Shown here one piece after another: positions 1-64,000 of a stretch of DNA of 64,000 nucleotides. Position numbers and translations under genes: made by a program. The stretch comes from Ktedonobacteraceae bacterium (GTDB lineage: Bacteria > Chloroflexota > Ktedonobacteria > Ktedonobacterales > Ktedonobacteraceae): positions 1-64,000 of the forward strand of contig DASRBN010000006.1 of NCBI GenBank assembly GCA_035653615.1. The letters are read 5' to 3'. The number at the start of each line of letters is the position of its first letter. Within the stretch, counting starts at the first letter, position 1. Under the pieces are notes generated by a model. It had not been told where the DNA came from. It was given only the letters and a program-made list of their open reading frames with translations, and searched no databases.

Positions 1-185
1 TGGGCTTCGTCGTACTGGTGGACATAGAAAGCGATCAGGCGTAAGAGTGGGGCCTCGTAGCGATGCACCAGCGCTTCGAAGGCGGCTTGATCGCCGGCCA
101 GGGCCTGTTGCACCAGCTGGCTATCGCTGCTCGTTGGGTAGGCTAGCGCGGTGGGACTCGTCGGTTGCTGTAGTGGTGTGAGCAT
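1..185 (-). CDS. ECF-type RNA polymerase sigma factor, N-terminal part (cut by window edge)
   Basis: The minus strand from ATG at 185 reads without a stop to the window edge, giving 61 residues. From about residue 21 they match sigma-70 region 2.1-2.2: a stretch SQLVQQALAGDQAAFEALV followed by RYEAPL and a tail ending YDEA. The same pattern (LVSQAIAGDEDAFETLV) occurs in the complete ECF sigma factor at 42633-43298, which supports the call. A GAGGGAAG ribosome-binding sequence lies just upstream. The gene would direct RNA polymerase to a small regulon. A motif A promoter (418-463, minus strand) sits upstream, so it may share control with the motif A genes or control them. Regions 3-4 lie outside the window. 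Confidence 0.88.
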   Translation of the reverse strand, partial: MLTPLQQPTSPTALAYPTSSDSQLVQQALAGDQAAFEALVHRYEAPLLRLIAFYVHQYDEA

Positions 186-417
186 GGTTCTTCCCTCGTA
201 AGTGACGAACTGACATCATGTCTGGTACATGCGGCAATCGGCCCTGCTCTCCCTGTCTGCCCGGCCATAGCCTACTGTGTGCTGCCACCGCCGCTGCTTG
301 GCGGCACCTGTGCCGCGGTCAGACAGAACGACAGGCCATGCTGCCGGGTCGCGGCGCGCACTCGCGCTCAGGTCAGGTGAGGGGAGCAGGTCCAATTGTG
401 CATGCACTGACCCACTC

Positions 418-463
418 AGTGTACTTATCCAAAGCCGCTACTACATCCCCAGAACACACTATC
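418..463 (-). promoter_or_regulatory. Motif A promoter upstream of the ECF sigma gene
   Basis: On the minus strand the sequence starting at 463 reads GATAGTGTGTTCTGGGGATG, and TACACT follows at 423-418, exactly 40 bases from the motif start as in the other motif A sites. The predicted transcript start near 411 leaves a leader of about 225 bases to the sigma ATG at 185. A second AGTGTGTTT lies at 505-497 (minus strand) but has no matching -10 box. Confidence 0.55.
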
Positions 464-554
464 TTTTTGCGGTGAATGTCTCCTGTCAAGCGATGTAAAC
501 ACACTCCATCACACGCCATGCCTGGCAGCATAGTCGCTCACCATAGGATACAAA

Positions 555-600
555 GACAGCGTGTTTCAAGCATGTATTTTTGTTCTTGCACGACTAGACT
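555..600 (+). promoter_or_regulatory. Motif A promoter of the P450 operon
   Basis: The block GACAGCGTGTTTCAAGCATG begins at 555 and the -10-like box TAGACT occupies 595-600, the same 40-base offset as in the other motif A sites. The predicted start near 607 gives a leader of about 125 bases before the ferredoxin gene. Confidence 0.6.
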
Positions 601-614
601 TGTGTCAGAGGACA

Positions 615-668
615 GGTATTGCGTATAGGGAAGTGAGGCCCCTCCCTTATACATGAGCAAGCAATACC
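615..668 (+). promoter_or_regulatory. Structured 5' leader of the P450 operon
   Basis: GGTATTGC (615-622) is complementary to GCAATACC (661-668). Nested inside it, GTATAGGG (623-630) pairs with CCCTTATAC (644-652) with one bulged T. The two stems would stack into a long hairpin in the mRNA leader just after the predicted motif A start. It resembles no riboswitch I recognise. It could be an attenuator, a protein site or an mRNA-stability element. Confidence 0.4.
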
Positions 669-731
669 GCCTCCCGGTATACATTCACACACAACGTTGC
701 GCTATTCCACACAAGCGAAAGGAGCGTTCAC

Positions 732-974
732 TTGAGAATGATCGTCGACTTGACGCGCTGTCAGAGCTATGGACAGTGCGTCTTTCTCGCCCCCAACGTC
801 TTCCGTTTCCATGGCGAAGAAGCCCTCGAATATGACTGCGCGCCCGATGACCATATGCGTGAGCAGGTCAAATGGGCTGCCGCCGCCTGCCCGGTCCATG
901 CCATCACCCTGGATTACCGTGATGAGCAGCCTGAGACCGTTTCCCAACCACAGCATCCCGGAGCAAGGCCATGA
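732..974 (+). CDS. 3Fe-4S type ferredoxin
   Basis: This 80-residue protein has a reduced cluster motif, CQSYGQC near residue 11 and CPVHAI near residue 53. That is the single-cluster [3Fe-4S] pattern of ferredoxins that feed electrons to bacterial P450s. The TTG at 732 is preferred because GAAAGGAG ends about 7 bases before it; the ATG at 738 is the alternative and removes two residues. The end overlaps the reductase start by four bases (ATGA), so the two are probably translationally coupled. Its role is inferred to be electron transfer from the flavin reductase to the cytochrome P450 encoded third in the operon. Confidence 0.9.
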   Translation: MRMIVDLTRCQSYGQCVFLAPNVFRFHGEEALEYDCAPDDHMREQVKWAAAACPVHAITLDYRDEQPETVSQPQHPGARP

Positions 975-2485
975 TGAGCAGCCCCGCCCCTTTCTCGAAC
1001 CGCTCCACCAATGGCCACATCGTGATCGTTGGCGCCTCCCTGGCCGGTTTGCGCGCCGCGGAGACTCTGCGAGCGGAAGGCTTTACGGGCCATCTGACCC
1101 TCATTGGTGATGAACCCTATGAACCCTATGACCGTCCCCCCTTGTCCAAATCCGTCCTCGCCGGATGGATCTCGGATGAGCATACTACCCTGCCCCGGCG
1201 GCAGTATATCGAGGCTGAATGGCTGCTGGGCGCCAGAGCTACAGCGCTCGATCTGTCCAACCGGCAGGTGCAACTGGCTGATGGGCGCAAGGTCTCTTTC
1301 GATCGCCTGTTGATCGCTACCGGCGTGCGAGCCCGTCCCTGGCCGGATAAGGAACAAGCAGCACTCGATGGAGTGTTCACGGTACGCACGCGTGATGATG
1401 CAGCCCGGCTTCATGCGCGATTAGCAGCGAAACCCAAACGTGTGCTGGTCATTGGCGCCGGCTTCACCGGCTCTGAGGTGGCTTCTGCCTGCCGCGAACT
1501 CGGCCTGGAAGTCACGGTCACGGAGCGCGGCGCGACCCCACTCCAGGGAGCTCTTGGTCAGGCCGCCGGTGCCTATGCCGCGGCTTTACAGCGCCGGCAT
1601 GGGGTGGATTTGCGCTGCAATACGACGGTTCTGGCTCTGGAGGGAGATGCCCAGAAGAAGCTACGCCGGGCCCAGCTCTCTGATGGAGACGAACTGGATG
1701 TGGAAGTAGCCGTCGTGGCCCTTGGTTCCCTACGCAATGTTGAGTGGTTACGGGGTGCAGGACTGGCCGCTGATGGGCGTGGCGTGGCGTGCGATGCCGC
1801 TTGCCGTGCCTTCGATGCAGATGGAGTAGTTACAGATGACATTTTTGTGGCAGGGGATGTGGCGCGCTGGCCTCATCCACTCTATGACGGCGAGCTCCTG
1901 GTGGTCGAACACTGGAGCAACGCGGTCACCCAGGCAGAGACGGCGGCTCATAACATGCTCGCCACACCTGCGAGGCGCCGCGCGCATAAGCATCTGCCCT
2001 CCTTCTGGTCCAACCAGTTTGGCACCAATATTAAGGCGATTGGTTTGCCCAGCTTTGCCGATACGATTGTTCTGACCCAGGCATCATCGCAGGAGCGCCG
2101 CCTGGTCGCTGCTTACGGGCGAAAGGGCCGCCTGGTGGCTGTGCTGGCCGCTAACGCACCCAGGTTCTTGCCAACCTATCAAGCGCTGATTGAGGCCCGT
2201 GCATCGTTCCCTCCAGATCTGCATGCATCAGACGGGCCGACGGAGTTGCAACTCTTGCCAGCAGGCTTTCCGGAGCCGGGGCACGCCACCCCTGATGCGG
2301 GCGCCATGATTACGGGTGCTGGCCCGAACACGCCGGAACAGCGGGTTGAGGGAGAAGCGCTCAGGCTGCTGGATCCACGTGTCCCGCCTGGCGCGCCACC
2401 CCTCGTAACACTGCATGCGAACGGGGCCGGTATGGAGCAGCAATTCCCTCTGCAAGAAGTACAAATGGGAGGAGTGCGTTCATGA
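971..2485 (+). CDS. FAD/NAD(P)H ferredoxin reductase with long C-terminal tail
   Basis: Two Rossmann motifs are visible: GASLAG at residues 21-26 for FAD and GAGFTG at 162-167 for NAD(P)H. ATG (A/V)-type motifs and IFVAGDVA near residue 290 complete the class of rubredoxin/putidaredoxin-reductase-like flavoproteins. The reductase C-domain ends near residue 415. The remaining ~90 residues are rich in Pro, Gly and Ala and have no recognisable domain, which makes the protein longer than the usual ~400-420. It should reduce the upstream ferredoxin. It overlaps both neighbours by four bases, so the three genes form one tightly coupled class I P450 operon. Confidence 0.92.
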   Translation: MMSSPAPFSNRSTNGHIVIVGASLAGLRAAETLRAEGFTGHLTLIGDEPYEPYDRPPLSKSVLAGWISDEHTTLPRRQYIEAEWLLGARATALDLSNRQVQLADGRKVSFDRLLIATGVRARPWPDKEQAALDGVFTVRTRDDAARLHARLAAKPKRVLVIGAGFTGSEVASACRELGLEVTVTERGATPLQGALGQAAGAYAAALQRRHGVDLRCNTTVLALEGDAQKKLRRAQLSDGDELDVEVAVVALGSLRNVEWLRGAGLAADGRGVACDAACRAFDADGVVTDDIFVAGDVARWPHPLYDGELLVVEHWSNAVTQAETAAHNMLATPARRRAHKHLPSFWSNQFGTNIKAIGLPSFADTIVLTQASSQERRLVAAYGRKGRLVAVLAANAPRFLPTYQALIEARASFPPDLHASDGPTELQLLPAGFPEPGHATPDAGAMITGAGPNTPEQRVEGEALRLLDPRVPPGAPPLVTLHANGAGMEQQFPLQEVQMGGVRS

Positions 2486-3708
2486 CCCAGACAGCTGTTA
2501 TTCCCATAGAGAAACTCTTTGAGCGAGTACTCGACCCGACCAGTCGGGCCAATCCCTACTCGCTCTACGCCCGCCTGCGCGAGAGGCCGGTTTCGGTGCA
2601 GGAGGGTGGGACTTATGTCGTCAGTACCTACCAGGAGATTCGCATGCTGCTCTGCGATCCGCGCATCAGCTCTGATGCGCGTAAGAGCGCGCACCCGGCT
2701 AGAACCCTGGATACTGCGACGGAGGCAGCCACGCCTCCATTGATTTTAACCGATCCTCCTGAGCATACGTGGCTGCGCAGGCTGGTGATGCATCAGTTTA
2801 CACCGCAACGGATTGCGAGCATGCAAGAGGAAATCGAACAGGTGGTCAATGATCTGCTCGATGCCAGAAAGCAGCAGAATCAGTTCGACCTGGTGCAGAA
2901 TTTTGCGTATCCGCTGCCGGTGACGGTGATTTGCAGGTTGCTCGGTGTGCCGCGCGAGGACGAACCACGCTTTCGTGGCTGGTCTTCGGCGCTGGTGCGC
3001 ACGCTTGATCCGCAAGAAAGTTTAAGCGATGCGGAGGTGCAGCAGGCAATACAAAGCCGCACACAGATGCGTGAATATATGAAACAACTGAGCGCGACAC
3101 GCCGTGCGCACCCCCAAAATGATTTGTTCTCTAGCCTGGTGATTGGAGATGACCCGGATGGTCGCTTGCCTGAATCGGATCTACTGGCGACGATGCAATT
3201 GCTGTTAATCGCCGGCCATGAGACGACCGTCAATTTGATCACGAACGGTATGCTGGCGCTGCTACGGCATCCAGAGGTGTTCGATAGCCTGCGTCGTAAC
3301 CCGACTCTGGCGATCCCGACGGTAGAAGAGGTCTTGCGCTACGATCCGCCGGTGCAGTTTCGCACGCGAACAACGCTTGCCGATATACCGGTCGCCGGTG
3401 TGACCATTCCACGAGGGGCGACGGTTGTGCTGTTACTGGCTTCGGGAAATCGCGACCCGGCGCGCTTCGTCGATGCCGATCGTTTTTGGCCTGAGCGGGA
3501 CGATAACGAGCATCTTGGCTTTGGTGGTGCCGACCACTATTGTATTGGCGCACCCCTTGCACGGCGTGAAGCGGTGACGGCTTTAAAGGCGCTCGCACGG
3601 CGTCTGGATGGCCCGCGACTGGTCACCGACCCGCCACCTTACCGGAGAAATGCTGCCTTGCGTGGCCCGGAACACTTACAGGTCGCTTTCGATCATTTAA
3701 GCGACTAA
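2482..3708 (+). CDS. Cytochrome P450 monooxygenase
   Basis: The 408-residue length is typical for a soluble bacterial P450. Signatures in order are DPPEHTWLRR at 91-100 (helix C), AGHETT at 244-249 (oxygen-binding I-helix threonine), EVLR at 283-286 (ExxR) and the heme loop FGGADHYCIG at 347-356 with Cys354 as the iron ligand. The loop has Ala where most members have the second conserved Gly. The start overlaps the reductase stop (ATGA). With its own ferredoxin and reductase the system should be self-sufficient for NAD(P)H-driven hydroxylation. The substrate cannot be told, and no biosynthetic cluster surrounds it. Confidence 0.95.
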   Translation: MTQTAVIPIEKLFERVLDPTSRANPYSLYARLRERPVSVQEGGTYVVSTYQEIRMLLCDPRISSDARKSAHPARTLDTATEAATPPLILTDPPEHTWLRRLVMHQFTPQRIASMQEEIEQVVNDLLDARKQQNQFDLVQNFAYPLPVTVICRLLGVPREDEPRFRGWSSALVRTLDPQESLSDAEVQQAIQSRTQMREYMKQLSATRRAHPQNDLFSSLVIGDDPDGRLPESDLLATMQLLLIAGHETTVNLITNGMLALLRHPEVFDSLRRNPTLAIPTVEEVLRYDPPVQFRTRTTLADIPVAGVTIPRGATVVLLLASGNRDPARFVDADRFWPERDDNEHLGFGGADHYCIGAPLARREAVTALKALARRLDGPRLVTDPPPYRRNAALRGPEHLQVAFDHLSD

Positions 3709-3711
3709 GAG

Positions 3712-3783
3712 AGTTCTCGCAATTCCGTGAGAACCGGAGGCTCTCTCCTCTGCCGGGTGATGAGTACTGCCTGGCAGAGGAGA
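3712..3783. terminator. Paired hairpins between convergent P450 and kinase genes
   Basis: TCTCCTCTGCC (3744-3754) pairs perfectly over 11 bases with GGCAGAGGAGA (3773-3783). A smaller GTTCTC/GAGAAC stem precedes it within 3712-3733. It lies between the stop of the plus-strand P450 and the stop of the minus-strand kinase, so it may act in both directions. No strong T-tract follows, so intrinsic termination is plausible rather than certain. Confidence 0.5.
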
Positions 3784-3793
3784 CTGGCTCGTT

Positions 3794-4813
3794 TTATCCT
3801 GTGTTCGCGACGGGTGTTCTTTGCGGTTTCCCATACCCGGCCCGATTAAACGTGAAGCCGGGCACCTGAGGTGATGACATCATATATCTGGGAGCGCTTG
3901 AACCTCTTTCGGCCAGACTTGCCTCTTTCAAAGCGTCCGCAAACTCTCCCACGTGGGAAAAACGCTGCTTTGGATCTTTGGCAAGCGCTTTGAGCACCAC
4001 ACGCTCGACGGCAAGTGAGATGGAGGGGACGAAGTCACGCAGGCAAGGTGGAGGGGTTGACAGGTGTTGCAGGCAGATCTGCAAGCCCGTCCCCGAAAAT
4101 GGTTCAGAGCCGCAGAGCCAGCAATAGACCATGACTGCCAGAGAATACTGATCACTTGCCGGCAGCGGACTTCCCTCGATACGTTCGGGAGATAGGTAGA
4201 GAGGTGTTCCTACTAATTTATTAGCCACGCTGGGGGAGGCCCTCTTTCCTGCCCGCATTACATGAGCAATGCCGAAATCAGTGAGCCAGGCGTCTTGCTT
4301 CGTTCCTAATAAAATATTACTCGGTTTGACATCACAGTGAATCAACTGCACATTATGAATGTACTGCAATGCGCTTGCAATCTGTAAGACAACAGGCACA
4401 ATGGTGTGTACGGGGAATGCGCTCCCTTTGGGGAAATGCTGCCCGAGGTCTCCCATGGGGGCATACTCCATGACCAGAAAAGGCATATCCTGCGCAATAT
4501 TAAAATCGAGCATGCGCACAATGTGTCGATGCTGTAAGTGCCATAGGAGGTAGACTTCTAAATGAAAACGCTTGACATCCTCCTCGCTGGCAAGAAAGTC
4601 GTCCAACAGCTTAAGCGCTACCCGAGTCCTCAAATACGTATTCATGCTCAGGTAGACGCTGGCGTGGCCCCCCTGTCCAAGACGGCGCAGCAGGGTATAG
4701 TCGCCAATCTGTTTCGCACTCAGAGACCCATACCCGGGTCTGGTGGTGCTACGAAAGGGAGTACTCTCATGAGGAGCGACTCCTTCCTCTACCAATTGAT
4801 TGAGTTCTTCCAT
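3794..4813 (-). CDS. Ser/Thr protein kinase, soluble
   Basis: A full Hanks-type kinase fold is readable: glycine loop GQGGHASVY (46-54), Lys68 in VALKLL, catalytic loop HCDVKPSNILL (159-169), DFG at 179-181 and an SPE in place of APE. The HRD arginine is Cys, so it is a non-RD kinase and may not need activation-loop phosphorylation. No transmembrane segment or PASTA/sensor domain follows the ~280-residue kinase domain, so it is probably cytosolic, unlike PknB-type receptors. GGAGAT lies upstream of the ATG. No substrate is adjacent. A PP2C phosphatase sits far away at 38766-39824. Confidence 0.93.
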   Translation of the reverse strand: MEELNQLVEEGVAPHESTPFRSTTRPGYGSLSAKQIGDYTLLRRLGQGGHASVYLSMNTYLRTRVALKLLDDFLASEEDVKRFHLEVYLLWHLQHRHIVRMLDFNIAQDMPFLVMEYAPMGDLGQHFPKGSAFPVHTIVPVVLQIASALQYIHNVQLIHCDVKPSNILLGTKQDAWLTDFGIAHVMRAGKRASPSVANKLVGTPLYLSPERIEGSPLPASDQYSLAVMVYCWLCGSEPFSGTGLQICLQHLSTPPPCLRDFVPSISLAVERVVLKALAKDPKQRFSHVGEFADALKEASLAERGSSAPRYMMSSPQVPGFTFNRAGYGKPQRTPVANTG

Positions 4814-5120
4814 AGATGATCTCCAGCTTCTAACTCACGAGGCGGACAGACCCCAGGCGCTGTTCCTGCAGGCTCGGAGCGATCACATGGATTCGGGTCT
4901 ATCTGATTGGGAATGACATCGTCTTCGCTGTTCTCAGTTTACTGATGTGTGAATGAGAATGCATCTTTAAAATGCACTATTTTTCCGTTGGCCTTGCGCC
5001 CATTCCAGGTAAAAAATAGCGCGTTCTAAGCATACATATTCATTTCCGTTTCGGTATATTGATAATCTGATTGTACGGGTGAAAAACCATTCTTTACTCT
5101 AATGAAGGAGGGACAATAGT
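4814..5120. other. Divergent intergenic region, kinase / lipoprotein
   Basis: The 307 bases hold the plus-strand motif A promoter at 5015-5060. I see no clear promoter for the minus-strand kinase and no small gene. Confidence 0.5.
5015..5060 (+). promoter_or_regulatory. Motif A promoter of the lipoprotein gene
   Basis: AATAGCGCGTTCTAAGCATA begins at 5015, and TATATT at 5055-5060 occupies the conserved -10 position; a GATAAT directly follows. The predicted start near 5067 gives a leader of about 54 bases to the ATG at 5121. Confidence 0.6.
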
Positions 5121-5750
5121 ATGCACAACCGATTAAAGCGTGCTCTGAGCAAAACGACACTGGCGACATGCGGTTTGCTGCTTGTTGCAACGTTAGTGGC
5201 TGCATGTAGCAGCCCGTCACGTAGCTCGACATCTCAATCGGCTTCGACACACATAACGACGCCAACCCCGGCTTACACACGAGGTGCTTTAGTGGCACTT
5301 GAGGGCAATGGCTTCAAGATAAGTTATCCCCCAGGTTTACATGTGAGTAAATCTGACCCGCACCTGGTTATCTTGACGAATGGTGCCGGTACTATCAAGA
5401 TAACGTTCACGGTAGTGCCGGATGTCCATGGGAAGACCAGCGCGGCTTCGCTTCTGAATGCCGCGGTAAACGCACAAAAGGTTCCGTTGAAGAATGTACA
5501 AATAGTACCGGCACCGCCTACTACGACGGTAGGAGGCACTACCTGGAATCAGGAATCGGTTTCTGGAACTCAACGATTGAATGCTACCAATACTATGATG
5601 CACTCAGTTGTAATGGCCACTATTCATCCGGCAAACTCCCCAGCGAGCCAGGGGTATACAATTGCGTATAGTGCGCCGCAATCGATGTTCAACGCAGCGA
5701 ACACGACCTACTTCCAGCCAGTACTCCAATCATTCAAATTCCAGCCGTAA
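5121..5750 (+). CDS. Exported lipoprotein of unknown function
   Basis: A classic signal peptide (positive start, hydrophobic core) ends in the lipobox LVAAC with Cys29 as the lipidation site. A Ser/Thr-rich linker follows, then a ~150-residue beta-rich domain beginning near FKISYPPGL. The opening (a short strand, then YPPG) and the final sentence-like motif YFQPVLQSFKF are reminiscent of PsbP-like lipoproteins, which is a resemblance and not a firm assignment. A GAAGGAGGG ribosome-binding site precedes the ATG. It stands alone with its own motif A promoter and is expected on the outer face of the membrane. Confidence 0.8.
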   Translation: MHNRLKRALSKTTLATCGLLLVATLVAACSSPSRSSTSQSASTHITTPTPAYTRGALVALEGNGFKISYPPGLHVSKSDPHLVILTNGAGTIKITFTVVPDVHGKTSAASLLNAAVNAQKVPLKNVQIVPAPPTTTVGGTTWNQESVSGTQRLNATNTMMHSVVMATIHPANSPASQGYTIAYSAPQSMFNAANTTYFQPVLQSFKFQP

Positions 5751-5786
5751 CCGGCAGGGGCGGGTGTTGTAGTGGATGGGAGGCTC

Positions 5787-5835
5787 GATTGGAGGGCGAC
5801 CACAAGGGTGCGCTCCTACCCTACATGTGGTGGGG
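5787..5835. repeat. Dispersed GCGACCACAAGGGTGCGC repeat
   Basis: GGCGACCACAAGGGTGCGC followed by a CCTAC tail recurs with small changes at 21114-21145 and 30973-31005, and as both arms of the inverted repeat at 19471-19603. It looks like a short non-autonomous intergenic element family. No coding capacity is seen. Confidence 0.6.
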
Positions 5836-5966
5836 CAGGCCCTTGCGCTCGCTCTCCAATCCCATATAGCAAAATGATGACGCGAGTAATTAGGGGGACG
5901 AAAATGGCAAGTTGGGGGTCAATTCGCGTAGTGCCGTGGCTCGCTACGCGCTAGAGTGCCAACTGG

Positions 5967-5996
5967 TATAGTGACTAATTTGATCGTGATCAAATT
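5967..5996. promoter_or_regulatory. Promoter with 20-bp palindromic operator
   Basis: TATAGT (5967-5972) is followed at once by AATTTGATC-GT-GATCAAATT (5977-5996), a perfect 9+9 inverted repeat that would cover the predicted transcript start. That position is typical of a repressor site. The binding protein is unknown. Confidence 0.5.
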
Positions 5997-6005
5997 GTGA
6001 TGTTA

Positions 6006-6031
6006 GAGAGAAGCTTGCTTCTCCCTTTTTT
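6006..6031 (+). terminator. Short hairpin with T-tract (attenuator-like)
   Basis: GAGAAGC (6008-6014) and GCTTCTC (6017-6023) form a tight stem followed by six T residues (6026-6031). It lies only about 50 bases after the predicted start of the 5967 promoter and about 210 bases before the LuxR start, so it may attenuate that promoter. Confidence 0.5.
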
Positions 6032-6242
6032 CAGGCCGCTCGTAGCCGCTCTTCATACTGCGCAGCTTTCCATACCTGCTTGCTTTAATGAAGCTTACCA
6101 GGCGGATTCTTTAAATCTGGTGCTAATATGCCTGTTTAGAAAAAGGCACTCTTGCAAATGTAACAAGTTATTGTATATGCTCATAATCGTGTGGGAAGAT
6201 ATAAAGTAGAGATATTTATCTGTGACTACATAGGATACCGCT

Positions 6243-9200
6243 ATGCACCAGATTATTGCGCAAGTGGGAGGGGGCCGATTATACCAATTGTCAATCAAAG
6301 CAGATCCGATTGTCGTTGGTACCCCTGCCTGGTATGATTGGCTGGACCAGAATACCGCTTTTCTCTTCACCGATCATGTAGGAAGCTTTACCGCGCGTAA
6401 GAGCAGTTCCATTTACAATGATCAGGATTGGAGCGCTACTCGTTTTTGGAAGGGCCGGTTCTACCATATTCCCCTGGGCCCCAGCCGTTCACTCACGCTC
6501 TCACGACTGCAAGCCGCGGTGGAACGGCTCATTAGTGGCTATACTACAACCGATCTGATCGACGTGTCCGCGGAGTGCTTTTCCGCCTCCTTGCGCCCGG
6601 CATATGGGATAGGATTTCCGCTTGATCGGGCGGAGGGATTGGTGCAGGCCAAACTCCAGCGACCCGTGCTCAGCGAGGACCTGCTGGTGCGCCAGCGGCT
6701 CATCGCCCGCTTGCAAAGCGGGCTGCCTGGCCGACTCACCTTGCTGTGCGCCCCGGCCGGCTTTGGCAAGTCGACCCTGCTGGCGCACTGGGCCGCTCGT
6801 TGTGGACGGCCGGTGGCCTGGCTGGCGCTGGAGCCGGGGGATCAAGACCTGGCGGTCTTTGTGCGCCTGGTGCTGGCCGCCCTGCGCACCTGCTTTCCCA
6901 CGGCCTGCCCGGCGACGGCCCGGCTGCTGGCCAGCCAGCAGGGCCTTGACATCGAGCCGCTGGCCGCCGCGTTGCTGGCAGACCTGGCTGCTTTGCCGGG
7001 CGAGGCGTTGCTGGTGCTGGATGATTATCAGTTCATGCAGCGTGACGGGGTGCAGCGCTTGCTGGCGGCGCTGCTGGAGCACCTGCCGCCCCGACTGCAC
7101 CTGGCCCTGGCCTGCCGCTGGGACCCGCCGCTGCCGCTGGTGCGCTGGCGAGCCAGGGGCTGGCTGCAGGAGGTGCGGGGAGCCGAGTTGTGCGTGACGG
7201 AACAGGAGACGGAGGCGGTGCTGGCCGCGCTGGTGGGGGGCGAGCGGGCGCGGGCGAGCGCGCGGGTGGTGTGGCAGCGCACGGAGGGCTGGGTCGCGCT
7301 GGTACGCCTGGCGGCGTTGGGACTGCGCCAGGCGGCAGACGCGGCGGCGTATCTGCAGCACTGGAGCAGCGTGCCCGATAGTGCCAGCCGGCGCTACCTG
7401 CTGGAAGAGGTGCTGCTGCAACAACCGCAGCGGGTGCAGCAGGTGCTGCTGGGCACGGCGCTGCTTAAGCAATTCAATGAGTCGTTGTGTGCGCGGCTCC
7501 TGGAGGGCGAGGAGAGCCGGGAGTCGGTGGCAGGATTGCTGGGATGGATGGAGCAGGCGCAGTTGGTAGAGCCGAGGCAGGAGGGAGAACCGGGCTGGTA
7601 CCGGTATCGTGTGCTGCTGCGGCAGGTGCTGGAGCAGCGGGTGCGCGAGGAGTGGAGTGCGGCCGAGGTCGCGTGCTGGCATCGGCGAGCCAGTGAGTGG
7701 TATGCGAGCCGGGGGGAGATAGTCGAGGCGGTGGAGCAGGCGCAGGCGGCGGGAGAGGGAGAGCGAGCGGTACAACTGGTGGAGGGGCAGGTGAGGCGGC
7801 TTCTGGAAGAGGAGCGAGTCGAGGAGATGGAGGGCTGGCTGGAGCGATTGGAGGAGGAGCAGCGAGAGGGGAGTGCGGCATTGCTGCTGGCGCGTGCCTG
7901 GCTCAAGCACGTTCATGGCCGCTTGATGGAGCTACCAGGTCTATTGATGACTGCCGAGCAACGCTTAGACTTCCAGTTCAGGGATGCAGGTGATCCAGAT
8001 AATGCTAAATACTGGTTTCTGCGTGCATTCCTTGCGCTCGTCTGGAGCCAGTTCCAGTTCTTTACGGGGCAGATAGAAGCAAGTCTGGAGAGTGCCCACT
8101 CAGCGCTGGAATGGATTCCGCCCGAATATGAATATATAGCAAGTCATGCCCTTTCAATCCTGGCACTTTCAAGGCAAGCCAGCGGGCAGCAAGATGTGGC
8201 GCTCTTTGAACTCAATAAAGCCCTGAGAGACCAATCGGCGCGTCATAGCGTCACTGCTCGTCTACTCTTCACTCAGGCCATCATTTACTTGAATGCGGGA
8301 AAACTGCAACAGGCCGAACAGACAGCAAGACATCTGCTTCAGGTTGCCCGGCAAGCCGACCTGGCGTTGAGCCAGACCTGGGCCCACCTGTTGTTAGGAG
8401 TGGTGCATTATGAATGGAACCAGTTGGATATGGCGGTGAATCACTTCAACACAGTGATCGCTAATCGGCACCATGCCCATTTTTTTGCTGTACGTGATGC
8501 TCTATGCGGTTTAGCCCTCACCTATCAGGCACAAGGATTGAGTAGCCAGGCGAAGGAGATTGCTCGTACCTTATTGGAATGGGTTTTAGAACAGCAGAAC
8601 ATGCGCGAATTAGTAACTGTCTATGCTTTCCAGGCACAATTAGCCTTGCTCCAGGAGGATGTGGAGTCGGCTGAGATATGGTCTGTAATGGCAAGAGATC
8701 AATCAGTGCCAGGCTCGATACTGTTCTTTGATTGCACCGAGGCTCATTTGTTACTCGCCAGAGGTGACGAGCCGGGTGCAGTACAGGCTCAAGCGCTCCT
8801 TAGCCAGCGCTTGCAGCATGCAGAATCAAGCCACAATAGACGTATGACTATCAAAGTACTGGCTATGCAAGCATGGGCTTATCGGATACAAGGCCATGAG
8901 ACCGAAGCGTTAAAGGCGCTGAAACGGGCGCTTACTCTGGCACATTCCGGCAGGTTTATTCGTACCTTTGCCGACCTACCATCATTAGCCAGGATGCTAC
9001 CAGAACTGCGCAAACCACGCAAAGCGCAACAGATGATAGATGCCCCCCTCGCGGCTTATCTGCAGCAGATCCGGATGGCGTTCAAATCCGAATCCTCGCG
9101 GCCTGTTTCCGAGGAAGTGCGGCTACAGCAAGAGGGTCCAGAACTCTTGACCAACCGCGAGCGACAAATCCTGGGCTTGCTCAACAGGAATTTGACGAAC

Positions 9201-9341
9201 AAAGAGATTGCCCGTGAACTGGTCGTCACACCAGGAACGGTCAAAGTGCATACCAATAGTATTTATCGCAAACTCAGTGTGAACAATCGCCGGAGTGCTA
9301 TTATGCTTGCCAGATCGCTTGGCATTCTGGTTACACAGTGA
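6243..9341 (+). CDS. MalT/LuxR-family STAND-ATPase regulator with N-terminal GSFTARK domain
   Basis: The 1032 residues divide into a ~100-residue N-terminal domain (WYDWL...GSFTARK...LTLSRL), a STAND NTPase with Walker A APAGFGKSTLL (170-180) and Walker B LLVLDDYQ (~257-264), a long TPR-like helical region, and a C-terminal LuxR helix-turn-helix (NRERQILGLLNRNLTNKEIA..., ~960-1025). The N-terminal domain resembles those fused to many Ktedonobacterial STAND regulators. The protein should oligomerise on ligand and ATP binding and activate transcription. From about 6640 to 7905 the DNA is markedly GC- and purine-rich compared with both ends, which suggests a mosaic gene. A paralogue lies at 48164-51109. 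No target operon is evident. Confidence 0.92.
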   Translation: MHQIIAQVGGGRLYQLSIKADPIVVGTPAWYDWLDQNTAFLFTDHVGSFTARKSSSIYNDQDWSATRFWKGRFYHIPLGPSRSLTLSRLQAAVERLISGYTTTDLIDVSAECFSASLRPAYGIGFPLDRAEGLVQAKLQRPVLSEDLLVRQRLIARLQSGLPGRLTLLCAPAGFGKSTLLAHWAARCGRPVAWLALEPGDQDLAVFVRLVLAALRTCFPTACPATARLLASQQGLDIEPLAAALLADLAALPGEALLVLDDYQFMQRDGVQRLLAALLEHLPPRLHLALACRWDPPLPLVRWRARGWLQEVRGAELCVTEQETEAVLAALVGGERARASARVVWQRTEGWVALVRLAALGLRQAADAAAYLQHWSSVPDSASRRYLLEEVLLQQPQRVQQVLLGTALLKQFNESLCARLLEGEESRESVAGLLGWMEQAQLVEPRQEGEPGWYRYRVLLRQVLEQRVREEWSAAEVACWHRRASEWYASRGEIVEAVEQAQAAGEGERAVQLVEGQVRRLLEEERVEEMEGWLERLEEEQREGSAALLLARAWLKHVHGRLMELPGLLMTAEQRLDFQFRDAGDPDNAKYWFLRAFLALVWSQFQFFTGQIEASLESAHSALEWIPPEYEYIASHALSILALSRQASGQQDVALFELNKALRDQSARHSVTARLLFTQAIIYLNAGKLQQAEQTARHLLQVARQADLALSQTWAHLLLGVVHYEWNQLDMAVNHFNTVIANRHHAHFFAVRDALCGLALTYQAQGLSSQAKEIARTLLEWVLEQQNMRELVTVYAFQAQLALLQEDVESAEIWSVMARDQSVPGSILFFDCTEAHLLLARGDEPGAVQAQALLSQRLQHAESSHNRRMTIKVLAMQAWAYRIQGHETEALKALKRALTLAHSGRFIRTFADLPSLARMLPELRKPRKAQQMIDAPLAAYLQQIRMAFKSESSRPVSEEVRLQQEGPELLTNRERQILGLLNRNLTNKEIARELVVTPGTVKVHTNSIYRKLSVNNRRSAIMLARSLGILVTQ

Positions 9342-9454
9342 AGTACCCATGCCTGGCAGACCTGTCTTTTATAGACAGTATCGCGCTTTGTCATCATTGC
9401 TTGGATCAAGGGCAGGAATAGTGGGAGCGGAGGCGAGCGTGATTGGGGCAAAAA

Positions 9455-9500
9455 AACAGTGTGTTTACAGCATGCATTTCTGCCCTGTATACGTTATAGT
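9455..9500 (+). promoter_or_regulatory. Motif A promoter with no gene directly downstream
   Basis: AACAGTGTGTTTACAGCATG begins at 9455, with TATAGT at 9495-9500. This is the clearest -10 box of the family. The nearest gene starts 495 bases later, so the transcript must begin with the structured stretch at 9612-9732. Confidence 0.6.
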
Positions 9501-9611
9501 GCATTCACACACGCAATCAGTCTTGTCCTAATCAAAGGAATGAGAGTACGCGCCTGATCTTCCTATTTGACTAGAGGAAAAGGTCATCACGGAGCCGTAA
9601 CCTCCTTTCAC

Positions 9612-9732
9612 GCCAGCCGGATCTTCTATGCAGGCCTGGAGCGTAGCAGGAGTGCTACGTTGCTGGCTGTTCGTGTAGGGGGGATTAGCAAGCCGAACGA
9701 AACTTGTAGGAGTTCTCTTACGAGTTTCGTTC
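9612..9732 (+). ncRNA. Candidate structured RNA (unverified)
   Basis: Three stems are readable: GCCAGC (9612-9617) with GCTGGC (9662-9667); inside it GTAGCA (9643-9648) with TGCTAC (9653-9658); then a 14-bp stem of GAACGAAACTTGTA (9695-9708) with TACGAGTTTCGTTC (9719-9732) containing one G-U pair and a 10-base loop. A motif A promoter lies about 110 bases upstream. It could be a small RNA or a leader of the SCP2 operon. Confidence 0.35.
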
Positions 9733-9818
9733 GCCAGGCTATTCCGCAACAGGATGGTATGAGTCCGTTATACAGGCATCCGCTCTTTCACATACGTGAC
9801 CCCTAACGTAGCTCGTAA

Positions 9819-9864
9819 AACAGTGTGTTTTAAGCATGTCTCATCGCTCCCAGGCGAGTACACT
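9819..9864 (+). promoter_or_regulatory. Motif A promoter of the SCP2/glucosidase operon
   Basis: AACAGTGTGTTTTAAGCATG begins at 9819, with TACACT at 9859-9864. The predicted start near 9871 gives a leader of about 125 bases to the ATG at 9995. Confidence 0.6.
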
Positions 9865-9994
9865 CAAGGGATAGGGGCTATGAAACGAGCCTCTGATAGA
9901 AACGCAACAATGGAATAACAGGAATGGGGCCCATCCTTGTCAGGTCGCAACGCTGAAGCGCTACGACTGGGGAGTGCCTCCCGTGAGGTGAACT

Positions 9995-10357
9995 ATGGCG
10001 AATACGACGACTACTTTCTTCGAGCACCTGGCTCAACGTGGCAACGAACCCTTGCTTCATCATGTCTCTGGCAGCTTCCGCTTTGATATTGCCGGTGAGG
10101 GAAGCTGGTACGTCGTCACGAAGAACGGATCGCTGTCAGTGAGCAGAGAGGGAGCAGGGGCAGACTGTGTGCTTGTGTGCAGTCGCGAAGACTTTGACCG
10201 TATGGTGGTGGGACAGCAGAATCCCACCACGTTACTTTTGCAAGGGAAGCTGCAGGTGAGAGGTGATCTTGGGCTGGCGCTGCTGTTCCAGCGCCTTTTT
10301 CCCGATGAAAGCCTGGCCGGCAGTACACAGGGAAAGAAAGAGGGGCATGACTCATGA
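9995..10357 (+). CDS. SCP2-like sterol-carrier domain protein
   Basis: The 120-residue protein has the SCP2 pattern: a strand pair FRFDIAGEGSWYVVTKNG, a second CVLVCSREDFDRMVVGQQNP, then KLQVRGDLGLALLFQRLFP, in which the conserved G-x-hydrophobic-x-G turn leads into the final helix. Such domains bind lipids or other hydrophobic ligands in a small cavity. The stop overlaps the next start by four bases (ATGA), so it is translationally coupled to a glucosidase, an unusual pairing. GAGGTG lies before the ATG. The ligand is unknown. Confidence 0.82.
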   Translation: MANTTTTFFEHLAQRGNEPLLHHVSGSFRFDIAGEGSWYVVTKNGSLSVSREGAGADCVLVCSREDFDRMVVGQQNPTTLLLQGKLQVRGDLGLALLFQRLFPDESLAGSTQGKKEGHDS

Positions 10358-12444
10358 GCGAGAAAACGATCAGTGTTCTCGAAGGAAATAATTTTGTGGT
10401 CAGTGACTTGCGTGGAGACATCGATGCCTCGCCAACGGAGACATTGGGGCTATTTGCCTGGGATACCCGTTTTCTTTCACGCTGGCTCCTGACGGTAGAC
10501 GGTCTGCGCCTCAATGTCCTCTCGACGGATGATCTCGATTACTTCTACGTACAATACTTCCTCGTTCCAGGAACCGGTACCATTTATGTAGACGCTGATC
10601 TGTCCATCATTCGCAAGCGGGCAGTCGGTAACGGCTTTCATGAGGATTTGACGATCCTCAATCACAAAGATACCCCGGTCGATCTCAAGGTGCGTATGGA
10701 GGCAGGATCCGACTTTGCAGATCTGTTCGAGGTCAAAGATGCCCTGAAGAAGAAAGGAGCATTTTACCATCGCATCGAGCCTGATCGCCTGATACTCGGC
10801 TATCGTCGTGACCACTTTGTGCGTGAGACCTTGATCGCGGCCAGCGCGAAAGCCGATATTGACGAACACGGTTTGAGCTTCACGGTGCATATCGATCCTC
10901 ATGGTGAGTGGACAACCTGCCTGAATGTCGTCGTTGCCTTAACAGGCTTCGGGGAGTATCGCAAGGAGACCACCTATGGGCACGGAGATCAACGCTCGCG
11001 ATCCACCGTGAAGAAGAATCTCCAGAAGGCCGGTGAGGCTATCCCGCGTCTTTCGTGTGACTGGCCTGCTCTGCCGGTCACTTATCGCCGGAGTATTATC
11101 GACCTGGCGTCGTTGCGCTTTTATCCGCTAGCGCTGGGAGGACAGGCGGTTCCAGCGGCCGGCTTACCCTGGTTCATGACGCTTTTCGGTCGAGACAGTC
11201 TGATTACCAGTTACCAGGCGCTCCCGTTCGCCTCGAGTGCGGCGGTAGCTACCCTGCGTGTTCTGGCCCAACGTCAGGGAACCCGGATCGATGATTTCCG
11301 CGACGAGGAACCTGGGAAGATCTTGCACGAGGCCCGCTTTGGTGAGATGACCGCCTTCGAGGAACGGCCCCACTCGCCCTACTATGGGGCCGCCGATGCC
11401 ACGCCTCTATTTCTCATTTTGCTTGATGAGGTCGAGCGCTGGACCGGTAACGTCGAGCTGGTACGGCAGTTAGAGTGGGAAGCTCGAGCGGCATTGCGCT
11501 GGATTGATGAGTATGGAGACCGCAATGGCGATGGCTATGTCGAATATGCGCGCCGCAACCAGCAGACGGGATTGGAGAACCAGTGCTGGAAGGACTCCTG
11601 GAATTCGATCCTGTTTGCCGATGGCACGCTTTCACGCCTGCCGCGTGCTACCTGCGAGATTCAGGGGTATGTTTACGATGCAAAGAGGCGTTGCGCGCGC
11701 CTGGCACGAGAATTCTGGAATGATCCCGCGCTGGCCGAGCGCTTAGAGAAGGAAGCGGCGGAACTGAAGCGGCGGTTCAATCAAGACTTCTGGCTGGCGG
11801 ACCGCCAGTGCTTCGCGCTGGCGATTGATGGAGATGGGCGCAAGGTTGACGCGCTGACCTCGAACATCGGTCACCTGCTGTGGAGCGGCATCGTCGAGCA
11901 AGACAAAGTGAAGGCGATTGTGACGCACCTGCTCGGTCCTCGACTGTATTCTGGTTGGGGCGTGCGGACGATGGCGGAAGGCGAGGGGGGCTACAATCCG
12001 ATTGGCTATCACGTAGGTACGGTGTGGCCACACGACAATGCGTTGATCGCGATGGGTCTGAGGCGTTATGGCTATCGCGAAGAGGCAGCACGGGTGGCGA
12101 TGAATATGTTCGAGGCGGCAAGCTACTTCAAGGGACGGCTGCCGGAAGCATTTGCGGGCTACCGCCGCGATCTGACCGAATTTCCGGTGGAATACCCAAC
12201 GGCGTGTAGTCCGCAGGCGTGGGCCAGCGGGGCTCCGCTCTTGCTGCTGCGGGCGATACTTGGCTTAGAGCCGGTGGGTGAGCACCTGGTGGTTGATCCG
12301 GCCATCCCCAGTCAGCTTGGGGAGATCGAATTGCTCGACATCCCTGGGCGTTGGGGGCGTATCGATGCCTTCGGTCGTGGCAGGATTGATACAGCCGCGC
12401 TGGAAAGCAAGCCAGAGCCGGCACAGGAAAAGGTCGTTGTATAA
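10354..12444 (+). CDS. Amylo-alpha-1,6-glucosidase / glycogen-debranching-type protein
   Basis: The 696-residue protein begins with the N-terminal beta domain of bacterial debranching enzymes (FAWDTRFLSRWLLTVDG) and continues into an (alpha/alpha)6 barrel with GRDSLITSYQALP near residue 281, HEARFGEM, a GAADATPLFLILLDEV segment, WIDEYGDRNGDGYVEY, QCWKDSW and HVGTVWPHDNA. These are typical of the GDE_C/MGH-type glycosidases that remove glucose from branch points. No signal peptide is seen, so it is cytosolic. It is coupled to an SCP2-like gene and transcribed from a motif A promoter. The precise substrate (glycogen or another glucan) is not shown by sequence. Confidence 0.9.
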   Translation: MSEKTISVLEGNNFVVSDLRGDIDASPTETLGLFAWDTRFLSRWLLTVDGLRLNVLSTDDLDYFYVQYFLVPGTGTIYVDADLSIIRKRAVGNGFHEDLTILNHKDTPVDLKVRMEAGSDFADLFEVKDALKKKGAFYHRIEPDRLILGYRRDHFVRETLIAASAKADIDEHGLSFTVHIDPHGEWTTCLNVVVALTGFGEYRKETTYGHGDQRSRSTVKKNLQKAGEAIPRLSCDWPALPVTYRRSIIDLASLRFYPLALGGQAVPAAGLPWFMTLFGRDSLITSYQALPFASSAAVATLRVLAQRQGTRIDDFRDEEPGKILHEARFGEMTAFEERPHSPYYGAADATPLFLILLDEVERWTGNVELVRQLEWEARAALRWIDEYGDRNGDGYVEYARRNQQTGLENQCWKDSWNSILFADGTLSRLPRATCEIQGYVYDAKRRCARLAREFWNDPALAERLEKEAAELKRRFNQDFWLADRQCFALAIDGDGRKVDALTSNIGHLLWSGIVEQDKVKAIVTHLLGPRLYSGWGVRTMAEGEGGYNPIGYHVGTVWPHDNALIAMGLRRYGYREEAARVAMNMFEAASYFKGRLPEAFAGYRRDLTEFPVEYPTACSPQAWASGAPLLLLRAILGLEPVGEHLVVDPAIPSQLGEIELLDIPGRWGRIDAFGRGRIDTAALESKPEPAQEKVVV

Positions 12445-12462
12445 AAACGGTAAGATAGCGAT

Positions 12463-12493
12463 ACGATCTTCCCCACTATAGAGGGGAGATCGT
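12463..12493 (+). terminator. Hairpin after the glucosidase gene
   Basis: ACGATCTTCCCC (12463-12474) pairs with GGGGAGATCGT (12483-12493) with one bulged T. It begins 18 bases after the stop. No T-tract follows, so it may stabilise the 3' end or weakly terminate. Confidence 0.45.
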
Positions 12494-12519
12494 CATAGGA
12501 GGAGAAGAGAGAGCGTGGG

Positions 12520-12747
12520 GTAGAAGTATTTCCAGAAGGGAGCCTGGTCTGGGTAATCAATGAGAGTCCTTTTCGCGGGCTGAGAGGGACGATCCGGTCT
12601 ATCCACCGGATCGCGGATGATCGAGACGACCCCTTTTGTTTTTACCTGGTTGCGCTGGAAGGAGTCTATCTAAAGGAACCCTTGTGGTTTCAGTACCACG
12701 AGGTAGAGCTTGTTGCTGCTCCGTCCAGTGTGCGTGTTGCGGAGTAA
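12520..12747 (+). CDS. Small KOW-like protein with no standard start codon
   Basis: The frame 12499-12747 is open. From 12523 it encodes about 74 residues beginning EVFPEGSLVWVINESPFRG, followed by LRGTIRSI, then FCFYLVALEG and WFQYHEVELV. The pattern (a valine-rich strand, a Pro-Phe turn, G-x-x-G-T-I/V) is that of a KOW domain, which usually contacts RNA or ribosomal protein. A GGAGGAG sits at 12498-12504, but the codon where an ATG is expected reads GTA (12520-12522), and the nearby GTG at 12515 is out of frame and runs into TAG. Either it uses an unusual start or it is a recently broken gene. Confidence 0.5.
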   Translation, partial: VEVFPEGSLVWVINESPFRGLRGTIRSIHRIADDRDDPFCFYLVALEGVYLKEPLWFQYHEVELVAAPSSVRVAE

Positions 12748-12828
12748 TTTGGCAGACGACTCCAGCTGCGCAACTGATCTAAAGGAGAGGACCTTCGCTC
12801 CTGATGAATGTTGCCGTCCGAAAGGGGG

Positions 12829-12874
12829 AACAGTGTGTTTTGAGGATTTCATTTGAGCCTGGAGCTACTACACT
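12829..12874 (+). promoter_or_regulatory. Motif A promoter of the 81-residue protein gene
   Basis: AACAGTGTGTTTTGAGGATT begins at 12829, with TACACT at 12869-12874 in the conserved position. The leader to 13124 is about 240 bases long and contains two copies of the GAATGACATGC repeat. Confidence 0.55.
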
Positions 12875-12962
12875 ACAACTGGTGGTATGGTTTCTTCCGG
12901 GTTTGGAGTGCATACCTTCGAAATATGGCAATTCCGTTCTGGGTTGTCAAGTTGCGCAAGCA

Positions 12963-13056
12963 TGAGATTCTTCGCTTCTCTCAGAATGACATGCATGCTC
13001 TTTTCGTGCAGTTGGATCGAGAGGACTGAGATTCTTCGCTTCTCTCAGAATGACAT
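12963..13056. repeat. Two copies of the GATTCTTCGCTT...GAATGACATGC repeat
   Basis: Two near-identical ~28-base units, one from about 12965 and one from about 13030, each read GATTCTTCGCTTCTCTCAGA then ATGACATGCAT. The same family occurs at 14838, 22331, 30884, 40333, 40383, 42081, 42588, 56871 and 60540, in either orientation. Confidence 0.75.
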
Positions 13057-13123
13057 GCATTACGGTGAGAGAAGGACAGGCTGGCAATGATAAAAGGTGA
13101 GGAAGAAAGGAAGAAAAACGGTA

Positions 13124-13369
13124 ATGGGAATGTTGCGAGTGATATCAAAACGCGGAGATGATCGACTGCAATGGAATGAGCAGGAGGTGCTGGCTGGTAA
13201 CCCCGAGGCGCAGGCAGCAGTCCGGGAAGCAGAACGGATCTTCACGCAAGAGCAGGCCAGAGGCTCGACGGGGTATCGAGTTGATGCGGGCAAACCGATT
13301 GAGCGGCTGGGGCACTTTGACGCCCAGGCCGAGCAGATTGTTATGGTCCCGCGCGTTGTGGGGGGATAA
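13124..13369 (+). CDS. Conserved small protein, unknown function
   Basis: An 81-residue protein beginning MGMLRVISKRGDDRLQW. Its acidic, Ala/Glu-rich centre (NPEAQAAVREAERIFTQEQA) looks helical and is followed by a short beta end VMVPRVVGG. It recalls small proteins seen in Ktedonobacterial genomes, but no function is known to me. The ATG at 13124 is preferred over a GTG at 13097 because GGAAG lies about 10 bases upstream; ATG 13130 is equally possible. It is monocistronic, with a motif A promoter upstream and a strong terminator downstream. Confidence 0.7.
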   Translation: MGMLRVISKRGDDRLQWNEQEVLAGNPEAQAAVREAERIFTQEQARGSTGYRVDAGKPIERLGHFDAQAEQIVMVPRVVGG

Positions 13370-13443
13370 ATGCGCTAATGCCAGGGATATCCCTGGCGAG
13401 TTTCCTCTTGCTACCCGGGCTGTTCGCAGTCAATCATGCAGGT

Positions 13444-13503
13444 CTCCATCCTTTGAGAGGAAGTGCCAGGGACTTCTCCCCAAAGGATGGAGATTTTTTA
13501 TTT
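13444..13503. terminator. Rho-independent terminator
   Basis: CTCCATCCTTTG (13444-13455) and CAAAGGATGGAG (13481-13492) form a perfect 12-bp stem, followed by ATTTTTTATTT. It ends transcription of the 81-residue gene and lies just before the convergent gene at 13511. Confidence 0.85.
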
Positions 13504-13510
13504 CCTATCG

Positions 13511-13918
13511 CTACGAATCGGCGTAATGAAGTAAAAACGGGATGAAGCGGTTCGCCTTTTGCAGGTAGGCTTCTTCATCCGCCTCGATCATGAGCTTGTG
13601 AATGACCACGGTGTCGGCATCGGGTACTGACTCATGAGGTTGCAGGCAGAGATACATGGTTAATTTCCCCTTTTCTCTCACCTGCACTCGACCGGCTGAA
13701 TGTGGTATGCGATAGACGCGGTCTGGATTGCTGGGGCTGGGAATGTCGATATAGCCACGCTCGATCAATTGTTTGTATTGTTCAGGGGTCAAGATAGAAC
13801 GGAGAAGTTCTCCCGCTCGCCGATTTGCGGCTGGCCGCTGAAAAAAGCTGTTGACGATGAATGCCCCCAGGAGGATGAGAACAATAACAACGATGAGAAT
13901 GGTCACCAGTACATCCAT
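13511..13918 (-). CDS. Small membrane-anchored protein, unknown
   Basis: From ATG 13918 the product is 135 residues: one transmembrane helix (about 4-23, VLVTILIVVIVLILLGAFIV) and a ~110-residue cytoplasmic or external domain starting with a short helix (AGELLRSILTPEQYKQLIERG) and continuing as predicted beta strands. An in-frame ATG at 14026 would add 36 residues, but it lies upstream of the predicted motif A transcript start (~13999), so 13918 is chosen; GGGAGTTG precedes it. Family and function are not recognised. Confidence 0.75.
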   Translation of the reverse strand: MDVLVTILIVVIVLILLGAFIVNSFFQRPAANRRAGELLRSILTPEQYKQLIERGYIDIPSPSNPDRVYRIPHSAGRVQVREKGKLTMYLCLQPHESVPDADTVVIHKLMIEADEEAYLQKANRFIPFLLHYADS

Positions 13919-14005
13919 ATTCAACTCCCAGCAAAAATCAAGTTCTTCTTGCAACGCCTTTAGTAGACCCGTGGTTAGGAGTCCCCGGTTGATGGGTACG
14001 CATCC

Positions 14006-14051
14006 ACTATAATATCCACGGAACAAAAACGTATGCTGTAAATAGACTGCT
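14006..14051 (-). promoter_or_regulatory. Motif A promoter of the membrane-anchored protein gene
   Basis: On the minus strand AGCAGTCTATTTACAGCATA begins at 14051 and TATAGT occupies 14011-14006, the conserved offset. The predicted start is near 13999 and the leader to 13918 is about 80 bases. Confidence 0.6.
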
Positions 14052-14448
14052 TTTGGCTCTCCATCCTTTGGGGGTCACCGTATTCCTGGCGATTCCCCCG
14101 CCCGTGGGCGCGGTGATGTTGTTTAACAAAATGGTGTGGAAATTGGCCCGCGTGCCGCATTATTTTGTTAAAGCATAATCTAGCCCCTACCCCCGAAGAA
14201 ATAGTGTAAACACACTACAAGGCCCTGCCAGCTCACGTGTTTGATTGCCATAAGAGCACACAAAATAGTGTGTTCTAAAGGTGCGTTTTTCAGGCATTCG
14301 ATTCTACACTTCGATGGTGTGTGTTTGAGGAAGGGTAGGTAGAGAGATACGGCGGCTTCTTTTTCATCTGGATACAAGGGAGTATCTACAGGAGTAGATG
14401 GGTATCGAGCCGGTTTCGCATTACATCAGCATGCGAGGAGATCAGCAT
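14052..14448. other. Divergent intergenic region with inverted repeat
   Basis: TTTAACAAAAT (14122-14132) is inverted at ATTTTGTTAAA (14162-14172) around 29 bases, possibly a hairpin. A motif A promoter lies at 14264-14310. A partial match GTAGTGTGTTT (minus strand, around 14218) lacks a -10 box at the right distance. No gene is supported. Confidence 0.5.
14264..14310 (+). promoter_or_regulatory. Motif A promoter of the 125-residue protein gene
   Basis: AATAGTGTGTTCTAAAGGTG begins at 14264, with TACACT at 14305-14310, one base further than in the other sites. The predicted start is near 14317. Confidence 0.5.
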
Positions 14449-14826
14449 ATGCATAAAGACGACCAGCCATCTCCCTTTCCCGTTTTTATGAACGATGATA
14501 TAGGGGAAAACTATAGCGCCGGTTTGTACCAGAACCTGGCGGAAGCAGAGCTGGATGACATCCTGAAAAGCAGCTTTACTCGTACATCACGATCTGAGCA
14601 GGAATTCGAAAGCACTCCTCTGCCTCTTGATGCAGCCGAGGGTATGATTCGCCTGGCCATTATTGATAACGGCACTATCATTCCCGTGATGAGCATCGCC
14701 GAAGTAGATACGCCCCAGACAGTAGCACAGCGCATGGCTTTATGCGCGCTTGCGGCACGAGCTATTATTGATAGCCTTCTGGAGGTGTTCGCTGACAGGC
14801 ATGGCCGGGAGAACGAAGCGCGGTAG
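14449..14826 (+). CDS. Hypothetical acidic protein
   Basis: From ATG 14449 (GAGGAG about 9 bases upstream) the product is 125 residues; the longer in-frame start at 14398 has no ribosome-binding site. The C-terminal half (MIRLAIIDNGTIIPVMSIAEVDTPQTV and AQRMALCALAARAIIDSLLEVF) looks like a beta hairpin followed by two helices. There are no catalytic or metal motifs and no recognised family. It is preceded by a motif A promoter and followed by repeat units. Confidence 0.65.
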   Translation: MHKDDQPSPFPVFMNDDIGENYSAGLYQNLAEAELDDILKSSFTRTSRSEQEFESTPLPLDAAEGMIRLAIIDNGTIIPVMSIAEVDTPQTVAQRMALCALAARAIIDSLLEVFADRHGRENEAR

Positions 14827-14837
14827 TGATACCATAG

Positions 14838-14915
14838 ATTCTGAGCGAAGCGAAGAATGACATGCCCTGTGTTTGCTCCGCTCAGGGATTCGGCTTATTT
14901 CGCTCAGCATGACAT
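14838..14915. repeat. Inverted and direct copies of the GAATGACATGC repeat family
   Basis: GATTCTGAGCGAAGCGAAGA then ATGACATGCC is followed by a second diverged unit ending in CAGCATGACATGTC. They fill the gap before the next ribosome-binding site. Confidence 0.6.
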
Positions 14916-14936
14916 GTCACCGTGGAAGGATTGCTT

Positions 14937-15674
14937 ATGGAGAGATATGGATCGCGTGAGTATCCAGGTCGCCTGTTTGTTGTGGAGGGTATTTGTAGTT
15001 CGGGCAAGAGCACGCAGCTGGCTCTGCTTCGTCAATGGCTCATCAGTGAGGGCTATCTCGTTTTTTCTAGCGAGTGGAATTCATCGCCGCTGGTGAGACG
15101 AACGACGAAGAAGGCGCTGAAGAAGCAGTTGCTGACGCCGACGACTTTCAGTTTACTGCATGCCACGGACTTTGCCGCTCGCACAGAACACGATATTATT
15201 CCACCACTCAAGGCCGGGGCTATTGTGCTGGCGGATCGCTATAGCTACTCTGCTTTTGCCCATGACGCGGCGCGCGGCGTGGACTATTGTTGGGTGCGCG
15301 AACTCTACCAGTTCGCGGTGAAGCCGGCAGTTGCTTTCTACTATCGTATTCCCCTGGAAGTCTCGCTCAACCGTATCCTGGCGGGACGTACAGAATTGAA
15401 TTATTACGAGGCGGGGTTGGACGTGGGATTGAGCAACGATCCACTTGAGAGCTTCAAACGCTTCCAGCAGCGCGTCGTGAATGAATACGAGGCAATGATA
15501 GACGAGTTTGGTTTGACGGTGATGGATGCGACGTGGCCAATTTCCGAATTGCAAAGACGGATGCGTGAAATGATTAAACCCTACCTGCCCGGTGCGTGCC
15601 GTTTGCATTCAGCGGTGCCGGAAGCGCAGCATAGCTCGCAGCGAGAGTTGTCGGTGGCAACGAGTGAGGGCTAA
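14937..15674 (+). CDS. Thymidylate-kinase-like P-loop kinase
   Basis: The 245-residue protein has FVVEGICSSGKSTQ (Walker A), LADRYSYSAFAHDAARG (the DRY motif of dTMP kinases) and a C-terminal helical part. The REPGG motif that binds the phosphate donor/acceptor in canonical Tmk reads SEWNSSPLVRRTTK here, so the substrate may not be dTMP. ATG 14937 is preferred over GTG 14922 because GGAAGGA lies 6 bases before it. The last ~40 residues (PGACRLHSAV... to the end) are an extra polar tail. It is not in a nucleotide-metabolism context, so its role is inferred as a nucleoside or nucleotide kinase of unknown specificity. Confidence 0.8.
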   Translation: MERYGSREYPGRLFVVEGICSSGKSTQLALLRQWLISEGYLVFSSEWNSSPLVRRTTKKALKKQLLTPTTFSLLHATDFAARTEHDIIPPLKAGAIVLADRYSYSAFAHDAARGVDYCWVRELYQFAVKPAVAFYYRIPLEVSLNRILAGRTELNYYEAGLDVGLSNDPLESFKRFQQRVVNEYEAMIDEFGLTVMDATWPISELQRRMREMIKPYLPGACRLHSAVPEAQHSSQRELSVATSEG

Positions 15675-15693
15675 TCAAGGCTTCGTTGCTCCC

Positions 15694-15740
15694 TCATAAC
15701 GACGCTCATAACGTTTTCATGACGCCTTCCCTCATACTCT
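15694..15740 (+). promoter_or_regulatory. Motif B (triple direct repeat) promoter of the propeller/GH5 operon
   Basis: TCATAACG at 15694 and 15706 and TCATGACG at 15717 give spacings of 12 and 11 bases. CATACT (15733-15738) or TACTCT (15735-15740) serves as the -10 box. Two of the three repeats are identical to the consensus. Confidence 0.65.
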
Positions 15741-15745
15741 AGCCG

Positions 15746-15797
15746 TGTCATGTTGAGCGCGTGAGCCGAAGCCCTGAGGAACGAAGGGGAAGAATCA
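15746..15797. repeat. Degenerate dispersed repeat (GAGCCGAAGCCCTGAGGAACG)
   Basis: GTGTCATGTTGAGCGCGTGA followed by a GCCGAAGCCCTGAGGAACGA core is partly shared with 42410-42460. It lies between the motif B promoter and the start of the propeller gene. Confidence 0.45.
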
Positions 15798-15815
15798 TAG
15801 CAGAAAGGAGCCTCT

Positions 15816-17612
15816 ATGCGCGTCAATGTTCGCGGTCGTGATGTACTGCCTGCGAGGATGTTCGGCGGTAGCGCTCTCCTGCTGCTCTTTGTAGGCGCCT
15901 ACTTGATAGGTGTTGCTTTTAAATATATCACTGACTTTTCTCATGCCGATTTTACCCCTGACCTGGGTTTGTTCACTTCCAGCGGGGGGGCTGTTTTAAC
16001 CTATCACAATGATACGTTCCGCAGCGGGCAAAACCTCGATGAGACGTTACTCAATACCGGTAATGTGAATGTCCAGCATTTTGGGAAGCTGGTCTCCTAT
16101 CCGGTTGATGGGCAGGTCTATACGCAACCGCTCTTTGTTCCTCATCTCGGTATTCGCGGGCGCCAGTATAACGTAGTGTATGTTGCGACAGAAAATGACA
16201 GCGTGTATGCTTTTGATGCCGATCAGCGACACGCGGAAGCTCCGCTGTGGAAGACAAGCTTCCTGCATCCCTCATCTGTGACAAGCGTTCCCGCGACGGA
16301 TCTCTTTAAGAAGTATCCACATCAAGATATCGAGCCTTTTGTGGGTATTACCGGAACTCCGGTTATTGATCGAGCCGCTAACACGATGTATGTGGTGGCA
16401 ATGACGAAGGAACGCGGCTATCAATATGTGCAGCGTTTGCACGCGCTCGATATCACGACAGGCAAGGATCGGGCCGGCAGTCCGGTGACTATTTCCGCTT
16501 TCGTGAAGGGCAAGGGCTATGACAGGGTGAACGCAAGCAGCTCGTTGATAGCATTGAATAGCAAGCAGGCCAATCAGCGCCCTGCATTGCTATTGGCGAA
16601 TGGGGTGATCTACATTGCCTGGGCAGGGTTTGGTGATACAGACCCCTATCATGGTTGGGTGATAGGCTACACCTATGATGGCAGGGCATTCCGGCAAGTG
16701 GCTGTCTATAATACGACGCCTGATGGCCAGGAAGGCGGAGTGTGGATGGGTGGAGCTGGTCCGGCGGCAGATACTGAGGGCAATGTTTATTTGACGGTGG
16801 GGAATGGCAGCTTCGACCTGGCTCAGCAGGGTCAACGCGATGCTGGGGATAGTTTCGTGAAGTTGAATACGCGCAATGGCCTTGTGCTTTCCGACTACTT
16901 TACTCCTTTCAACCAGGCGTGTTTAAGTGGCAGGGATGGAGACCTGGGGGCGGGAGGAGTCTTGCTCTTACCAGAACAGCTTTATACGATTCATCCAAAC
17001 CTGCTTATTGGAGTGGGAAAGGAGGGGCGGATCTATGTGCTTGACCGGGATCATATGGGCGGGTTCCACGGTTATGCAGGCGCTTCACTGCAATGTGGTT
17101 CTAGAGAAGAAGGACGCACTGATATTGATCAAGTCTTGCAGGAACTGCCGGCGAGTTCCACGGATAGCTTTTTCGGCATTCCGGCCTATTGGGTTGGCAC
17201 AGCTACGAGCGGCCAGCTGGTGTATGTTGGGGAGGCAGGCGATCACCTGAAGGCTTTTCAGTTGAATGGGGATACGCTTTCTGCCAGAGCAACTGCCCAG
17301 ACAGCAGAATCATATGGCTATCCCGGCGCAACACCCTCGATTTCTAGCAACGCGCGTGTCCCCGGCAGCGGAATTGTGTGGGTGATCAGTCCCGCCAATT
17401 GTGATGGGCCTGGCTGCGTACCGAGCGGGCCGGGGGTGCTGCGCGCCTATGACGCGACAAATATCGGCAGAGAGCTTTACAACAGCGAGCAGGATGCGGC
17501 ACGCGATGGGCTGGATAGCTATGTGAAATTTTCTGTGCCCACGATTGCCGGTGGCAAGGTTTTTGTGGGAACACAAACGAGTTTGACTATCTATGGGTTA
17601 GAGACTGAGTGA
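15816..17612 (+). CDS. Membrane-anchored PQQ-type beta-propeller protein
   Basis: The 598-residue protein has one hydrophobic helix near residues 16-37 and then repeated propeller-blade motifs (VVYVATENDSVYAFDADQ, PVIDRAANTMYVVAMTK, NVYLTVGNGSFDLAQQGQRD, RIYVLDRDHMGG, GKVFVGTQTSLTIYGL) of the PQQ/WD-like quinoprotein superfamily. The domain should be outside the cell. I do not see the PQQ-ligand Trp/Glu/Asn set clearly, so it may be a binding or structural propeller, not a dehydrogenase. It is the first gene after a motif B promoter, has an AAAGGAG site, and is followed by 17628 and a GH5 glycosidase. Confidence 0.8.
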   Translation: MRVNVRGRDVLPARMFGGSALLLLFVGAYLIGVAFKYITDFSHADFTPDLGLFTSSGGAVLTYHNDTFRSGQNLDETLLNTGNVNVQHFGKLVSYPVDGQVYTQPLFVPHLGIRGRQYNVVYVATENDSVYAFDADQRHAEAPLWKTSFLHPSSVTSVPATDLFKKYPHQDIEPFVGITGTPVIDRAANTMYVVAMTKERGYQYVQRLHALDITTGKDRAGSPVTISAFVKGKGYDRVNASSSLIALNSKQANQRPALLLANGVIYIAWAGFGDTDPYHGWVIGYTYDGRAFRQVAVYNTTPDGQEGGVWMGGAGPAADTEGNVYLTVGNGSFDLAQQGQRDAGDSFVKLNTRNGLVLSDYFTPFNQACLSGRDGDLGAGGVLLLPEQLYTIHPNLLIGVGKEGRIYVLDRDHMGGFHGYAGASLQCGSREEGRTDIDQVLQELPASSTDSFFGIPAYWVGTATSGQLVYVGEAGDHLKAFQLNGDTLSARATAQTAESYGYPGATPSISSNARVPGSGIVWVISPANCDGPGCVPSGPGVLRAYDATNIGRELYNSEQDAARDGLDSYVKFSVPTIAGGKVFVGTQTSLTIYGLETE

Positions 17613-17627
17613 AAGGAGGCGGGACTC

Positions 17628-18083
17628 TTGAGGTCTTATCAACAGAAATATGATCAACATCAAGATGAAAAGGCGCTTGTATCCTCTCAGCAGAGCATTC
17701 CGCCAGCTCCTTTTCCGCGCAACTATGTGCATTGTGTGTTTGATAATTTGTACGATTTAGTGCAAGCCGTTCACACGCTGCGAGCCGATGGGCATAATTC
17801 TGGAGATATCCACGTGATGTCTTGCTGGGATTATGTAGCTGCCGTTGAGCGCGAGCGAGAGCACCAGAATTCTCTCTTAAAAATGCTCACGAGCCTCTAT
17901 GGTTTCTTAGACGAGAGCTTTGGTGAGGTCTATCTACAGGAGGCCCGCAAGGGAAATCACATGCTTATGGTGCGGCTGTCGAGTTCCAGGCAGCTAAAAC
18001 GGGTGAGCGATGTGCTGATGCTCTATCACGCGCGTATGGTCAGGTATGTTGACACCTGGACAGTCATGTATCTGTCCCTTTAA
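17628..18083 (+). CDS. Conserved protein of unknown function, TTG start
   Basis: A 151-residue soluble protein. TTG 17628 is chosen because GAAAGGAGG ends about 8 bases before it and no usable ATG occurs nearby. The centre (VHCVFDNLYDLVQAVHTLRADGH...DIHVMSCWDYVAAVE) has the alternating strand/helix look of small alpha-beta stress proteins of the YflT/general-stress-17M type, which also open with a strand, a helix and then HVMS/DI, but identity is low. The second half (GFLDESFGEVYLQEARKGNH) includes LMVRLSS. It sits between the propeller and GH5 genes, 15 bases after the former. Confidence 0.65.
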   Translation: MRSYQQKYDQHQDEKALVSSQQSIPPAPFPRNYVHCVFDNLYDLVQAVHTLRADGHNSGDIHVMSCWDYVAAVEREREHQNSLLKMLTSLYGFLDESFGEVYLQEARKGNHMLMVRLSSSRQLKRVSDVLMLYHARMVRYVDTWTVMYLSL

Positions 18084-18128
18084 AAGCGTAATCGTGTATT
18101 CCTTCGCTAACCACGGAGGAGGTTCGTG

Positions 18129-19400
18129 ATGAAAGGAAAACCAGGGGTGAGACATTCCTTTATGATAAAAGATATTCTTCGGAGTCGGAAGCTCCTGTTG
18201 CTTGTAGTTGCCGCGGGGATGGTACTTTTCTATGTCTGCCTCTCTGCCAGGAGTGTTCCTGCTGCATTGACTGTGACGAGGAAAAGCACTACCTTTGTGG
18301 CGAAGAGACCTGCTGAACCATGTCAATCCAACCATGACGCGGGTTTTCTGACGGCGATTGCATCGAAGTTGGTAGATGCTTCAGGGTGCCGGGTGTATCT
18401 TACGGGGGTGAACTGGTTTGGGTTTGAGACGAGTAGCTTTGCGCCGCATGGACTGGGAGTTCGCAACTGGCAAGCTATGCTGAAGCAGATGGCGCAATTG
18501 GGTTTCAATACGCTGCGCCTGCCGTTTTCCGATCAACTCTTTGACCCGTCAAGCGTGCCGCAAGGTATCAACTATCGGTTGAACCCTGATCTGAGGGGTC
18601 TGCACGGGCTAGCGCTGATGGATAAGATTATCGAGGGGGCGCGTAAGGCCGGCTTAAGGGTGATCCTTGATCATCACGATGCCTCTGCCGATGAACGTTC
18701 CGCGTTCTGGTACGACGCCGCGTATCCACAATCGCGCTGGATAGATGATTGGGTGATGCTGGCGCGACACTACCGGGGAAATGATACAGTGATCGGCGCT
18801 GACCTTGACAACGAACCGCACTATCCGGCGACGTGGGGCGATGACAATCCCTACACGGATTGGCGATTGGCCGCTGAGCAGGCTGGAGATGCTATTCTGG
18901 CTGTCAATCGGGACTGGCTGATTATCGTGCAGGGCATCGATCTCTATCAGGGCGATTCTTACTGGTGGGGAGGAAATCTGGAGGGGGCAGCGAAGCATCC
19001 GGTGGTGCTTTCGATTCGAGACAAGCTGGTGTATTCTGCCCATGACTACGGCCCAAGTGTGTATGATGAGCAGTGGTTCAAGGTTTCAAGCCCAGCTGTG
19101 CTTACGCAGACGTTGCCGGCCCTCTGGGACAGGCATTGGGGCTATTTACAAAAGGATGGCATTGCGCCGTTGTTTGTTGGGGAGTTCGGCGGACCTTCGA
19201 TGGGTGGAGATCTTGAAGGTGTATGGCAGCGGACCCTGATATCGTACCTGCATACGCAAGGGATCAGCTATGCTTACTGGGCGTGGAATGCCGATTCGGG
19301 GGATACCGGTGGCATCTTGCAAAGCGACTGGAAGACGGTGAACCAGGGCAAGATGAGCGCGCTGAGCGCCTATCAATGGCCGTTGCTGGGCCAGCCATGA
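18129..19400 (+). CDS. Exported GH5-family glycosidase (membrane anchored)
   Basis: One N-terminal transmembrane helix (about 21-40) is followed by a TIM-barrel domain of the GH5/cellulase type: GVNWFGFETSSFAPHGL, HHDASAD, DLDNEPH (general acid Glu in NEP) and FVGEFGG (nucleophile Glu). Length and order match single-domain GH5 enzymes of clan GH-A. A close paralogue at 40739-41950 is a lipoprotein, so the pair displays the same catalytic fold by two different anchors. ATG 18129 follows GTG at 18126; GGAGGAGG lies upstream. It is the third gene of the 15816 operon. The substrate is probably a beta-glucan or similar polymer. Confidence 0.9.
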   Translation: MKGKPGVRHSFMIKDILRSRKLLLLVVAAGMVLFYVCLSARSVPAALTVTRKSTTFVAKRPAEPCQSNHDAGFLTAIASKLVDASGCRVYLTGVNWFGFETSSFAPHGLGVRNWQAMLKQMAQLGFNTLRLPFSDQLFDPSSVPQGINYRLNPDLRGLHGLALMDKIIEGARKAGLRVILDHHDASADERSAFWYDAAYPQSRWIDDWVMLARHYRGNDTVIGADLDNEPHYPATWGDDNPYTDWRLAAEQAGDAILAVNRDWLIIVQGIDLYQGDSYWWGGNLEGAAKHPVVLSIRDKLVYSAHDYGPSVYDEQWFKVSSPAVLTQTLPALWDRHWGYLQKDGIAPLFVGEFGGPSMGGDLEGVWQRTLISYLHTQGISYAYWAWNADSGDTGGILQSDWKTVNQGKMSALSAYQWPLLGQP

Positions 19401-19470
19401 GGCGTTGTCCCTACCTCTTGCCCTGCCACGTTTTCTGATGAGGGCAGAAATGCCTCACCCGCTGGAGGGT

Positions 19471-19603
19471 GATCACAAGGGTCTACATCCCCATCCCAGG
19501 CCGCTTCCGCCCTTACTATGATCACGGGACAACTCCGCCGGGGCATGGAGTCATAGTATGGGCGGGGGTAAGGGGTGGAGCGGCGGGGACCCTTGTGGTC
19601 GTC
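19471..19603. repeat. Long imperfect inverted repeat (MITE-like) between convergent genes
   Basis: The left arm 19471-19521 (GATCACAAGGGTC ... CCTTACTATGA) and right arm 19551-19603 (TCATAGTATGG ... GACCCTTGTGGTCGTC) are imperfect inverses flanking about 30 bases. The arm ends are the GACCACAAGGG repeat found singly elsewhere in this window. It lies between the stops of the GH5 and GH1 genes and could also act as a terminator. Confidence 0.6.
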
Positions 19604-19660
19604 CTTCTCGGGTCCACGACCGCTCGTTCGCAACAAAAAAGTATCAGGGAGAGAGTGTTC

Positions 19661-21082
19661 CTACGGGTGGGGGAGCTGCCGGCGTTGTGCTGCGATGAAG
19701 GCGGCGTACCAGCGCCCGCTGTCTTTGATGATGCGGCGCTGGGTGGGATAATCGATATAGACGATGCCGAAGCGCTTGCTGTAGCCTTCGGCCCATTCGA
19801 AGTTGTCGAGCAGCGACCAGACGAAGTAGCCCTGCACGGGGACGCCCTGCGCGCGCGCTTTGCCGAGCGCCTGTAGATGCTCACTGAGGTACTGGAGGCG
19901 CTGTGGATCGCTGACGGTGCCGTTGCCGTCCCAGTGATCGGGGAAGGCGGCGCCGTTTTCTGTGACGATAATGGAACGAGGAGCATACTGACGATGAACG
20001 CGCACGAGTACATCTGTCAGTCCTTGCGGATATATTTCCCATCCCATAGCTGTGTAGGAGGAGTGGGGTCCGGCGGCGACCTGTTCATAGGCGGTGGCCG
20101 CGCCGTCACCCAACTGGTTTTCTCCTGTGCGGGCACGAATAAGCGTGCGTGAGTAGTTGTTGACGCCCAGGAAGTCGATGGGGGTGGCGATGATGGCGAG
20201 GTCGCGATCCTCGATTGGCGGAGGGGCAACTCCTGCGTCGTCGAAGAGGCCTTCGGGATAGGTTCCGCGAAAGATGGGATCGAGGAACCAACGATTGCTC
20301 ATTTTATCTGCCAGCTCTACCGCATGTAGGGTCTCAGGGTCATTATTTGCGGGATAAACAGGCGTCAGATTCAGCGTAATCCCTAGCCGGGTAGATTTTC
20401 GCCTGTGTGCTTGCAGGCGTGAGAGGGCAAGGCCATGCGCGAGCAAGAGATGATGAGCCGCTATATAAGCCGCTTGCTTATCGCGTATACCTGGAGCATG
20501 TACGCCGGTTTCATAACCCAGATAGGCCGAACACCAGGGCTCGTTGAGCGTGGTCCAGTAGTCGACGCGATCTGCCAGTCGCCGCGCGACTACCTCCGCG
20601 AAGTCGGCAAAAGCGAATGCGGTCTGACGATTAAGCCAGCCGTTTTGCTCATGGAGGGCCAACGGGAGATCCCAATGGTAGAGGGTGACAAAAGGCGTGA
20701 TTCCTCGCGCCAGGAGTGAATCGACTAAACGATCATAAAAATCCAGGCCGCGCTGGTTGATGGCTCCTGTTCCCTGGGGAAGGATGCGCGGCCAGGCGAT
20801 GGAGAAGCGATAGGCGTTGAGGCCGAGTTCGGCCATCAGGGCGACATCCTCCGGCATACGGTGGTAATGGTCGGCGGCAATATCCCCGTTCTCTCCTCGC
20901 TGGACCTTGCCCGGAATGGCCGCGAACCGATCCCAGATAGATAGACCACGCCCATCCTCATGTGCCGCGCCCTCAATCTGATACGATGCGGTGGCGGCGC
21001 CCCAGAGAAAGTCTGTGGGGAAAACGAGATCTGCGGAAGAATTCATGCTGGTTGCTGGTTTCAGGTGATCAATGATGCTCAT
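19661..21082 (-). CDS. GH1 beta-glucosidase
   Basis: The 473-residue protein carries the GH1 N-terminal signature FLWGAATASYQIEGAAHEDG, the acid/base motif TLNEPW, and the nucleophile motif ITENGAAF. No signal peptide, so it is cytosolic and would hydrolyse imported beta-glucosides. ATG 21082 is chosen (AGGAG 6 bases upstream); an in-frame ATG at 21124 adds 14 residues and lacks a site. It is the last gene of the lacI/Opp-type operon on the minus strand, which fits cleavage of cello- or other beta-oligosaccharides brought in by that transporter. Confidence 0.95.
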   Translation of the reverse strand: MSIIDHLKPATSMNSSADLVFPTDFLWGAATASYQIEGAAHEDGRGLSIWDRFAAIPGKVQRGENGDIAADHYHRMPEDVALMAELGLNAYRFSIAWPRILPQGTGAINQRGLDFYDRLVDSLLARGITPFVTLYHWDLPLALHEQNGWLNRQTAFAFADFAEVVARRLADRVDYWTTLNEPWCSAYLGYETGVHAPGIRDKQAAYIAAHHLLLAHGLALSRLQAHRRKSTRLGITLNLTPVYPANNDPETLHAVELADKMSNRWFLDPIFRGTYPEGLFDDAGVAPPPIEDRDLAIIATPIDFLGVNNYSRTLIRARTGENQLGDGAATAYEQVAAGPHSSYTAMGWEIYPQGLTDVLVRVHRQYAPRSIIVTENGAAFPDHWDGNGTVSDPQRLQYLSEHLQALGKARAQGVPVQGYFVWSLLDNFEWAEGYSKRFGIVYIDYPTQRRIIKDSGRWYAAFIAAQRRQLPHP

Positions 21083-21113
21083 TTGTTCTCCTTGAGTGGA
21101 TGTTCTTTTGTAG

Positions 21114-21232
21114 CGGGCGACCACCAGGGTACGCCCCTACGGCTATTGAGTTTTACCAAAATAGTCTGGCGATGTACGGGGGCCGATCAATCGGCGCGGT
21201 GTACGGTGAATCGGCCCCTACGGCACAGCTGT
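21114..21232. repeat. Two dispersed repeat types before the GH1 gene
   Basis: GCGGGCGACCACCAGGGTAC with a CCCCTACGG tail (from 21115) matches the family at 5787. GGGCCGATCAATCGGCGC (from about 21180), with a second CGGCCCCTACGG, matches 61425-61470. The second lies at the 3' end of the preceding ATPase gene. Confidence 0.55.
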
Positions 21233-22306
21233 GGAATCGGTTGGTCGGGTTCCACCGTAGAGGAAACAGTGGACCCAGTGGCCCTTGCCCAATTCGGTGC
21301 GCGGCGGAAACTGTTGCTGGCAGATAGGCATGGCGTGAGGACAGCGAGGGTGAAAGCGACAGCCGCCAGGGGGCTTGATTAAGCTGGGTATATCGCCGCT
21401 GCCATTTCCACTCACGACCTGTTTTGCCGGTATCCAGGGTGATATTTTGTGATCGGCTTGTGGGCCGGTTGAGCCGAAGCGGTCGGGATCGGGGGCCGAC
21501 GAGAGCAAGAGTTGGGTATAGGGATGTTTTGCTTGCTGGATGAGTGCTTCGCTGGGGCCGCCCTCGACCATTTGACCGGCGTACATAACGAGCGTTTCGC
21601 CGGCAAAATAGCGGGCGCTGGCGAGGTCATGTGTGATATACAGGAGCGCCAGCTGCTCTTCTTCTTTGAGGCGGGTGAGTAAATTGAGTATGTCGAGCCG
21701 GATGGAGACATCGAGCATGGAGACGGGTTCGTCGGCGAGAAGGACTGAGGGTCTGGCTGCCAGGGCACGGGCGATGGCGATACGCTGCCGTTGTCCGCCA
21801 CTGAGTTGGTGAGGAAATTTGGGGATGAATTGCTCTGCCGGGGTGAGGTTTACTCTTTCGAGTAGCGATGCGATGAGTTGCATTTCCTCGGAAGCGTTGC
21901 GGGCATGTCCATATATGCGCAGGGGGCGGCTAAGGTGGTGATGCACAGTATGCATGGGGTTCAATGATGAGAATGGGTCCTGAAAGACTATTTGTACGTG
22001 GCGGCGGTACGCCCGTAAGGCCCTTTCTCCGCCGGCTTTGATCACTTGCTCCCGGTAGCGAATGACGCCGGAAGTGGGAGCGTAGAGCCTTGCTAAGAGG
22101 CGAGCGACGGTGGTTTTGCCACTGCCACTTTCTCCTACCAGGGCTGTCGCGTGACCGGCACGCAGCGCCAGCGTGACATCTTCGACGGCATGGACTGCCT
22201 GTGCCGTGCCAAAGAGCTTGACCTTATGCACGGGAAAATCCTTTTTCAAATGTACTGCTTCCAGGATGGGTTCTTCAGTAGTTGGTGTTGCGATCTTCGT
22301 TGACAT
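21218..22306 (-). CDS. Opp/Dpp-type ABC transporter ATPase (F-type)
   Basis: A 362-residue ATPase with Walker A GESGSGKTT, signature LSGGQRQRIAIARAL, Walker B LLADEPVSML, and the C-terminal oligopeptide_HPY extension ending in CRFHPRCPHAM with its cysteine cluster. It pairs with the ATPase at 22372-23490 and the permeases upstream. Its start (ATG 22306) lies inside a 28-base duplicated segment (22299-22326), which indicates that the original D/F gene overlap was disrupted by a repeat insertion. Energises uptake of peptides or, more likely here, oligosaccharides. Confidence 0.93.
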   Translation of the reverse strand: MSTKIATPTTEEPILEAVHLKKDFPVHKVKLFGTAQAVHAVEDVTLALRAGHATALVGESGSGKTTVARLLARLYAPTSGVIRYREQVIKAGGERALRAYRRHVQIVFQDPFSSLNPMHTVHHHLSRPLRIYGHARNASEEMQLIASLLERVNLTPAEQFIPKFPHQLSGGQRQRIAIARALAARPSVLLADEPVSMLDVSIRLDILNLLTRLKEEEQLALLYITHDLASARYFAGETLVMYAGQMVEGGPSEALIQQAKHPYTQLLLSSAPDPDRFGSTGPQADHKISPWIPAKQVVSGNGSGDIPSLIKPPGGCRFHPRCPHAMPICQQQFPPRTELGKGHWVHCFLYGGTRPTDSTAVP

Positions 22307-22402
22307 GTTCAGACTCCAGATTGTGGTGTGCAGATTCTTCGCTTCGCTCAGAATGACATGCCTGCGGCATGTTAGTTGACATGTTCAGACTCCAGATTGT
22401 GG
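22299..22402. repeat. Repeat insertion with 28-base direct duplication at the ATPase junction
   Basis: The same 28 bases (starting GTTGACATGTTCAGACTCCA) occur at 22299-22326 and 22375-22402. Between them are 48 bases containing GATTCTTCGCTTCGCTCAGA and ATGACATGC, i.e. one unit of the dispersed family. The insert supplies the stop codon of the upstream ATPase gene (22374-22372). Confidence 0.75.
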
Positions 22403-23490
22403 GGTAAGCTCCCAGGATTCAGATCGTTATCGTAGAGATGGCAGGCGACGCAGGGACCATGCGCGGTGGATAACGTCTCCAGGGCGGGCGCTTTCGGCCT
22501 TTTCGATGCCACGGGCAGCAATGCCGGTACGCTGCTATGACAGGCTGGGAAAGCGAACGAGCAACGGGGATGGAATGCGCATCCCGATGGTATTGAACGC
22601 AGGTCGGGCGGTGAGCCGGGAATGCCTTTTAAGCTGCGAGAAGGACCATGCAGCTTTGGGAATGAATGCAGCAGCCCGTGGGTGTAGGGGTGACGTGGCG
22701 TGCGAAGCAACTCTTCCCGTGTTCCCATTTCGACGATGCGGCCCGCGTACATGATGGCGATAGTGTCGGCAATTTCCAGCAGGAGTGAGAGGTCATGCGT
22801 GATGAAGATGACCGAGAAGCCTAAATCGTTGCGCAATCTGAGAATCTGGGCCAGGATATCACGTTGCACGACGACATCCAGGGCGGTGGTTGGCTCGTCC
22901 ATGATGATCAGCTTTGAATTGAGGGCAAGGGCAATGGCGATAATCGCTCGCTGCCGCATGCCCCCGCTGAGTTCATGGGGGTAGCTACGCAGGCGATCCG
23001 GGGCAATACCGACGAGTTGCAACAATTCCAGCGCTCGCGAGCGGGCTTCATTACGCGTCATGCGCGGATTGTGGGCGCGCAGTACGTCGGTGATTTGCGT
23101 GCCAATATCCAGAACGGGGTTGAGGGCGTTCATCGCGCTTTGGAAGACGATGGAGAGTTCGCGCCATCGAAAGGCTCGTAACTGGGCCGGGTTCAGCGCG
23201 AGAACATCGACTGCTCCAGCATGCGAGGAGATTTCGCTTCCTGTTCGCATCGTAGGGTAATACAACACCTGTCCCTGAGTGATGACCGCGGGTGGTTGGA
23301 GCAGGCGGGCGATGGCGTAGACAAGGGTTGACTTGCCACTGCCGCTTTCTCCGACCAGTCCGAAGATCTGGCCCGGCTCGATGGCAAAGCTTACATCGTT
23401 GACGGCATGAACGGTTCCTTTTGCGGAAACGTAGTCCACACTGATGTGTTTTACCTCTAATAGCGTGCTCATTCGTACCTGTATGGCCAT
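22372..23490 (-). CDS. Opp/Dpp-type ABC transporter ATPase (D-type)
   Basis: Walker A GESGSGKST, signature LSGGMRQRAIIAIALA, Walker B IIMDEPTTALD and the C-terminal CAFHPRCSFAFPACH extension identify the D-type subunit of Opp/Dpp transporters. ATG 23490 is chosen because it overlaps the stop of the permease by one base (TAATG) and AGGAGG precedes it; the long upstream extension in the open frame is an overlap artefact. The C-terminus ESEHVN is followed by a stop that comes from the inserted repeat; without it the frame would continue 7 codons to another stop inside the next gene. Confidence 0.93.
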   Translation of the reverse strand: MAIQVRMSTLLEVKHISVDYVSAKGTVHAVNDVSFAIEPGQIFGLVGESGSGKSTLVYAIARLLQPPAVITQGQVLYYPTMRTGSEISSHAGAVDVLALNPAQLRAFRWRELSIVFQSAMNALNPVLDIGTQITDVLRAHNPRMTRNEARSRALELLQLVGIAPDRLRSYPHELSGGMRQRAIIAIALALNSKLIIMDEPTTALDVVVQRDILAQILRLRNDLGFSVIFITHDLSLLLEIADTIAIMYAGRIVEMGTREELLRTPRHPYTHGLLHSFPKLHGPSRSLKGIPGSPPDLRSIPSGCAFHPRCSFAFPACHSSVPALLPVASKRPKAPALETLSTAHGPCVACHLYDNDLNPGSLPHNLESEHVN

Positions 23491-24500
23491 TATACTGCCT
23501 CCTTTTTTGCCGGCGCGGGTTGCTTTATCTTGCGTTCCTTGCGCAAGCGTGGGTTGGCTAACTCGTCGATACCGAAGTTGATGAACGCCAGTCCTGCTCC
23601 AAGCAGCGCCACACAGCATCCAGGGGCCAGGAACCACCACCACGCTCCCAGCAGCAATGCTTCATTGTTTTGCGCCCAGTAAAAGATGGTGCCCCAGCTG
23701 ATGGTGGTGACGTCACCCAGGCCCAGGAATTCGAGTCCAACCTGGGCCAGGATGGCGTAAATCACGGTACCAACGAGGCCCGCGGCCACAATCGCGATCT
23801 CATTGGGGAGAATTTCGACGAAGACAATGCGCAGCCTGCTTTCTCCGCTGGCGCGTGCTGCTTCGACGAAGTCCCGCTTGCGCATCGAGAGGGTTTGCGC
23901 GCGCAGCACGCGCGCCCCCCAGGCCCAGCCGGTGATGGTGACGATGATGGCCATAGGCAGTGGCCCGCGGAAAGGCAAATAAGCCGCCATGATAATGGCC
24001 AGCGGTATGGCAGGGATGACGAGAAAGATGTTGATAAGGAGTGAAAGCACGTCATCAATGAAACCACCAAAATAGCCGGCAGTCAAACCAACGATAACCG
24101 AAACGATGGTTGCCAGGAGTCCGGCGCCGAATCCGAGCAATAGCGATACGCGTGTGCCGACTATTACCTGGGCGAAGACATCCTGCCCGGTCTGGGTGGT
24201 GCCGAGCCAGTGTGCTGCCGAAGGGGGTTGAAGCACGTCGGGACTAAAGGCGGTGGGACTCTGCTGGATCAAGAGAGGTCCCAGGATGGCAACCAGGAAG
24301 AAAAAAACAATAATGCTCAGGCCGAAGGTGACTTTGCCGTTGGCGGCAAGCCAGCTTCCTACTGTCCGAAGTCCCCGCATCATCCCCACTGCCTGTGTAT
24401 TTATAGGAACGTTTCTTGTCGCTACGCTTCTTTTTGTAGAAAGCAATGACGGTGGCGCCTGCGCGACGCCTGACTCTGCTTTTCGTTCATCGAGTTGCAT
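23490..24500 (-). CDS. Opp/Dpp-type ABC permease (C-type)
   Basis: A 336-residue membrane protein with an N-terminal cytoplasmic stretch, one TM near residue 50-80, and the permease core containing WGARVLRAQTLSMRKRDFVEAARASGES, the EAA loop that docks to the ATPase. This is the DppC/OppC pattern. GGAAAGGGG precedes ATG 24500. Three bases separate it from the B-type permease and its stop overlaps the ATPase start. Confidence 0.92.
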   Translation of the reverse strand: MQLDERKAESGVAQAPPSLLSTKRSVATRNVPINTQAVGMMRGLRTVGSWLAANGKVTFGLSIIVFFFLVAILGPLLIQQSPTAFSPDVLQPPSAAHWLGTTQTGQDVFAQVIVGTRVSLLLGFGAGLLATIVSVIVGLTAGYFGGFIDDVLSLLINIFLVIPAIPLAIIMAAYLPFRGPLPMAIIVTITGWAWGARVLRAQTLSMRKRDFVEAARASGESRLRIVFVEILPNEIAIVAAGLVGTVIYAILAQVGLEFLGLGDVTTISWGTIFYWAQNNEALLLGAWWWFLAPGCCVALLGAGLAFINFGIDELANPRLRKERKIKQPAPAKKEAV

Positions 24501-24503
24501 GAG

Positions 24504-25487
24504 CTAACCCCTTTCCTGTCGAGTACGCGGATCCAATACAACATAGAGCAGGTCGGCCAGGAAATTGGCTCCCAGGACGGCGACTGCAATGATGAGAAAG
24601 ATACCTTGTAGCAAGGCGTAATCGGAATTCTGCACGGCTTGTAGCAGGGCAAAGCCGATGCCTGGATAGGAGAAGACAATCTCTGTGAGCAATGCGCCGC
24701 CAACGACGAAACCAAGTGAGAGCGCGAAACCGGTAATGTTTGGCAAGATAGCATTGCGGGCCGCGTAGGTAAGCATCACCCGGCGCTCGGGAAGTCCCTT
24801 CGCCTGCGCCATCAGCACGTAGTCTTCGGAAAGCGAGGTCATCATTGCGTTGCGCATACCAAGCATCCACCCGGCGATAGAACTGACGACGATGGTAAGG
24901 GCAGGCAAAAGGGCGTGCTGCAGGACGCTCAAGAGGAAATCTGGATTCAGGTCCGGCGCAAGCGAGAGGTCGTATCCACCGTTGAGCGGGAACCAGTTGA
25001 GAACAAAGCCAAGCACGTAGAGTGTGATGAGCGCGAGCCAGAAGTATGGGATGGCGGAGAAGAAGGTAAGCACCGGTGGCAGGAAAACACCCAGCGGCGA
25101 ACCGCGTCTCCAGGCGACAATGATACCCAGCAATGTACCACATACAAAACTGATAACAACGGCTGTTCCCATCAGCGCGAGCGTCCAGGGTAGGTCCTGC
25201 GCGATGACGGTCGCGACGGGTGTAGGGAAGTAGGTGACCGAGATGCCCAGGTTTCCGTGGGCCAGGTTCCCAAGGTATTCGACGTACTGGCTCCAAAGGC
25301 TTGCATGGCTAACGCCGAAGGCAATCTCCATCGCATGTACTGCGCGTGGATCGATACGTCCCTGCAACCTGGCAATCAGCACCTGGGCCGGGTTACCAGG
25401 GACAAGTCGTGGAATGAGAAAGTTCAGCGTTATGGAGGCCCATAGCGCGATCAGGTAAAAGCCGATGCGGCGTAACAGGTGACGCAT
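24504..25487 (-). CDS. Opp/Dpp-type ABC permease (B-type)
   Basis: A 327-residue permease with about six transmembrane helices, the N-terminal GxxxxxxxxxxxxxTLNFLIPRLVPGNP sequence typical of DppB/OppB and an EAA loop (LSEDYVLMAQAKGLPERR). ATG 25487 is chosen over upstream Mets at 25541/25544, which lie inside the strong hairpin at 25511-25558. GAAAGAGAGAG precedes it. Works with the C-type permease to form the channel. Confidence 0.92.
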   Translation of the reverse strand: MRHLLRRIGFYLIALWASITLNFLIPRLVPGNPAQVLIARLQGRIDPRAVHAMEIAFGVSHASLWSQYVEYLGNLAHGNLGISVTYFPTPVATVIAQDLPWTLALMGTAVVISFVCGTLLGIIVAWRRGSPLGVFLPPVLTFFSAIPYFWLALITLYVLGFVLNWFPLNGGYDLSLAPDLNPDFLLSVLQHALLPALTIVVSSIAGWMLGMRNAMMTSLSEDYVLMAQAKGLPERRVMLTYAARNAILPNITGFALSLGFVVGGALLTEIVFSYPGIGFALLQAVQNSDYALLQGIFLIIAVAVLGANFLADLLYVVLDPRTRQERG

Positions 25488-25510
25488 GCTATCTCTCTCT
25501 TTCAGTACAC

Positions 25511-25558
25511 GTTTCCGCGCAGGGATGATGTGTATGGACATCATCCCTGCGCGGAAAC
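25511..25558. promoter_or_regulatory. Perfect 21-bp stem-loop inside the transporter operon
   Basis: The 21 bases 25511-25531 (beginning GTTTCCGCGCAGGG) are exactly inverted at 25538-25558 with a 6-base loop. It lies between the end of the binding-protein gene (25573) and the first permease start (25487). No T-tract follows on the minus strand. Such stem-loops after solute-binding genes usually protect the upstream mRNA and lower permease expression. Confidence 0.75.
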
Positions 25559-25572
25559 AAGGCCTGTGCTGG

Positions 25573-27270
25573 TTATGCTGGATGCAGGTTCAGGACAACA
25601 ATCTCTACGTCAGGAGCCGAATAGGGCGCCGGCATTGCGTAGGGGTGCTGTTGATCGGGCCAACCAACGAAGTTCTTCGTGCTGTACTCGTACCAGGTTG
25701 CGCCATAGATGAGCGGAATGGTGGGCATTTGCTCAACCATGATTTTCTGGAGGCCCTCAAGCGCCTGCTGCTGTACGGCAGGGTTGGGTGAACTTGCATA
25801 CTGCTGCAGGAGCTTATCCGTTGTAGGGTCGCTCCAGCGCTCGAAGTTTGATGTAGCGGGTTGACCGATTGGCGCGGTGTTGTTGCTTGCAAGCATCGAG
25901 TCGTACAGGTAATAGGGTGTCGGGCCAGGACTGGTCCAGGAGATGGCGGTATCAAAAGTACCTGTCTGTAAGGCGCTATAGTAGGAGTTGAAGGAGATGG
26001 TGTTTACCTTTACATCCATCCCGACAGCCTGCAAATTGCTGGCTATGATCTGGCTATCGGTCACCCAGTCGGTCCAACCGGATACAACATTGATGTTGAA
26101 TGCCAGCCGGCGTCCATTTTTGTCAACGTAGATGCCGTCGCTGCCTTTTTTGAAGCCGGCCTGCTCTAGCAGCGAGTTCGCCCTGGTGGTATCCAGGGAG
26201 AAGGAGGCGCCGGCATAACGCGGCGACAGGTAGCTCTGGTTGGCCGGCAGGACGAGTCCCGTGGGATGAGCGGGCGGTTCGTAGCCGTTCTCGCCGATAC
26301 GAGAAAGTTTGTTACGGTCGATGGCGGCGCTGATAGCCTGGCGCACTGCCAGCACGTTAAAGGGATATTTCGTCAGGTTCGGGTAGAGCGCGACGACGTT
26401 GCTGGGCGGGAACCAGTAATGGTTATTGGCCGGGTCGCGGTTGACGAATGTTTTATTGATGTCCGGGGTGAACAGGCCGGTCCAATCTACCGAGCCTTGC
26501 GAAAGCAGCAGGTCGGCACTGGTATTCGAGTTAAAGGACGGGTAGCGGATTTCGTTGATGGACGGCTTGCCCGGTTGCCAGTAGTGCGGATTGCGACCAA
26601 AGACGTACAGTTGCGGCGTGAATGATTTGAGGATGAAGGGACCCGTGCCGACGGGGTTCGGGTTGGTGTAGGTGACCGGATTAGTGGCGTTGGACCAGAG
26701 ATGTTCGGGAACGATGTAAGTCTGCCCTCCCAGGTACCACAGGATAGGCGTCCATGGCTGTTTGAGGGTGACGACCACGGTATGGGCGTCGGGAGCCGTG
26801 ACGGTGTTGATCATGTTCCACAGGCCGCTGTAATCAATGGCGGGATGGGCGCGTACCAGGTTAAGGGTGAATACAACGTCCGCGCTGGTGAAAGGTTTGC
26901 CATCCGACCACTGCACGCCTGGTCGGAGGTGAAACGTGACACGAGTGGCATCACTCGAGATCTGATAGCTCGACGCGAGCCAGGGTGAGACGCTGCCATT
27001 TTCGCGGTTGAAGAACAGAAGCGTTTCGTAGATCAAGCCCTGGGTGCCGCTCAAGACGGAGCCGTTGGCAAAAATGTTAAAGTTGCGGGTGTAGTCTCCA
27101 ATGGGGCTGGGTACCATGGTGAGGGTTCCACCCTGGCCGGAAGCGTTGTGGTTGGAGAAGCCACCACAGGAAGTTAGAAACATGGTAAGGACAAGGAGGA
27201 GCGATGTCATGGCGAAAACGCTTCCTCGCCCAGAAAGGCGTACAGGAGACGATATTGAGCGTACTATCAT
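25573..27270 (-). CDS. ABC transporter substrate-binding lipoprotein, SBP family 5
   Basis: From ATG 27270 (GGGAGG about 8 bases upstream) the product is 565 residues with a signal peptide and lipobox LTSC (Cys35). The mature part has the family 5 pattern: GTLTMVPSP near the start, LIYETLLFFN, ASSYQISSDATRVTFHLRPGVQWSDGKPFTSADVVFTLNL, and ends with a helical lobe. Members bind peptides, but many in Thermotoga and actinobacteria bind oligosaccharides. With lacI upstream and a GH1 glucosidase downstream, a beta-oligosaccharide ligand is inferred. Confidence 0.92.
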   Translation of the reverse strand: MIVRSISSPVRLSGRGSVFAMTSLLLVLTMFLTSCGGFSNHNASGQGGTLTMVPSPIGDYTRNFNIFANGSVLSGTQGLIYETLLFFNRENGSVSPWLASSYQISSDATRVTFHLRPGVQWSDGKPFTSADVVFTLNLVRAHPAIDYSGLWNMINTVTAPDAHTVVVTLKQPWTPILWYLGGQTYIVPEHLWSNATNPVTYTNPNPVGTGPFILKSFTPQLYVFGRNPHYWQPGKPSINEIRYPSFNSNTSADLLLSQGSVDWTGLFTPDINKTFVNRDPANNHYWFPPSNVVALYPNLTKYPFNVLAVRQAISAAIDRNKLSRIGENGYEPPAHPTGLVLPANQSYLSPRYAGASFSLDTTRANSLLEQAGFKKGSDGIYVDKNGRRLAFNINVVSGWTDWVTDSQIIASNLQAVGMDVKVNTISFNSYYSALQTGTFDTAISWTSPGPTPYYLYDSMLASNNTAPIGQPATSNFERWSDPTTDKLLQQYASSPNPAVQQQALEGLQKIMVEQMPTIPLIYGATWYEYSTKNFVGWPDQQHPYAMPAPYSAPDVEIVVLNLHPA

Positions 27271-27364
27271 CAGGAAAACCTCCCAGTATGAGACCGGATA
27301 CAATGTTGGATGCTCAACGAGGGCAAGCCCTGCCCATGGCGTTGAAGCATAGACGGACGCACTC

Positions 27365-28570
27365 TCATTTCCTCCGGTAATGAAGGGAAAGAGATGCTGG
27401 AATACTACAAGATGCACGCACTACGAGATACGTTGATAATTGAATGTGTAGTGGTTCTCTAGATTGCTCAAGCAGAGACGGGCGCGCAGGGCAGGGAACG
27501 CCACCTACCCGCCTTGCCTGGCCTTGTGCGTTCTGCCAACGCCGCTTGTTCGCGGCTGGCGCTTCGTCCTCAGGTAAGTTGAGAGGAGAAGCCGCTGCCC
27601 CCACTAGAGAGGGGCGCGACGATTCGAGCAAAGACAGGAGCAGGGCGACGGCGCGTTGCCCCATTTCATAGAATGGCTGGCGCACGGTGGTAAGGGCTGG
27701 CCGCATGTGAGCAGAAGAGGCGATATCATCAAAACCGATAAGAGAGAGGTCTGCTGGCACGCGCAAGCCATGCTCCGCGGCAATTTCCAGGACGCCATAG
27801 GCCATCTGGTCGCTGGCAGCGAAGATGGCGGTGGGTGGATCAGCAAGGGCGAGGAGTTTCCTGGCGCAGGCGCGCCCGCTTTCGGGCATAAAATCTCCTT
27901 CCATGACGAGTGCTGGATCGGGAATGATGCCAGCTTCACGCAATGCCTCGCTGTAGCCCTCGTAGCGTTCTTGCGAGACGAGGAACTTGTGTGGTCCCCG
28001 GATGTGGGCAATACGCTGGTGGCCCAGTTGCAGGAGGTAGCGAGTGGCTTTGTAGGCGCCCTGGCGGTTACCGGCGCTGACGTGGGGAATGCTGGTTGGT
28101 TGTCCCTGGTCGTCGATGATCACGATGGGGAAGCCTTGCTGGTGCAGGCGTGTGAGGTAGTGGATTGATTGACCGGGAAAGACGGCGAGCACGCCGGCGG
28201 CGAGGTTGGCGGATAGGATGCGATCAAGCACGTAGCGGCGGTCATTTTCGTTGCGGTCCTGTTCGCGTGAGATGCTATAGAGAAGCAGCTCATAAGGAGA
28301 TTGAATGAGCATCTCAGAGGCGCCGGACAAGATTTCCGGGATCAAGGGCCAGGTCAGGGAGGGGGTCAAGACGCCAATCATACGGCTGCGTCCACCGGCC
28401 AGTTTAGAAGCGGTGATGCTGGGCAAGAATGCCTGTTCTTCCATAATGCGCAAAATGCGTTCGCGTGTGCTGGCGTCCACATCTGACTTCTGATTCAAGA
28501 CCCGCGATACCGTGGACTTTGAGACGCCTGCTAAGCGAGCGATGTCACGTATCGTGATGTTCTCTTCCAT
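27365..28570 (-). CDS. LacI-family transcriptional regulator
   Basis: An N-terminal LacI helix-turn-helix (ITIRDIARLAGVSKSTVSRVLN) is followed by a periplasmic-binding-like effector domain (SLIGFDDIASSAHMRPALTTVRQP). At 401 residues it is longer than the usual ~340. The extra ~45 residues, rich in Pro/Ala/Arg (ANKRRWQNAQGQARR...), lie between LLSLLESSRPSLV and the canonical C-terminal STYLVVRASCS. A palindromic operator at 28638-28667 upstream suggests autoregulation. The SBP gene starts 94 bases after the stop, so the regulator and transporter may be one transcript. Confidence 0.93.
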   Translation of the reverse strand: MEENITIRDIARLAGVSKSTVSRVLNQKSDVDASTRERILRIMEEQAFLPSITASKLAGGRSRMIGVLTPSLTWPLIPEILSGASEMLIQSPYELLLYSISREQDRNENDRRYVLDRILSANLAAGVLAVFPGQSIHYLTRLHQQGFPIVIIDDQGQPTSIPHVSAGNRQGAYKATRYLLQLGHQRIAHIRGPHKFLVSQERYEGYSEALREAGIIPDPALVMEGDFMPESGRACARKLLALADPPTAIFAASDQMAYGVLEIAAEHGLRVPADLSLIGFDDIASSAHMRPALTTVRQPFYEMGQRAVALLLSLLESSRPSLVGAAASPLNLPEDEAPAANKRRWQNAQGQARRVGGVPCPARPSLLEQSREPLHIQLSTYLVVRASCSIPASLSLHYRRK

Positions 28571-28637
28571 AACTATCCCTTCCGACTCGTTATCCTGGTC
28601 ACGATAGGTGACGAGCCAGGTACGTTTCGAGGCCAGC

Positions 28638-28667
28638 TCCGTAACCGTTATCGTAACCGGTTACGGA
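28638..28667. promoter_or_regulatory. LacI-type operator
   Basis: CGTAACCGGTTACG (28652-28665) is a perfect palindrome with the central CG typical of LacI-family sites. TCCGTAACCG (28638-28647) repeats the half-site, and CGGTTACGGA (28658-28667) completes an overlapping larger inverted pair. It lies 68-97 bases upstream of the lacI start codon (28570). No second copy was found before the SBP or GH1 genes. Confidence 0.75.
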
Positions 28668-28868
28668 ACGGAACTGCTGTGAGTATACCTTGTTTTTCTG
28701 CTGAAAAGCTCGCGAAACGCCTTTTGGACATAAGACAAGCATCTCTTCAATGAGGGATAGATTGTTTCCCCGTCTCTAAAGCTGTATTCCCACAATCTCC
28801 ATTCGCGTTTTGGCATGAAGTGGAACTGCCTCGGTCGCAATCAAGACAAGTTACACCTGGCTTCGGGT

Positions 28869-28914
28869 TCATAACGGTGGACGTGACGTTTTGATGACGG
28901 GTGGTGGTGATACT
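28869..28914 (+). promoter_or_regulatory. Motif B promoter of the GH-A-like gene
   Basis: TCATAACG (28869), ACGTGACG (28881) and TGATGACG (28892) give spacings of 12 and 11, and GATACT (28909-28914) starts 17 bases after the last repeat. The predicted leader to ATG 29017 is about 95 bases. Confidence 0.7.
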
Positions 28915-29016
28915 GCGAGTTGAGGATGGTGGCGGCAGGTGGGCAGTGGCAGGCAGGAAGGGTAAGGCTGCTTGCCACCTATCCTCGATGGTCACAGGAT
29001 GCAAGGGAAAGAGGCG

Positions 29017-30186
29017 ATGATGCGTGTGAGACAATGTAGCAGAAAACACTCCCGGTTCGGCAGAGCGATGGTCGGCCTGGCGCTCCTCTTTCTCATCACC
29101 TGTTTCCTCATTTTTTTGCGCAGGATACAAACGTTCTCCAGACCCCAGGCGAGGCGGGCAGAGCAACGGCAAGGGAAGGGATGTGACAGAAAACCACTCC
29201 GGTTTACCAGAACGATGACCGGCTTTGCGCTGCTGCTGCTGGTGATCTGCGCGCTGGTTTTTGGGCAGGTGGTGCGATGGTTATCCACGCCGCAGGCGAT
29301 GCTGCCGGGGGAGCAGTTGTGGCGGGATGGCGTTTCTTCTTATTTGTTCGGGACGAATGATACGTATGAGTATTCGCCGCGGAATATTCAGACGGAGCCG
29401 GCGATCCAGGGCGATTTGCGCGCGGCGGGCTTTACGTTGATGCGCAGCTTTTTTCCCGATGGCGCGAGCGATGCGGTGATCGAGCAGTATATGCATACTA
29501 TTGAGCGGAGCGGGGCGCGTTGTCTGGGTGTGATTACGAATATTTTCAATACTGCCTATGATGAACACCTGGTGCGCTATCTTGGCGGGCGCTGTGTGAT
29601 GTATGAGTTTGGCAATGAGGCGGATTACAATCATATCCCCATCAACAGCTATCTGAGGCAGTGGAATACGTTGGTTCCGATCTTGCGCGGCATCAATCCG
29701 GCGGCTAAATTTATTGGGCCGGTCACCTATAATTCCCTGGGTTTGAACAACTATATGCGGGGATTTCTTGAGGGAGTAAAGATGTCGGGTGTTTTGCCTG
29801 ATGCGATTAGCTTTCATTGGTATCCCTGTTTCTGGGACCGGCCGGCAACGTGTCTTGCCAAGGCGAGCAGTTACGGCCCGGCAGCTAAGGAAGTACAGGA
29901 TATGGTGCATAGCATTCTGGGAAGAGACCTACCGGTGGGGATCAGCGAGTGGAATTTTGATGCTGATCTTCCGCCGCCTTCATATGGGGATAATGCGGCT
30001 TTTATTACGACGTTTACCGTTGAGGCGTTGCGCTCTATGGCGCAGGCGGGTGTGGCTTTTGCCTGCCAGTTCGATGCGGCAAGCTATAGCGGCTATGGAC
30101 ACCTGGATATGTTTGAAGTTGCTACTGCGCGCCCGAAACCGCAGTTCTATGCGATAAGAGCGCTGATACAGGAATACCGACCCTGA
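29017..30186 (+). CDS. Membrane-anchored clan GH-A-like glycosidase with duplicated TM segment
   Basis: From ATG 29017 (GGGAAAGAGG upstream) the product is 389 residues. It opens with two similar hydrophobic segments, each followed by a polar linker with a (S/T)xPQA-type sequence: residues near 15-40 (GRAMVGLALLFLITCFLIFL) and near 65-90 (TRTMTGFALLLLVICALVFG). The ~300-residue extracytoplasmic domain has FGNEADYN and GISEWNFD, consistent with acid/base and nucleophile glutamates of clan GH-A TIM barrels (GH39/GH5-like). The exact family is not assigned. It has its own motif B promoter. Confidence 0.75.
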   Translation: MMRVRQCSRKHSRFGRAMVGLALLFLITCFLIFLRRIQTFSRPQARRAEQRQGKGCDRKPLRFTRTMTGFALLLLVICALVFGQVVRWLSTPQAMLPGEQLWRDGVSSYLFGTNDTYEYSPRNIQTEPAIQGDLRAAGFTLMRSFFPDGASDAVIEQYMHTIERSGARCLGVITNIFNTAYDEHLVRYLGGRCVMYEFGNEADYNHIPINSYLRQWNTLVPILRGINPAAKFIGPVTYNSLGLNNYMRGFLEGVKMSGVLPDAISFHWYPCFWDRPATCLAKASSYGPAAKEVQDMVHSILGRDLPVGISEWNFDADLPPPSYGDNAAFITTFTVEALRSMAQAGVAFACQFDAASYSGYGHLDMFEVATARPKPQFYAIRALIQEYRP

Positions 30187-30231
30187 ACGCTATAGGACAA
30201 GGACAGGCCATTGTCGCTACAGGCTCCAGGT

Positions 30232-30278
30232 TCATGACGAGTCTTATTACGCTTTCATAACAGGCTCTTCTCTATAGT
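30232..30278 (+). promoter_or_regulatory. Motif B promoter of the 173-residue protein gene
   Basis: TCATGACG (30232), TTATTACG (30244) and TCATAACA (30255) repeat at 12 and 11 bases, followed by TATAGT at 30273-30278. The predicted leader to 30360 is about 75 bases. Confidence 0.65.
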
Positions 30279-30359
30279 GGCAGCAGAGAGATCAGCAGGA
30301 GGTGCTGGTGAGTTACAGTGTAAGAAGTGAGACGCGTGTGATGAAGAAGGACGTTTCCT

Positions 30360-30881
30360 ATGGGCATTCTCGCGGTTATTCTCCTGGTGCTGCTGGCATG
30401 TTACTTCTTGCTGTGCATTTTTCTTGCGCTGCGGCTGCGCCAGCCGCAGGGGCGCGGATCATTTCCTTTCTCACATACGCCTCCTGTGGCCGGCTCTGAG
30501 CTTGTAGCGCTTGAGAGACGGCGTGAACAATCCCTTGAAGAACTGTCGTTACAGGCGCTCCAGGCAAGATACTATGGGTATCTTTTATCGTCGTCTGGCG
30601 GGCAGGTTGAGGCTTCCTTTGCTGATAGGCTCTTCAAGGAGAAGGATAGGGCCGTACCTATGCCTGGCGATGCGAAAAGGCAGGAAGAAGTCCCGTCGCA
30701 GGCCGGGGCTATCAGTCCCCATCGCGAGCGACTTGCCAGGTGCGGTTTTACGGCGGATGAGATCGATGCGCTCTTCGACCTGCAAAAGTGGTACCAGACG
30801 GGGGGTAGTGACCGCGTGGTGGTGATGCGTCACTGGGAGTTCCTGCGCTTCCTGGTGCGCAATGGAAGGTTAGAGGCGTGA
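30360..30881 (+). CDS. Membrane-anchored protein of unknown function
   Basis: 173 residues: a strong N-terminal transmembrane helix (about 2-24, GILAVILLVLLACYFLLCIF), a charged middle with predicted helices (ALERRREQSLEELSLQALQARYYGYLL) and a C-terminal helical end (GFTADEIDALFDLQKWYQTGGSDRVVVMRHWEFLRFLV). No family is recognised. An AAGGA lies 9 bases before the ATG. The gene follows a motif B promoter and precedes another, so it is probably monocistronic. Confidence 0.7.
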   Translation: MGILAVILLVLLACYFLLCIFLALRLRQPQGRGSFPFSHTPPVAGSELVALERRREQSLEELSLQALQARYYGYLLSSSGGQVEASFADRLFKEKDRAVPMPGDAKRQEEVPSQAGAISPHRERLARCGFTADEIDALFDLQKWYQTGGSDRVVVMRHWEFLRFLVRNGRLEA

Positions 30882-30883
30882 GA

Positions 30884-31005
30884 TTCTTCGTTGCACTCAC
30901 AATGACATGCCGTGATTCGTGACGATGTCCGTGACGCTTCAATGACGGGCGGTGGTGATACTAGATAGAGGTTGAGGTGGACGACCACAAGGGTGCGCGG
31001 CTACA
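30884..31005. repeat. Dispersed repeats flanking a motif B promoter
   Basis: GATTCTTCGTTGCACTCACA with ATGACATGCC (from 30884) and GACGACCACAAGGGTGCGCG (from about 30980) belong to the two common dispersed families. The motif B promoter at 30917-30962 lies between them. Confidence 0.6.
30917..30962 (+). promoter_or_regulatory. Motif B promoter of the envelope-assembly operon
   Basis: TCGTGACG (30917), CCGTGACG (30929) and CAATGACG (30940) repeat at 12 and 11 bases, with GATACT at 30957-30962. It precedes the GtrA/GT2/GT39 gene run. Confidence 0.65.
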
Positions 31006-31118
31006 GGGCCACTATCAATTGAAGGTTAACGAAGTCGTATTCTTTGAATGCTATAGAAAGGAAAGGCTCCCTTCCTTCCCTGGTAAGAGCAGGAGAGAGT
31101 AGGCGAGCGTTTGAAGTG

Positions 31119-31655
31119 ATGCCACAGCTAGATTATGACGATACCCATACCTCATATGCGCGAGATAGAGCAGCTTCCAGAGGAGAATCAGACAGGCATG
31201 AACAGAGCATGTCCATGGGCAGGCATGCTATTGCGCTGCCAGACTCCCTGTGGCGGCTCGGGTACAATCGACGTGCCTTGCCGGCAAGGTTGGGCAAATT
31301 TCTGGTGGTGGGAGGAACAGGTATACTGGTGAACAGTTTTGCGCTGCTATTGCTCTATCGGTGGATGCACTTGCCGCTGATCGTGGCATCCGCGATGGCG
31401 GTAGAACTGGCTATTCTCAATAACTTCATATGGAATGATCGTTGGACTTTCGGGTGTTCGCAGATCTCCTGGCGTCGCTTCGTGCGGTTCAATGTAGTGT
31501 CGTTGGGGGGGCTGGTTGTTTCTACGGGCGCACTCTGGATACTGGTCAGTCGCCTGGGTCTCTATTACCTGGCGGCCAACTTGCTGGGTATCGCCCTGGC
31601 AACCGTGTGGAATTTCGCGGCGAGCTCATTGTGGGCCTGGGGAGGTGAAGAATGA
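31119..31655 (+). CDS. GtrA-family membrane protein
   Basis: From ATG 31119 the product is 178 residues. Four transmembrane helices follow a ~65-residue polar N-terminus, with the GtrA signatures KFLVVGGTGILVNSFALLLLYR and ELAILNNFIWNDRWTF. GtrA proteins are thought to flip polyprenyl-phosphate-linked sugars across the membrane. Starts at TTG 31044 or at 31119 are possible and neither has a strong ribosome-binding site. The stop overlaps the GT2 start by four bases (ATGA), so flippase and transferase are coupled. Confidence 0.85.
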   Translation: MPQLDYDDTHTSYARDRAASRGESDRHEQSMSMGRHAIALPDSLWRLGYNRRALPARLGKFLVVGGTGILVNSFALLLLYRWMHLPLIVASAMAVELAILNNFIWNDRWTFGCSQISWRRFVRFNVVSLGGLVVSTGALWILVSRLGLYYLAANLLGIALATVWNFAASSLWAWGGEE

Positions 31656-33010
31656 ATGTCGTACAGGCAATCGGTCATCTCCTGCTGGAGATCATGCTCT
31701 ATAGCGCAACGGGACTGTCCATTATGTTGATTATCCAGTCGGGTTATACGCTCTACATCATGTTGTATACGTGGGACCTGCCGGAGGCGGCACGCATGGC
31801 GAAGGCTCCTACGCGCTTCCTGCCGCCCAGGAAGTCTTTCACAGTGATGCTGCCGGCACGTCATGAAGAGGAAGTTATCCAGACGACGATTGAGCGGGTG
31901 GTGAGAGCTAACTACCCTCTCTCCCTGCTGGAAGTCGTGGTCATTTGCTCGATTGACGATATGGGAACGATCTCCAAGGCCCAGCAGGAGATCGCGCAGT
32001 TGCGACGGCGGGGAATTGGCAATGTGCGCGTGCTCGCTTTCAAGAACAAGCCGATCAATAAGCCGCACGGTCTGAATGTGGGCCTGCGCAGCACGCGCAA
32101 CGAAGTGGTGACCATTTTCGATGCTGAAGATGATATCCACCCGGACATCTTTAATGTGATCAATACGGTGCTGCTTACCGAGAAAGTATCGGTGGTTCAA
32201 GGGGGAGTGCAGCTGATGAATTTCGAGTCGAAGTGGTATTCGGTGCTCAATGTACTCGAATACTTCTTCTGGTTTAAGAGCCGTCTGCACTACCATGCGC
32301 GGTTGGGCATGACTCCACTCGGTGGCAATACGGTGTTCTTCACGCGCGAGGTACTCCAGCGTGTAGGCGGCTGGGATGAGTATGATCTGACCGAAGATGC
32401 CGATATTGGTATCCGCATCAGTCTGCTGGGCGAGCGGATGCGGGTGATCTATGATGATCGCTACGTCACACGCGAGGAGACGCCGCCGACGCTAAAGCAG
32501 TTTATCAAGCAGCGTACGCGCTGGAGCCAGGGGTTTTTGCAAACGCTGCTCAAGGGTGATTGGAAGCGCTTGCCGAAGCTGCAGCAGCGAATACTTGCTG
32601 TTTACACGCTGGGGTTTCCTGTTTATCAGGCGACATTGGGACTGTATATTCTGGCTTCGATAATCATGATGTTCACGTTGAAAGTTCCGGTGCTCATGGC
32701 GCTGATTCTGGACCTGCCATTCTACCTGCTGGCAGCTCACTTTATCCTGAATGTCATCGGGCTTTACGAATTCACGCGTGCGCATGGGTTGAAACCGACA
32801 TGGAAGACGCCGCTGGTAATGGCAGCGGGCTATTTACCCTATCAGTGGGTGCTGGCCTATGCCGCGGTGCGGGCGACTTCACGACATTTGCGCGGCATTA
32901 ACAACTGGGAGAAAACCCAGCATGTAGGCGCTCACCGCCGGGATGTGCTGCCGGAAGCGAATGCGCTACTGCAAGGTCATCATGCTGCTGAGAGGGTACC
33001 GACTGCTTAA
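31652..33010 (+). CDS. Processive family 2 glycosyltransferase, membrane bound
   Basis: 452 residues: N-terminal hydrophobic segments (about 10-40), a cytoplasmic GT-A domain with MLPARHEEE, DAEDD (DxD), TEDADIG and QRTRWSQG (QxxRW), and three to four C-terminal transmembrane helices. The D, DxD, TED, QxxRW set is that of processive beta-glycan synthases such as cellulose and hyaluronan synthase. It should polymerise a polysaccharide and pass it through the membrane. ATGA overlap with the GtrA gene. Confidence 0.92.
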   Translation: MNVVQAIGHLLLEIMLYSATGLSIMLIIQSGYTLYIMLYTWDLPEAARMAKAPTRFLPPRKSFTVMLPARHEEEVIQTTIERVVRANYPLSLLEVVVICSIDDMGTISKAQQEIAQLRRRGIGNVRVLAFKNKPINKPHGLNVGLRSTRNEVVTIFDAEDDIHPDIFNVINTVLLTEKVSVVQGGVQLMNFESKWYSVLNVLEYFFWFKSRLHYHARLGMTPLGGNTVFFTREVLQRVGGWDEYDLTEDADIGIRISLLGERMRVIYDDRYVTREETPPTLKQFIKQRTRWSQGFLQTLLKGDWKRLPKLQQRILAVYTLGFPVYQATLGLYILASIIMMFTLKVPVLMALILDLPFYLLAAHFILNVIGLYEFTRAHGLKPTWKTPLVMAAGYLPYQWVLAYAAVRATSRHLRGINNWEKTQHVGAHRRDVLPEANALLQGHHAAERVPTA

Positions 33011-33075
33011 CGCCGGTTTAAGGCGCTGGAGCCAGGGAGGGCAGGCCCCAGGCCTGTCCTTACTGCGAGGAGGGA

Positions 33076-34776
33076 ATGATGAAGAACGATAGGTATATGG
33101 TAGTTCAACCGCAGGGAAGCGTGGACGAGCTGCGAGGGCAAGTTTTCTACGAGGAACAGGAACCCGAGGCGCCGGCAGCAAACACACGCGGCCGCTTTGG
33201 AGTGGCGCAGGTCATGCTGCTTGCCTCGCTTGTCAGTGGGGCGATTGCGCAGGGTTATCATATGTTCATCTATCCCCTCTATATCACTGACGAAGGCATC
33301 TATATGGAGCGGGCATGGTCGGTGCTGCGCGAGGGTTCGCTTTCGCCATATACGTACTACTATGACCATGCGCCGGCGGGATGGTTGTTTATCGATGCCT
33401 GGGTGACCTTTTTGCCCCACCAGTTCGAAGCCTTTGGCAATGCGATAAATACGGGCCGGGTGCTGATGTTGCTGGTGCATATAGCGAGTACCTACTTACT
33501 TTTCCAATGCGCGCGTCGCCTCTCGGGAAGTGTTATAGCCGCTGTGGTGACGTGTTTTTTCTTCAACTTTTCGCCGTTGGCCATCTTCTATCAGCGCCAG
33601 GTGCTGTTAGATAATCTGATGGTGTTCTGGGTGCTTTTGAGCCTCTACCTGGCAACGAGTGAAGACCGGCGCATTGTCACTCCCCTCTACAGTGGGCTGG
33701 CGTTAGGCGTCGGTGTACTCACCAAGGAGAACGCCATCTTCTTCCTTCCGGTCATAGGCTACTTATTGTACAGCAAGGTGCGGCAGCGGGACAATTTTCG
33801 CTTTGCCCTGACCTTCTGGAACTTCGGATTGTTTGCGATTATATCGCTCTACTTTTTGTTTGCCGTACTCAAAAACGAGTTGCTGCCGGGCCATCTCAGC
33901 TTCAACCTCAACCAGCCGCCGGCCGATCACGTGTCCCTGCTGTATACCATCTGGCAGCAGTTGCACCGCAATCAGGGCGGTATTATGGACCTGCATAGCG
34001 ACTTCTGGACGTTTTCTCTTGGGGCCTGGCTGCCCAAAGACTCCTTCTTGCTGGTCGCGGGGTTCCTGGCAACGCTCTACAATTTCTTCCTGGGCCTGCG
34101 AGACCGCAGGCGCTACCGGGGCGAACTGATCGTCTCATTACTCTCACTGCTCTATATCTTCTACCTTATTCGAGGTAGTGTGATGTTGGAGTTCTATGTC
34201 ATACCGCTGGTACCCTTTTTAGCGATAAATATTGGGATGGTGGTGGAAAGGATGCTGCGTGTGATACCCGCGGCCCTGCGCATGCCTTTGTTCTCGAGAA
34301 GCGCGCAGGCGCTTGTTCTGGCTGCATTCTTTGCTGTGCTGGTGCTGCCTATCGGAGGATATGTGCTGGTTCGCGACCAGTACGGCAAGGTCGTGCCGCA
34401 CGATCTTTACAAGCTTCCGCTGACGACGATGCAGCAGGAGCAGCTGGATTTCATCCGCGCGCACATCCCACCTGGTTCGAGGATCATCATGGACGATGAT
34501 TTATGGGTTCAACTGCATGATGTACAGCCCTACTACCCGTTCGCGGTTTCTCACTGGAATGCCTCTGGAGACCCCGCGGTGAGCGTCAAACTCTTTCACA
34601 AGAACTGGCAGAATATTGACTATATTGTGATGTCTAACAAGATGTTGCTCGCTATGCACCAGAACAATACGAATGGTGGCGAGGATTATATCCTGGAGGC
34701 GCTCCAACATGCAACTCCTATCTGGCAGTTAACGCGAGGCGATGTCAGTCTCGCCATTTATCAGGTTCAGAAATAA
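33076..34776 (+). CDS. GT39/ArnT-like polytopic glycosyltransferase
   Basis: A 566-residue polytopic protein of the PMT/ArnT type. The first external loop has YITDEGIYMERAWSVLREG with the catalytic-type acidic pair DE, followed by YYDHAPAGWLFIDA. About 10-12 transmembrane helices and a C-terminal ~120-residue external domain follow. Such enzymes use polyprenyl-phosphate sugars, for example polyprenyl-phosphate mannose, as donors. The polyprenyl-phosphate mannose synthase encoded at 36792 would supply that donor. GAGGAGGGA lies directly before the ATG pair. Confidence 0.88.
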   Translation: MMKNDRYMVVQPQGSVDELRGQVFYEEQEPEAPAANTRGRFGVAQVMLLASLVSGAIAQGYHMFIYPLYITDEGIYMERAWSVLREGSLSPYTYYYDHAPAGWLFIDAWVTFLPHQFEAFGNAINTGRVLMLLVHIASTYLLFQCARRLSGSVIAAVVTCFFFNFSPLAIFYQRQVLLDNLMVFWVLLSLYLATSEDRRIVTPLYSGLALGVGVLTKENAIFFLPVIGYLLYSKVRQRDNFRFALTFWNFGLFAIISLYFLFAVLKNELLPGHLSFNLNQPPADHVSLLYTIWQQLHRNQGGIMDLHSDFWTFSLGAWLPKDSFLLVAGFLATLYNFFLGLRDRRRYRGELIVSLLSLLYIFYLIRGSVMLEFYVIPLVPFLAINIGMVVERMLRVIPAALRMPLFSRSAQALVLAAFFAVLVLPIGGYVLVRDQYGKVVPHDLYKLPLTTMQQEQLDFIRAHIPPGSRIIMDDDLWVQLHDVQPYYPFAVSHWNASGDPAVSVKLFHKNWQNIDYIVMSNKMLLAMHQNNTNGGEDYILEALQHATPIWQLTRGDVSLAIYQVQK

Positions 34777-34810
34777 GTGAGTGGGGAAGGAAAGAAAGGA
34801 AGGATACGTT

Positions 34811-36619
34811 ATGGACTCTTCAAAGGCTCCTTTCAAAGGGCAAGAGCCAACGAATTGGCAGAATGCCGATGATGAGATCGTTGACTTATCGGGAAACGAG
34901 GAGGTGATTGTCGAGCCGCCATTAGAAGAACAACTCGTCCATTCGTTGCCGCCTAAAGATCAGGTAATGGATCAGCGAGTAGTCACCAGGCGGGTCGAAG
35001 CGCCGGGGGCGGAGCAAAGGGGGCCTTTGTATGAACCGCGAACGGAACAAAGAAGGCCTTCCTATGGCGGACCTCAGGTCGCTGTTCGCTACTGCCCGCA
35101 GTGTGGCAAGCCCATACCGCCGGGTGCGCTCTTCTGTCCTTCCTGCGGAAGAGCGCTGGACGCGAGGCAGTTGCAAGGGGTGAAAACTCAGAAGCTGGCG
35201 ACGCCCTCTCCGCACGCGATGCCACCAAAGCCGCCAAAGAAGCGTAGAAGGGGCTGGAAGCTGCTGCTGGTGGGAGTTGCGGCGCTCATTGCCGCGGCTG
35301 TGGTGTTCCAGGTGTTCGGCCAGGGTTCGATGAACCTGCCGGCGGTATTGAAGTCGAAAAGTACCACGACGCCTGTACCCGTGCCTACTCAGGCGACACC
35401 GACTGTGCCGGTGCGAACTACTCCGGTGGGTACGCAGAGCGTTACAACCGGAGCTTTGATCCTGCTGAATCCCGGCGTCGTGCGTCAGGGCGTAAGCATG
35501 GGGGTGGACGGAAGTGGCTTTGATCCCAGAACCGGCATCGACCTGTTCATCAAACAGACACGGTCGGATAGCGGCCAACCGATTGGCTCGGCTCGAACCG
35601 ATAGATATGGCAACTTCTATGGCAATGTCATCGTGCCGAATACCCTGGGTTCGGGGACCTTCTTTGTGGAGGCGCGCGAGCACGGCGGCGACAAGGTGGC
35701 GCAGGCGGCAGGGGTGATCGCGGGTGGAGCGCCTCAACTCAAATTAAGTGAGCAGGTAGGCAAACCCGGCGATCTGATTACTGTTACCCTTCACGGCTTT
35801 AGCCCTCAAGAGACTATCAAGGTCTACTGGAATACGATGGTTGGTCAACCGATCACCACGCTGCAAGCCGATAGCGGTGGAAGCATTGGACAGGCCACGG
35901 TGCAGGTGCCATTCGGAGCCGCGGGCATCAATACATTCTTGTTTGTTGGGGCCAGAAGTCTCTCGATGGTGGCGGCGTCGTTCGATTTGCTATCGCTATA
36001 TCCGACGGTCAAACTGTCCAACTATGCCGTCCGAGCCGATAATCAGCTCAATTTCTCAGGCTCAGGGTTTGGGCCGAGCGAACGGGTGCTGGTCTACTTG
36101 AATTCGACGACGGCTCAGCCGCTGGCGGTCATCCAGACTTCGCCAAAAGGGACCTTTGCTAATGCTCCAGGCTTTGTCGTTCCCTTTAACTTAAAAGGGC
36201 GGCAAACGCTGATCTTCCTGGGAGAAGAAAGCCGGGCCTCGGTAGCGGTTGCCTGGACGGTGCAGCCCTATATGCCGTTCGCGCAAGCCAGTACCTATGG
36301 TGGTCTGCCAGGTACGACCATCTCGTTCTACGGATATGGTTTTGCCCGGCAAGAGGTGGTACATGTCTACGTTGGCCATACGGAAAACAACGCGGGGAAC
36401 ATGGTGAGTTGCTTCCGTACCGATGACCGGGGCAGCGCTGTGGCAGCGGGTTCGTATGTTATCCCAGGCAATGCCCAGGGCAAGCTGACGTTTACGCTGA
36501 TTGGAGCTAAAAGTGGCGGAGTGGCCACGGCTACGATGTCCATTACGGCGCCCCCGGTGCCGGTACAGGTGCCTCCACAGCCCCCGTTCACCTGCCCGCT
36601 GGACAATGGGGGGGCGTAA
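34811..36619 (+). CDS. Zinc-ribbon, transmembrane protein with four external beta repeats
   Basis: From ATG 34811 (AAGGAAGG upstream) the product is 602 residues. A disordered N-terminus is followed by a zinc ribbon CPQCG...CPSCG (Cys95, 98, 109, 112), a basic stretch PKKRRRGWK and one transmembrane helix (about 149-171). A Pro/Thr linker then leads to four ~85-residue repeats with the core FSGSGF-P-ERVLVYLN and a final FVGxxS strand. The repeats look like IPT/TIG-type immunoglobulin folds. The topology predicted is zinc ribbon inside, repeats outside. The same repeats are fused to the next gene's synthase, so the two probably work together. Ligand unknown. Confidence 0.78.
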   Translation: MDSSKAPFKGQEPTNWQNADDEIVDLSGNEEVIVEPPLEEQLVHSLPPKDQVMDQRVVTRRVEAPGAEQRGPLYEPRTEQRRPSYGGPQVAVRYCPQCGKPIPPGALFCPSCGRALDARQLQGVKTQKLATPSPHAMPPKPPKKRRRGWKLLLVGVAALIAAAVVFQVFGQGSMNLPAVLKSKSTTTPVPVPTQATPTVPVRTTPVGTQSVTTGALILLNPGVVRQGVSMGVDGSGFDPRTGIDLFIKQTRSDSGQPIGSARTDRYGNFYGNVIVPNTLGSGTFFVEAREHGGDKVAQAAGVIAGGAPQLKLSEQVGKPGDLITVTLHGFSPQETIKVYWNTMVGQPITTLQADSGGSIGQATVQVPFGAAGINTFLFVGARSLSMVAASFDLLSLYPTVKLSNYAVRADNQLNFSGSGFGPSERVLVYLNSTTAQPLAVIQTSPKGTFANAPGFVVPFNLKGRQTLIFLGEESRASVAVAWTVQPYMPFAQASTYGGLPGTTISFYGYGFARQEVVHVYVGHTENNAGNMVSCFRTDDRGSAVAAGSYVIPGNAQGKLTFTLIGAKSGGVATATMSITAPPVPVQVPPQPPFTCPLDNGGA

Positions 36620-36646
36620 CGAATCACGGTGCTGCCGGGTCAAGGG

Positions 36647-36720
36647 AATTGCTGTAGGGGCAGTGCGGGTCCCTGTCCGCGCCGGGTCCCAGGACAGGGA
36701 CCCGGCCCTGTCCCTACAGG
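36647..36720. repeat. GC-rich inverted repeat between the repeat-protein genes
   Basis: CTGTAGGGGCAGTGCGGGTC is followed by its approximate inverse GGACAGGGACCCGGCCCTGT and CCCTACAG, with an inner GGGTCCC pair. A weaker relative lies near 44365-44430. It could form a strong hairpin in the transcript. Confidence 0.55.
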
Positions 36721-36791
36721 AGCGGCACACGGATGATTGGTTTTGGTCGTGAAAATTCATCATTATGGAGGGAGAGAAAGGAAAAAAGAAT

Positions 36792-38717
36792 ATGTCTACA
36801 CCTCAAGAAGGCGAGCATACCTCAGAGGGATTCGCTGCCGCTATAGAAAAGTCTTCAGCGGAGGGAAAGCATGAGCAGAAAGAGAATGTGGTCATCATCC
36901 CTACATACAATGAGGCCACTAACCTGAAGCTGCTGGTGCCGCGTATCCTGCAAATAGGGTCGTTTGATGTACTTATCGTGGACGATAACTCCCCGGATGG
37001 CACGGGGGCGCTGGCCAGGGAGTTCGCGAAGCGCTTCCCGGGGCGCGTCTCAGTGCTGCACCGGCCCGGCAAGTTGGGTCTCGGTTCCGCTTATCGCGAG
37101 GGGTTCCATCGCGCTCTGGAGATGGGCTACCCGCGGGTCTTTACCATGGATGCCGACTTCTCGCATGATCCGGGCCACCTACCGGTTCTGCTAGCGGCTC
37201 TGAATGATGCCGATGTCGTGCTTGGTTCGCGCTACGTGCCCGGTGGAGGCACCGCGCGTTGGTCACTGAGGCGTCGCTTGCTCAGCAGAGGCGGCTCGGT
37301 CTATGCGCGGCTGTTGCTGGGCCTCCCGGTCCACGATTTAACCGGAGGCTTCAAAGGTTTTCGCCGCCAGGTTCTGGAGACCCTGCTGCCGGAGATGGAT
37401 AATATGCGCTCCAATGGCTACGCTTTCCAGATCGAGACGACCTATCTCTGCGCTCGTCACGGCTTTCAAATTGTCGAGGTCCCAATCCTCTTTGAAGATC
37501 GCGTGGCCGGCACTTCCAAGATGAATCCGCGTATCGTGCTCGAGGCCCTGCGAGTCGTCGCGGCTCTGCGCCTGAGCAAAGGGCCGGCGCGTGCCGGTCG
37601 CGAGGAGGGAAGAGCGACCACAGGGATACCTGCCTACACGTTGCCACCCGGGCGGGTTATGGCAGTGATCATGGCGCTTGTCGGCCTGATGATCATCCTG
37701 GGAACGGCTATTATTGTTCCCAGGTGGCTCGCGCAAGTCGCGGGAACAGCGCACCCCGGTGCTGTGAGTCATATGCATGTTGTCACATCGCTCGTCGGTG
37801 ACCGGGCAAGAGCCGGTAAATCGGAGGCGAACACGATTAAGCGGAGCCTGCGGGCGGCCCCAGGCTCCGCCACTATTCAATTGCAAGGGGACGATCTGAC
37901 GTCAAATGTGCCGCTCGTTTTCAAGGGTGCCGGCTTCCGGCCAGGGGAAGAGGTGATCATCACCGTTCGCACGATGCTGGGTCAGGTTGTCGCGACACTT
38001 CCTCCAGTAATCGCGGACAAAACCGGGCAATTCAGTATCGTCTCGTATTCGATCCTGTCGAATCTAAACCCGGGCTACCTGACCCTACGGCTAGAAGGGG
38101 CCAGCAGTCATCGTTGGGCGCAAGCACGTTTCCACCTGGGCAGGACCGCACCTCTTGTACAACTGGACACCTATACTATCAAGCCGCCCGGTATGGTGGG
38201 CTTTTCTGGCAGCGGCTTCTTGCCGGATGAGCTGGTGGATGTGTACCTGGGCAAGCCAGGAGATGTACCTGGGATGACGGTACGCGCGAACGCCGGAGGT
38301 AACATAGCCGGGCGTTTTCCAGTTCCACTGCTCAGCCAGGGAAACTATACGCTCTTTTTTGTAGGACACCAGAGCCAGACGCCGGGCACGGCCAGTTTAA
38401 ACGTCCAGGGATTTCATCCATGGGTTATTCTGGATAATTACGCGCCCCCAGTTCATTCGCGCCTGGGCTTTACAGGAGAGGATTTTGTTGCTGGCGAAGA
38501 GGTCATGGTGTATCTGAGCCAGCCAGGTAGCGAGTACCAGTCCCCCGGGACGAATGGTTCGGGAAAACTGATAGAGCATATTCAGGTCGATAAAGACGGG
38601 CGGTTCGCGGCACCCGCGACCTGGGAGGTACCTGGAGTTGCCGGGAAGTACGAACTGGTCTTCGTAGGTCAGCAGAATGGAGCCGTCGTCACTACTCCGT
38701 TCACCGTATTGCCTTGA
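36792..38717 (+). CDS. Polyprenyl-phosphate mannose synthase fused to TM helix and external beta repeats
   Basis: The N-terminal ~230 residues are a DPM1/GT2 domain: VVIIPTYNEATNLKLLV, VDDNSPDGTG, MDADFSHDP (DxD), GSRYVPGG and DLTGGFKGF, the order seen in polyprenol-phosphate mannosyltransferases. A transmembrane helix follows (about 293-318), then three ~80-residue repeats (FKGAGFRPGEEV, FSGSGFLPDELVDVYLG, FTGEDFVAGEEVMVYLS) matching those of the upstream protein. Bacterial homologues normally end after the catalytic domain or add GtrA/PMT-type membrane domains; I know of no fusion to exported Ig-like repeats. ATG 36792 is chosen (AAGGA upstream). It would make the donor for the GT39-like enzyme. 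Confidence 0.88.
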   Translation: MSTPQEGEHTSEGFAAAIEKSSAEGKHEQKENVVIIPTYNEATNLKLLVPRILQIGSFDVLIVDDNSPDGTGALAREFAKRFPGRVSVLHRPGKLGLGSAYREGFHRALEMGYPRVFTMDADFSHDPGHLPVLLAALNDADVVLGSRYVPGGGTARWSLRRRLLSRGGSVYARLLLGLPVHDLTGGFKGFRRQVLETLLPEMDNMRSNGYAFQIETTYLCARHGFQIVEVPILFEDRVAGTSKMNPRIVLEALRVVAALRLSKGPARAGREEGRATTGIPAYTLPPGRVMAVIMALVGLMIILGTAIIVPRWLAQVAGTAHPGAVSHMHVVTSLVGDRARAGKSEANTIKRSLRAAPGSATIQLQGDDLTSNVPLVFKGAGFRPGEEVIITVRTMLGQVVATLPPVIADKTGQFSIVSYSILSNLNPGYLTLRLEGASSHRWAQARFHLGRTAPLVQLDTYTIKPPGMVGFSGSGFLPDELVDVYLGKPGDVPGMTVRANAGGNIAGRFPVPLLSQGNYTLFFVGHQSQTPGTASLNVQGFHPWVILDNYAPPVHSRLGFTGEDFVAGEEVMVYLSQPGSEYQSPGTNGSGKLIEHIQVDKDGRFAAPATWEVPGVAGKYELVFVGQQNGAVVTTPFTVLP

Positions 38718-38765
38718 GATGCGGGCGGTTTTCAGCGAAGGGACAGCAGAGAGGAGAAGGCATTC

Positions 38766-39824
38766 ATGCGTCTATCAAGCTCTATAACAAAGCTGTGGAG
38801 AGAGGTGTTCGGGCAGGAAAGCCCGCCACCTCAATATGTGCCGGCGCGCGTCTCACCTGATTGGATACGGGAACGCGTACATGCCGCGCTTGCCGGTGAG
38901 ACGTTCCAGGGGAAAGGTGACGAAAGGGAACAACAGCGCGAAGATCGTACTCCGTATCTGCTTGTCGGATGGCGCACAGATCCAGGGCTCGAACGCCGTC
39001 ACAAACCAAACGAGGATAGCCTGTTTGCCGCCAGGGGTACGCGAGGCGACCGGGCACGCCCCCAGGACTTTGGGTTGTTTATCGTAGCGGACGGGATGGG
39101 CGGACATGCCTTTGGTCAACAAGCGAGCCGCCTGGCCATTCAAACGATGACCGAGTGGGTGTTGCCGCAATTGGCGAGTGGTGATGCGCCTGGCGAAGCT
39201 GAGTGCAGGGAAATCCTGATTCTTGGCGCGCAGGCGGCGAACCGGGTTCTGTATCGACGTAACAAGGAGCAAGGAACGCGCATGGGGACGACGATCAATG
39301 CGGTTCTGGTACGAGAAAGTACGGCTTTTGTGGTAAACGTGGGTGATAGCCGCACCTACCTGTACCGGGAAGCGAGTGGCTTGCGCAAATTAACGCGCGA
39401 TCATTCGCTGGTAGCCTACCTGGTGGAATCCGGCATCATCCGGCCCGATGATATCTATCGTCATCCGCAGCGGAACCAGATTTATCGCAGTCTGGGAAGC
39501 GAACCCTTCATTCCGGTCGATTCCTTTGTTGAACCGCTGCAGCCAGGTGATACCCTGGTGCTGTGTTCCGATGGCTTATGGGAGATGGTGCGTGATCGAC
39601 GTATGCAGGAGATCGTGCGTCAGGCGGTGGTCCCGGCACAGGCGAGCTATGCGCTGGTCGATGCCGCTTTAGAGGGGGGCGGAACGGACAATGTGAGCGT
39701 GATCGTTGTTCGTATAACCGGGCCAGAAAGCTGCGGGGGCGAGAGCGGCCTGCAACTGCTGGTCAAGCCGGAGGCCTGCGAGATGCCGGACTCGTTCCCA
39801 TGTGAACTCAAGCGATCAAGGTGA
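38766..39824 (+). CDS. PP2C-family Ser/Thr protein phosphatase
   Basis: 352 residues with the PP2C motif series RHKPNEDS, FIVADGMGGHAFGQQAS, GTTINAVLV, VVNVGDSRTYLYR, LTRDHSLVAYLVESG, LVLCSDGLWEM and GGGTDNVSVIVV. These place the metal-binding aspartates of motifs I, II, VIII and XI. No transmembrane segment. It follows the synthase-repeat fusion by about 48 bases and could reverse phosphorylation by a Ser/Thr kinase such as the one at 3794, though no kinase is adjacent. It precedes an orphan winged-helix gene. Confidence 0.93.
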   Translation: MRLSSSITKLWREVFGQESPPPQYVPARVSPDWIRERVHAALAGETFQGKGDEREQQREDRTPYLLVGWRTDPGLERRHKPNEDSLFAARGTRGDRARPQDFGLFIVADGMGGHAFGQQASRLAIQTMTEWVLPQLASGDAPGEAECREILILGAQAANRVLYRRNKEQGTRMGTTINAVLVRESTAFVVNVGDSRTYLYREASGLRKLTRDHSLVAYLVESGIIRPDDIYRHPQRNQIYRSLGSEPFIPVDSFVEPLQPGDTLVLCSDGLWEMVRDRRMQEIVRQAVVPAQASYALVDAALEGGGTDNVSVIVVRITGPESCGGESGLQLLVKPEACEMPDSFPCELKRSR

Positions 39825-39843
39825 TCTGGAAGGAGGAAGGCAG

Positions 39844-40296
39844 ATGTCTGTATCAGGACAGTTCAGGCCCCGTGATTCGATCAGGCAACAATTTCGCTTC
39901 TATTCGTTGCCGGGACTCTTGCCGGAAGGACACGTGTTGGTGTTGAATACCCATCCCTACAGTTTGTCGACGTTCGTACTCACCGAGCTGTCGGCGGAAG
40001 TGCATGGGTTGGTGGCGCAAGAGGTGTTGACGGAACTGGAGATGTATGCCCTGGTTGCCCTGCTGGATTCCTATCCCCAGTATTGCCCCTATGAAGTGTT
40101 GCGCGCGGCCATTACGGATGAAACAATCAACCATGCCCGTACAACGCTACATGAAGCGGTCGAACACCAGACGCTGGATCGCTCGATGAAGCCGATTAGA
40201 AATATCCTTTCGCGCTGCCGGGCCAAGTTACAGGTATTCGGCATCGATATTCGTTCCATTCACGCGGAGGGATATATCCTTACTATGTTGAGATAG
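39844..40296 (+). CDS. Orphan winged-helix protein (OmpR/PhoB-type C-terminal fold)
   Basis: From ATG 39844 (GGAAGGAGGAAGG upstream) the product is 150 residues. The C-terminal half ends NILSRCRAKLQVFGIDIRSI then HAEGYIL, the spacing and residues of the recognition helix and wing (xSRLRxKL...IxTVxGxGYxL) of OmpR/PhoB DNA-binding domains. There is no receiver domain; the N-terminal ~70 residues (LPEGHVLVLNTHPYSLSTFVL...) are a shared beta/helical region. A paralogue at 43869-44339 is highly similar. It is a candidate to bind the motif B repeats. It follows the PP2C gene by 19 bases. Confidence 0.7.
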   Translation: MSVSGQFRPRDSIRQQFRFYSLPGLLPEGHVLVLNTHPYSLSTFVLTELSAEVHGLVAQEVLTELEMYALVALLDSYPQYCPYEVLRAAITDETINHARTTLHEAVEHQTLDRSMKPIRNILSRCRAKLQVFGIDIRSIHAEGYILTMLR

Positions 40297-40738
40297 CGAG
40301 TCGTATCCGGCGCGTGGTGGCAGCGCCGGTGAGATTCTTCACTGCGTTCAGAATGACAGGCCCGCTGCTTCCTCAGAATACGGATTCTTCACTGCGTTCA
40401 GAATGACAGGTTTCCTGCCGCCGGGAACGATATGCTTGCTGCTTCCTCATGTATGCCCTGCCACCGGCGTATCCTCATGGGCTTGAGATACATGCCTCTT
40501 GAGCTTGAGGCGTTTCTCCGGCAACTCAGGAATGAATCTGTGTATACTTCCAAACAGTGTACGCATGCCCCTATGCCGGCCATGTGCTACTTCACATCAT
40601 CGTGAACAACCTGAAGTATTTGAGAAACCATCCCGCTTGCTGAAACGTGTGGGAAGAGGTAACGAAATGATGTCCCCACGTCATGACATCATGTTAATTC
40701 TTGTTGTATTTTTACCTGCATATGGAGAGGAAGGATTC
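40297..40738. other. Intergenic region with two repeat units
   Basis: Two ~28-base copies of the GATTCTTCACTGCGTTCAGA...GACAGG repeat lie at 40333-40360 and 40383-40410. No convincing promoter or gene was seen upstream of the GH5 lipoprotein. Confidence 0.5.
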
Positions 40739-41950
40739 ATGAACTCCCCCTACATAAGTAATGTTTGGAGAAAAAGTATTGTTGCCGCCTGTATAATGCT
40801 GGTAAGCATATCGCTGCTGGCGAGTTGCACATCTACGCCGTCTTCTGGGCCGGAATCAGATCGCATATCCGGCTCATGCCTGTCCGGTCACCAGGTTGGT
40901 TTCATTCACACGTTTCATGCCGAATTGGTCGATGCTTCAGGATGTCGAGTGATACTCACAGGGGTCAACTGGTTTGGCTTTGAAACCAGTACCTTTGCTC
41001 CGCACGGGCTCAACGTGCGCAACTGGCAGGATATGCTCCGGCAGATGGCGCAACTCGGTTTCAATGCCATCCGATTGCCTTATACCAATCAATTGTTCGA
41101 CCCGGCGAGTAAGCCGCAAGGAATTAACTACCGTCTGAATCCCGATTTGAGAGGCTTGCAAGGGCTGGCGCTTATGGACCGCATTATTCAGGGTGCCGGG
41201 CGCCTGGGCCTGAAAGTGATTCTTGATCGCCATGACCCCACTGCCGACCAGCGTCCCCCGTTGTGGTACAACGACCAGGTGCCGCAGTCGCGCTGGATTG
41301 CGGATTGGGTCATGCTGGCAAAACATTACCGCAATAATCCTACCATCATTGGAGCTGACCTGGCGAACGAACCGCATGGGCCGGCAACGTGGGGCGATGG
41401 CAATCCCAATACCGACTGGCGCATGGCGGCGCAACATGCGGGCAATGCGATCCTGGCTGTCAACCCGAACTGGCTGATCATCGTAGAGGGGATCGAGCAG
41501 TACCAGGGCGACTCCTACTGGTGGGGCGGTAACCTGGAGGGAGCAAAGCAGTATCCGGTAAAACTTTCGGAGCCGGATAAGCTGGTCTACTCGGCGCACG
41601 ACTACGGCCCGGAGATCTATGACCAGCCATGGTTCCAGGTGCCGAAACTTTCCATGCTTGCTCAGACCCTGCCAGCGGTGTGGGAGAAGCACTGGGCCTT
41701 TCTGGAAAAAATGGGCATCCCCGTGTTTCTAGGAGAGTTTGGCGGAAACTCTACGAGCCAGAATACGGAGGGTATGTGGCAGCGCACCCTGGTAAGTTTT
41801 CTCAAGACAAACGATATCAGCTACACCTATTGGGCGTGGAACCCGGATTCGGGAGATACCGGTGGTATCCTGCAAAGCGATTGGAAGACGGTCAATCAAG
41901 CCAAGATGGATATTTTGAACGCCTATCAATGGCCCATGCTGGATAAGTAG
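40739..41950 (+). CDS. Exported GH5-family glycosidase, lipoprotein
   Basis: From ATG 40739 (GGAGAGGAAGGA upstream) the product is 403 residues with a lipoprotein signal: SISLLASC, Cys30. The catalytic domain is strongly similar to that of the GH5 at 18129: GVNWFGFETSTFAPHGL, DLANEPHG (acid/base Glu) and VFLGEFGG (nucleophile Glu), then WAWNPDSGDTGGILQSDW. The in-frame upstream extension to 40499 lacks a ribosome-binding site and is not used. It stands alone between repeats. Confidence 0.92.
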   Translation: MNSPYISNVWRKSIVAACIMLVSISLLASCTSTPSSGPESDRISGSCLSGHQVGFIHTFHAELVDASGCRVILTGVNWFGFETSTFAPHGLNVRNWQDMLRQMAQLGFNAIRLPYTNQLFDPASKPQGINYRLNPDLRGLQGLALMDRIIQGAGRLGLKVILDRHDPTADQRPPLWYNDQVPQSRWIADWVMLAKHYRNNPTIIGADLANEPHGPATWGDGNPNTDWRMAAQHAGNAILAVNPNWLIIVEGIEQYQGDSYWWGGNLEGAKQYPVKLSEPDKLVYSAHDYGPEIYDQPWFQVPKLSMLAQTLPAVWEKHWAFLEKMGIPVFLGEFGGNSTSQNTEGMWQRTLVSFLKTNDISYTYWAWNPDSGDTGGILQSDWKTVNQAKMDILNAYQWPMLDK

Positions 41951-42632
41951 GCAGCTACCAGCTGCCCTGTGACGCCGCCGGACGATGTTTTCCCTCGAAT
42001 GGACTGGAAATTGAAATGCCGGAGCGTCACATTATGACGCGCCGGTAGCAGTAAGCAAAGTTATCACCTGGACTCAGCAGGATTCTTCGCTGCGCTCAGA
42101 ATGACATGCCCATGCATGTTCAGAGCATGTCATTCTGAGCGTCAGGCATGTTCAGGGACGTTCGGGGCATGTCATTCTGAGCGTCAGGCATGCCCATGCA
42201 TGTTCAGGGTATGTCATTCTGAGCGGAGCGAAGAATCCCACGCCAGCTTTTGAGTAATCACCAGATCTACCCCGTTAACACCTCTTTCTCCATTCTCGAG
42301 GAATGGAGCCGCTATTTGATTAGCCCCTTTCTCCAGATCACAGCACCAGTATCTCCCCCAACAGCAATCCCACGACGTTCGATCCCACCCGCTCCAGCCG
42401 CATGTCATTCTAAGTGAAATAAGCCGAAGCCCTGTGGAACAAAAGGGAACAATCCCTCACGTGCTCGTCCAGCCATCCCATTTTTGCCAATGCTCATAAC
42501 GCTTTCGTGATACGTTCTCATCATACTATCTTCAGTAGAGAACAAGGCACAGCCGGTGGAAAGAAAAATGAGGCGCCTGGTGGAGGGATTCTTCGCTTCA
42601 CTCAGAATGACAAGGAGAAGGGGAAAAGTTGT
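41951..42632. repeat. Dense cluster of dispersed repeats with motif B promoter
   Basis: Units of the GAATGACATGC family lie at 42081-42108, 42211-42237 (inverse) and 42588-42615, with related pieces at 42126-42192 forming a 42-base tandem (CATGTCATTCTGAGCGTCAG ...). A diverged unit is at 42410-42455. The motif B promoter at 42494-42527 falls in this cluster. No gene is supported in 41951-42632. Confidence 0.65.
42494..42527 (+). promoter_or_regulatory. Motif B promoter (two clear repeats) of the ECF sigma gene
   Basis: TCATAACG (42494) and TCGTGATA (42505) are 11 bases apart, and CATACT (42522-42527) starts 17 bases after the second. The first of the three repeats expected 12 bases earlier is not recognisable. 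Leader to 42633 about 100 bases, crossing one dispersed repeat unit. Confidence 0.55.
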
Positions 42633-43298
42633 ATGCCGCAATATATTCGTCCTGTCGGGCGGCAGGACATGCCGGCCGATGGCGTCCTGGTGAGCCAGGC
42701 CATCGCGGGCGATGAGGATGCGTTCGAGACGCTGGTGTGCCGCTATCACGCGCAGGTCTTCCAGTTCATCCGGCGCTACGTTCGCGACTACGATGAGGCG
42801 TGCGATGTATTCCAGCAGGTCTTGCTCAAACTCTTCGCTCATATCTCAACACTGTGCCCGGGACAGGAACATCTAGGCCCCTGGCTGTTACGTGTGGCCC
42901 GCAATTGCAGCATCGATGAATTGCGCAGGAAGCATATGGTGTGCTTTTCCGAGCTTGGATGGGATGCTGATGAGGATGGGGAGTCAATACCCCTGGCGTC
43001 TAGAGCCGACCCGGGCCTTTCCCCAGAGGAGACGGTGGAGTGCCAGGAATTGCGGTCGATGGTGTTTGAGGCGATTGATCGATTACCCGTCAGGTTGCGC
43101 GACGTGGTGCGTTTACACTACGCGCATCAACTGAGTTTTGCTGAGATTGGGCAGCAATTGCACATGCCGGTCAGCACGGTGAAATCCTACTTTTACCGCG
43201 CGCTCTCGCAACTACGTGTGGCCCTGGTAGCAGAATGGCAGGTGGATGCTCCGGCTGCGAAGCGCTCGAGGGATCGATCGTTGAGGAAAAAGGCCTGA
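42633..43298 (+). CDS. ECF-type RNA polymerase sigma factor
   Basis: From ATG 42633 (AAGGAGAAGGGG upstream) the product is 221 residues with sigma region 2 (DAFETLVCRYHAQVFQFIRRYVRDYDEACDVFQQVLLKLF) and region 4 (IDRLPVRLRDVVRLHYAHQLSFAEIGQQLHMPVSTVKSYFYRALSQLR). The longer frame from 42507 starts inside a dispersed repeat and is not used. No anti-sigma factor with the usual zinc motif is adjacent; the next gene, 95 bases on, encodes a membrane-anchored protein that could serve such a role. A motif B promoter lies upstream. Confidence 0.93.
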   Translation: MPQYIRPVGRQDMPADGVLVSQAIAGDEDAFETLVCRYHAQVFQFIRRYVRDYDEACDVFQQVLLKLFAHISTLCPGQEHLGPWLLRVARNCSIDELRRKHMVCFSELGWDADEDGESIPLASRADPGLSPEETVECQELRSMVFEAIDRLPVRLRDVVRLHYAHQLSFAEIGQQLHMPVSTVKSYFYRALSQLRVALVAEWQVDAPAAKRSRDRSLRKKA

Positions 43299-43344
43299 TC
43301 ATAACGCTGTACGTGACGCTTTTGTGACAGATCGTGTTCATACT
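43299..43344 (+). promoter_or_regulatory. Motif B promoter of the membrane/winged-helix pair
   Basis: TCATAACG (43299), ACGTGACG (43311) and TTGTGACA (43322) repeat at 12 and 11 bases; CATACT occupies 43339-43344. It starts one base after the sigma gene stop. The leader to 43393 is about 42 bases. Confidence 0.7.
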
Positions 43345-43392
43345 GGCATGAAGAGAAGATATTGAGCAAGGAATCACGAGAAAGGTTGAAAG

Positions 43393-43866
43393 ATGTTACA
43401 TTGCGTACAGGTGGAATCTTCTCATAGGCGTTTCAAGGACATGATCTTTCGTGTGCTGCCCTTTGCGGTTGTGTCTACCGGTATGTCTCTGCTGCTGGGA
43501 ATAGCTCTCTTGCTCCTGACAATACATGGAACTGCACACGCGAGCGCTCCTGCACCGGCCGATATGTTTATGCGGTCGGTGGTCACGCGCGATGGGGCGC
43601 TTGGCTGGCACCAGCTCTGCCCTACGCTGCAGGCGGAGCTGCCTCTCTCTGCCCTGACCGGCCAGGTGGAGCAGCAGCGACGAGCGGAGGCAGGTGAACA
43701 TCTGACATTCACGCTCGACTATATTGGGGCGCGCGCGCAACCAGAGGGCGGCCAGATCCGGCTGTACATCATTACGGCGCATCGACCCGGTGGCTGGGTT
43801 GCGCAGCGGACGTACATTGTGTATACACAGGCAAGCGGCTGTGTCGCGGATGTGAAGAGTTTCTAG
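43393..43866 (+). CDS. Membrane-anchored protein with an LGWHQLCPTLQ domain
   Basis: 157 residues: one transmembrane helix (about 17-40) followed by an extracytoplasmic domain with the motif LGWHQLCPTLQ and the ending TYIVYTQASGCVADVKSF. The two cysteines (in CPTLQ and in SGCV) may pair. It resembles the small NTF2-like/DUF4878-type domains in size and position after the membrane anchor; the assignment is a guess. A close paralogue lies at 61503-61988. It lies two bases before the winged-helix gene, so the pair is coupled and shares motif B control. Confidence 0.75.
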   Translation: MLHCVQVESSHRRFKDMIFRVLPFAVVSTGMSLLLGIALLLLTIHGTAHASAPAPADMFMRSVVTRDGALGWHQLCPTLQAELPLSALTGQVEQQRRAEAGEHLTFTLDYIGARAQPEGGQIRLYIITAHRPGGWVAQRTYIVYTQASGCVADVKSF

Positions 43867-43868
43867 CA

Positions 43869-44339
43869 ATGTCATTATCGAGCCGGTTCAAAGGATATGC
43901 ATCACCGCAACAATTTCGCTTCTTTCCATTGCCAAAGGTCTTGCCGGAAGGACACGTCCTGGTGCTCAATACCCACCCGTACAGCCTGTCGACGTTCATC
44001 CTGACACAGCTGTCGTCCGAGGTGCATGGACTGGTGGCGCAAGAGGTGTTCACGGAGCTGGAGATGTATGTGCTGCTGGCCTTGCTGGAATCCTATCCGC
44101 GGTACTGTCCCTATGAGATGCTGCGGGCAGCGATTACCGATGAGATGCTGAGCCACGCGCGAACGAGTGTGCATGAGGCGATGGAGCAGAAGACGCTGAG
44201 CCTTTCGATGCGGCCGGTGAGAAATATTCTGTCGCGTTGCAGGGCAAAGCTGCATGTGTTTGGCATTGAGATCCGATCAATTCATGCGGAAGGATATCTT
44301 CTTACCGCCGCGCGCTACCCTTCCAATCAGGCCGGTTGA
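43869..44339 (+). CDS. Orphan winged-helix protein (paralogue of 39844)
   Basis: 156 residues, strongly similar to 39844-40296 over its whole length. The C-terminal NILSRCRAKLHVFGIEIRSI with HAEGYLL resembles the recognition helix and wing of OmpR/PhoB proteins. There is no phospho-acceptor receiver. The gene is two bases after the membrane protein and is preceded by a motif B promoter, so the protein could control its own operon. An intergenic gap of about 115 bases separates it from the mannosidase. Confidence 0.72.
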   Translation: MSLSSRFKGYASPQQFRFFPLPKVLPEGHVLVLNTHPYSLSTFILTQLSSEVHGLVAQEVFTELEMYVLLALLESYPRYCPYEMLRAAITDEMLSHARTSVHEAMEQKTLSLSMRPVRNILSRCRAKLHVFGIEIRSIHAEGYLLTAARYPSNQAG

Positions 44340-44456
44340 AGAAGCGGGGCAGGGATAGTGCCTTGTTTGTACCTGTCCTCACGGGGTAGCGGGGCAGGGA
44401 CGAGTCGCCGCCCCTACCGCCTGTGCGGGCAGTTGAAAAGGAAGGAATGTTTCCCG

Positions 44457-47400
44457 GTGTTGACCATCCAAAAACTTCGTGCCAGGCTTGAAGAACTGGG
44501 AAAAATGATTGAGGGCGCGCCCTCCATGCTTGCTCCGGTCTATGCTATGGCGGCCAGCGGGCCGGTGGCTATGCCGTCACCTGAGGATGAACGGTGGCTT
44601 CCCGTGGAAGTAGGATCGCTCTGGGGGGCAAACCATGGCACAGGCTGGTTGATGGCGCGCCTGCGAGTGCCGGAGTCGATGCAAGGCTTGCCCATCGTCC
44701 TGCAATTGCTTTCGGATGCCTCTGAGGATGATCCGTTTCTGCTCGTGCTGGAGGCGACAGTTTTTCTTGATGGGCGAGCCGCCGGGGGAATTGATCGATA
44801 CCATCCCGGGCTGTTGCTGGAGAAGGCGGTATGCGATGGTGCAATGCATACGCTGATGCTTCAGGTCTGTACAGAGTCCCCGTTACATTTTGGCGGTCTG
44901 TCGCTGCGTCCTCGCCACGTGGTTCACCGGCAGCTCTATAACTTGATGCAGACGCTGCTGGATGTGTGCCTTACACTGGATGAGGACAGTGTGACACGGC
45001 ATGCGTTAGAAGCGCGCCTCAATACGGCCTATACCATGCTCGATCTGCGTGAGGGCTGGTTGAGCGAGCGCTTCATTGATTCGGCCCGCGCGGCCTATGA
45101 TTACCTGCGAGCGCATCTGACGCAAGGCCTGGAGGGTGGCAACCGCGTGCAGATTACTGCCAGCGGGCACGCCCATCTCGATCTGGGGTGGATGTGGCCT
45201 TACTGGAGAACACGTCAGAAGATCGCTCATGCTGTTGCTACCGTGCTGGCGTTAATGGAGAACTATCCGGACTGCTCTTATAGCCAGAGCCAGCCACAGT
45301 TGCTGCAATGGTTGAAGGAGGATGTGCCTGAACTCTATGCGCGGGTGAAGCAGCGCGTCGCGGAGGGACGGTTTGAGCCAGTGGGCGCGATGTGGGTTGA
45401 GGCCGATTGCAACCTTCCCGGTGGCGAGTCGCTTATCCGGCAGATCATGCAAGGGTTGCGTTTCTGGCAAGAAGAATTTGGTGTCAAGCCGCGTCAAATC
45501 TGGTTGCCAGATGCGTTTGGCTTTAGCGCCGCGCTGCCACAAATGATGCGTGGTTGTGATATCCCTGTCTTCATGACGACGAAGATGAGCTGGAATCAGG
45601 TGAATCGTATGCCCTATGATACGTTTCGCTGGCGTGGCATCGACGGCTCCGAGGTGCTGGCACACTTCATTACAACCGCGGACCTCGACCCAACCAAAAC
45701 GTTCTCTACCTACAATGGCTCTCTACAACCGGGCAGTATTACAGCGACGTGGAGAAACTATCGCCAGCAGGATTGCAATGATCACTTGCTGTATCTTTAT
45801 GGTTGGGGCGATGGTGGTGGCGGGCCAACGGAAGAACAGGTGGCGAGGCTACAACTGCTGGCGAACCTGCGCGATTTTCCCCAGGTGCGCAGCGGGCGCG
45901 TTGATGATTACTTCAGCGATCTCTACTGGCGCGTGTGGGAGAATCCTTGTTTGCCTACGTGGGTGGGCGAGTTGTACTTAGAATACCACCGCGGGACCTA
46001 TACTTCGCAGGCGCATATCAAGCAGCAGAACAGGCGGGCCGAATTATTGTATCGCGAGGCGGAGTTATTGAATGCGTGGGCCGGCCTCTATGGCATGCCG
46101 TCGCGACAGGAGCAATTGAATGTAGGCTGGCGACTTCTCCTGCTCAATCAATTTCATGATGTGCTGCCGGGTTCCTCGATCCCTGAAGTATATGAGGATG
46201 CCAGGCGACTCTATGCAGAGGCGCGCGCCATAGGAAAGCAGATCTACGACGAGGCCCTCGCTGTTGTGCTGGGCCAGGTCACCGCGGGAGAGGGAGACCT
46301 GCTGCTGTTGAATACGCTGCCATGGGAACGCATAGACCCGGTGCAGGTGCCGGAGGCGTTCGCGCGCTATTTCCCGCGGGCCCAGCAGGCAACCGATTGG
46401 GATGGGAATACGGTGTGCCTGCTCGATGGTATACGCGTTCCCTCCTGCGGGGTGCAGGTCGTGCCGGCAGGCGGTAATGTGGTTGCCGGCGACGTAAGGG
46501 ATCGGCCTGCTTGCCACGCCTCTTACACGGGTGAAGGGGCAATCCTCTTGCGGAATCAGTACTATGACCTCTGGATTGATGCGCAGGGGGAGATGAGCCG
46601 GCTTTACGATAGAAGCGCGGAACGCGATGTGCTTGCCGCGGGGGAAACGGGCAACCGGCTCATTGCCTATGAGGACCGCCCCTTGAATTTTGACGCCTGG
46701 GATATTGATCTCTTTTATGAAGAGAAGCCCTATCCGCTGCGAGCGGTAACGGCGATACGCATCATCGAGCAGGGTCCGGTGCGTGTGACCGTCGAGGTTG
46801 TCCGCCACTACCTGTCCTCGTCTATCACGCAACGTATTTCGCTCTGGCGTGGCTCCCCGCGCATCGACATCGCAACTCAGATTGACTGGCACGAACACCA
46901 GACATTGTTAAAAGCGGCATTTCCACTGGCGATCAATAGCACGCGCGCGACCTATGAAATCCAATTTGGCAGCGTTGAGCGCCCCACGCATCGCAATACT
47001 TCCTGGGATATGGCGCGTTTTGAGACATGCGCCCAGCGCTGGATTGATATGAGCGAAGGCGGGTATGGGGTGAGCCTGCTAAATGATGGGAAGTATGGGC
47101 ATGACGTACACGATAACGTTGTTCGTCTGACACTCCTGAAATCGAGTAGCTATCCCGATAGTCATGCGGATGAGGGTTTGCATCGCTTCACCTACAGCCT
47201 CTTGCCGCATGGGGGGGATTGGAGGGAGGCGCAGAGTGTAAGGAGAGCCTACGAACTCAACGTCCCGCTGTTGTGCGTGAATGAGCAAAAGACCATGCTT
47301 GCTGCCAGCGGGAGTAGCGCAGGCGTTTCCTTTTTACAGACGGATTGCGCGCACGTGGTGGTAGAGACGGTGAAGCCGGCGGAGGATGGCGATGGTCTGA

Positions 47401-47591
47401 TTGTGCGTCTCTACGAAGCGCATAACCGGCGCGGGCATGGCACGCTCACCTTTGCCGCGCCAGTCCTTTCCGCACAGGAATGTAACCTGCTGGAGGAGCC
47501 ACTTAACGATGTCCCCTCTCAAGGCAAGACACTGCCTTTTTGGGTAAGGCCATTTGAGATAAAAACATGGCGCGTTCGTCTTGCGCGATAA
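44457..47591 (+). CDS. GH38-family alpha-mannosidase
   Basis: A large cytosolic enzyme, 1044 residues from GTG 44457 (GGAAGGA about 10 bases upstream; TTG 44460 is the alternative). The catalytic domain shows GHAHLDLGWMWPY (zinc-binding His and Asp), PVGAMWVEADCN, GGESLIRQ and LPDAFGFSAALPQ (nucleophile Asp). The C-terminal beta domains typical of GH38 follow. It would cleave terminal alpha-mannose. Placed directly after a mannosyl-phosphate synthase and glycan genes, it may act in turnover of the mannosylated product, an inference. No signal peptide is seen. Confidence 0.93.
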   Translation: MLTIQKLRARLEELGKMIEGAPSMLAPVYAMAASGPVAMPSPEDERWLPVEVGSLWGANHGTGWLMARLRVPESMQGLPIVLQLLSDASEDDPFLLVLEATVFLDGRAAGGIDRYHPGLLLEKAVCDGAMHTLMLQVCTESPLHFGGLSLRPRHVVHRQLYNLMQTLLDVCLTLDEDSVTRHALEARLNTAYTMLDLREGWLSERFIDSARAAYDYLRAHLTQGLEGGNRVQITASGHAHLDLGWMWPYWRTRQKIAHAVATVLALMENYPDCSYSQSQPQLLQWLKEDVPELYARVKQRVAEGRFEPVGAMWVEADCNLPGGESLIRQIMQGLRFWQEEFGVKPRQIWLPDAFGFSAALPQMMRGCDIPVFMTTKMSWNQVNRMPYDTFRWRGIDGSEVLAHFITTADLDPTKTFSTYNGSLQPGSITATWRNYRQQDCNDHLLYLYGWGDGGGGPTEEQVARLQLLANLRDFPQVRSGRVDDYFSDLYWRVWENPCLPTWVGELYLEYHRGTYTSQAHIKQQNRRAELLYREAELLNAWAGLYGMPSRQEQLNVGWRLLLLNQFHDVLPGSSIPEVYEDARRLYAEARAIGKQIYDEALAVVLGQVTAGEGDLLLLNTLPWERIDPVQVPEAFARYFPRAQQATDWDGNTVCLLDGIRVPSCGVQVVPAGGNVVAGDVRDRPACHASYTGEGAILLRNQYYDLWIDAQGEMSRLYDRSAERDVLAAGETGNRLIAYEDRPLNFDAWDIDLFYEEKPYPLRAVTAIRIIEQGPVRVTVEVVRHYLSSSITQRISLWRGSPRIDIATQIDWHEHQTLLKAAFPLAINSTRATYEIQFGSVERPTHRNTSWDMARFETCAQRWIDMSEGGYGVSLLNDGKYGHDVHDNVVRLTLLKSSSYPDSHADEGLHRFTYSLLPHGGDWREAQSVRRAYELNVPLLCVNEQKTMLAASGSSAGVSFLQTDCAHVVVETVKPAEDGDGLIVRLYEAHNRRGHGTLTFAAPVLSAQECNLLEEPLNDVPSQGKTLPFWVRPFEIKTWRVRLAR

Positions 47592-47626
47592 CCTGGTGAC
47601 ACGGAGAGATGCGCTGGGCCATCTAT

Positions 47627-48046
47627 CTACTCGGCCAGCGCGGTAATCACATCCTGGACGCGTTGTAATGAATCACGCCGCAAGTAGTAATACACCCACA
47701 GGCCCTTCTTTTCGCAGTCGATAAGCCCGGCATGGCGCAAAATATGCAAATGATGGGAGATGGTCGGCTGCCCCAACGCAAATTTATCGACGATCTCGAG
47801 CACGCTTACTTTTCCTTCGTATCGTTTGAGCAAATTGAGGATGCTCAGGCGGGTAGGGTTGGCCAACGCTTTGAGCAAAGAAGCCTCCTGGGCGGCTTCC
47901 TCTTCTGAAAGGGGAAGTACATACCTGGAAGCCGTGTCTGTCATTGCATTTGCGCCAGTTGCTTGATCGTTCGAGGCCCGCATGCGCTTTGTCGAGTTCG
48001 CGGATGTAGCTGTGTGATGAGTTACAGCTGGTGTATTCATCGTCAT
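47627..48046 (-). CDS. ArsR-family winged-helix regulator, non-canonical
   Basis: The 139-residue protein has a ~55-residue polar N-terminal extension and then an ArsR winged helix (LLKALANPTRLSILNLL, GQPTISHHLHILRHAGLIDCEKKGLWVYYYL). The metal-binding ELCVCDL motif of classical ArsR/SmtB proteins reads VLEIVDKF, so the usual cysteine sensor is missing and any metal sensing must be different. GGAGG precedes the ATG. It is preceded on the minus strand by a motif B promoter and shares no obvious operon. Confidence 0.88.
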   Translation of the reverse strand: MTMNTPAVTHHTATSANSTKRMRASNDQATGANAMTDTASRYVLPLSEEEAAQEASLLKALANPTRLSILNLLKRYEGKVSVLEIVDKFALGQPTISHHLHILRHAGLIDCEKKGLWVYYYLRRDSLQRVQDVITALAE

Positions 48047-48122
48047 GTATCAACCTCCATGTAGAGAAAAAGAGCCAGGGCCTGCTGGGGCCGGCGTGAA
48101 CGAGCGCGTCATACTTTACTTC

Positions 48123-48169
48123 AGTATAGATGAAGGTATGCCATAAAAGCGTCATAGATAGCGTTATGA
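48123..48169 (-). promoter_or_regulatory. Motif B promoter of arsR, overlapping the LuxR stop
   Basis: Reading the minus strand, TCATAACG (48169-48162), CTATGACG (48157-48150) and TTATGGCA (48146-48139) repeat at 12 and 11 bases, with TATACT at 48128-48123. It overlaps the end of the upstream LuxR gene. Confidence 0.62.
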
Positions 48170-51109
48170 ATCCGTAAGAAGAAGGCCAAGTGATCTGGAA
48201 AGCGCGACGGCCGCGCGGCGATTACTGACACTGAGCTTGCGGTAGACGTTGATCGTATGGACCTTGACTGTTCCGGCGGAGATCACCAGTTCGCGCGCGA
48301 TCTCCTTATTGGTGAGGTCCTTGCCGAGCAAGCGTAGGATTTGCAGCTCGCGGCCGGTCAAGGGTTCCAGGCCTTCTTGCCATAGCAGCGCTTGCTTTGC
48401 ATCTGCCGGTGGACTCGCGGAGCTTATCGCCACCAGGAGGTCTTGCAGGTAGGCATCTAGCTGTCTCTCACTTGCCTGCCCGGCCTTTCTGCGCTTGCGC
48501 AATGCTTGTAGCAATCTGGCCAACTGCGGCAAATCGGCAAACGTGCGGATAAACCGTCCGGGATAGGCGAGTGCGATGGCATGTTCAAGCACCTCCAGCG
48601 CTTCAGTCATGCGATTCTCCAGGTGGTAAGCCAGCGCTTGCAAGGCTAAGACCTGGATCGTCTTGCGCGTGTTATGAAGGGATTCGAGATGGCACAGCAG
48701 TGTAGAGAGGAGTTTTTGCCCTTGTCTGACACTATGTTCATCGTTCCTGGCAAGCAGCAATTGAGCCTTTGTGATAGTGGGCTCCTCAATTGAAATCATG
48801 AGACCTTGTATTGATAGCTCACCTACCATCTCTATCCATTGCTCTGCCGGCTCCATCTCGTCCTGTAACAGCGCCAGGTGCCCGCGAAACGAATAGGCCC
48901 TTATAAGAGCGCAAATATCGTTCTGTCCCTGGAGTGATTCGAGCAAGGCATCCGTTGTTTCCCTGGCCTGGCTGCTCAACCCCTGAGCCTGGTAGACGGA
49001 TGCTAAGCCATAAATAGCCTCCCGTACTACCCAATAGTGCGCGTGTTGCCAGTTGGCAGCCACGGCTGAGAAGTGGTGCGCCGCGCTATCTAGCCGATTC
49101 CATTCATACTGCGCGCAGCCAAGCAACCAGCGGGCCTGGTACCGGCTTATTGGCAAATTGGCTTCCTCGCTAAGCCGCAACAAATGCCGCGCGATTTGTT
49201 CCATCTGTTGAAGTTTGCCCGCATTCAGATACAGAAACGCCTGAGCAGAGAGCAAACGAGCAGAGCCGGGAAGATTGGACGATAGTGCTTTCAGGGCTTT
49301 ATCGAGTTCAAGGTGGGCAACATCTCCATGCCCGCTGAGCTGGCTTGAAAGCGCCTGGTAATCCAGCGCCAGGTTCGCTAAATAGATCTCATCTGGTGTT
49401 ATCCATTTCAGCGCGGAGCGAGCGCTCTTCAGACTGGCTTGTGCCTGTCCTGTGGCGTACTCGATGTGGCTCCATACGAGCGCAATCAGCGCATACAGGG
49501 CCTTGCATTGTGCATCATTCGTATGTACGGGATTGTTGTCGCGTCTTTCCAGGAGGTGTTCAGCAGCAGTCAACAAGGTTGGGATAGGTTCGACCTGTCC
49601 ATGCATTGCCAGCATCCAGGCTCTGGCGACAAGCAGACCAGGGCTATCCTTGATGCATGGTGCCGGAAGTAGCTGAAGCCAGTGTTCCAGTTGCTCCCAC
49701 CGCTCTTGCTCCATGGCAGAAAGAAATTGTGTCTCCACCACATGTGCCGCCTCCGTTGGGTTTTCCGCGGCAAGCGCATGCCGGATGGCCTCATCAATCT
49801 GTCCATGCGCGGCATACCAGGCGCTTGCTCGCAGGTGAAGTGCCGCGATCTCCTCTTTGGTGAATTGCTCCTGCACTCGTTGCTCCAGGAAACGCTTGAA
49901 CAGGGGATGAAAACGATACCACCCCTGTGGCTCATCGAGTGGGACGATGAACACTTTCGCACGCTCGAAGCAGTCCAGGTATGCTTGCCTGGTAAGGTGA
50001 GGATCAGTATCATCACTATCGAGGGTTGCCTCACATAAGGAAACGCAGAACTGGTCGAGAATCGACACCTTCACGAGAAAGTTCTGAATGAGGGGAATTT
50101 GCCGGGCCAGAAAATCTTCCAGCAGGTACGTGTTCATAGAACAGTCGGGGTTGTTGCGGAGATGTTCCACGCATGCCACGCGATCAGAGGCGCTATGCAG
50201 CGAAAGCGCCGCCTGTCGCAGCATGGCAATCCAACCCTCGGTCTCTTCCTCGAGTATCTCCGCGACCTCGCGGCATAGATCCGCTCCAAGGATGCGTGTG
50301 AGAAAATCCAGGGTCTCATCGTGCGTAAAGCGCAGGATGGTGCTGTGAAGTTCGTTGAGTTGCCCCTGAGAACGCCACCTGGCAAGCGGAAAAGGCAACT
50401 CGGAGCGTGTGGCCAGCACCAGATGCACCTGGGAAGGCATGTACCTGATCAGTGCATCGAGCAAGGCATGGATCGGGCTATGATGAATGGTATGATAATT
50501 GTCCAACACCAGGATCAAGTCTTCAGGTAACTCGGCCAGGTCGTTGATGAGCAGGGTTGCTGCGCGATCTGGTGTTGGGAGCGACGATTGCTTGAGAAAG
50601 TGAGCCATCGCCTGGCAAGCGCCAGGAAAGACAGTTTGGAGGGCGGCGACGAGATAATGCAAGAAGATGAGGAGTTCGTTGTCGTTTTCATCCAGGGAAA
50701 GCCAGGCGTTATGGAAGCTGCTTGTCTTCAACCACTCGACCAGGAGTGTTGTCTTGCCAAAGCCGGCAGGAGCGCAGAGCAAGGTTGCTTTTCCGCCCAA
50801 CCCCGCATTGAGGTGCTCGATCAAACGGGAACGAGAGACCGTGTCAGCGCAGGCGCGTGGCAGGGAGAGCTTGGATCGTATCAAAGGTCTGGGAGTACCA
50901 ATACCGGCCGGGGTATGCTGTTCTAGCCGGTCGCGCCTTCTGGTAGTCCCGGTGATACCCGGATCAACACCTATCTCAGACCGGTGTAATCGCCTGCTAT
51001 TCACGCTTGCGCTAGTTTGATACATAAGCAGAAGCCCCTGATGTACCTTTGACGGATTCGGTTTTGGCAGCTCTACTACTGCCACCAGAGGCGGCAGGGG
51101 CCGGATCAT
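48164..51109 (-). CDS. MalT/LuxR-family STAND-ATPase regulator
   Basis: The 981-residue protein has a ~105-residue N-terminus lacking the GSFTARK domain of its paralogue, Walker A APAGFGKTTLLVEWL, Walker B LILVLDNYHT, a long TPR-like helical region with GCAQYEWNRLDSAAHHF (which matches VVHYEWNQLDMAVNHF in the paralogue) and a C-terminal LuxR helix-turn-helix (GRELQILRLLGKDLTNKEIA...). The ATG 51109 is 13 bases after the stop of the BTAD gene and AAGGA precedes it, so the two are probably cotranscribed. Base composition is even across the gene, unlike the paralogue at 6243. Confidence 0.92.
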   Translation of the reverse strand: MIRPLPPLVAVVELPKPNPSKVHQGLLLMYQTSASVNSRRLHRSEIGVDPGITGTTRRRDRLEQHTPAGIGTPRPLIRSKLSLPRACADTVSRSRLIEHLNAGLGGKATLLCAPAGFGKTTLLVEWLKTSSFHNAWLSLDENDNELLIFLHYLVAALQTVFPGACQAMAHFLKQSSLPTPDRAATLLINDLAELPEDLILVLDNYHTIHHSPIHALLDALIRYMPSQVHLVLATRSELPFPLARWRSQGQLNELHSTILRFTHDETLDFLTRILGADLCREVAEILEEETEGWIAMLRQAALSLHSASDRVACVEHLRNNPDCSMNTYLLEDFLARQIPLIQNFLVKVSILDQFCVSLCEATLDSDDTDPHLTRQAYLDCFERAKVFIVPLDEPQGWYRFHPLFKRFLEQRVQEQFTKEEIAALHLRASAWYAAHGQIDEAIRHALAAENPTEAAHVVETQFLSAMEQERWEQLEHWLQLLPAPCIKDSPGLLVARAWMLAMHGQVEPIPTLLTAAEHLLERRDNNPVHTNDAQCKALYALIALVWSHIEYATGQAQASLKSARSALKWITPDEIYLANLALDYQALSSQLSGHGDVAHLELDKALKALSSNLPGSARLLSAQAFLYLNAGKLQQMEQIARHLLRLSEEANLPISRYQARWLLGCAQYEWNRLDSAAHHFSAVAANWQHAHYWVVREAIYGLASVYQAQGLSSQARETTDALLESLQGQNDICALIRAYSFRGHLALLQDEMEPAEQWIEMVGELSIQGLMISIEEPTITKAQLLLARNDEHSVRQGQKLLSTLLCHLESLHNTRKTIQVLALQALAYHLENRMTEALEVLEHAIALAYPGRFIRTFADLPQLARLLQALRKRRKAGQASERQLDAYLQDLLVAISSASPPADAKQALLWQEGLEPLTGRELQILRLLGKDLTNKEIARELVISAGTVKVHTINVYRKLSVSNRRAAVALSRSLGLLLTDS

Positions 51110-51122
51110 TTTCCTTAGCCCG

Positions 51123-53351
51123 TTAGGGGATTGAAATCAATCGTTCTTCTCTTTGCTGTTGCCGGACTATTGCTGCCTCTTCTGTAGACAGCAACGCGCC
51201 GGCACGTTGCTGCAAGATGTGGCGGCGCGCCTCGCCCAATTCGGAGGAGATCACAGCGCGAATGAGTTGATTTGCGCAATGGTAGCTTCCCATGTGGTCT
51301 CCTGTGCCATTCTCCTGGCGCAGTATTCCGCTGCCAAGAGCCTCCTCCAGCGCTTGAATGCCTGTTTGCGCTTCCATCTGGGCGACCTGCCACAGGTAGT
51401 AGGCGCTGGCTCGAAAATCGAGGACGACACTTGCCATGACCAGCTGGCGCGCGAATGGTGTGAGTTTCGTCAGGCGTGCCAGGATCGTCGCGCGCACCGG
51501 GGCCGCTACCAGTTCGTGCCGGGGCTGTTGTTCCAGGAGTGCGGGCATCTTTTCCATGTCCGGCATGAGCCGCCACGAGCCACCGGGCGCCAGGCGTGGA
51601 ATGAACCACTGCCGCTCGCGCAAGAGTTTCAGCGTTTCCAGCAGGAAAAAAGGGTGCCCCTCGGTCAACTCAAACAGGAAGTTGCTCAACCTGCTCAGGT
51701 ACGGTTTCCAGGTGGACTGTTCCTGCTGTCCCGGAGGAGCGGATCGATTCAGATCGTTCTCAGGCCGTTCCGCTGTCCGGTTGGTGCCGGCTTCCTCCTG
51801 TCCGATGAGGGTTGCGAGGAGTTGGAAGGTCTCGGCTTGACTGAGTCGCTGCAAGACCAGTTGGGTGAACGATAGATCGCGGCCCAGGTTGGCCAGCTGG
51901 GCGGCGAGGTGCGAGTTGAGCGCCAGGTCTTCGCTGCGTACTGTGCCCAACAGCAGGGCCGGAGTATGATGTTTCTTCCAGTAGTGGGCCAGGTAGCGCA
52001 GCAGGTCGAGGGAGGCTTCATCGGCCCATTGCAGGTCGTCCAGCATCAACACCAACGGTGCGCGTTGCGCCAGGGCGTCAAAGAGGCGAGCAACAGCTTC
52101 AAACAGGCGGATATTGGTGGTAAACGTATCCTCACCAGGGAGTGGTAGGTCGGGATAGCGCACGCGTAGATCTGGCAGGAGACGGGTCAATTCGGCCAGC
52201 CAGAGGTCGTCCAACAGGTCCTCCGGGGCGTTTTCCTCTTCCAGCCGCCCCTGTATCGCCTCGACGAGTGGTTGATAGGGTAAGCTGACGCCGGCTTCAA
52301 AGGCCTGCCCGCTCAATACATCCGCGCCCTGAACCCGGGCCCAGGCCATAAACTCGCCGGCCAGTCGTGTTTTCCCGATGCCGGTTTCACCTACCAGCAG
52401 CACGGCCTGGGGTGACCCTTGCTGTGCCTGCTGAAATCTGGCGGCGAGCTGGTTGATGGAGGCGGTTCGTCCAACGAGCGGAGCGGTCAAATCGCCTGGT
52501 GGCCGTCCCTGGGTGATGCCGGCCGCGCGATGCGCGGAAGGGCGAGAGGCGTTGGGATTATGAGCCTGGGCTGCGCGGATTCGCTCGGCCAGGGTGACGG
52601 TTTGTGGAGAAGGTTTCACATCTAGCTCATCGGCCAGGCGTTCCCGGCAGGTAGCATAGACCTGCCAGGCGGCGCCTGGATCGCCTCGTGCCAGGTGCAG
52701 GCGCATCAGGCGGCGATAGGCCTCTTCCTGCAGGGGATCGAGGGCGAGCCAGCGGGTGAGGATGGCGCTGGCCTGCTCATGCTCCAGAGAAGCTTCGTGC
52801 CAGGATGAGAGCCGGTCGAAGAGTAGCTGCAGGCGCACCTGCCACTGGTACTGCTGCAATTGGACCCATTTGTCAAAAGGCGTTTCCTCACGCAACCAGA
52901 AGCCGTCGAGGAAAGGTCCGCGTACCAGGGAAAGAACGTGCTGCCACTGAGCGATCAAGGGAGCGCGCTGCTCCTCTGGCGGAAGCGTGGAGATCTCCTG
53001 AGCCTGGTGGTAGGCTTGCTGTACGAGGTCGAGGTCTAACTCCATTGGCGCATGCGGGTTCAAGCTGACCAGGTCAGGTGCGCTCAGTAAATGGTAGTGC
53101 GCATCAGGCGAGGCGTCGTTGTCATTAAGCAGGTTGCGCAACAGTGCCAGGGCATTGCGCAAGGCGTTGCGGGCATCGTGGGGTTCACTGTCGGGCCACA
53201 GGAACGCGGCGAGCTTGCTGCGCGGCTGCATCCCACCTTCTACTGCCAGGTAGAAAAGCAATGCTTGCGCTTTGCGTAGGGAAAAGGTGAGACGACTGCC
53301 GTTGTGAAAGACTTCTGGGGCGCCGAGGGTAGAGAGACGTAATAGACTCAT
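51123..53351 (-). CDS. BTAD/SARP-type transcriptional activator with AAA ATPase
   Basis: 742 residues: an OmpR-like/BTAD N-terminal region (TFSLRKAQALLFYLAVEGG, then ~250 residues of BTAD helices ending VYATCRERLADELDVKPS), an AAA_16 ATPase (LVGRTASINQLAARF, VGETGIGKTRLAGEF, VLMLDDLQWADEASLDLLRYL) and then a short tail. Family members often carry ~250-350 residues of TPR repeats after the ATPase. Here the frame ends shortly after SSELGEARRHILQQRAGALL, so the C-terminal TPR sensor seems missing. The LuxR gene follows at once. AGGAAGAGGAATTGTT lies upstream. Confidence 0.88.
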   Translation of the reverse strand: MSLLRLSTLGAPEVFHNGSRLTFSLRKAQALLFYLAVEGGMQPRSKLAAFLWPDSEPHDARNALRNALALLRNLLNDNDASPDAHYHLLSAPDLVSLNPHAPMELDLDLVQQAYHQAQEISTLPPEEQRAPLIAQWQHVLSLVRGPFLDGFWLREETPFDKWVQLQQYQWQVRLQLLFDRLSSWHEASLEHEQASAILTRWLALDPLQEEAYRRLMRLHLARGDPGAAWQVYATCRERLADELDVKPSPQTVTLAERIRAAQAHNPNASRPSAHRAAGITQGRPPGDLTAPLVGRTASINQLAARFQQAQQGSPQAVLLVGETGIGKTRLAGEFMAWARVQGADVLSGQAFEAGVSLPYQPLVEAIQGRLEEENAPEDLLDDLWLAELTRLLPDLRVRYPDLPLPGEDTFTTNIRLFEAVARLFDALAQRAPLVLMLDDLQWADEASLDLLRYLAHYWKKHHTPALLLGTVRSEDLALNSHLAAQLANLGRDLSFTQLVLQRLSQAETFQLLATLIGQEEAGTNRTAERPENDLNRSAPPGQQEQSTWKPYLSRLSNFLFELTEGHPFFLLETLKLLRERQWFIPRLAPGGSWRLMPDMEKMPALLEQQPRHELVAAPVRATILARLTKLTPFARQLVMASVVLDFRASAYYLWQVAQMEAQTGIQALEEALGSGILRQENGTGDHMGSYHCANQLIRAVISSELGEARRHILQQRAGALLSTEEAAIVRQQQREERLISIP

Positions 53352-54227
53352 AACAATTCCTCTTCCTTATTATCCAGGCCAATGGATGGAACGAAACGGT
53401 GCTCGACTTCCTGAGTTGCGCACCTCAAAACCAGAAACAGGTAGCGGCGGAGGCGATAGCGCGTGAGCTTTGATGCGATTCGCGCAACAAGAAACGGCCT
53501 ACCATAACCTGACCTGCACCTTTCTCTCTATCTTTAATAGTAAGAAACTGCGATGTTCATGTCATTGCCAATAGGGTGCATTCTTATGCTAGCCTTTTGG
53601 ACTAGACACAAAGAATCAGGGCGTAATGGAGTCCGTGCGAGTGGAATATGTATACACGATTTCTGCCCGAATTATGGTCAGATAGTGACTTTGATAGAAG
53701 CACGAACATTGAGTATCTCTGCTGAACAGGACGTTTTCGTTACTCTACAGAAGATAACAAGTTCGTTTGTGATGAAAATGTGAGGTCGGATAGATGCTCG
53801 CTTCTCTCTTGTCAAGTCCATTGTCGTGTGCCTTTATATCGTACAGTTTTTCGCGCTCGCTCGTTCTGATGGGGCTTGCCCCGGCAGTTCCTGGCATGTA
53901 ATGCCGTGAAGCCTGCTGAGGGAAAGATTACCCTTGCAAATGCGGATGTAATTGCTTATGCTGGTGATGTGAGTGGGAAGAACGTCTATCCGGTCTACTG
54001 CTAGACAAAGCGAGACCAGGAACGTTATAAAAACGAAGTTCAATACGTTGAAAGTGCTTCTCACCTCTCGTATTTTGTCATATGGCTTGTGCCTGCCTGG
54101 CAAGGGTAGTACGGCCTGCTTCACGAGCAGTGGGAACGACATGCAGGTGGGATGATGAGATACAGAGCCAGAGGATCAGTTTGTGTTCAATCTTTGGAGA
54201 AATCGTTCTCCAGGAGGGAGCGTTAAG
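53352..54227. other. Long intergenic region without a supported gene
   Basis: About 870 bases that are AT-richer than the surroundings. Short open frames (for example 53553-53783 and 53834-54142) overlap on both strands, have no ribosome-binding sites and no recognisable features. I see no motif A or B promoter. An AGGAGGG lies at 54211-54217 before the regulator start. Confidence 0.5.
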
Positions 54228-54872
54228 ATGACGATTCAAGTGCTCATCGTTGATGACCATCCCATTTTTCGTGAAGGACTACGCCGGGCTATTGAGCAGG
54301 ATCCGGCGTTCCGTGTGCTGGCAGAGGCAGCGACAGGTACGGAAGCGATCAAACTGGCGCAGGAATTGCGACCGGATGTGGTGCTGATGGACCTGAACTT
54401 GCCGGATCAGGATGGGGTCAACGCGACGGCGGTCATGCGTCGTGAACTGCCACAAACCGAGGTGGTGGTGCTGACAGGGATGCTTAATCCCACAGCGATT
54501 ACGCAGGCCATGCAGGCCGGGGCAAATGGTTACTTATATAAGGATACACGGGCCAGTGAGATACGGGCGGCAATCGAGGACGCTGTAGAGGGGCGAGTGC
54601 ATCTGTCCCCAAGGGTGACCGAGCTGCTGGTGAACCAGATGCGTCCTACCGGCCGCCAGGAACCGCTCACCGAACGCGAACGGGAGGTGTTGCAGTTGCT
54701 CGCTCGGGGCGCTTCAAATAAAGAGATTATGCAGACGCTACAGATCGCGGAGGCTACTGTGAAGGCTCATGTGCGTAGCATCCTTTCCAAGCTGGGAGTG
54801 CAAAGTCGAACGCAGGCGATTCTGGTTGCCATGCGTCTCGGTCTGGTTACAGCCCCTTCCTCTGTGCGATAG
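54228..54872 (+). CDS. NarL-type response regulator (first of tandem pair)
   Basis: From ATG 54228 (AGGAGGG upstream) the product is 214 residues. The receiver has VDDHP (acidic pair), DVVLMDLNLPDQDG (phospho-acceptor Asp), VVVLTGM (conserved Thr) and YLYKD (conserved Lys). A Ser/Pro-free linker leads to a LuxR helix-turn-helix (LTEREREVLQLLARGASNKEIMQTLQIAEATVKAHV). No sensor kinase is adjacent; the nearest is at 56832-58565, on the other strand beyond two small genes. The next gene is a strong paralogue 35 bases on. Confidence 0.95.
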   Translation: MTIQVLIVDDHPIFREGLRRAIEQDPAFRVLAEAATGTEAIKLAQELRPDVVLMDLNLPDQDGVNATAVMRRELPQTEVVVLTGMLNPTAITQAMQAGANGYLYKDTRASEIRAAIEDAVEGRVHLSPRVTELLVNQMRPTGRQEPLTEREREVLQLLARGASNKEIMQTLQIAEATVKAHVRSILSKLGVQSRTQAILVAMRLGLVTAPSSVR

Positions 54873-54907
54873 CTTGTGCCTGAAGACATGCTCAAGAAAG
54901 GGCTGAA

Positions 54908-55549
54908 ATGGCAATAAGCATTCTCATTGTTGATGATTACCCCCTTGCCCGTGTGGGACTGCGGCAGATTCTTGAGCGAAATCCAGCATTCCGCGTGCTC
55001 GGGGAGGCGGCAACGGGTTCGGAAGCGATCCAGCAGGCTCAGCTGTTGCGACCAGACGTAGTGCTGATGGACATAAACCTGCCGGATCAGGACGGGATCA
55101 GCGTCACCGCCACTGTCTGTCGTCTGCTGCCGAATACCCGGGTGGTGGCGCTTGCAGAAGAACCCAATCTCACGTTACTCAATCGGGCCGTGCAGACAGG
55201 AGTCGGTGGTTACCTCCTCAAAGAGGCGCCGGTCACTGAGATTTATATGGCGATCCAGGATGTCATGGAAGGGCGTATCCATCTCTCTCCTCGGGTCACT
55301 AAGATGCTGATCGGTCAGACGCAGCTATCAGCTACCCTTGAACCCCTTACCGGGCGCGAACAGGAGGTGTTGCAGTTACTGGCGCGCGGCGCTTCAAATA
55401 AAGAGGTGATGCAAGCCCTCCAGATCACCGAAGCCACCGTTAAAGCTCATATCCGCCATGTCTTTTCCAAACTTGGTGCTGAGAGCCGAACGCAGGCCAT
55501 ACTGGTGGCCATGCGTCTGGGCCTCCTCATGGCGTTCTTCCCTGGGTAA
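54908..55549 (+). CDS. NarL-type response regulator (second of tandem pair), Thr replaced
   Basis: 213 residues, similar to the preceding gene throughout. The receiver keeps VDDYP, DVVLMDINLPD and YLLKEA (Lys), but the position of the conserved Thr/Ser reads ALAEE (Ala), so signal transmission may be altered. The LuxR domain (LTGREQEVLQLLARGASNKEVMQALQITEATVKAHIRH) is intact. Thirty-five bases separate it from its paralogue and AAAGGG precedes the ATG, which suggests one operon created by tandem duplication. Confidence 0.94.
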   Translation: MAISILIVDDYPLARVGLRQILERNPAFRVLGEAATGSEAIQQAQLLRPDVVLMDINLPDQDGISVTATVCRLLPNTRVVALAEEPNLTLLNRAVQTGVGGYLLKEAPVTEIYMAIQDVMEGRIHLSPRVTKMLIGQTQLSATLEPLTGREQEVLQLLARGASNKEVMQALQITEATVKAHIRHVFSKLGAESRTQAILVAMRLGLLMAFFPG

Positions 55550-55577
55550 CGCGCATTGAGTGACCGGCTCCCTGCAT

Positions 55578-55937
55578 TTATTGTCCTTCCGGGTTGTCGG
55601 AACCTCCGTTGGAACTTCCCCGCTGATCGCTCTGGCTAGAAGTGGCCATATTGCTCAGAGCCTGCCCGAGGGCGGGGGTAAGAGCTTCCGCTAATACCGG
55701 GGCAAGAGCCTCGGCGATCACCGGGGCAAGAGCCGCGACAAGCATAGTTTTTTCATAGGGTGATGCTTGCTCCATGCTCTGGGCCACCATCTTCACCAGT
55801 GTTTGCGCTAAAGCGGGAGTAGCGGCTTGTTCCGACTGCGTTTCTCCTTTCAAATTCCAACTGCTCCCCATCAGTTCCTTTATGAGTGAATTGTATTCTG
55901 TATCCTGGTTGGTTGCTTGTCCAGCATTGGTCGTCAT
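55578..55937 (-). CDS. Small Ala/Pro/Leu-repeat protein, unknown
   Basis: 119 residues. The middle is a run of near 8-residue repeats ALAPVIAE/ALAPVLAE/ALTPALGQ after VAALAPVI, giving an amphipathic helical stretch with regularly spaced prolines. The N-terminus is polar and the C-terminus is a Ser/Gly-rich tail. There is no signal peptide or metal motif. It resembles the neighbour at 56154 in style (short helical repeats with Pro caps) but not in sequence. Its stop is 28 bases from the stop of the convergent response-regulator gene. Confidence 0.65.
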   Translation of the reverse strand: MTTNAGQATNQDTEYNSLIKELMGSSWNLKGETQSEQAATPALAQTLVKMVAQSMEQASPYEKTMLVAALAPVIAEALAPVLAEALTPALGQALSNMATSSQSDQRGSSNGGSDNPEGQ

Positions 55938-56153
55938 GAGGTCATTCCTTTCACCTTCCTTGCAGGTTGCTCATAGGAGCATAACCCGCAATGGAAGTTC
56001 TATGGGGCTATCCAGGGTGGCAGATTCCTGCCATAAAACCTGGATAGCCCTTTCTCTTACGAGGATCACCAAATAGGCGCTCGAAGCCTGGCGAATCCTC
56101 AAGAAGCAACAAACGAACGAGGAGGCAGCGCCTCAGCTTTTCTGACGGACTTG

Positions 56154-56588
56154 CTACTGCCCCTTCTGGCTACACAGCACGGCGGCCACGATCACCGGAG
56201 TGATTATCTCCCTGATCTCCTCGTGCTCCTTCCTGCTGGCTATTGCATGAGCCACTAGAAATGGAACTATATTCTCGCCTTGCTGACTGCGCTTCATCAC
56301 GTTCATCAACAAGAACGGAGCAATACCTCCTACTCCCATTTCTTCGCGGCGATGACTCAGAAGAGCGGCCAGCAGGAGCGGGTGTTGGATACCGCCCTCT
56401 TCCCAGCGGCGGCTCAGAAGAGTGGCCAGCAGAAGCGGATGCTGGATGCCGACCTCTTCGCGTTGACGTGCTACCATGGTGGTGAGCAGAACAGGGAGTA
56501 TATCCTCGAAAGACTTTTGTCCAAAACCATCCTGCTGTTGTGCTTGATCTGTTCGTCCGCGAACATCTTCACGGTACGTTGTGGTCAT
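56154..56588 (-). CDS. Protein built from ~19-residue helical repeats, unknown
   Basis: From ATG 56588 (AAAGGAGAAC upstream) the product is 144 residues. Six imperfect repeats of about 19 residues follow a polar N-terminus: ILPVLLTTMVARQREEVG, QHPLLLATLLSRRWEEGG, QHPLLLAALLSHRREEMG, IAPFLLMNVMKRSQQGEN, IVPFLVAHAIASRKEHEE and ITPVIVAAVL. Each has a Pro at position 3, a run of hydrophobics and a basic/acidic end, suggesting stacked amphipathic helices. The DNA of repeats 2 and 3 repeats with a 57-base period. No family is recognised. Confidence 0.7.
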   Translation of the reverse strand: MTTTYREDVRGRTDQAQQQDGFGQKSFEDILPVLLTTMVARQREEVGIQHPLLLATLLSRRWEEGGIQHPLLLAALLSHRREEMGVGGIAPFLLMNVMKRSQQGENIVPFLVAHAIASRKEHEEIREIITPVIVAAVLCSQKGQ

Positions 56589-56831
56589 AATGTTCTCCTT
56601 TGTACTATCGTTTGCTAACAACAGATAGAGAAATCTTCTCCATCTCCAGCATGTGCATGCTGGCTTCCTTCTCTACAAGAATCGTTCATGCAGAGAGCAT
56701 GCCTTTCGGGCAGTCACTGCATCTTTCTCAATGCCCTTTTCATCATGGGAAAGGGGCTTCGCGGATCAGGATGAGTGCGCTCCAGCAAGCGCTACTTTCC
56801 TTTTCCAGTATTCAGTGTAAAGGGAAGCCAT

Positions 56832-58565
56832 CTAGAAAGCGTTATGAGGGGTGTCATGAAAAGGTTCTACCATGTCATCCTGAGCGGAGTGAGGAAGCTT
56901 GACCCAAAATGTACTTCCCTCTCCAACTACTGATTCTACCCATACCTGCCCGTCCATCAGTTCGGCTGCTTTCTTTACAGCAACCAGGCCTATGCCTGTC
57001 CCCGGGTACTGTTCCTTGTTCTGGAGCCGTTGGAACATCGTAAAGATTCGGTCATAATCCTGGGGAGCGATGCCAATGCCATTATCCGCGACTCCGATGA
57101 TCACATAGTGGGGTTCTACTTTATACTTTACTCTGATTTGTGGTGGAATTCCCGGACGGCGGTAGGTGAGCGCATTGCTAAGCAAGTTCATAAAAATTTG
57201 GCGCAAGAGTCCCGGGTCGCCCCCAATCGTAGGAAGGTCCTCAGGTATAAAGATCTTTGCCTGTGCTCCATCAAGAAGCACCTGAAGTTCTTGCGCCAGG
57301 TCGTGTAGCAGTTCATGTAGCGCAATGGGCTTAAGAGAGATCGTCTGATTGCCAACGGGTGGATATTCAAGCAAGTTGCTTATGAATACCTTCATTTGCT
57401 TAGCGGCCTCGAGAATATGCTTGATGTACGATTGGTCTTGAGGATTAGAGCTGATCTGATTATCGAGAGCAAGAAGCTCGGCGAAGCGGCTAATGATGCT
57501 GAGTGGTATGCTTAGATCATGGACCAATGTATAAACAGAAGTCTCTAGCTGCTGATGTGCCTGCTGTAAAGCCGCGAATCGGCTCTCTCCATTCATTTTA
57601 TAGGCATCGGCTTCCTTGATCGTCAGCCACAAAGATGCTATTTGCGCAAGGAATTCGCAGGCTATTCGTGTTTCGTATGGAACTAATTTTGACGATTGAT
57701 GATAACAGGCTATCAGCCCCCAGAGCGTGTCTTCTTGCCGCAAGGCGAAGCACATTGAGGCTGCAGCATCCAAACTCCTGAGATAGGCTCTATAGAGAGG
57801 AGAGGCACTTTTTAGCACAGCTAAACGCAGGTCTAAGGGCCGGCCTGTTTCGCCCTGGGTGCCGGGAAGGATAGCAGCAGGCGAACAATTCACATCGGCT
57901 ATGTAGTGGGGCGAATCGAGACAGGAGAGTTCACCAACCTGTTCCGGGAAGTTGGATGCGGGAATGCGCAGGCCAGGGTAGGAAGGGAGACCGGACAATC
58001 TTGCCTCAGCGACGACCTCGCTATTCTTCTCCTTATCAAATTGATAGATCATGACCCTATCAAAACCACTGGTGGCCCGCATTTCCTCGGCTGTGATCTG
58101 AAGGAGTTGGAGGAGACCTGGAGCATGTTGTAGTTTTGCTACAGAAGCCTGCAGGCGTTGGTAAAGATGCGAAAAAGAAGTCCATTCTCTTATGAAAGGT
58201 TCTAACTCAAGGATCAGACCGGCATCTGTCCGGTGTACAATGCCGTCAAAGAAAACGTAATCTTTCTCGCGTACTTTTACCTGCAATTTCAGGGGGTTGA
58301 TTAACCAGAGGTCTTCCTGCCATAAGGAATTTTTGAGTTGCGCGAGCTGGGAAGCTTCTACTAGAGTATCAAGGCGTTTATTGAGCAATGCCTGGGGAGA
58401 AATATCGAGAATATCCCCTGTATTATTGCTGACGTGCAGGATAGTGAATTCGGGTTCCTTTAGAAGGAATAGGATCCCGTGAGGCTGAATAGAGCCAGAA
58501 GGAACAATGTGTTCGCTTTCGCCACGCGTGCGACCATCCTGCTTGACAAGTCCAAATTGCTTCAT
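56832..58565 (-). CDS. Phytochrome-like histidine kinase lacking chromophore residues
   Basis: The 577-residue protein has the phytochrome N-terminal PAS (GSIQPHGILFLL), a GAF domain with a PAS(N)FP version of PASDIP and LWGLIACYHQ, and a histidine kinase (LVHDLSIPL H-box near residue 350; ATP-binding domain with DNGIGIAP and GTGIGLVAVKK). There is no PHY domain between GAF and kinase. The N-terminal biliverdin-binding Cys is absent, the conserved His of the SPVH motif is Tyr (SPLY), and PASDIP reads PASNFP. A light-sensing role is therefore doubtful. A motif B promoter lies upstream. Confidence 0.85.
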   Translation of the reverse strand: MKQFGLVKQDGRTRGESEHIVPSGSIQPHGILFLLKEPEFTILHVSNNTGDILDISPQALLNKRLDTLVEASQLAQLKNSLWQEDLWLINPLKLQVKVREKDYVFFDGIVHRTDAGLILELEPFIREWTSFSHLYQRLQASVAKLQHAPGLLQLLQITAEEMRATSGFDRVMIYQFDKEKNSEVVAEARLSGLPSYPGLRIPASNFPEQVGELSCLDSPHYIADVNCSPAAILPGTQGETGRPLDLRLAVLKSASPLYRAYLRSLDAAASMCFALRQEDTLWGLIACYHQSSKLVPYETRIACEFLAQIASLWLTIKEADAYKMNGESRFAALQQAHQQLETSVYTLVHDLSIPLSIISRFAELLALDNQISSNPQDQSYIKHILEAAKQMKVFISNLLEYPPVGNQTISLKPIALHELLHDLAQELQVLLDGAQAKIFIPEDLPTIGGDPGLLRQIFMNLLSNALTYRRPGIPPQIRVKYKVEPHYVIIGVADNGIGIAPQDYDRIFTMFQRLQNKEQYPGTGIGLVAVKKAAELMDGQVWVESVVGEGSTFWVKLPHSAQDDMVEPFHDTPHNAF

Positions 58566-58591
58566 TGCTTCTCATCCCCTCTTTTCTATGT

Positions 58592-58637
58592 AGTATAAGA
58601 TGAAGGCGTTATGAAAATGTTATAGGCATTGTTATTG
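58592..58637 (-). promoter_or_regulatory. Motif B promoter of the histidine kinase gene
   Basis: Reading the minus strand, CAATAACA (58637-58630), CTATAACA (58625-58618) and TCATAACG (58614-58607) repeat at 12 and 11 bases, and TATACT occupies 58597-58592. It overlaps the end of the DUF1269/DUF1254 gene (stop at 58632). Confidence 0.68.
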
Positions 58638-60497
58638 TTGCATTCTTCTCCTCTGTCTCCGCGAGGTTAACTGGGACAGCACTTCCAGCGCCGGCGGCTC
58701 CCAGGTCTGCTCCACGATTGCGCGTCCGGGCAGGTAGGCGCGCAGGATCAGGTTGAATGGTCCTCTGGATGCGGGCAGCCAGTTGGATAGCTGGTCATTT
58801 TCCGGCGGTTCGTGCTGGATAAAAAAGGTGAGCCCGCCGTCAGGGTCATATACTAATCCCGGTGTGCGGCTGCCAATCGAGTACCGGTCGAGCGAATTGT
58901 TTACGAGATGATGATCCGCGCTATACATAGTGATCGACCAGAAGGCTTCTACCTCTGGCAGTCCCCGTGGAGCGAAGCGCAGGCAGTAGCCACAGGTTCC
59001 GGTGAGCGGCCGGTCGTCGCTATCTCTTTCGGCAATGAGATTGACGGCTTCTTGTAGATCAAGAGCGATGATGGCATCCGCGCACTGGAGGGCTGCGCGC
59101 GTGATGAAATCATCATGCAGGCCGGCCTGCCCCAATGCCGGTGGAGGATAGCGCCAGCCATTCACCCGCTTGCCAGGTCGCTCCTGGTTGGCTACTGCTT
59201 CGATAAACTGCTGCCCGCTTGCCGCCGCTCGCACCAGTCCTCTCCTGCTGCCTGTATCGAGGCGCTCGACTTGCTGATTGGGGCCAACACCAATGGTAGC
59301 GAACAATTTGAGCAGGGCGGCGTGCCGCGCCGGTGGTGGTTCCTCTGTCATCGCCCGGTTCATGGTCTTCCAGACTGCCAGCGCGTCGGACCTGGTGTCG
59401 AATGGCTGCCAGACGTCAGGGCTCTCCGGTGCCAGAACGTGTGGCCGCTTCCAGAGGCTGAGGGGGGTTAACCGGTAGAGCTTCTGGATCTCCTGCACCT
59501 GGGCTATATCCTCGGGCCCATCAACCTGTGTGCGCCCGAAAACGAGGACGGTTGGAGTGCGTGAAGGTTGAAGCACATTTACATCAGGGGGCAGACGACC
59601 TTGCCAGCTGGGACCGGTGATGGCGTAGTGCCCCGCATGTTGCCCGGTACTGCGCGTGCCGATATAGGCGAAATTGTCGGCGTCGAGCGAGGCCAGTTGA
59701 AAGACGTAGTAGCGCTGACCCATGTCGGGGTGCGAGAGGATAACGGGCTCGTCGCGGACATTCACCCAGGCGATGGAGTACATGATGTCATTGTCGGGTG
59801 AACCTCTTTCGGGATACATCGTGCTGGGCAAGGCTTCCGCGTGCCAGAAGTGATTAAGGGCGACATATGGAGCCCTTTCGCCAGCGGGCTGGCAGACCCA
59901 TTGCCAGCGTAGTTGGGGAAGAAGTACCCAGGGGAAGCCATAGATGTAGGCCTGCAGACCTAACGTATAGGCGTATTCCTCGCGCCAGTCGATTAAAATC
60001 TCTGTCCGGGAACTTTCCCAGAAGGATTCGCAGAGGAGCTTTTCTTGCTCTGGGGACAGGTCGGTCGAAATGAACTCGAACGGCATTCCTTTGACCGGAG
60101 CGATGATTTTTTCGATCACAGACCCGTTTGTTATCAGGAACAGAGCCGAAGTTCCCTCCATAATCTGGTTGCGCACTCGTTTAGTAAAGCGCTCGTCGAT
60201 GCCATAGCGGGCAAATTGTACGCTGAGGGCGCGGATGGCGGCGCACGTTGCTGTGCCGAAGAAGGGGACGGCGAATAACAAACCTACAAGCAATCCCCAG
60301 AATGCGCCACTCAATGCGCCGTCGTCACACAAAGGACTGAGTTGTTTGATGCGGGGCATTCTGGAGCCGAGGGGCCAGGTGAGGATGGCTCCGTCTTCAA
60401 TCTGGATCAGGTGTTGCTCTTGCAGTTTCCGTAGCGAACGAAGCATATACGCTGCCCCTTCGGCCCTTGGAAATTCGAGGATGCTGAATGTGATCAT
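58632..60497 (-). CDS. DUF1269-DUF1254-DUF1214 fusion protein
   Basis: The 621 residues start with a ~165-residue DUF1269-like domain (GAFWGLLVGLLFAVPFFG, GIDERFTKRVRNQIMEGTSALFLI), the same fold as the neighbour at 60592. After a linker, a ~450-residue DUF1254/DUF1214-like region follows (YTLGLQAYIYGFPWVLLPQLR, NDIMYSIAWVNVRDEPVILSHPDMGQRYYVFQL, TGTCGYCLRFAPRGLPEVEAFWSITMYSADHHLV). These domains are usually separate. No signal peptide precedes the first domain, so the GLLVGLLFAVPFFG segment would be the only membrane contact. Function is unknown. About 94 bases, with a repeat unit, separate it from the upstream gene. Confidence 0.82.
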   Translation of the reverse strand: MITFSILEFPRAEGAAYMLRSLRKLQEQHLIQIEDGAILTWPLGSRMPRIKQLSPLCDDGALSGAFWGLLVGLLFAVPFFGTATCAAIRALSVQFARYGIDERFTKRVRNQIMEGTSALFLITNGSVIEKIIAPVKGMPFEFISTDLSPEQEKLLCESFWESSRTEILIDWREEYAYTLGLQAYIYGFPWVLLPQLRWQWVCQPAGERAPYVALNHFWHAEALPSTMYPERGSPDNDIMYSIAWVNVRDEPVILSHPDMGQRYYVFQLASLDADNFAYIGTRSTGQHAGHYAITGPSWQGRLPPDVNVLQPSRTPTVLVFGRTQVDGPEDIAQVQEIQKLYRLTPLSLWKRPHVLAPESPDVWQPFDTRSDALAVWKTMNRAMTEEPPPARHAALLKLFATIGVGPNQQVERLDTGSRRGLVRAAASGQQFIEAVANQERPGKRVNGWRYPPPALGQAGLHDDFITRAALQCADAIIALDLQEAVNLIAERDSDDRPLTGTCGYCLRFAPRGLPEVEAFWSITMYSADHHLVNNSLDRYSIGSRTPGLVYDPDGGLTFFIQHEPPENDQLSNWLPASRGPFNLILRAYLPGRAIVEQTWEPPALEVLSQLTSRRQRRRMQQ

Positions 60498-60591
60498 GAT
60501 TACTGGCCCCTCTGGCTACTACTAAAATCACATACCCGCAGCATGTCTTTCTGAGCGAAGTGAAGAATCCCTCACGCGCCAACTTGTCTTC

Positions 60592-61089
60592 CTACGACAT
60601 GCTTTCTTCCATGAAGGATTTGAGCAGGAGGCTTTCTTGCTGCGGGGAGAGGCTGGTCGATATGATCTCGAGAGGTGTGCCTTTTAGAGCCGTCATGAGT
60701 CTATCCAGGGCCGCCTCACCTGTGAGCAGGAACAAGGCCGAGGTTCCTTCACCAATCGCGCTGCGTAACTGATTGATGAACTGCTCGTCGATGCCGTAGA
60801 GGGCAAAATGCGTGGTGAGGGTGCTGATGGTGAGGCCGGTTTCCTCGCCAAAGAAAGGAACCGCGAACAGCAGACCCACAAAGAGCCCCCAGAACGTCTC
60901 GCTCAGGATATGTTGCCCGGCCAACTGGGGGAGCCGTTTGATGCTGGGCTTCTCAGATCCTCGCGGCCAGGTGAGCATGACCCCGTCCTCGATCTGGATC
61001 AAGCATTGCTGCTGGAGCTTCTGTACTATTGGGGATATGTTCTCGGCTGCTTCCGCGATTGGAAACGTGAGGACGGCGAATACTGTCAT
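60592..61089 (-). CDS. DUF1269-family protein
   Basis: 165 residues, a stand-alone version of the N-terminal domain of the neighbouring fusion. Shared features are FPIAEAAENISPIVQKL, QQQCLIQIEDGVMLTWP, ETFWGLFVGLLFAVPFFGEE (glycine-rich hydrophobic hairpin), GIDEQFINQLRSAIGEGTSALFLL and the end LSPQQESLLLKSF. The family is usually a membrane-associated protein of unknown role. The motif B promoter at 61237-61282 likely reads through this gene and the fusion gene. Confidence 0.82.
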   Translation of the reverse strand: MTVFAVLTFPIAEAAENISPIVQKLQQQCLIQIEDGVMLTWPRGSEKPSIKRLPQLAGQHILSETFWGLFVGLLFAVPFFGEETGLTISTLTTHFALYGIDEQFINQLRSAIGEGTSALFLLTGEAALDRLMTALKGTPLEIISTSLSPQQESLLLKSFMEESMS

Positions 61090-61236
61090 GGTTGCTCACT
61101 CCTTCCGCGTTGTCCGTCTGCCTGTCCTGCTACTCCATCTTGCGCGAAGTTTTCCAACTCCTCATGCTGTATGTGGCCGGCCGTTCACCACGCCTCTAGA
61201 AGATGTTCGCCGGCTCGCTTCACCCTCTCTGCTACC

Positions 61237-61282
61237 AGTATAGGGAGGATTGATCATGAAAACGTTATGAGTATCGTCATCG
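61237..61282 (-). promoter_or_regulatory. Motif B promoter of the DUF1269 gene
   Basis: Reading the minus strand, CGATGACG (61282-61275), TCATAACG (61270-61263) and TCATGATC (61259-61252) repeat at 12 and 11 bases, and TATACT occupies 61242-61237. Leader to 61089 about 145 bases. Confidence 0.68.
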
Positions 61283-61424
61283 TCAAGAGTATTCCCGGCC
61301 TATACCATTTCTATACCAGGTGGGCAATAGCATTGTGTCGCTTCTTACACTAAACTGGTGCGCGGGACGGGTCGCTGATTGTCGAGGCAGATCGTGTTTT
61401 TATTCTTTTCTGATGATGGACGCG

Positions 61425-61470
61425 GGCCGATCAATCGGCGCTGGGCGCGATCAATCGGCCCCTACGGCGA
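61425..61470. repeat. GGGCCGATCAATCGGC dispersed repeat
   Basis: GGGCCGATCAATCGGCGC with a second CGATCAATCGGCCCCTACGG matches 21180-21232. It sits about 30 bases before the 61503 gene start. Confidence 0.6.
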
Positions 61471-61502
61471 AGCCGTGGGCCTGTCCTTGGGAAGGTTGAA
61501 TC

Positions 61503-61988
61503 ATGTTTGAACGCAAATGGGAGAAGCACACGGAGGACAAACAAGTAGGGCGTTCTGCAAGGCGTACCCGGTTCGTTATCTTGCGCTTGCTCCGTTCACC
61601 AATAGCGTGGATAGGGCTGGTAGTAATCACTGTCATGCTGGTAATTGCCCTGGCGGTTCAGCTGAAGGCGCCTGTTCCTGCTGATACATTCATGCAATCG
61701 GTGGTTGAGCGAGATGGCAGTCTGGGCTGGCACCAGCTCTGTCCAACCTTGCAGGTGCAGATACCACTCTCAGTGCTTGCCAACCAGGTGCAGGAGGAGC
61801 GCGCTGCCGAGGCCAGGGAGGGTTTGAGCCTTAAGGTAGACTTTGTTGGCGCCCATGCGCGGCCAGATGGGGGAGAGATTCGCGTCTATGTGATCACGGC
61901 GCACCGGCGCGATGGGTGGGTCGGGATGCGCACGTACATTGTATATACGCAAGCCAGCGGCTGTGTTGAGGATGTGAAGAACTTCTAA
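61503..61988 (+). CDS. Membrane-anchored protein, paralogue of 43393
   Basis: 161 residues: a basic N-terminus, a transmembrane helix near 32-55 (IAWIGLVVITVMLVIALAV) and the same extracytoplasmic domain as 43393 (LGWHQLCPTLQVQIPLSVLANQVQEER, TYIVYTQASGCVEDVKNF). The membrane helix and start differ while the domain is well conserved, as expected of paralogues. GGGAAGGTTGAATC precedes the ATG. No clear motif B promoter lies upstream; a dispersed repeat does. Confidence 0.75.
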   Translation: MFERKWEKHTEDKQVGRSARRTRFVILRLLRSPIAWIGLVVITVMLVIALAVQLKAPVPADTFMQSVVERDGSLGWHQLCPTLQVQIPLSVLANQVQEERAAEAREGLSLKVDFVGAHARPDGGEIRVYVITAHRRDGWVGMRTYIVYTQASGCVEDVKNF

Positions 61989-62235
61989 ATGCCCTTGAAA
62001 GCTTGTAACGCCAGAGCTTCTTCCCCTTTCGTTCCTCAGGGCTAAAGGCGACGAGCAGTTCTGTGCTACGCCTCCAGCTATATGCACAAGGATATGAATG
62101 GCTCCGATATGTGCTCGACACCCCCAACTATAGCATGTGCATTGGGATATGCCATCACGCGCCGAAGTGATTGTTTTCTCCCCCATTTTGGGGTTGCTGC
62201 CTGACTCAGGAAAGAGAGCAAGAGGCGCTCACCTG

Positions 62236-63183
62236 TCAGCGGCCTGCCGCGACAGGCTGGCGTGGCCCTGGCAGCGGAGCTTTCCCGGCGTGAATACGGC
62301 CATATGCTCTCAAATAGGCGCATTCCTCTTCGCTCAGCGGGCCTTTTTGCATAGCCGCCAGGGCCTGATCTACTTCGGCGCGGTTTCTTACGCCTGTCAG
62401 TACGACATCCACATAGGGGTTGGAGAGCGCGAAGCGGTAGCAGTCAGGGATGGTAGGCACGTAGTGATCTGCCGGATAACCCCGCGGTGGAATATGAAAG
62501 AAGTTGTTCGCCTCGTGCGCAACATTGAAGGCGACAATGCCAGGGTCGCGCGCTTTATCTCCCGTGAGATGAGGGAAGATGTCTTGTTCCACACCGGTAT
62601 GGGAGAGGTTATAGCGGAGCATCAGCACATCGAGTTTCGCCATCGACCTGTGGGCCGCCTGGCGCGAGTGGAACGAGCAACCGACAAATCGTACCAGGCC
62701 GCGACTCAGTAGCTCCTCATTCACCTTGTGGGCCTGCGCCATCAGCATAGCGGCCTGGTTGCGACGGTATGCGCGCGCGATACTGCCGCCTGCTTTCAGT
62801 TGATTAGCAGCCTCTATCAGCGAATCACAGTCGCTGTTATCGGTGATCCAGCCCCAGTGAAAGATGTCAATATAATCGACGCCTAGCTCGCCGAATTGAT
62901 CCATCAGGATGGCCGGAATCTTATCCGGGTCGTTGACATAGCTCACTGTTGCCAGGATCACCCTGTCTCGTACTGAGGAACCCATGCCGCATAACGTGCG
63001 GAGGGCGGCAGCTGATTTTCGATACGAGAAGTGATGGAGGTCGGAGGAAAAGAAAAAGTAGTTGATACCCTGCTCAAAAGCGTACAGGAGATCGCTGCTT
63101 TCAATTCCCCAGCCGCCTCCTATGCCCAGAGGGCTGGCCTGCAGACCGGTCTTTCCGAGTTGCCTGGTAGTAAATCCGCTCAT
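62236..63183 (-). CDS. Aldo-keto-reductase-like protein with degenerate active site
   Basis: 315 residues with the AKR frame (TRQLGKTGLQASPLGIGGGWG at the start, DYIDIFHWGWITD, LVRFVGCSFHSR, YNLSHTG, VDVVLTGVRNRAEVDQAL), but the catalytic residues differ. The segment normally FDTAxxYG reads FFFSSDLHHFSY, so the Asp and Tyr are absent, and the Lys in the usual TK motif reads TV. The His position is uncertain. It may be a non-catalytic or binding member of the family. The gene is on the minus strand and precedes the small membrane protein and zinc-ribbon genes. Confidence 0.78.
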   Translation of the reverse strand: MSGFTTRQLGKTGLQASPLGIGGGWGIESSDLLYAFEQGINYFFFSSDLHHFSYRKSAAALRTLCGMGSSVRDRVILATVSYVNDPDKIPAILMDQFGELGVDYIDIFHWGWITDNSDCDSLIEAANQLKAGGSIARAYRRNQAAMLMAQAHKVNEELLSRGLVRFVGCSFHSRQAAHRSMAKLDVLMLRYNLSHTGVEQDIFPHLTGDKARDPGIVAFNVAHEANNFFHIPPRGYPADHYVPTIPDCYRFALSNPYVDVVLTGVRNRAEVDQALAAMQKGPLSEEECAYLRAYGRIHAGKAPLPGPRQPVAAGR

Positions 63184-63226
63184 AACCCCTCCTTTCTATT
63201 TACCGGTGGGCGTCCTATTTACGGCT

Positions 63227-63412
63227 TTACGACAGCCTTCGAGGGCTGGGCCAGCGTCCCGAAAGAAACAGCAGGCCAAAGCTGACGAGAACGGTGACGG
63301 AAACAAGGCCGATAATCAAGGCTCGTTCACCCGCGACGAACCACAAGAAAACCGGGATAGCCACCGCGAGAACCAGAAAGAGCAGGCCAATAAGCCGGGC
63401 AGTTGTCATCAT
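63227..63412 (-). CDS. Small two-helix membrane protein
   Basis: From ATG 63412 (AAGGAGG 7 bases upstream) the product is 61 residues with two transmembrane helices (LIGLLFLVLAVAIPVFLWFV and LIIGLVSVTVLVSFGLLFL) and a basic end WPSPRRLS. A longer in-frame start at 63520 would lie inside the zinc-ribbon gene and lacks a ribosome-binding site, so it is rejected. Function unknown. Confidence 0.65.
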   Translation of the reverse strand: MMTTARLIGLLFLVLAVAIPVFLWFVAGERALIIGLVSVTVLVSFGLLFLSGRWPSPRRLS

Positions 63413-63450
63413 AGAAAAAACCTCCTTCCTCGTTATTTCAACTGCCTGAT

Positions 63451-63672
63451 TCAAGCGAACCGGTAGGGTTCTTTGGCGTAAAAGGTCGTATAACCACAGT
63501 TGGGGCAGACTAATGCCCATAGTTCACTATCCGAATGGGTTATGCCGGGTACAAAAGATGACCCCGGTTTGTGTACCCGCGTGCTGCTAATTCCCTCCGC
63601 TACGACCCGCATCGTGCCGCATTCCGGGCAGGATGTGGGTGTTGGAGGCTGTCGCTGTTGTTCGTTTGCCAT
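63451..63672 (-). CDS. Small zinc-ribbon protein
   Basis: 73 residues with two cysteine pairs, CPECG near residue 15 and CPNCG near residue 56, spaced as in a rubredoxin-like or zinc-ribbon fold (C-x2-C ... C-x2-C). The central part is aromatic (SELWALVCPNCGYTTFYAKEPYRFA). AGGAGCA precedes the ATG. It could be an RNA-polymerase-type or general zinc-ribbon protein; no partner is identified. Confidence 0.75.
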   Translation of the reverse strand: MANEQQRQPPTPTSCPECGTMRVVAEGISSTRVHKPGSSFVPGITHSDSELWALVCPNCGYTTFYAKEPYRFA

Positions 63673-63753
63673 GTACTGCTCCTTTTTGCTATCTGGATCG
63701 AGCCGACCATGCAGGAAAGAGCATGATCGACCTCTACAACTTTTTTTATACCA

Positions 63754-64000
63754 TTACACTATAGTCCACCACAATACAATGCAAAGGGTGGTACAGGCTA
63801 TATGGGCGATGATGGCGGCCCAGGTTGAGTAGCGCTGGCGTAGCCAGCCGAATGCCAGACCTGATACGAAGACAAGGGCAATTGCCGGTGAGAGGCCGTA
63901 CTGACTGTGCAGGGCCGTGTAGAGCAGGGTTGTGGGCAGCAGACCAAAGGTTGGCTGCAGGAGACCGCGAAACAGGATTTCCTGCCCTATTCCCGCCACC
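63754..64000 (-). CDS. CPBP-family intramembrane protease, C-terminal part (cut by window edge)
   Basis: The minus-strand frame runs from the window edge to the stop at 63754, giving 81 residues with two or three hydrophobic helices. It contains QEILFRGLLQPTF, with the glutamate and arginine of the EExxxR motif of CPBP (CAAX-type) proteases, and a second HSQYGLSP near residue 31. The N-terminal helices lie beyond the window. The family acts in membrane-protein maturation or bacteriocin immunity; the precise role here is unknown. Confidence 0.82.
   Translation of the reverse strand, partial: VAGIGQEILFRGLLQPTFGLLPTTLLYTALHSQYGLSPAIALVFVSGLAFGWLRQRYSTWAAIIAHIACTTLCIVLWWTIV

Follow-up and report, generated by a model that had tools for sequence, protein, structure and literature searches.

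A predicted DPM1-type polyprenyl-phosphate sugar synthase, fused to Ig-like repeats in a conserved surface-glycan gene cluster of Chloroflexota, with a proposed mechanism

A gene of a Ktedonobacteraceae bacterium would appear to have arisen by genuine fusion of two genes from one surface-glycan gene cluster, encoding a DPM1-type polyprenyl-phosphate sugar synthase and an exported protein with Ig-like repeats (protein B). To this reading, including the mechanism proposed below, we assign a probability of roughly two in three (0.68). The window, i.e., the whole stretch of 64,000 nucleotides analysed, is part of contig C6 of genome G000, an assembly of 6.59 Mb in 44 contigs with 95% completeness and 4% contamination. 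The GT2 domain with its donor and acceptor residues, the single reading frame, the conservation of the cluster and the separate state of both parts in relatives can be read directly from the sequence (Table 1). The layout given in the initial annotation, a complete DPM1-type domain followed by one transmembrane helix and three repeats, was borne out as one coherent frame; while this observation was confirmed, the interpretation attached to it was partly supported on the whole. The fusion is a single case, and the conserved cluster which surrounds it is well supported.

Table 1. Positions of the fusion gene, its parts and neighbouring genes in the window. Residue numbers of the fusion protein refer to the 650-codon frame 36765–38717.
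Feature	Position	Strand	Basis
GtrA-type membrane protein	31044–31655	+	PF04138, 100.9 bits; 4-base overlap with next gene
Cellulose/PNAG-synthase-like GT2 with QxxRW-type motif (QRTRW)	31652–33010	+	PF13641, 125 bits
GT39/PMT_2-type GT-C membrane glycosyltransferase	33076–34776	+	PF13231 (PMT_2), 43.6 bits, cut-off 26.1; PF02366, 29.3 bits
Repeat protein A: zinc ribbon (104–126), helix (about 161–180), four Ig-like repeats	34781–36619	+	PF13240, 35.4 bits, cut-off 25
Fusion gene: DPM1-type GT2, membrane helix, three Ig-like repeats	36792–38717	+	Single open frame; purine-rich ribosome-binding-like stretch; coherent coding signal
GT2 catalytic domain, predicted cytoplasmic (residues 41–270)	36885–37574	+	PF00535; 5mlz; predicted GT-A fold
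DADFSH motif (residues 129–134), corresponding to the metal/donor motif DADLQH in P. furiosus DPMS	37149–37166	+	Alignment
Single predicted transmembrane helix (residues about 298–318)	37656–37718	+	Hydropathy; model helix 286–318, numbered from Met10
Ig-like repeat 1 (residues 370–463)	37872–38153	+	Profile match; all-beta model
Ig-like repeat 2, FSGSGF type (residues 464–552)	38154–38420	+	Profile match
Ig-like repeat 3 (residues 553–650)	38421–38714	+	Profile match; structure model
Stp1-like PP2C Ser/Thr phosphatase	38766–39824	+	PF00481, 61.2 bits; NCBIfam Stp1, 206.8 bits, below cut-off 230
GH5 cellulase-family protein	40499–41950	+	PF00150, 190.7 bits; recurrent cluster neighbour
Small protein recurrent in cluster	43393–43866	+	Homologues in G030 and G175, 54% and 44% identity

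The fusion protein comprises 641 amino acids if translated from the ATG at 36792 and 650 if translated from the ATG at 36765. The former is the likelier start, since it is preceded by the ribosome-binding-like stretch GGAGGGAGAGAAAGGAAAAAAGAAT, whereas the latter is without such a stretch. Using codon scores trained on the other genes of the window, the annotated frame had the best coding score of all three forward frames in 31 of 31 overlapping 40-codon windows, junction included; the score was weak, yet unbeaten, at the linker (residues 320–360) and where repeats 1 and 2 meet. The initial annotation had allowed for a frameshift which artificially joined two genes, and of this there was no sign in the coding score per frame. 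More generally, the gene could be an artefact of a sequencing frameshift, of a chimeric assembly or of separate translation from an internal start, as it is known from a single assembly and ATG and GTG codons are present at the helix. No ribosome-binding-like stretch lies ahead of these internal codons, however, and separate translation of the helix-repeat part is therefore unlikely; the same frame is best throughout; and, since in genome G252 the two halves are members of one cluster and the flanks are syntenic with those in genome G030, the joint of a chimera would need to lie exactly within a single locus. The coding score per frame and the cluster membership of both halves speak against a frameshift or chimera, and an artefact of any of the three kinds is considered very improbable.

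In the N-terminal half, the match to PF00535 (110.1 bits, cut-off 23.3) covered residues 43–207, with only a short extension ahead of the GT2 domain. The nearest solved structure by sequence was the dolichol-phosphate mannose synthase (DPMS) of Pyrococcus furiosus (5mlz, E 1.2e-30). AlphaFold2 models were made separately for residues 10–360 (GT2 part) and 350–650 (repeat part); the former had a glycosyltransferase core with pLDDT mostly >90 and one long C-terminal helix, and its top match with Foldseek was again 5mlz (E 4.2e-19), with ArnC and GtrB next. The roles of individual residues of the P. furiosus enzyme in binding of the donor, of the acceptor phosphate and in the A-loop were taken from PMC5526996. 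Counterparts of E12, D89, D91, H94, R117, R131, S135, R202 and K208 are all present: Glu12 is found in TYNE, the donor residues in DADFSH, Arg117 in GSRYV, Arg131 and Ser135 in WSLRRRLLS, and Arg202 and Lys208 of the acceptor loop in FEDRVAGTSKM. The DADFSH motif was invariant, or nearly so, across 36 aligned sequences. Gln93 and Lys178 are replaced by Ser and Gln, respectively, as in the aligned bacterial homologues. NCBIfam equivalog models for related synthases all scored below their cut-offs with the window protein. The domain is probably a DPM1-type polyprenyl-phosphate sugar synthase, with mannose as the probable sugar. It shares with known DPMS (P. furiosus 5mlz and the type-I enzyme DPM1 of Saccharomyces cerevisiae) the GT-A fold, the DxD-type motif and the acceptor-phosphate and A-loop counterparts, and with type-I enzymes also the single C-terminal helix (PMC5526996); it differs from them by the two replaced residues and by the Ig-like repeats, predicted to be outside, which follow the helix.

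Neither a membrane helix nor repeats were found after the GT2 domain in the homologues inspected, which came from more than 100 other loci of several phyla. In phylogenetic trees the window GT2 paired with a GT2 of G252, a member of another family of the phylum (support 97/91), and stood apart from the DPM1 clade of Ktedonobacteria, which includes a second, unfused DPM1 of the window's own genome (G000:C4). Vertical descent from the Ktedonobacteria DPM1 is thus unsupported by the tree, and the window GT2 may have originated by transfer or may represent an old paralogue.

The model of residues 350–650 consisted of three all-beta domains with a mean pLDDT of 79. Structural matches included a tandem-repeat adhesin fragment, an S-layer protein, macroglobulin and fibronectin-type modules, and the top ones were generic Ig-like modules; against tandem Ig-like chains the VIA Z was about 11 with a large whole-chain rmsd, for which reason the fold can be assigned only domain by domain and in generic terms. 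The window protein, used as query in a plain protein search, retrieved the repeats of the upstream protein (E 1.6e-15) as well as a lipoprotein of another genome (38% identity over 286 amino acids, 8e-56), which argues against a chance resemblance of the repeats. Occurrence of the same repeats in the preceding zinc-ribbon membrane protein (protein A), as stated in the initial annotation, was verified, with four copies present. With Pfam, no family reached its cut-off for the window's own repeats; no known cytoplasmic regulatory domain, an identity which would have spoken against the initial annotation, was matched. NCBIfam GxPGS (NF058592) gave 29.5 bits with repeat 2 of protein A, below the cut-off of 45, and IPT/TIG gave 27.2 bits (cut-off 20.9) in protein B of G231. 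The repeats share with IPT/TIG, GxPGS and bacterial macroglobulin MG domains the Ig-like beta-sandwich fold, a length of about 90 residues and the occurrence in exported proteins; they differ in that the window's own repeats reach no Pfam cut-off and that repeat 2 of protein A stays under the one of GxPGS. Related Ig-like repeats, joined to a PQQ-type beta-propeller-like sequence, were also noticed in secreted proteins at loci L136 (G013), L137 (G003) and L188 (G000:C19, in the window's own genome).

For the orientation of the fusion protein, the charge distribution around its membrane helix gave no decisive signal. Among relatives, homologues of protein A start with a short, mostly positive stretch, followed by a membrane helix, and homologues of protein B with a lipobox, signal peptide or signal anchor. 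At the end of protein A, LysM was found above the Pfam cut-off in G252 (L200, 7841–9589) and G175 (L209, 3558–5486), and an SH3b-like domain just below the cut-off in G196 (L210, 5531–7303); these ends suggest wall binding of the repeat proteins. Both kinds of features place the homologous repeats outside. From these, together with the single helix and the fact that the GT2 reaction is cytoplasmic, we infer that the repeats of the window protein are outside as well, and the protein is predicted to have its GT2 domain inside. In the two-sided chain envisaged in the initial annotation, the sidedness could therefore be retained, with the donor-synthase domain on the inner and the repeats on the outer side.

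The cluster of genes for GtrA, a cellulose-synthase-like GT2, GT39, protein A, protein B and GH5 was found, whole or partial, in ten further genomes. Among about 400 Chloroflexota sampled, GT39 and the repeats co-occurred in the same 11 genomes, and the same eleven were retrieved when only the window repeats served as query (E 1e-15 or better); the agreement is inflated by shared ancestry, with the genomes spanning seven families. The GT39-like enzyme, which had been proposed to lie two genes upstream of the fusion, is confirmed there by its PMT_2 match. Its orthologues were 62%, 61% and 58% identical in G030, G252 and G175, respectively, and 46–50% in G196, G259, G231, G154, G140 and G182; G046 has a truncated copy at a contig edge. 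The synthase-like GT2 adjoins GT39 in nearly all loci, with orthologues of 62–72% identity in nine of them, and GtrA lies beside it in G252 and G154. Homologues of protein A have four repeats and are 45–54% identical to the zinc-ribbon protein of the window (53% for the G030 counterpart), and protein B, with two to five repeats, is present in most cluster loci. GH5 homologues occurred in five cluster loci and the small recurrent protein in two. In G030 also the flanks, i.e., a divergent regulator and transporter genes, are syntenic with the window. A DPM1 gene was found within the cluster only in the window and in G252, with none nearby in the other clusters read, and DPM1 is therefore not an obligate member of the cluster.

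Of GT2 domains followed by the repeats, which the initial annotation had recommended to look for, no second case was found in the limited set of genomes searched. In none of the ten other cluster genomes was a repeat protein joined to GT2, the fusion being seen in the window genome only. Long GT2 reading frames in G349, G170, G054, G221, G121, G013 and G023 were rejected as instances of the same fusion, since none has the repeats; their length is due to an extension of the reading frame or, in G013, to an N-terminal GtrA. In G252, an unfused DPM1, 63% identical to the window GT2, directly follows GT39 in the cluster, and another contig encodes a lipoprotein B which shares 42% identity with the repeats of the window gene; lipoprotein B of G175 showed 38–40% identity across all three repeats. 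The nearest relatives of both halves are thus separate genes of one genome, G252, which argues for a fusion of two cluster partners and not for an assembly chimera.

As it is known from one genome only, the fusion may be recent and functionally neutral: DPM1 could by chance have taken the place of the lipobox in protein B, with the halves acting independently and the GT2 merely gaining an anchor. In line with this, DPMS of P. furiosus is active without a membrane domain (PMC5526996). Against it, the halves come from the same cluster, their frames are still open and key residues are conserved. Fusions within a gene cluster often join cooperating proteins. We regard a neutral fusion as improbable, a little more so than the sensor explanation which follows.

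The gene of G030 which is syntenic with the fusion gene (G030:C5, L134, 7528–9579, minus strand) encodes 683 amino acids with a lipobox, two Ig-like repeats, a membrane helix and a PP2C domain. Repeats 2 and 3 of the window protein are 40% identical to this protein. Its PP2C domain has lost metal-site residues, having DSVGRF for DGMGGH and NVGNCR for NVGDSR, and the protein looks like an exported-repeat pseudophosphatase. Since protein B carries PP2C in G030 and GT2 in the window, its cytoplasmic partner has changed between lineages and is not fixed. The PP2C encoded in the window is 37% identical to the repeat-fused domain of G030 and has intact metal-site motifs (NEDS, DGMGGH, GDSR, SDGLWE, GTDN).

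These proteins could also be membrane-spanning sensors or regulators, in which the repeats would sense the state of the surface and control a cytoplasmic module, i.e., GT2 in the window and the PP2C-like domain in G030, with the neighbouring PP2C as part of the signalling. Points in favour are the presence of the same repeats on the G030 chain, whose PP2C domain has lost catalytic residues, and in the window the intact PP2C directly downstream and the zinc ribbon on protein A. However, PP2C was found in only 2 of the 11 loci, the GT2 domain retains the residues of an active enzyme, and protein B is without a cytoplasmic domain in most relatives, so that sensing into the cytoplasm is not its general role. 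The sensor explanation is thus judged to be unlikely.

The preferred reading, a fusion of cooperating glycan-cluster members, may be formulated as follows. At the inner face of the membrane, the GT2 domain would load a sugar, probably mannose, onto polyprenyl phosphate; GtrA would move the lipid-linked sugar across, and on the outer side GT39 would attach the sugar to a surface polymer, which may be made by the cellulose-synthase-like GT2 of the same operon. The repeats of proteins A and B would form an outside scaffold which holds the polymer or the GT39 partner, and owing to the fusion the donor would be made where export and decoration take place. A beta-glycan is one possible acceptor, because a QxxRW-type synthase and a GH5 protein are encoded in the cluster; proteins are another possibility. 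A further-reaching proposal, which is offered tentatively and appears doubtful at present, would consider proteins A and B, across Chloroflexota, as the subunits which hold the acceptor in a GtrA/GT2/GT39 transmembrane glycosylation system; the fusion of the donor synthase to protein B would then couple synthesis inside with acceptor binding outside, and perhaps outside occupancy could tune synthesis.

In multi-component transmembrane glycosylation, a GT-A enzyme loads polyprenyl phosphate, a GtrA-type flippase follows, and a GT-C enzyme transfers the sugar outside (PMC8035078). The window resembles such three- or multi-component systems (PMC8035078, PMC11127046) in that the genes for GtrA, GT-C (PMT_2) and GT-A (GT2) lie together within 8 kb, all on the plus strand (31044–38717); it differs in that Ig-repeat proteins are constant neighbours, one of them being fused to the GT-A enzyme. 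For some systems with small GT-C enzymes, a second protein which binds the acceptor polymer was proposed in a review (PMC8035078), and by analogy the exported repeat proteins would be natural candidates for this role. The conserved cluster and the natural fusion name concrete candidates for the acceptor-binding protein, which makes the question testable.

Another fusion is known from Mycobacterium tuberculosis, where Ppm1 (Rv2051c) contains the apolipoprotein N-acyltransferase Lnt and polyprenol-phosphate-mannose synthase in one chain, whereas both are encoded by separate adjacent genes in other mycobacteria and corynebacteria (PMC3460810). The parallel is one of logic and not of domains: in both proteins a synthase of polyprenyl-phosphate mannose, probable in the window protein, is joined to another module with a link to modification of the envelope, but in Ppm1 the partner is an enzyme, Lnt, and N-terminal, whereas in the window protein it is a non-enzymatic Ig-repeat module and C-terminal. 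No match to an Lnt domain was obtained with Pfam and NCBIfam in the window protein. The statement in the initial annotation that no synthase of this layout had been described can be upheld for the exact layout, since in a limited literature search no synthase with extracellular Ig domains was found; it has to be modified for fused synthases in general, in view of Ppm1 (PMC3460810) and of the GtrA-GT2 fusion in a relative. The Ig-repeat module would be the second natural fusion partner, besides Lnt, for a polyprenyl-phosphate sugar synthase. A literature search on exopolysaccharide of Ktedonobacter gave nothing useful; the cluster provides an outline of an envelope-glycan locus of Chloroflexota, of which no description was found.

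Several minor observations concern other parts of the window. Between the genes for protein A and the fusion protein (36620–36764), a long GC-rich inverted repeat is present, for which folding of the RNA over 145 bases is predicted at about -71 kcal/mol; a 15-base segment of this repeat has a single occurrence in the window. It could be a terminator, an attenuator or a dispersed palindrome. The GH5 gene is flanked by genes for paralogous small proteins (39802–40296 and 43869–44339), with 111 of 150 aligned residues identical; for the first of these no match was found in Pfam or NCBIfam. A LacI-type regulator and oligopeptide-type ABC transporter genes (21221–28570, minus strand) show synteny with the divergent genes flanking the G030 cluster. 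Two adjacent response-regulator-like genes (54183–54869 and 54908–55546) both resemble the single regulator of the G030 locus.
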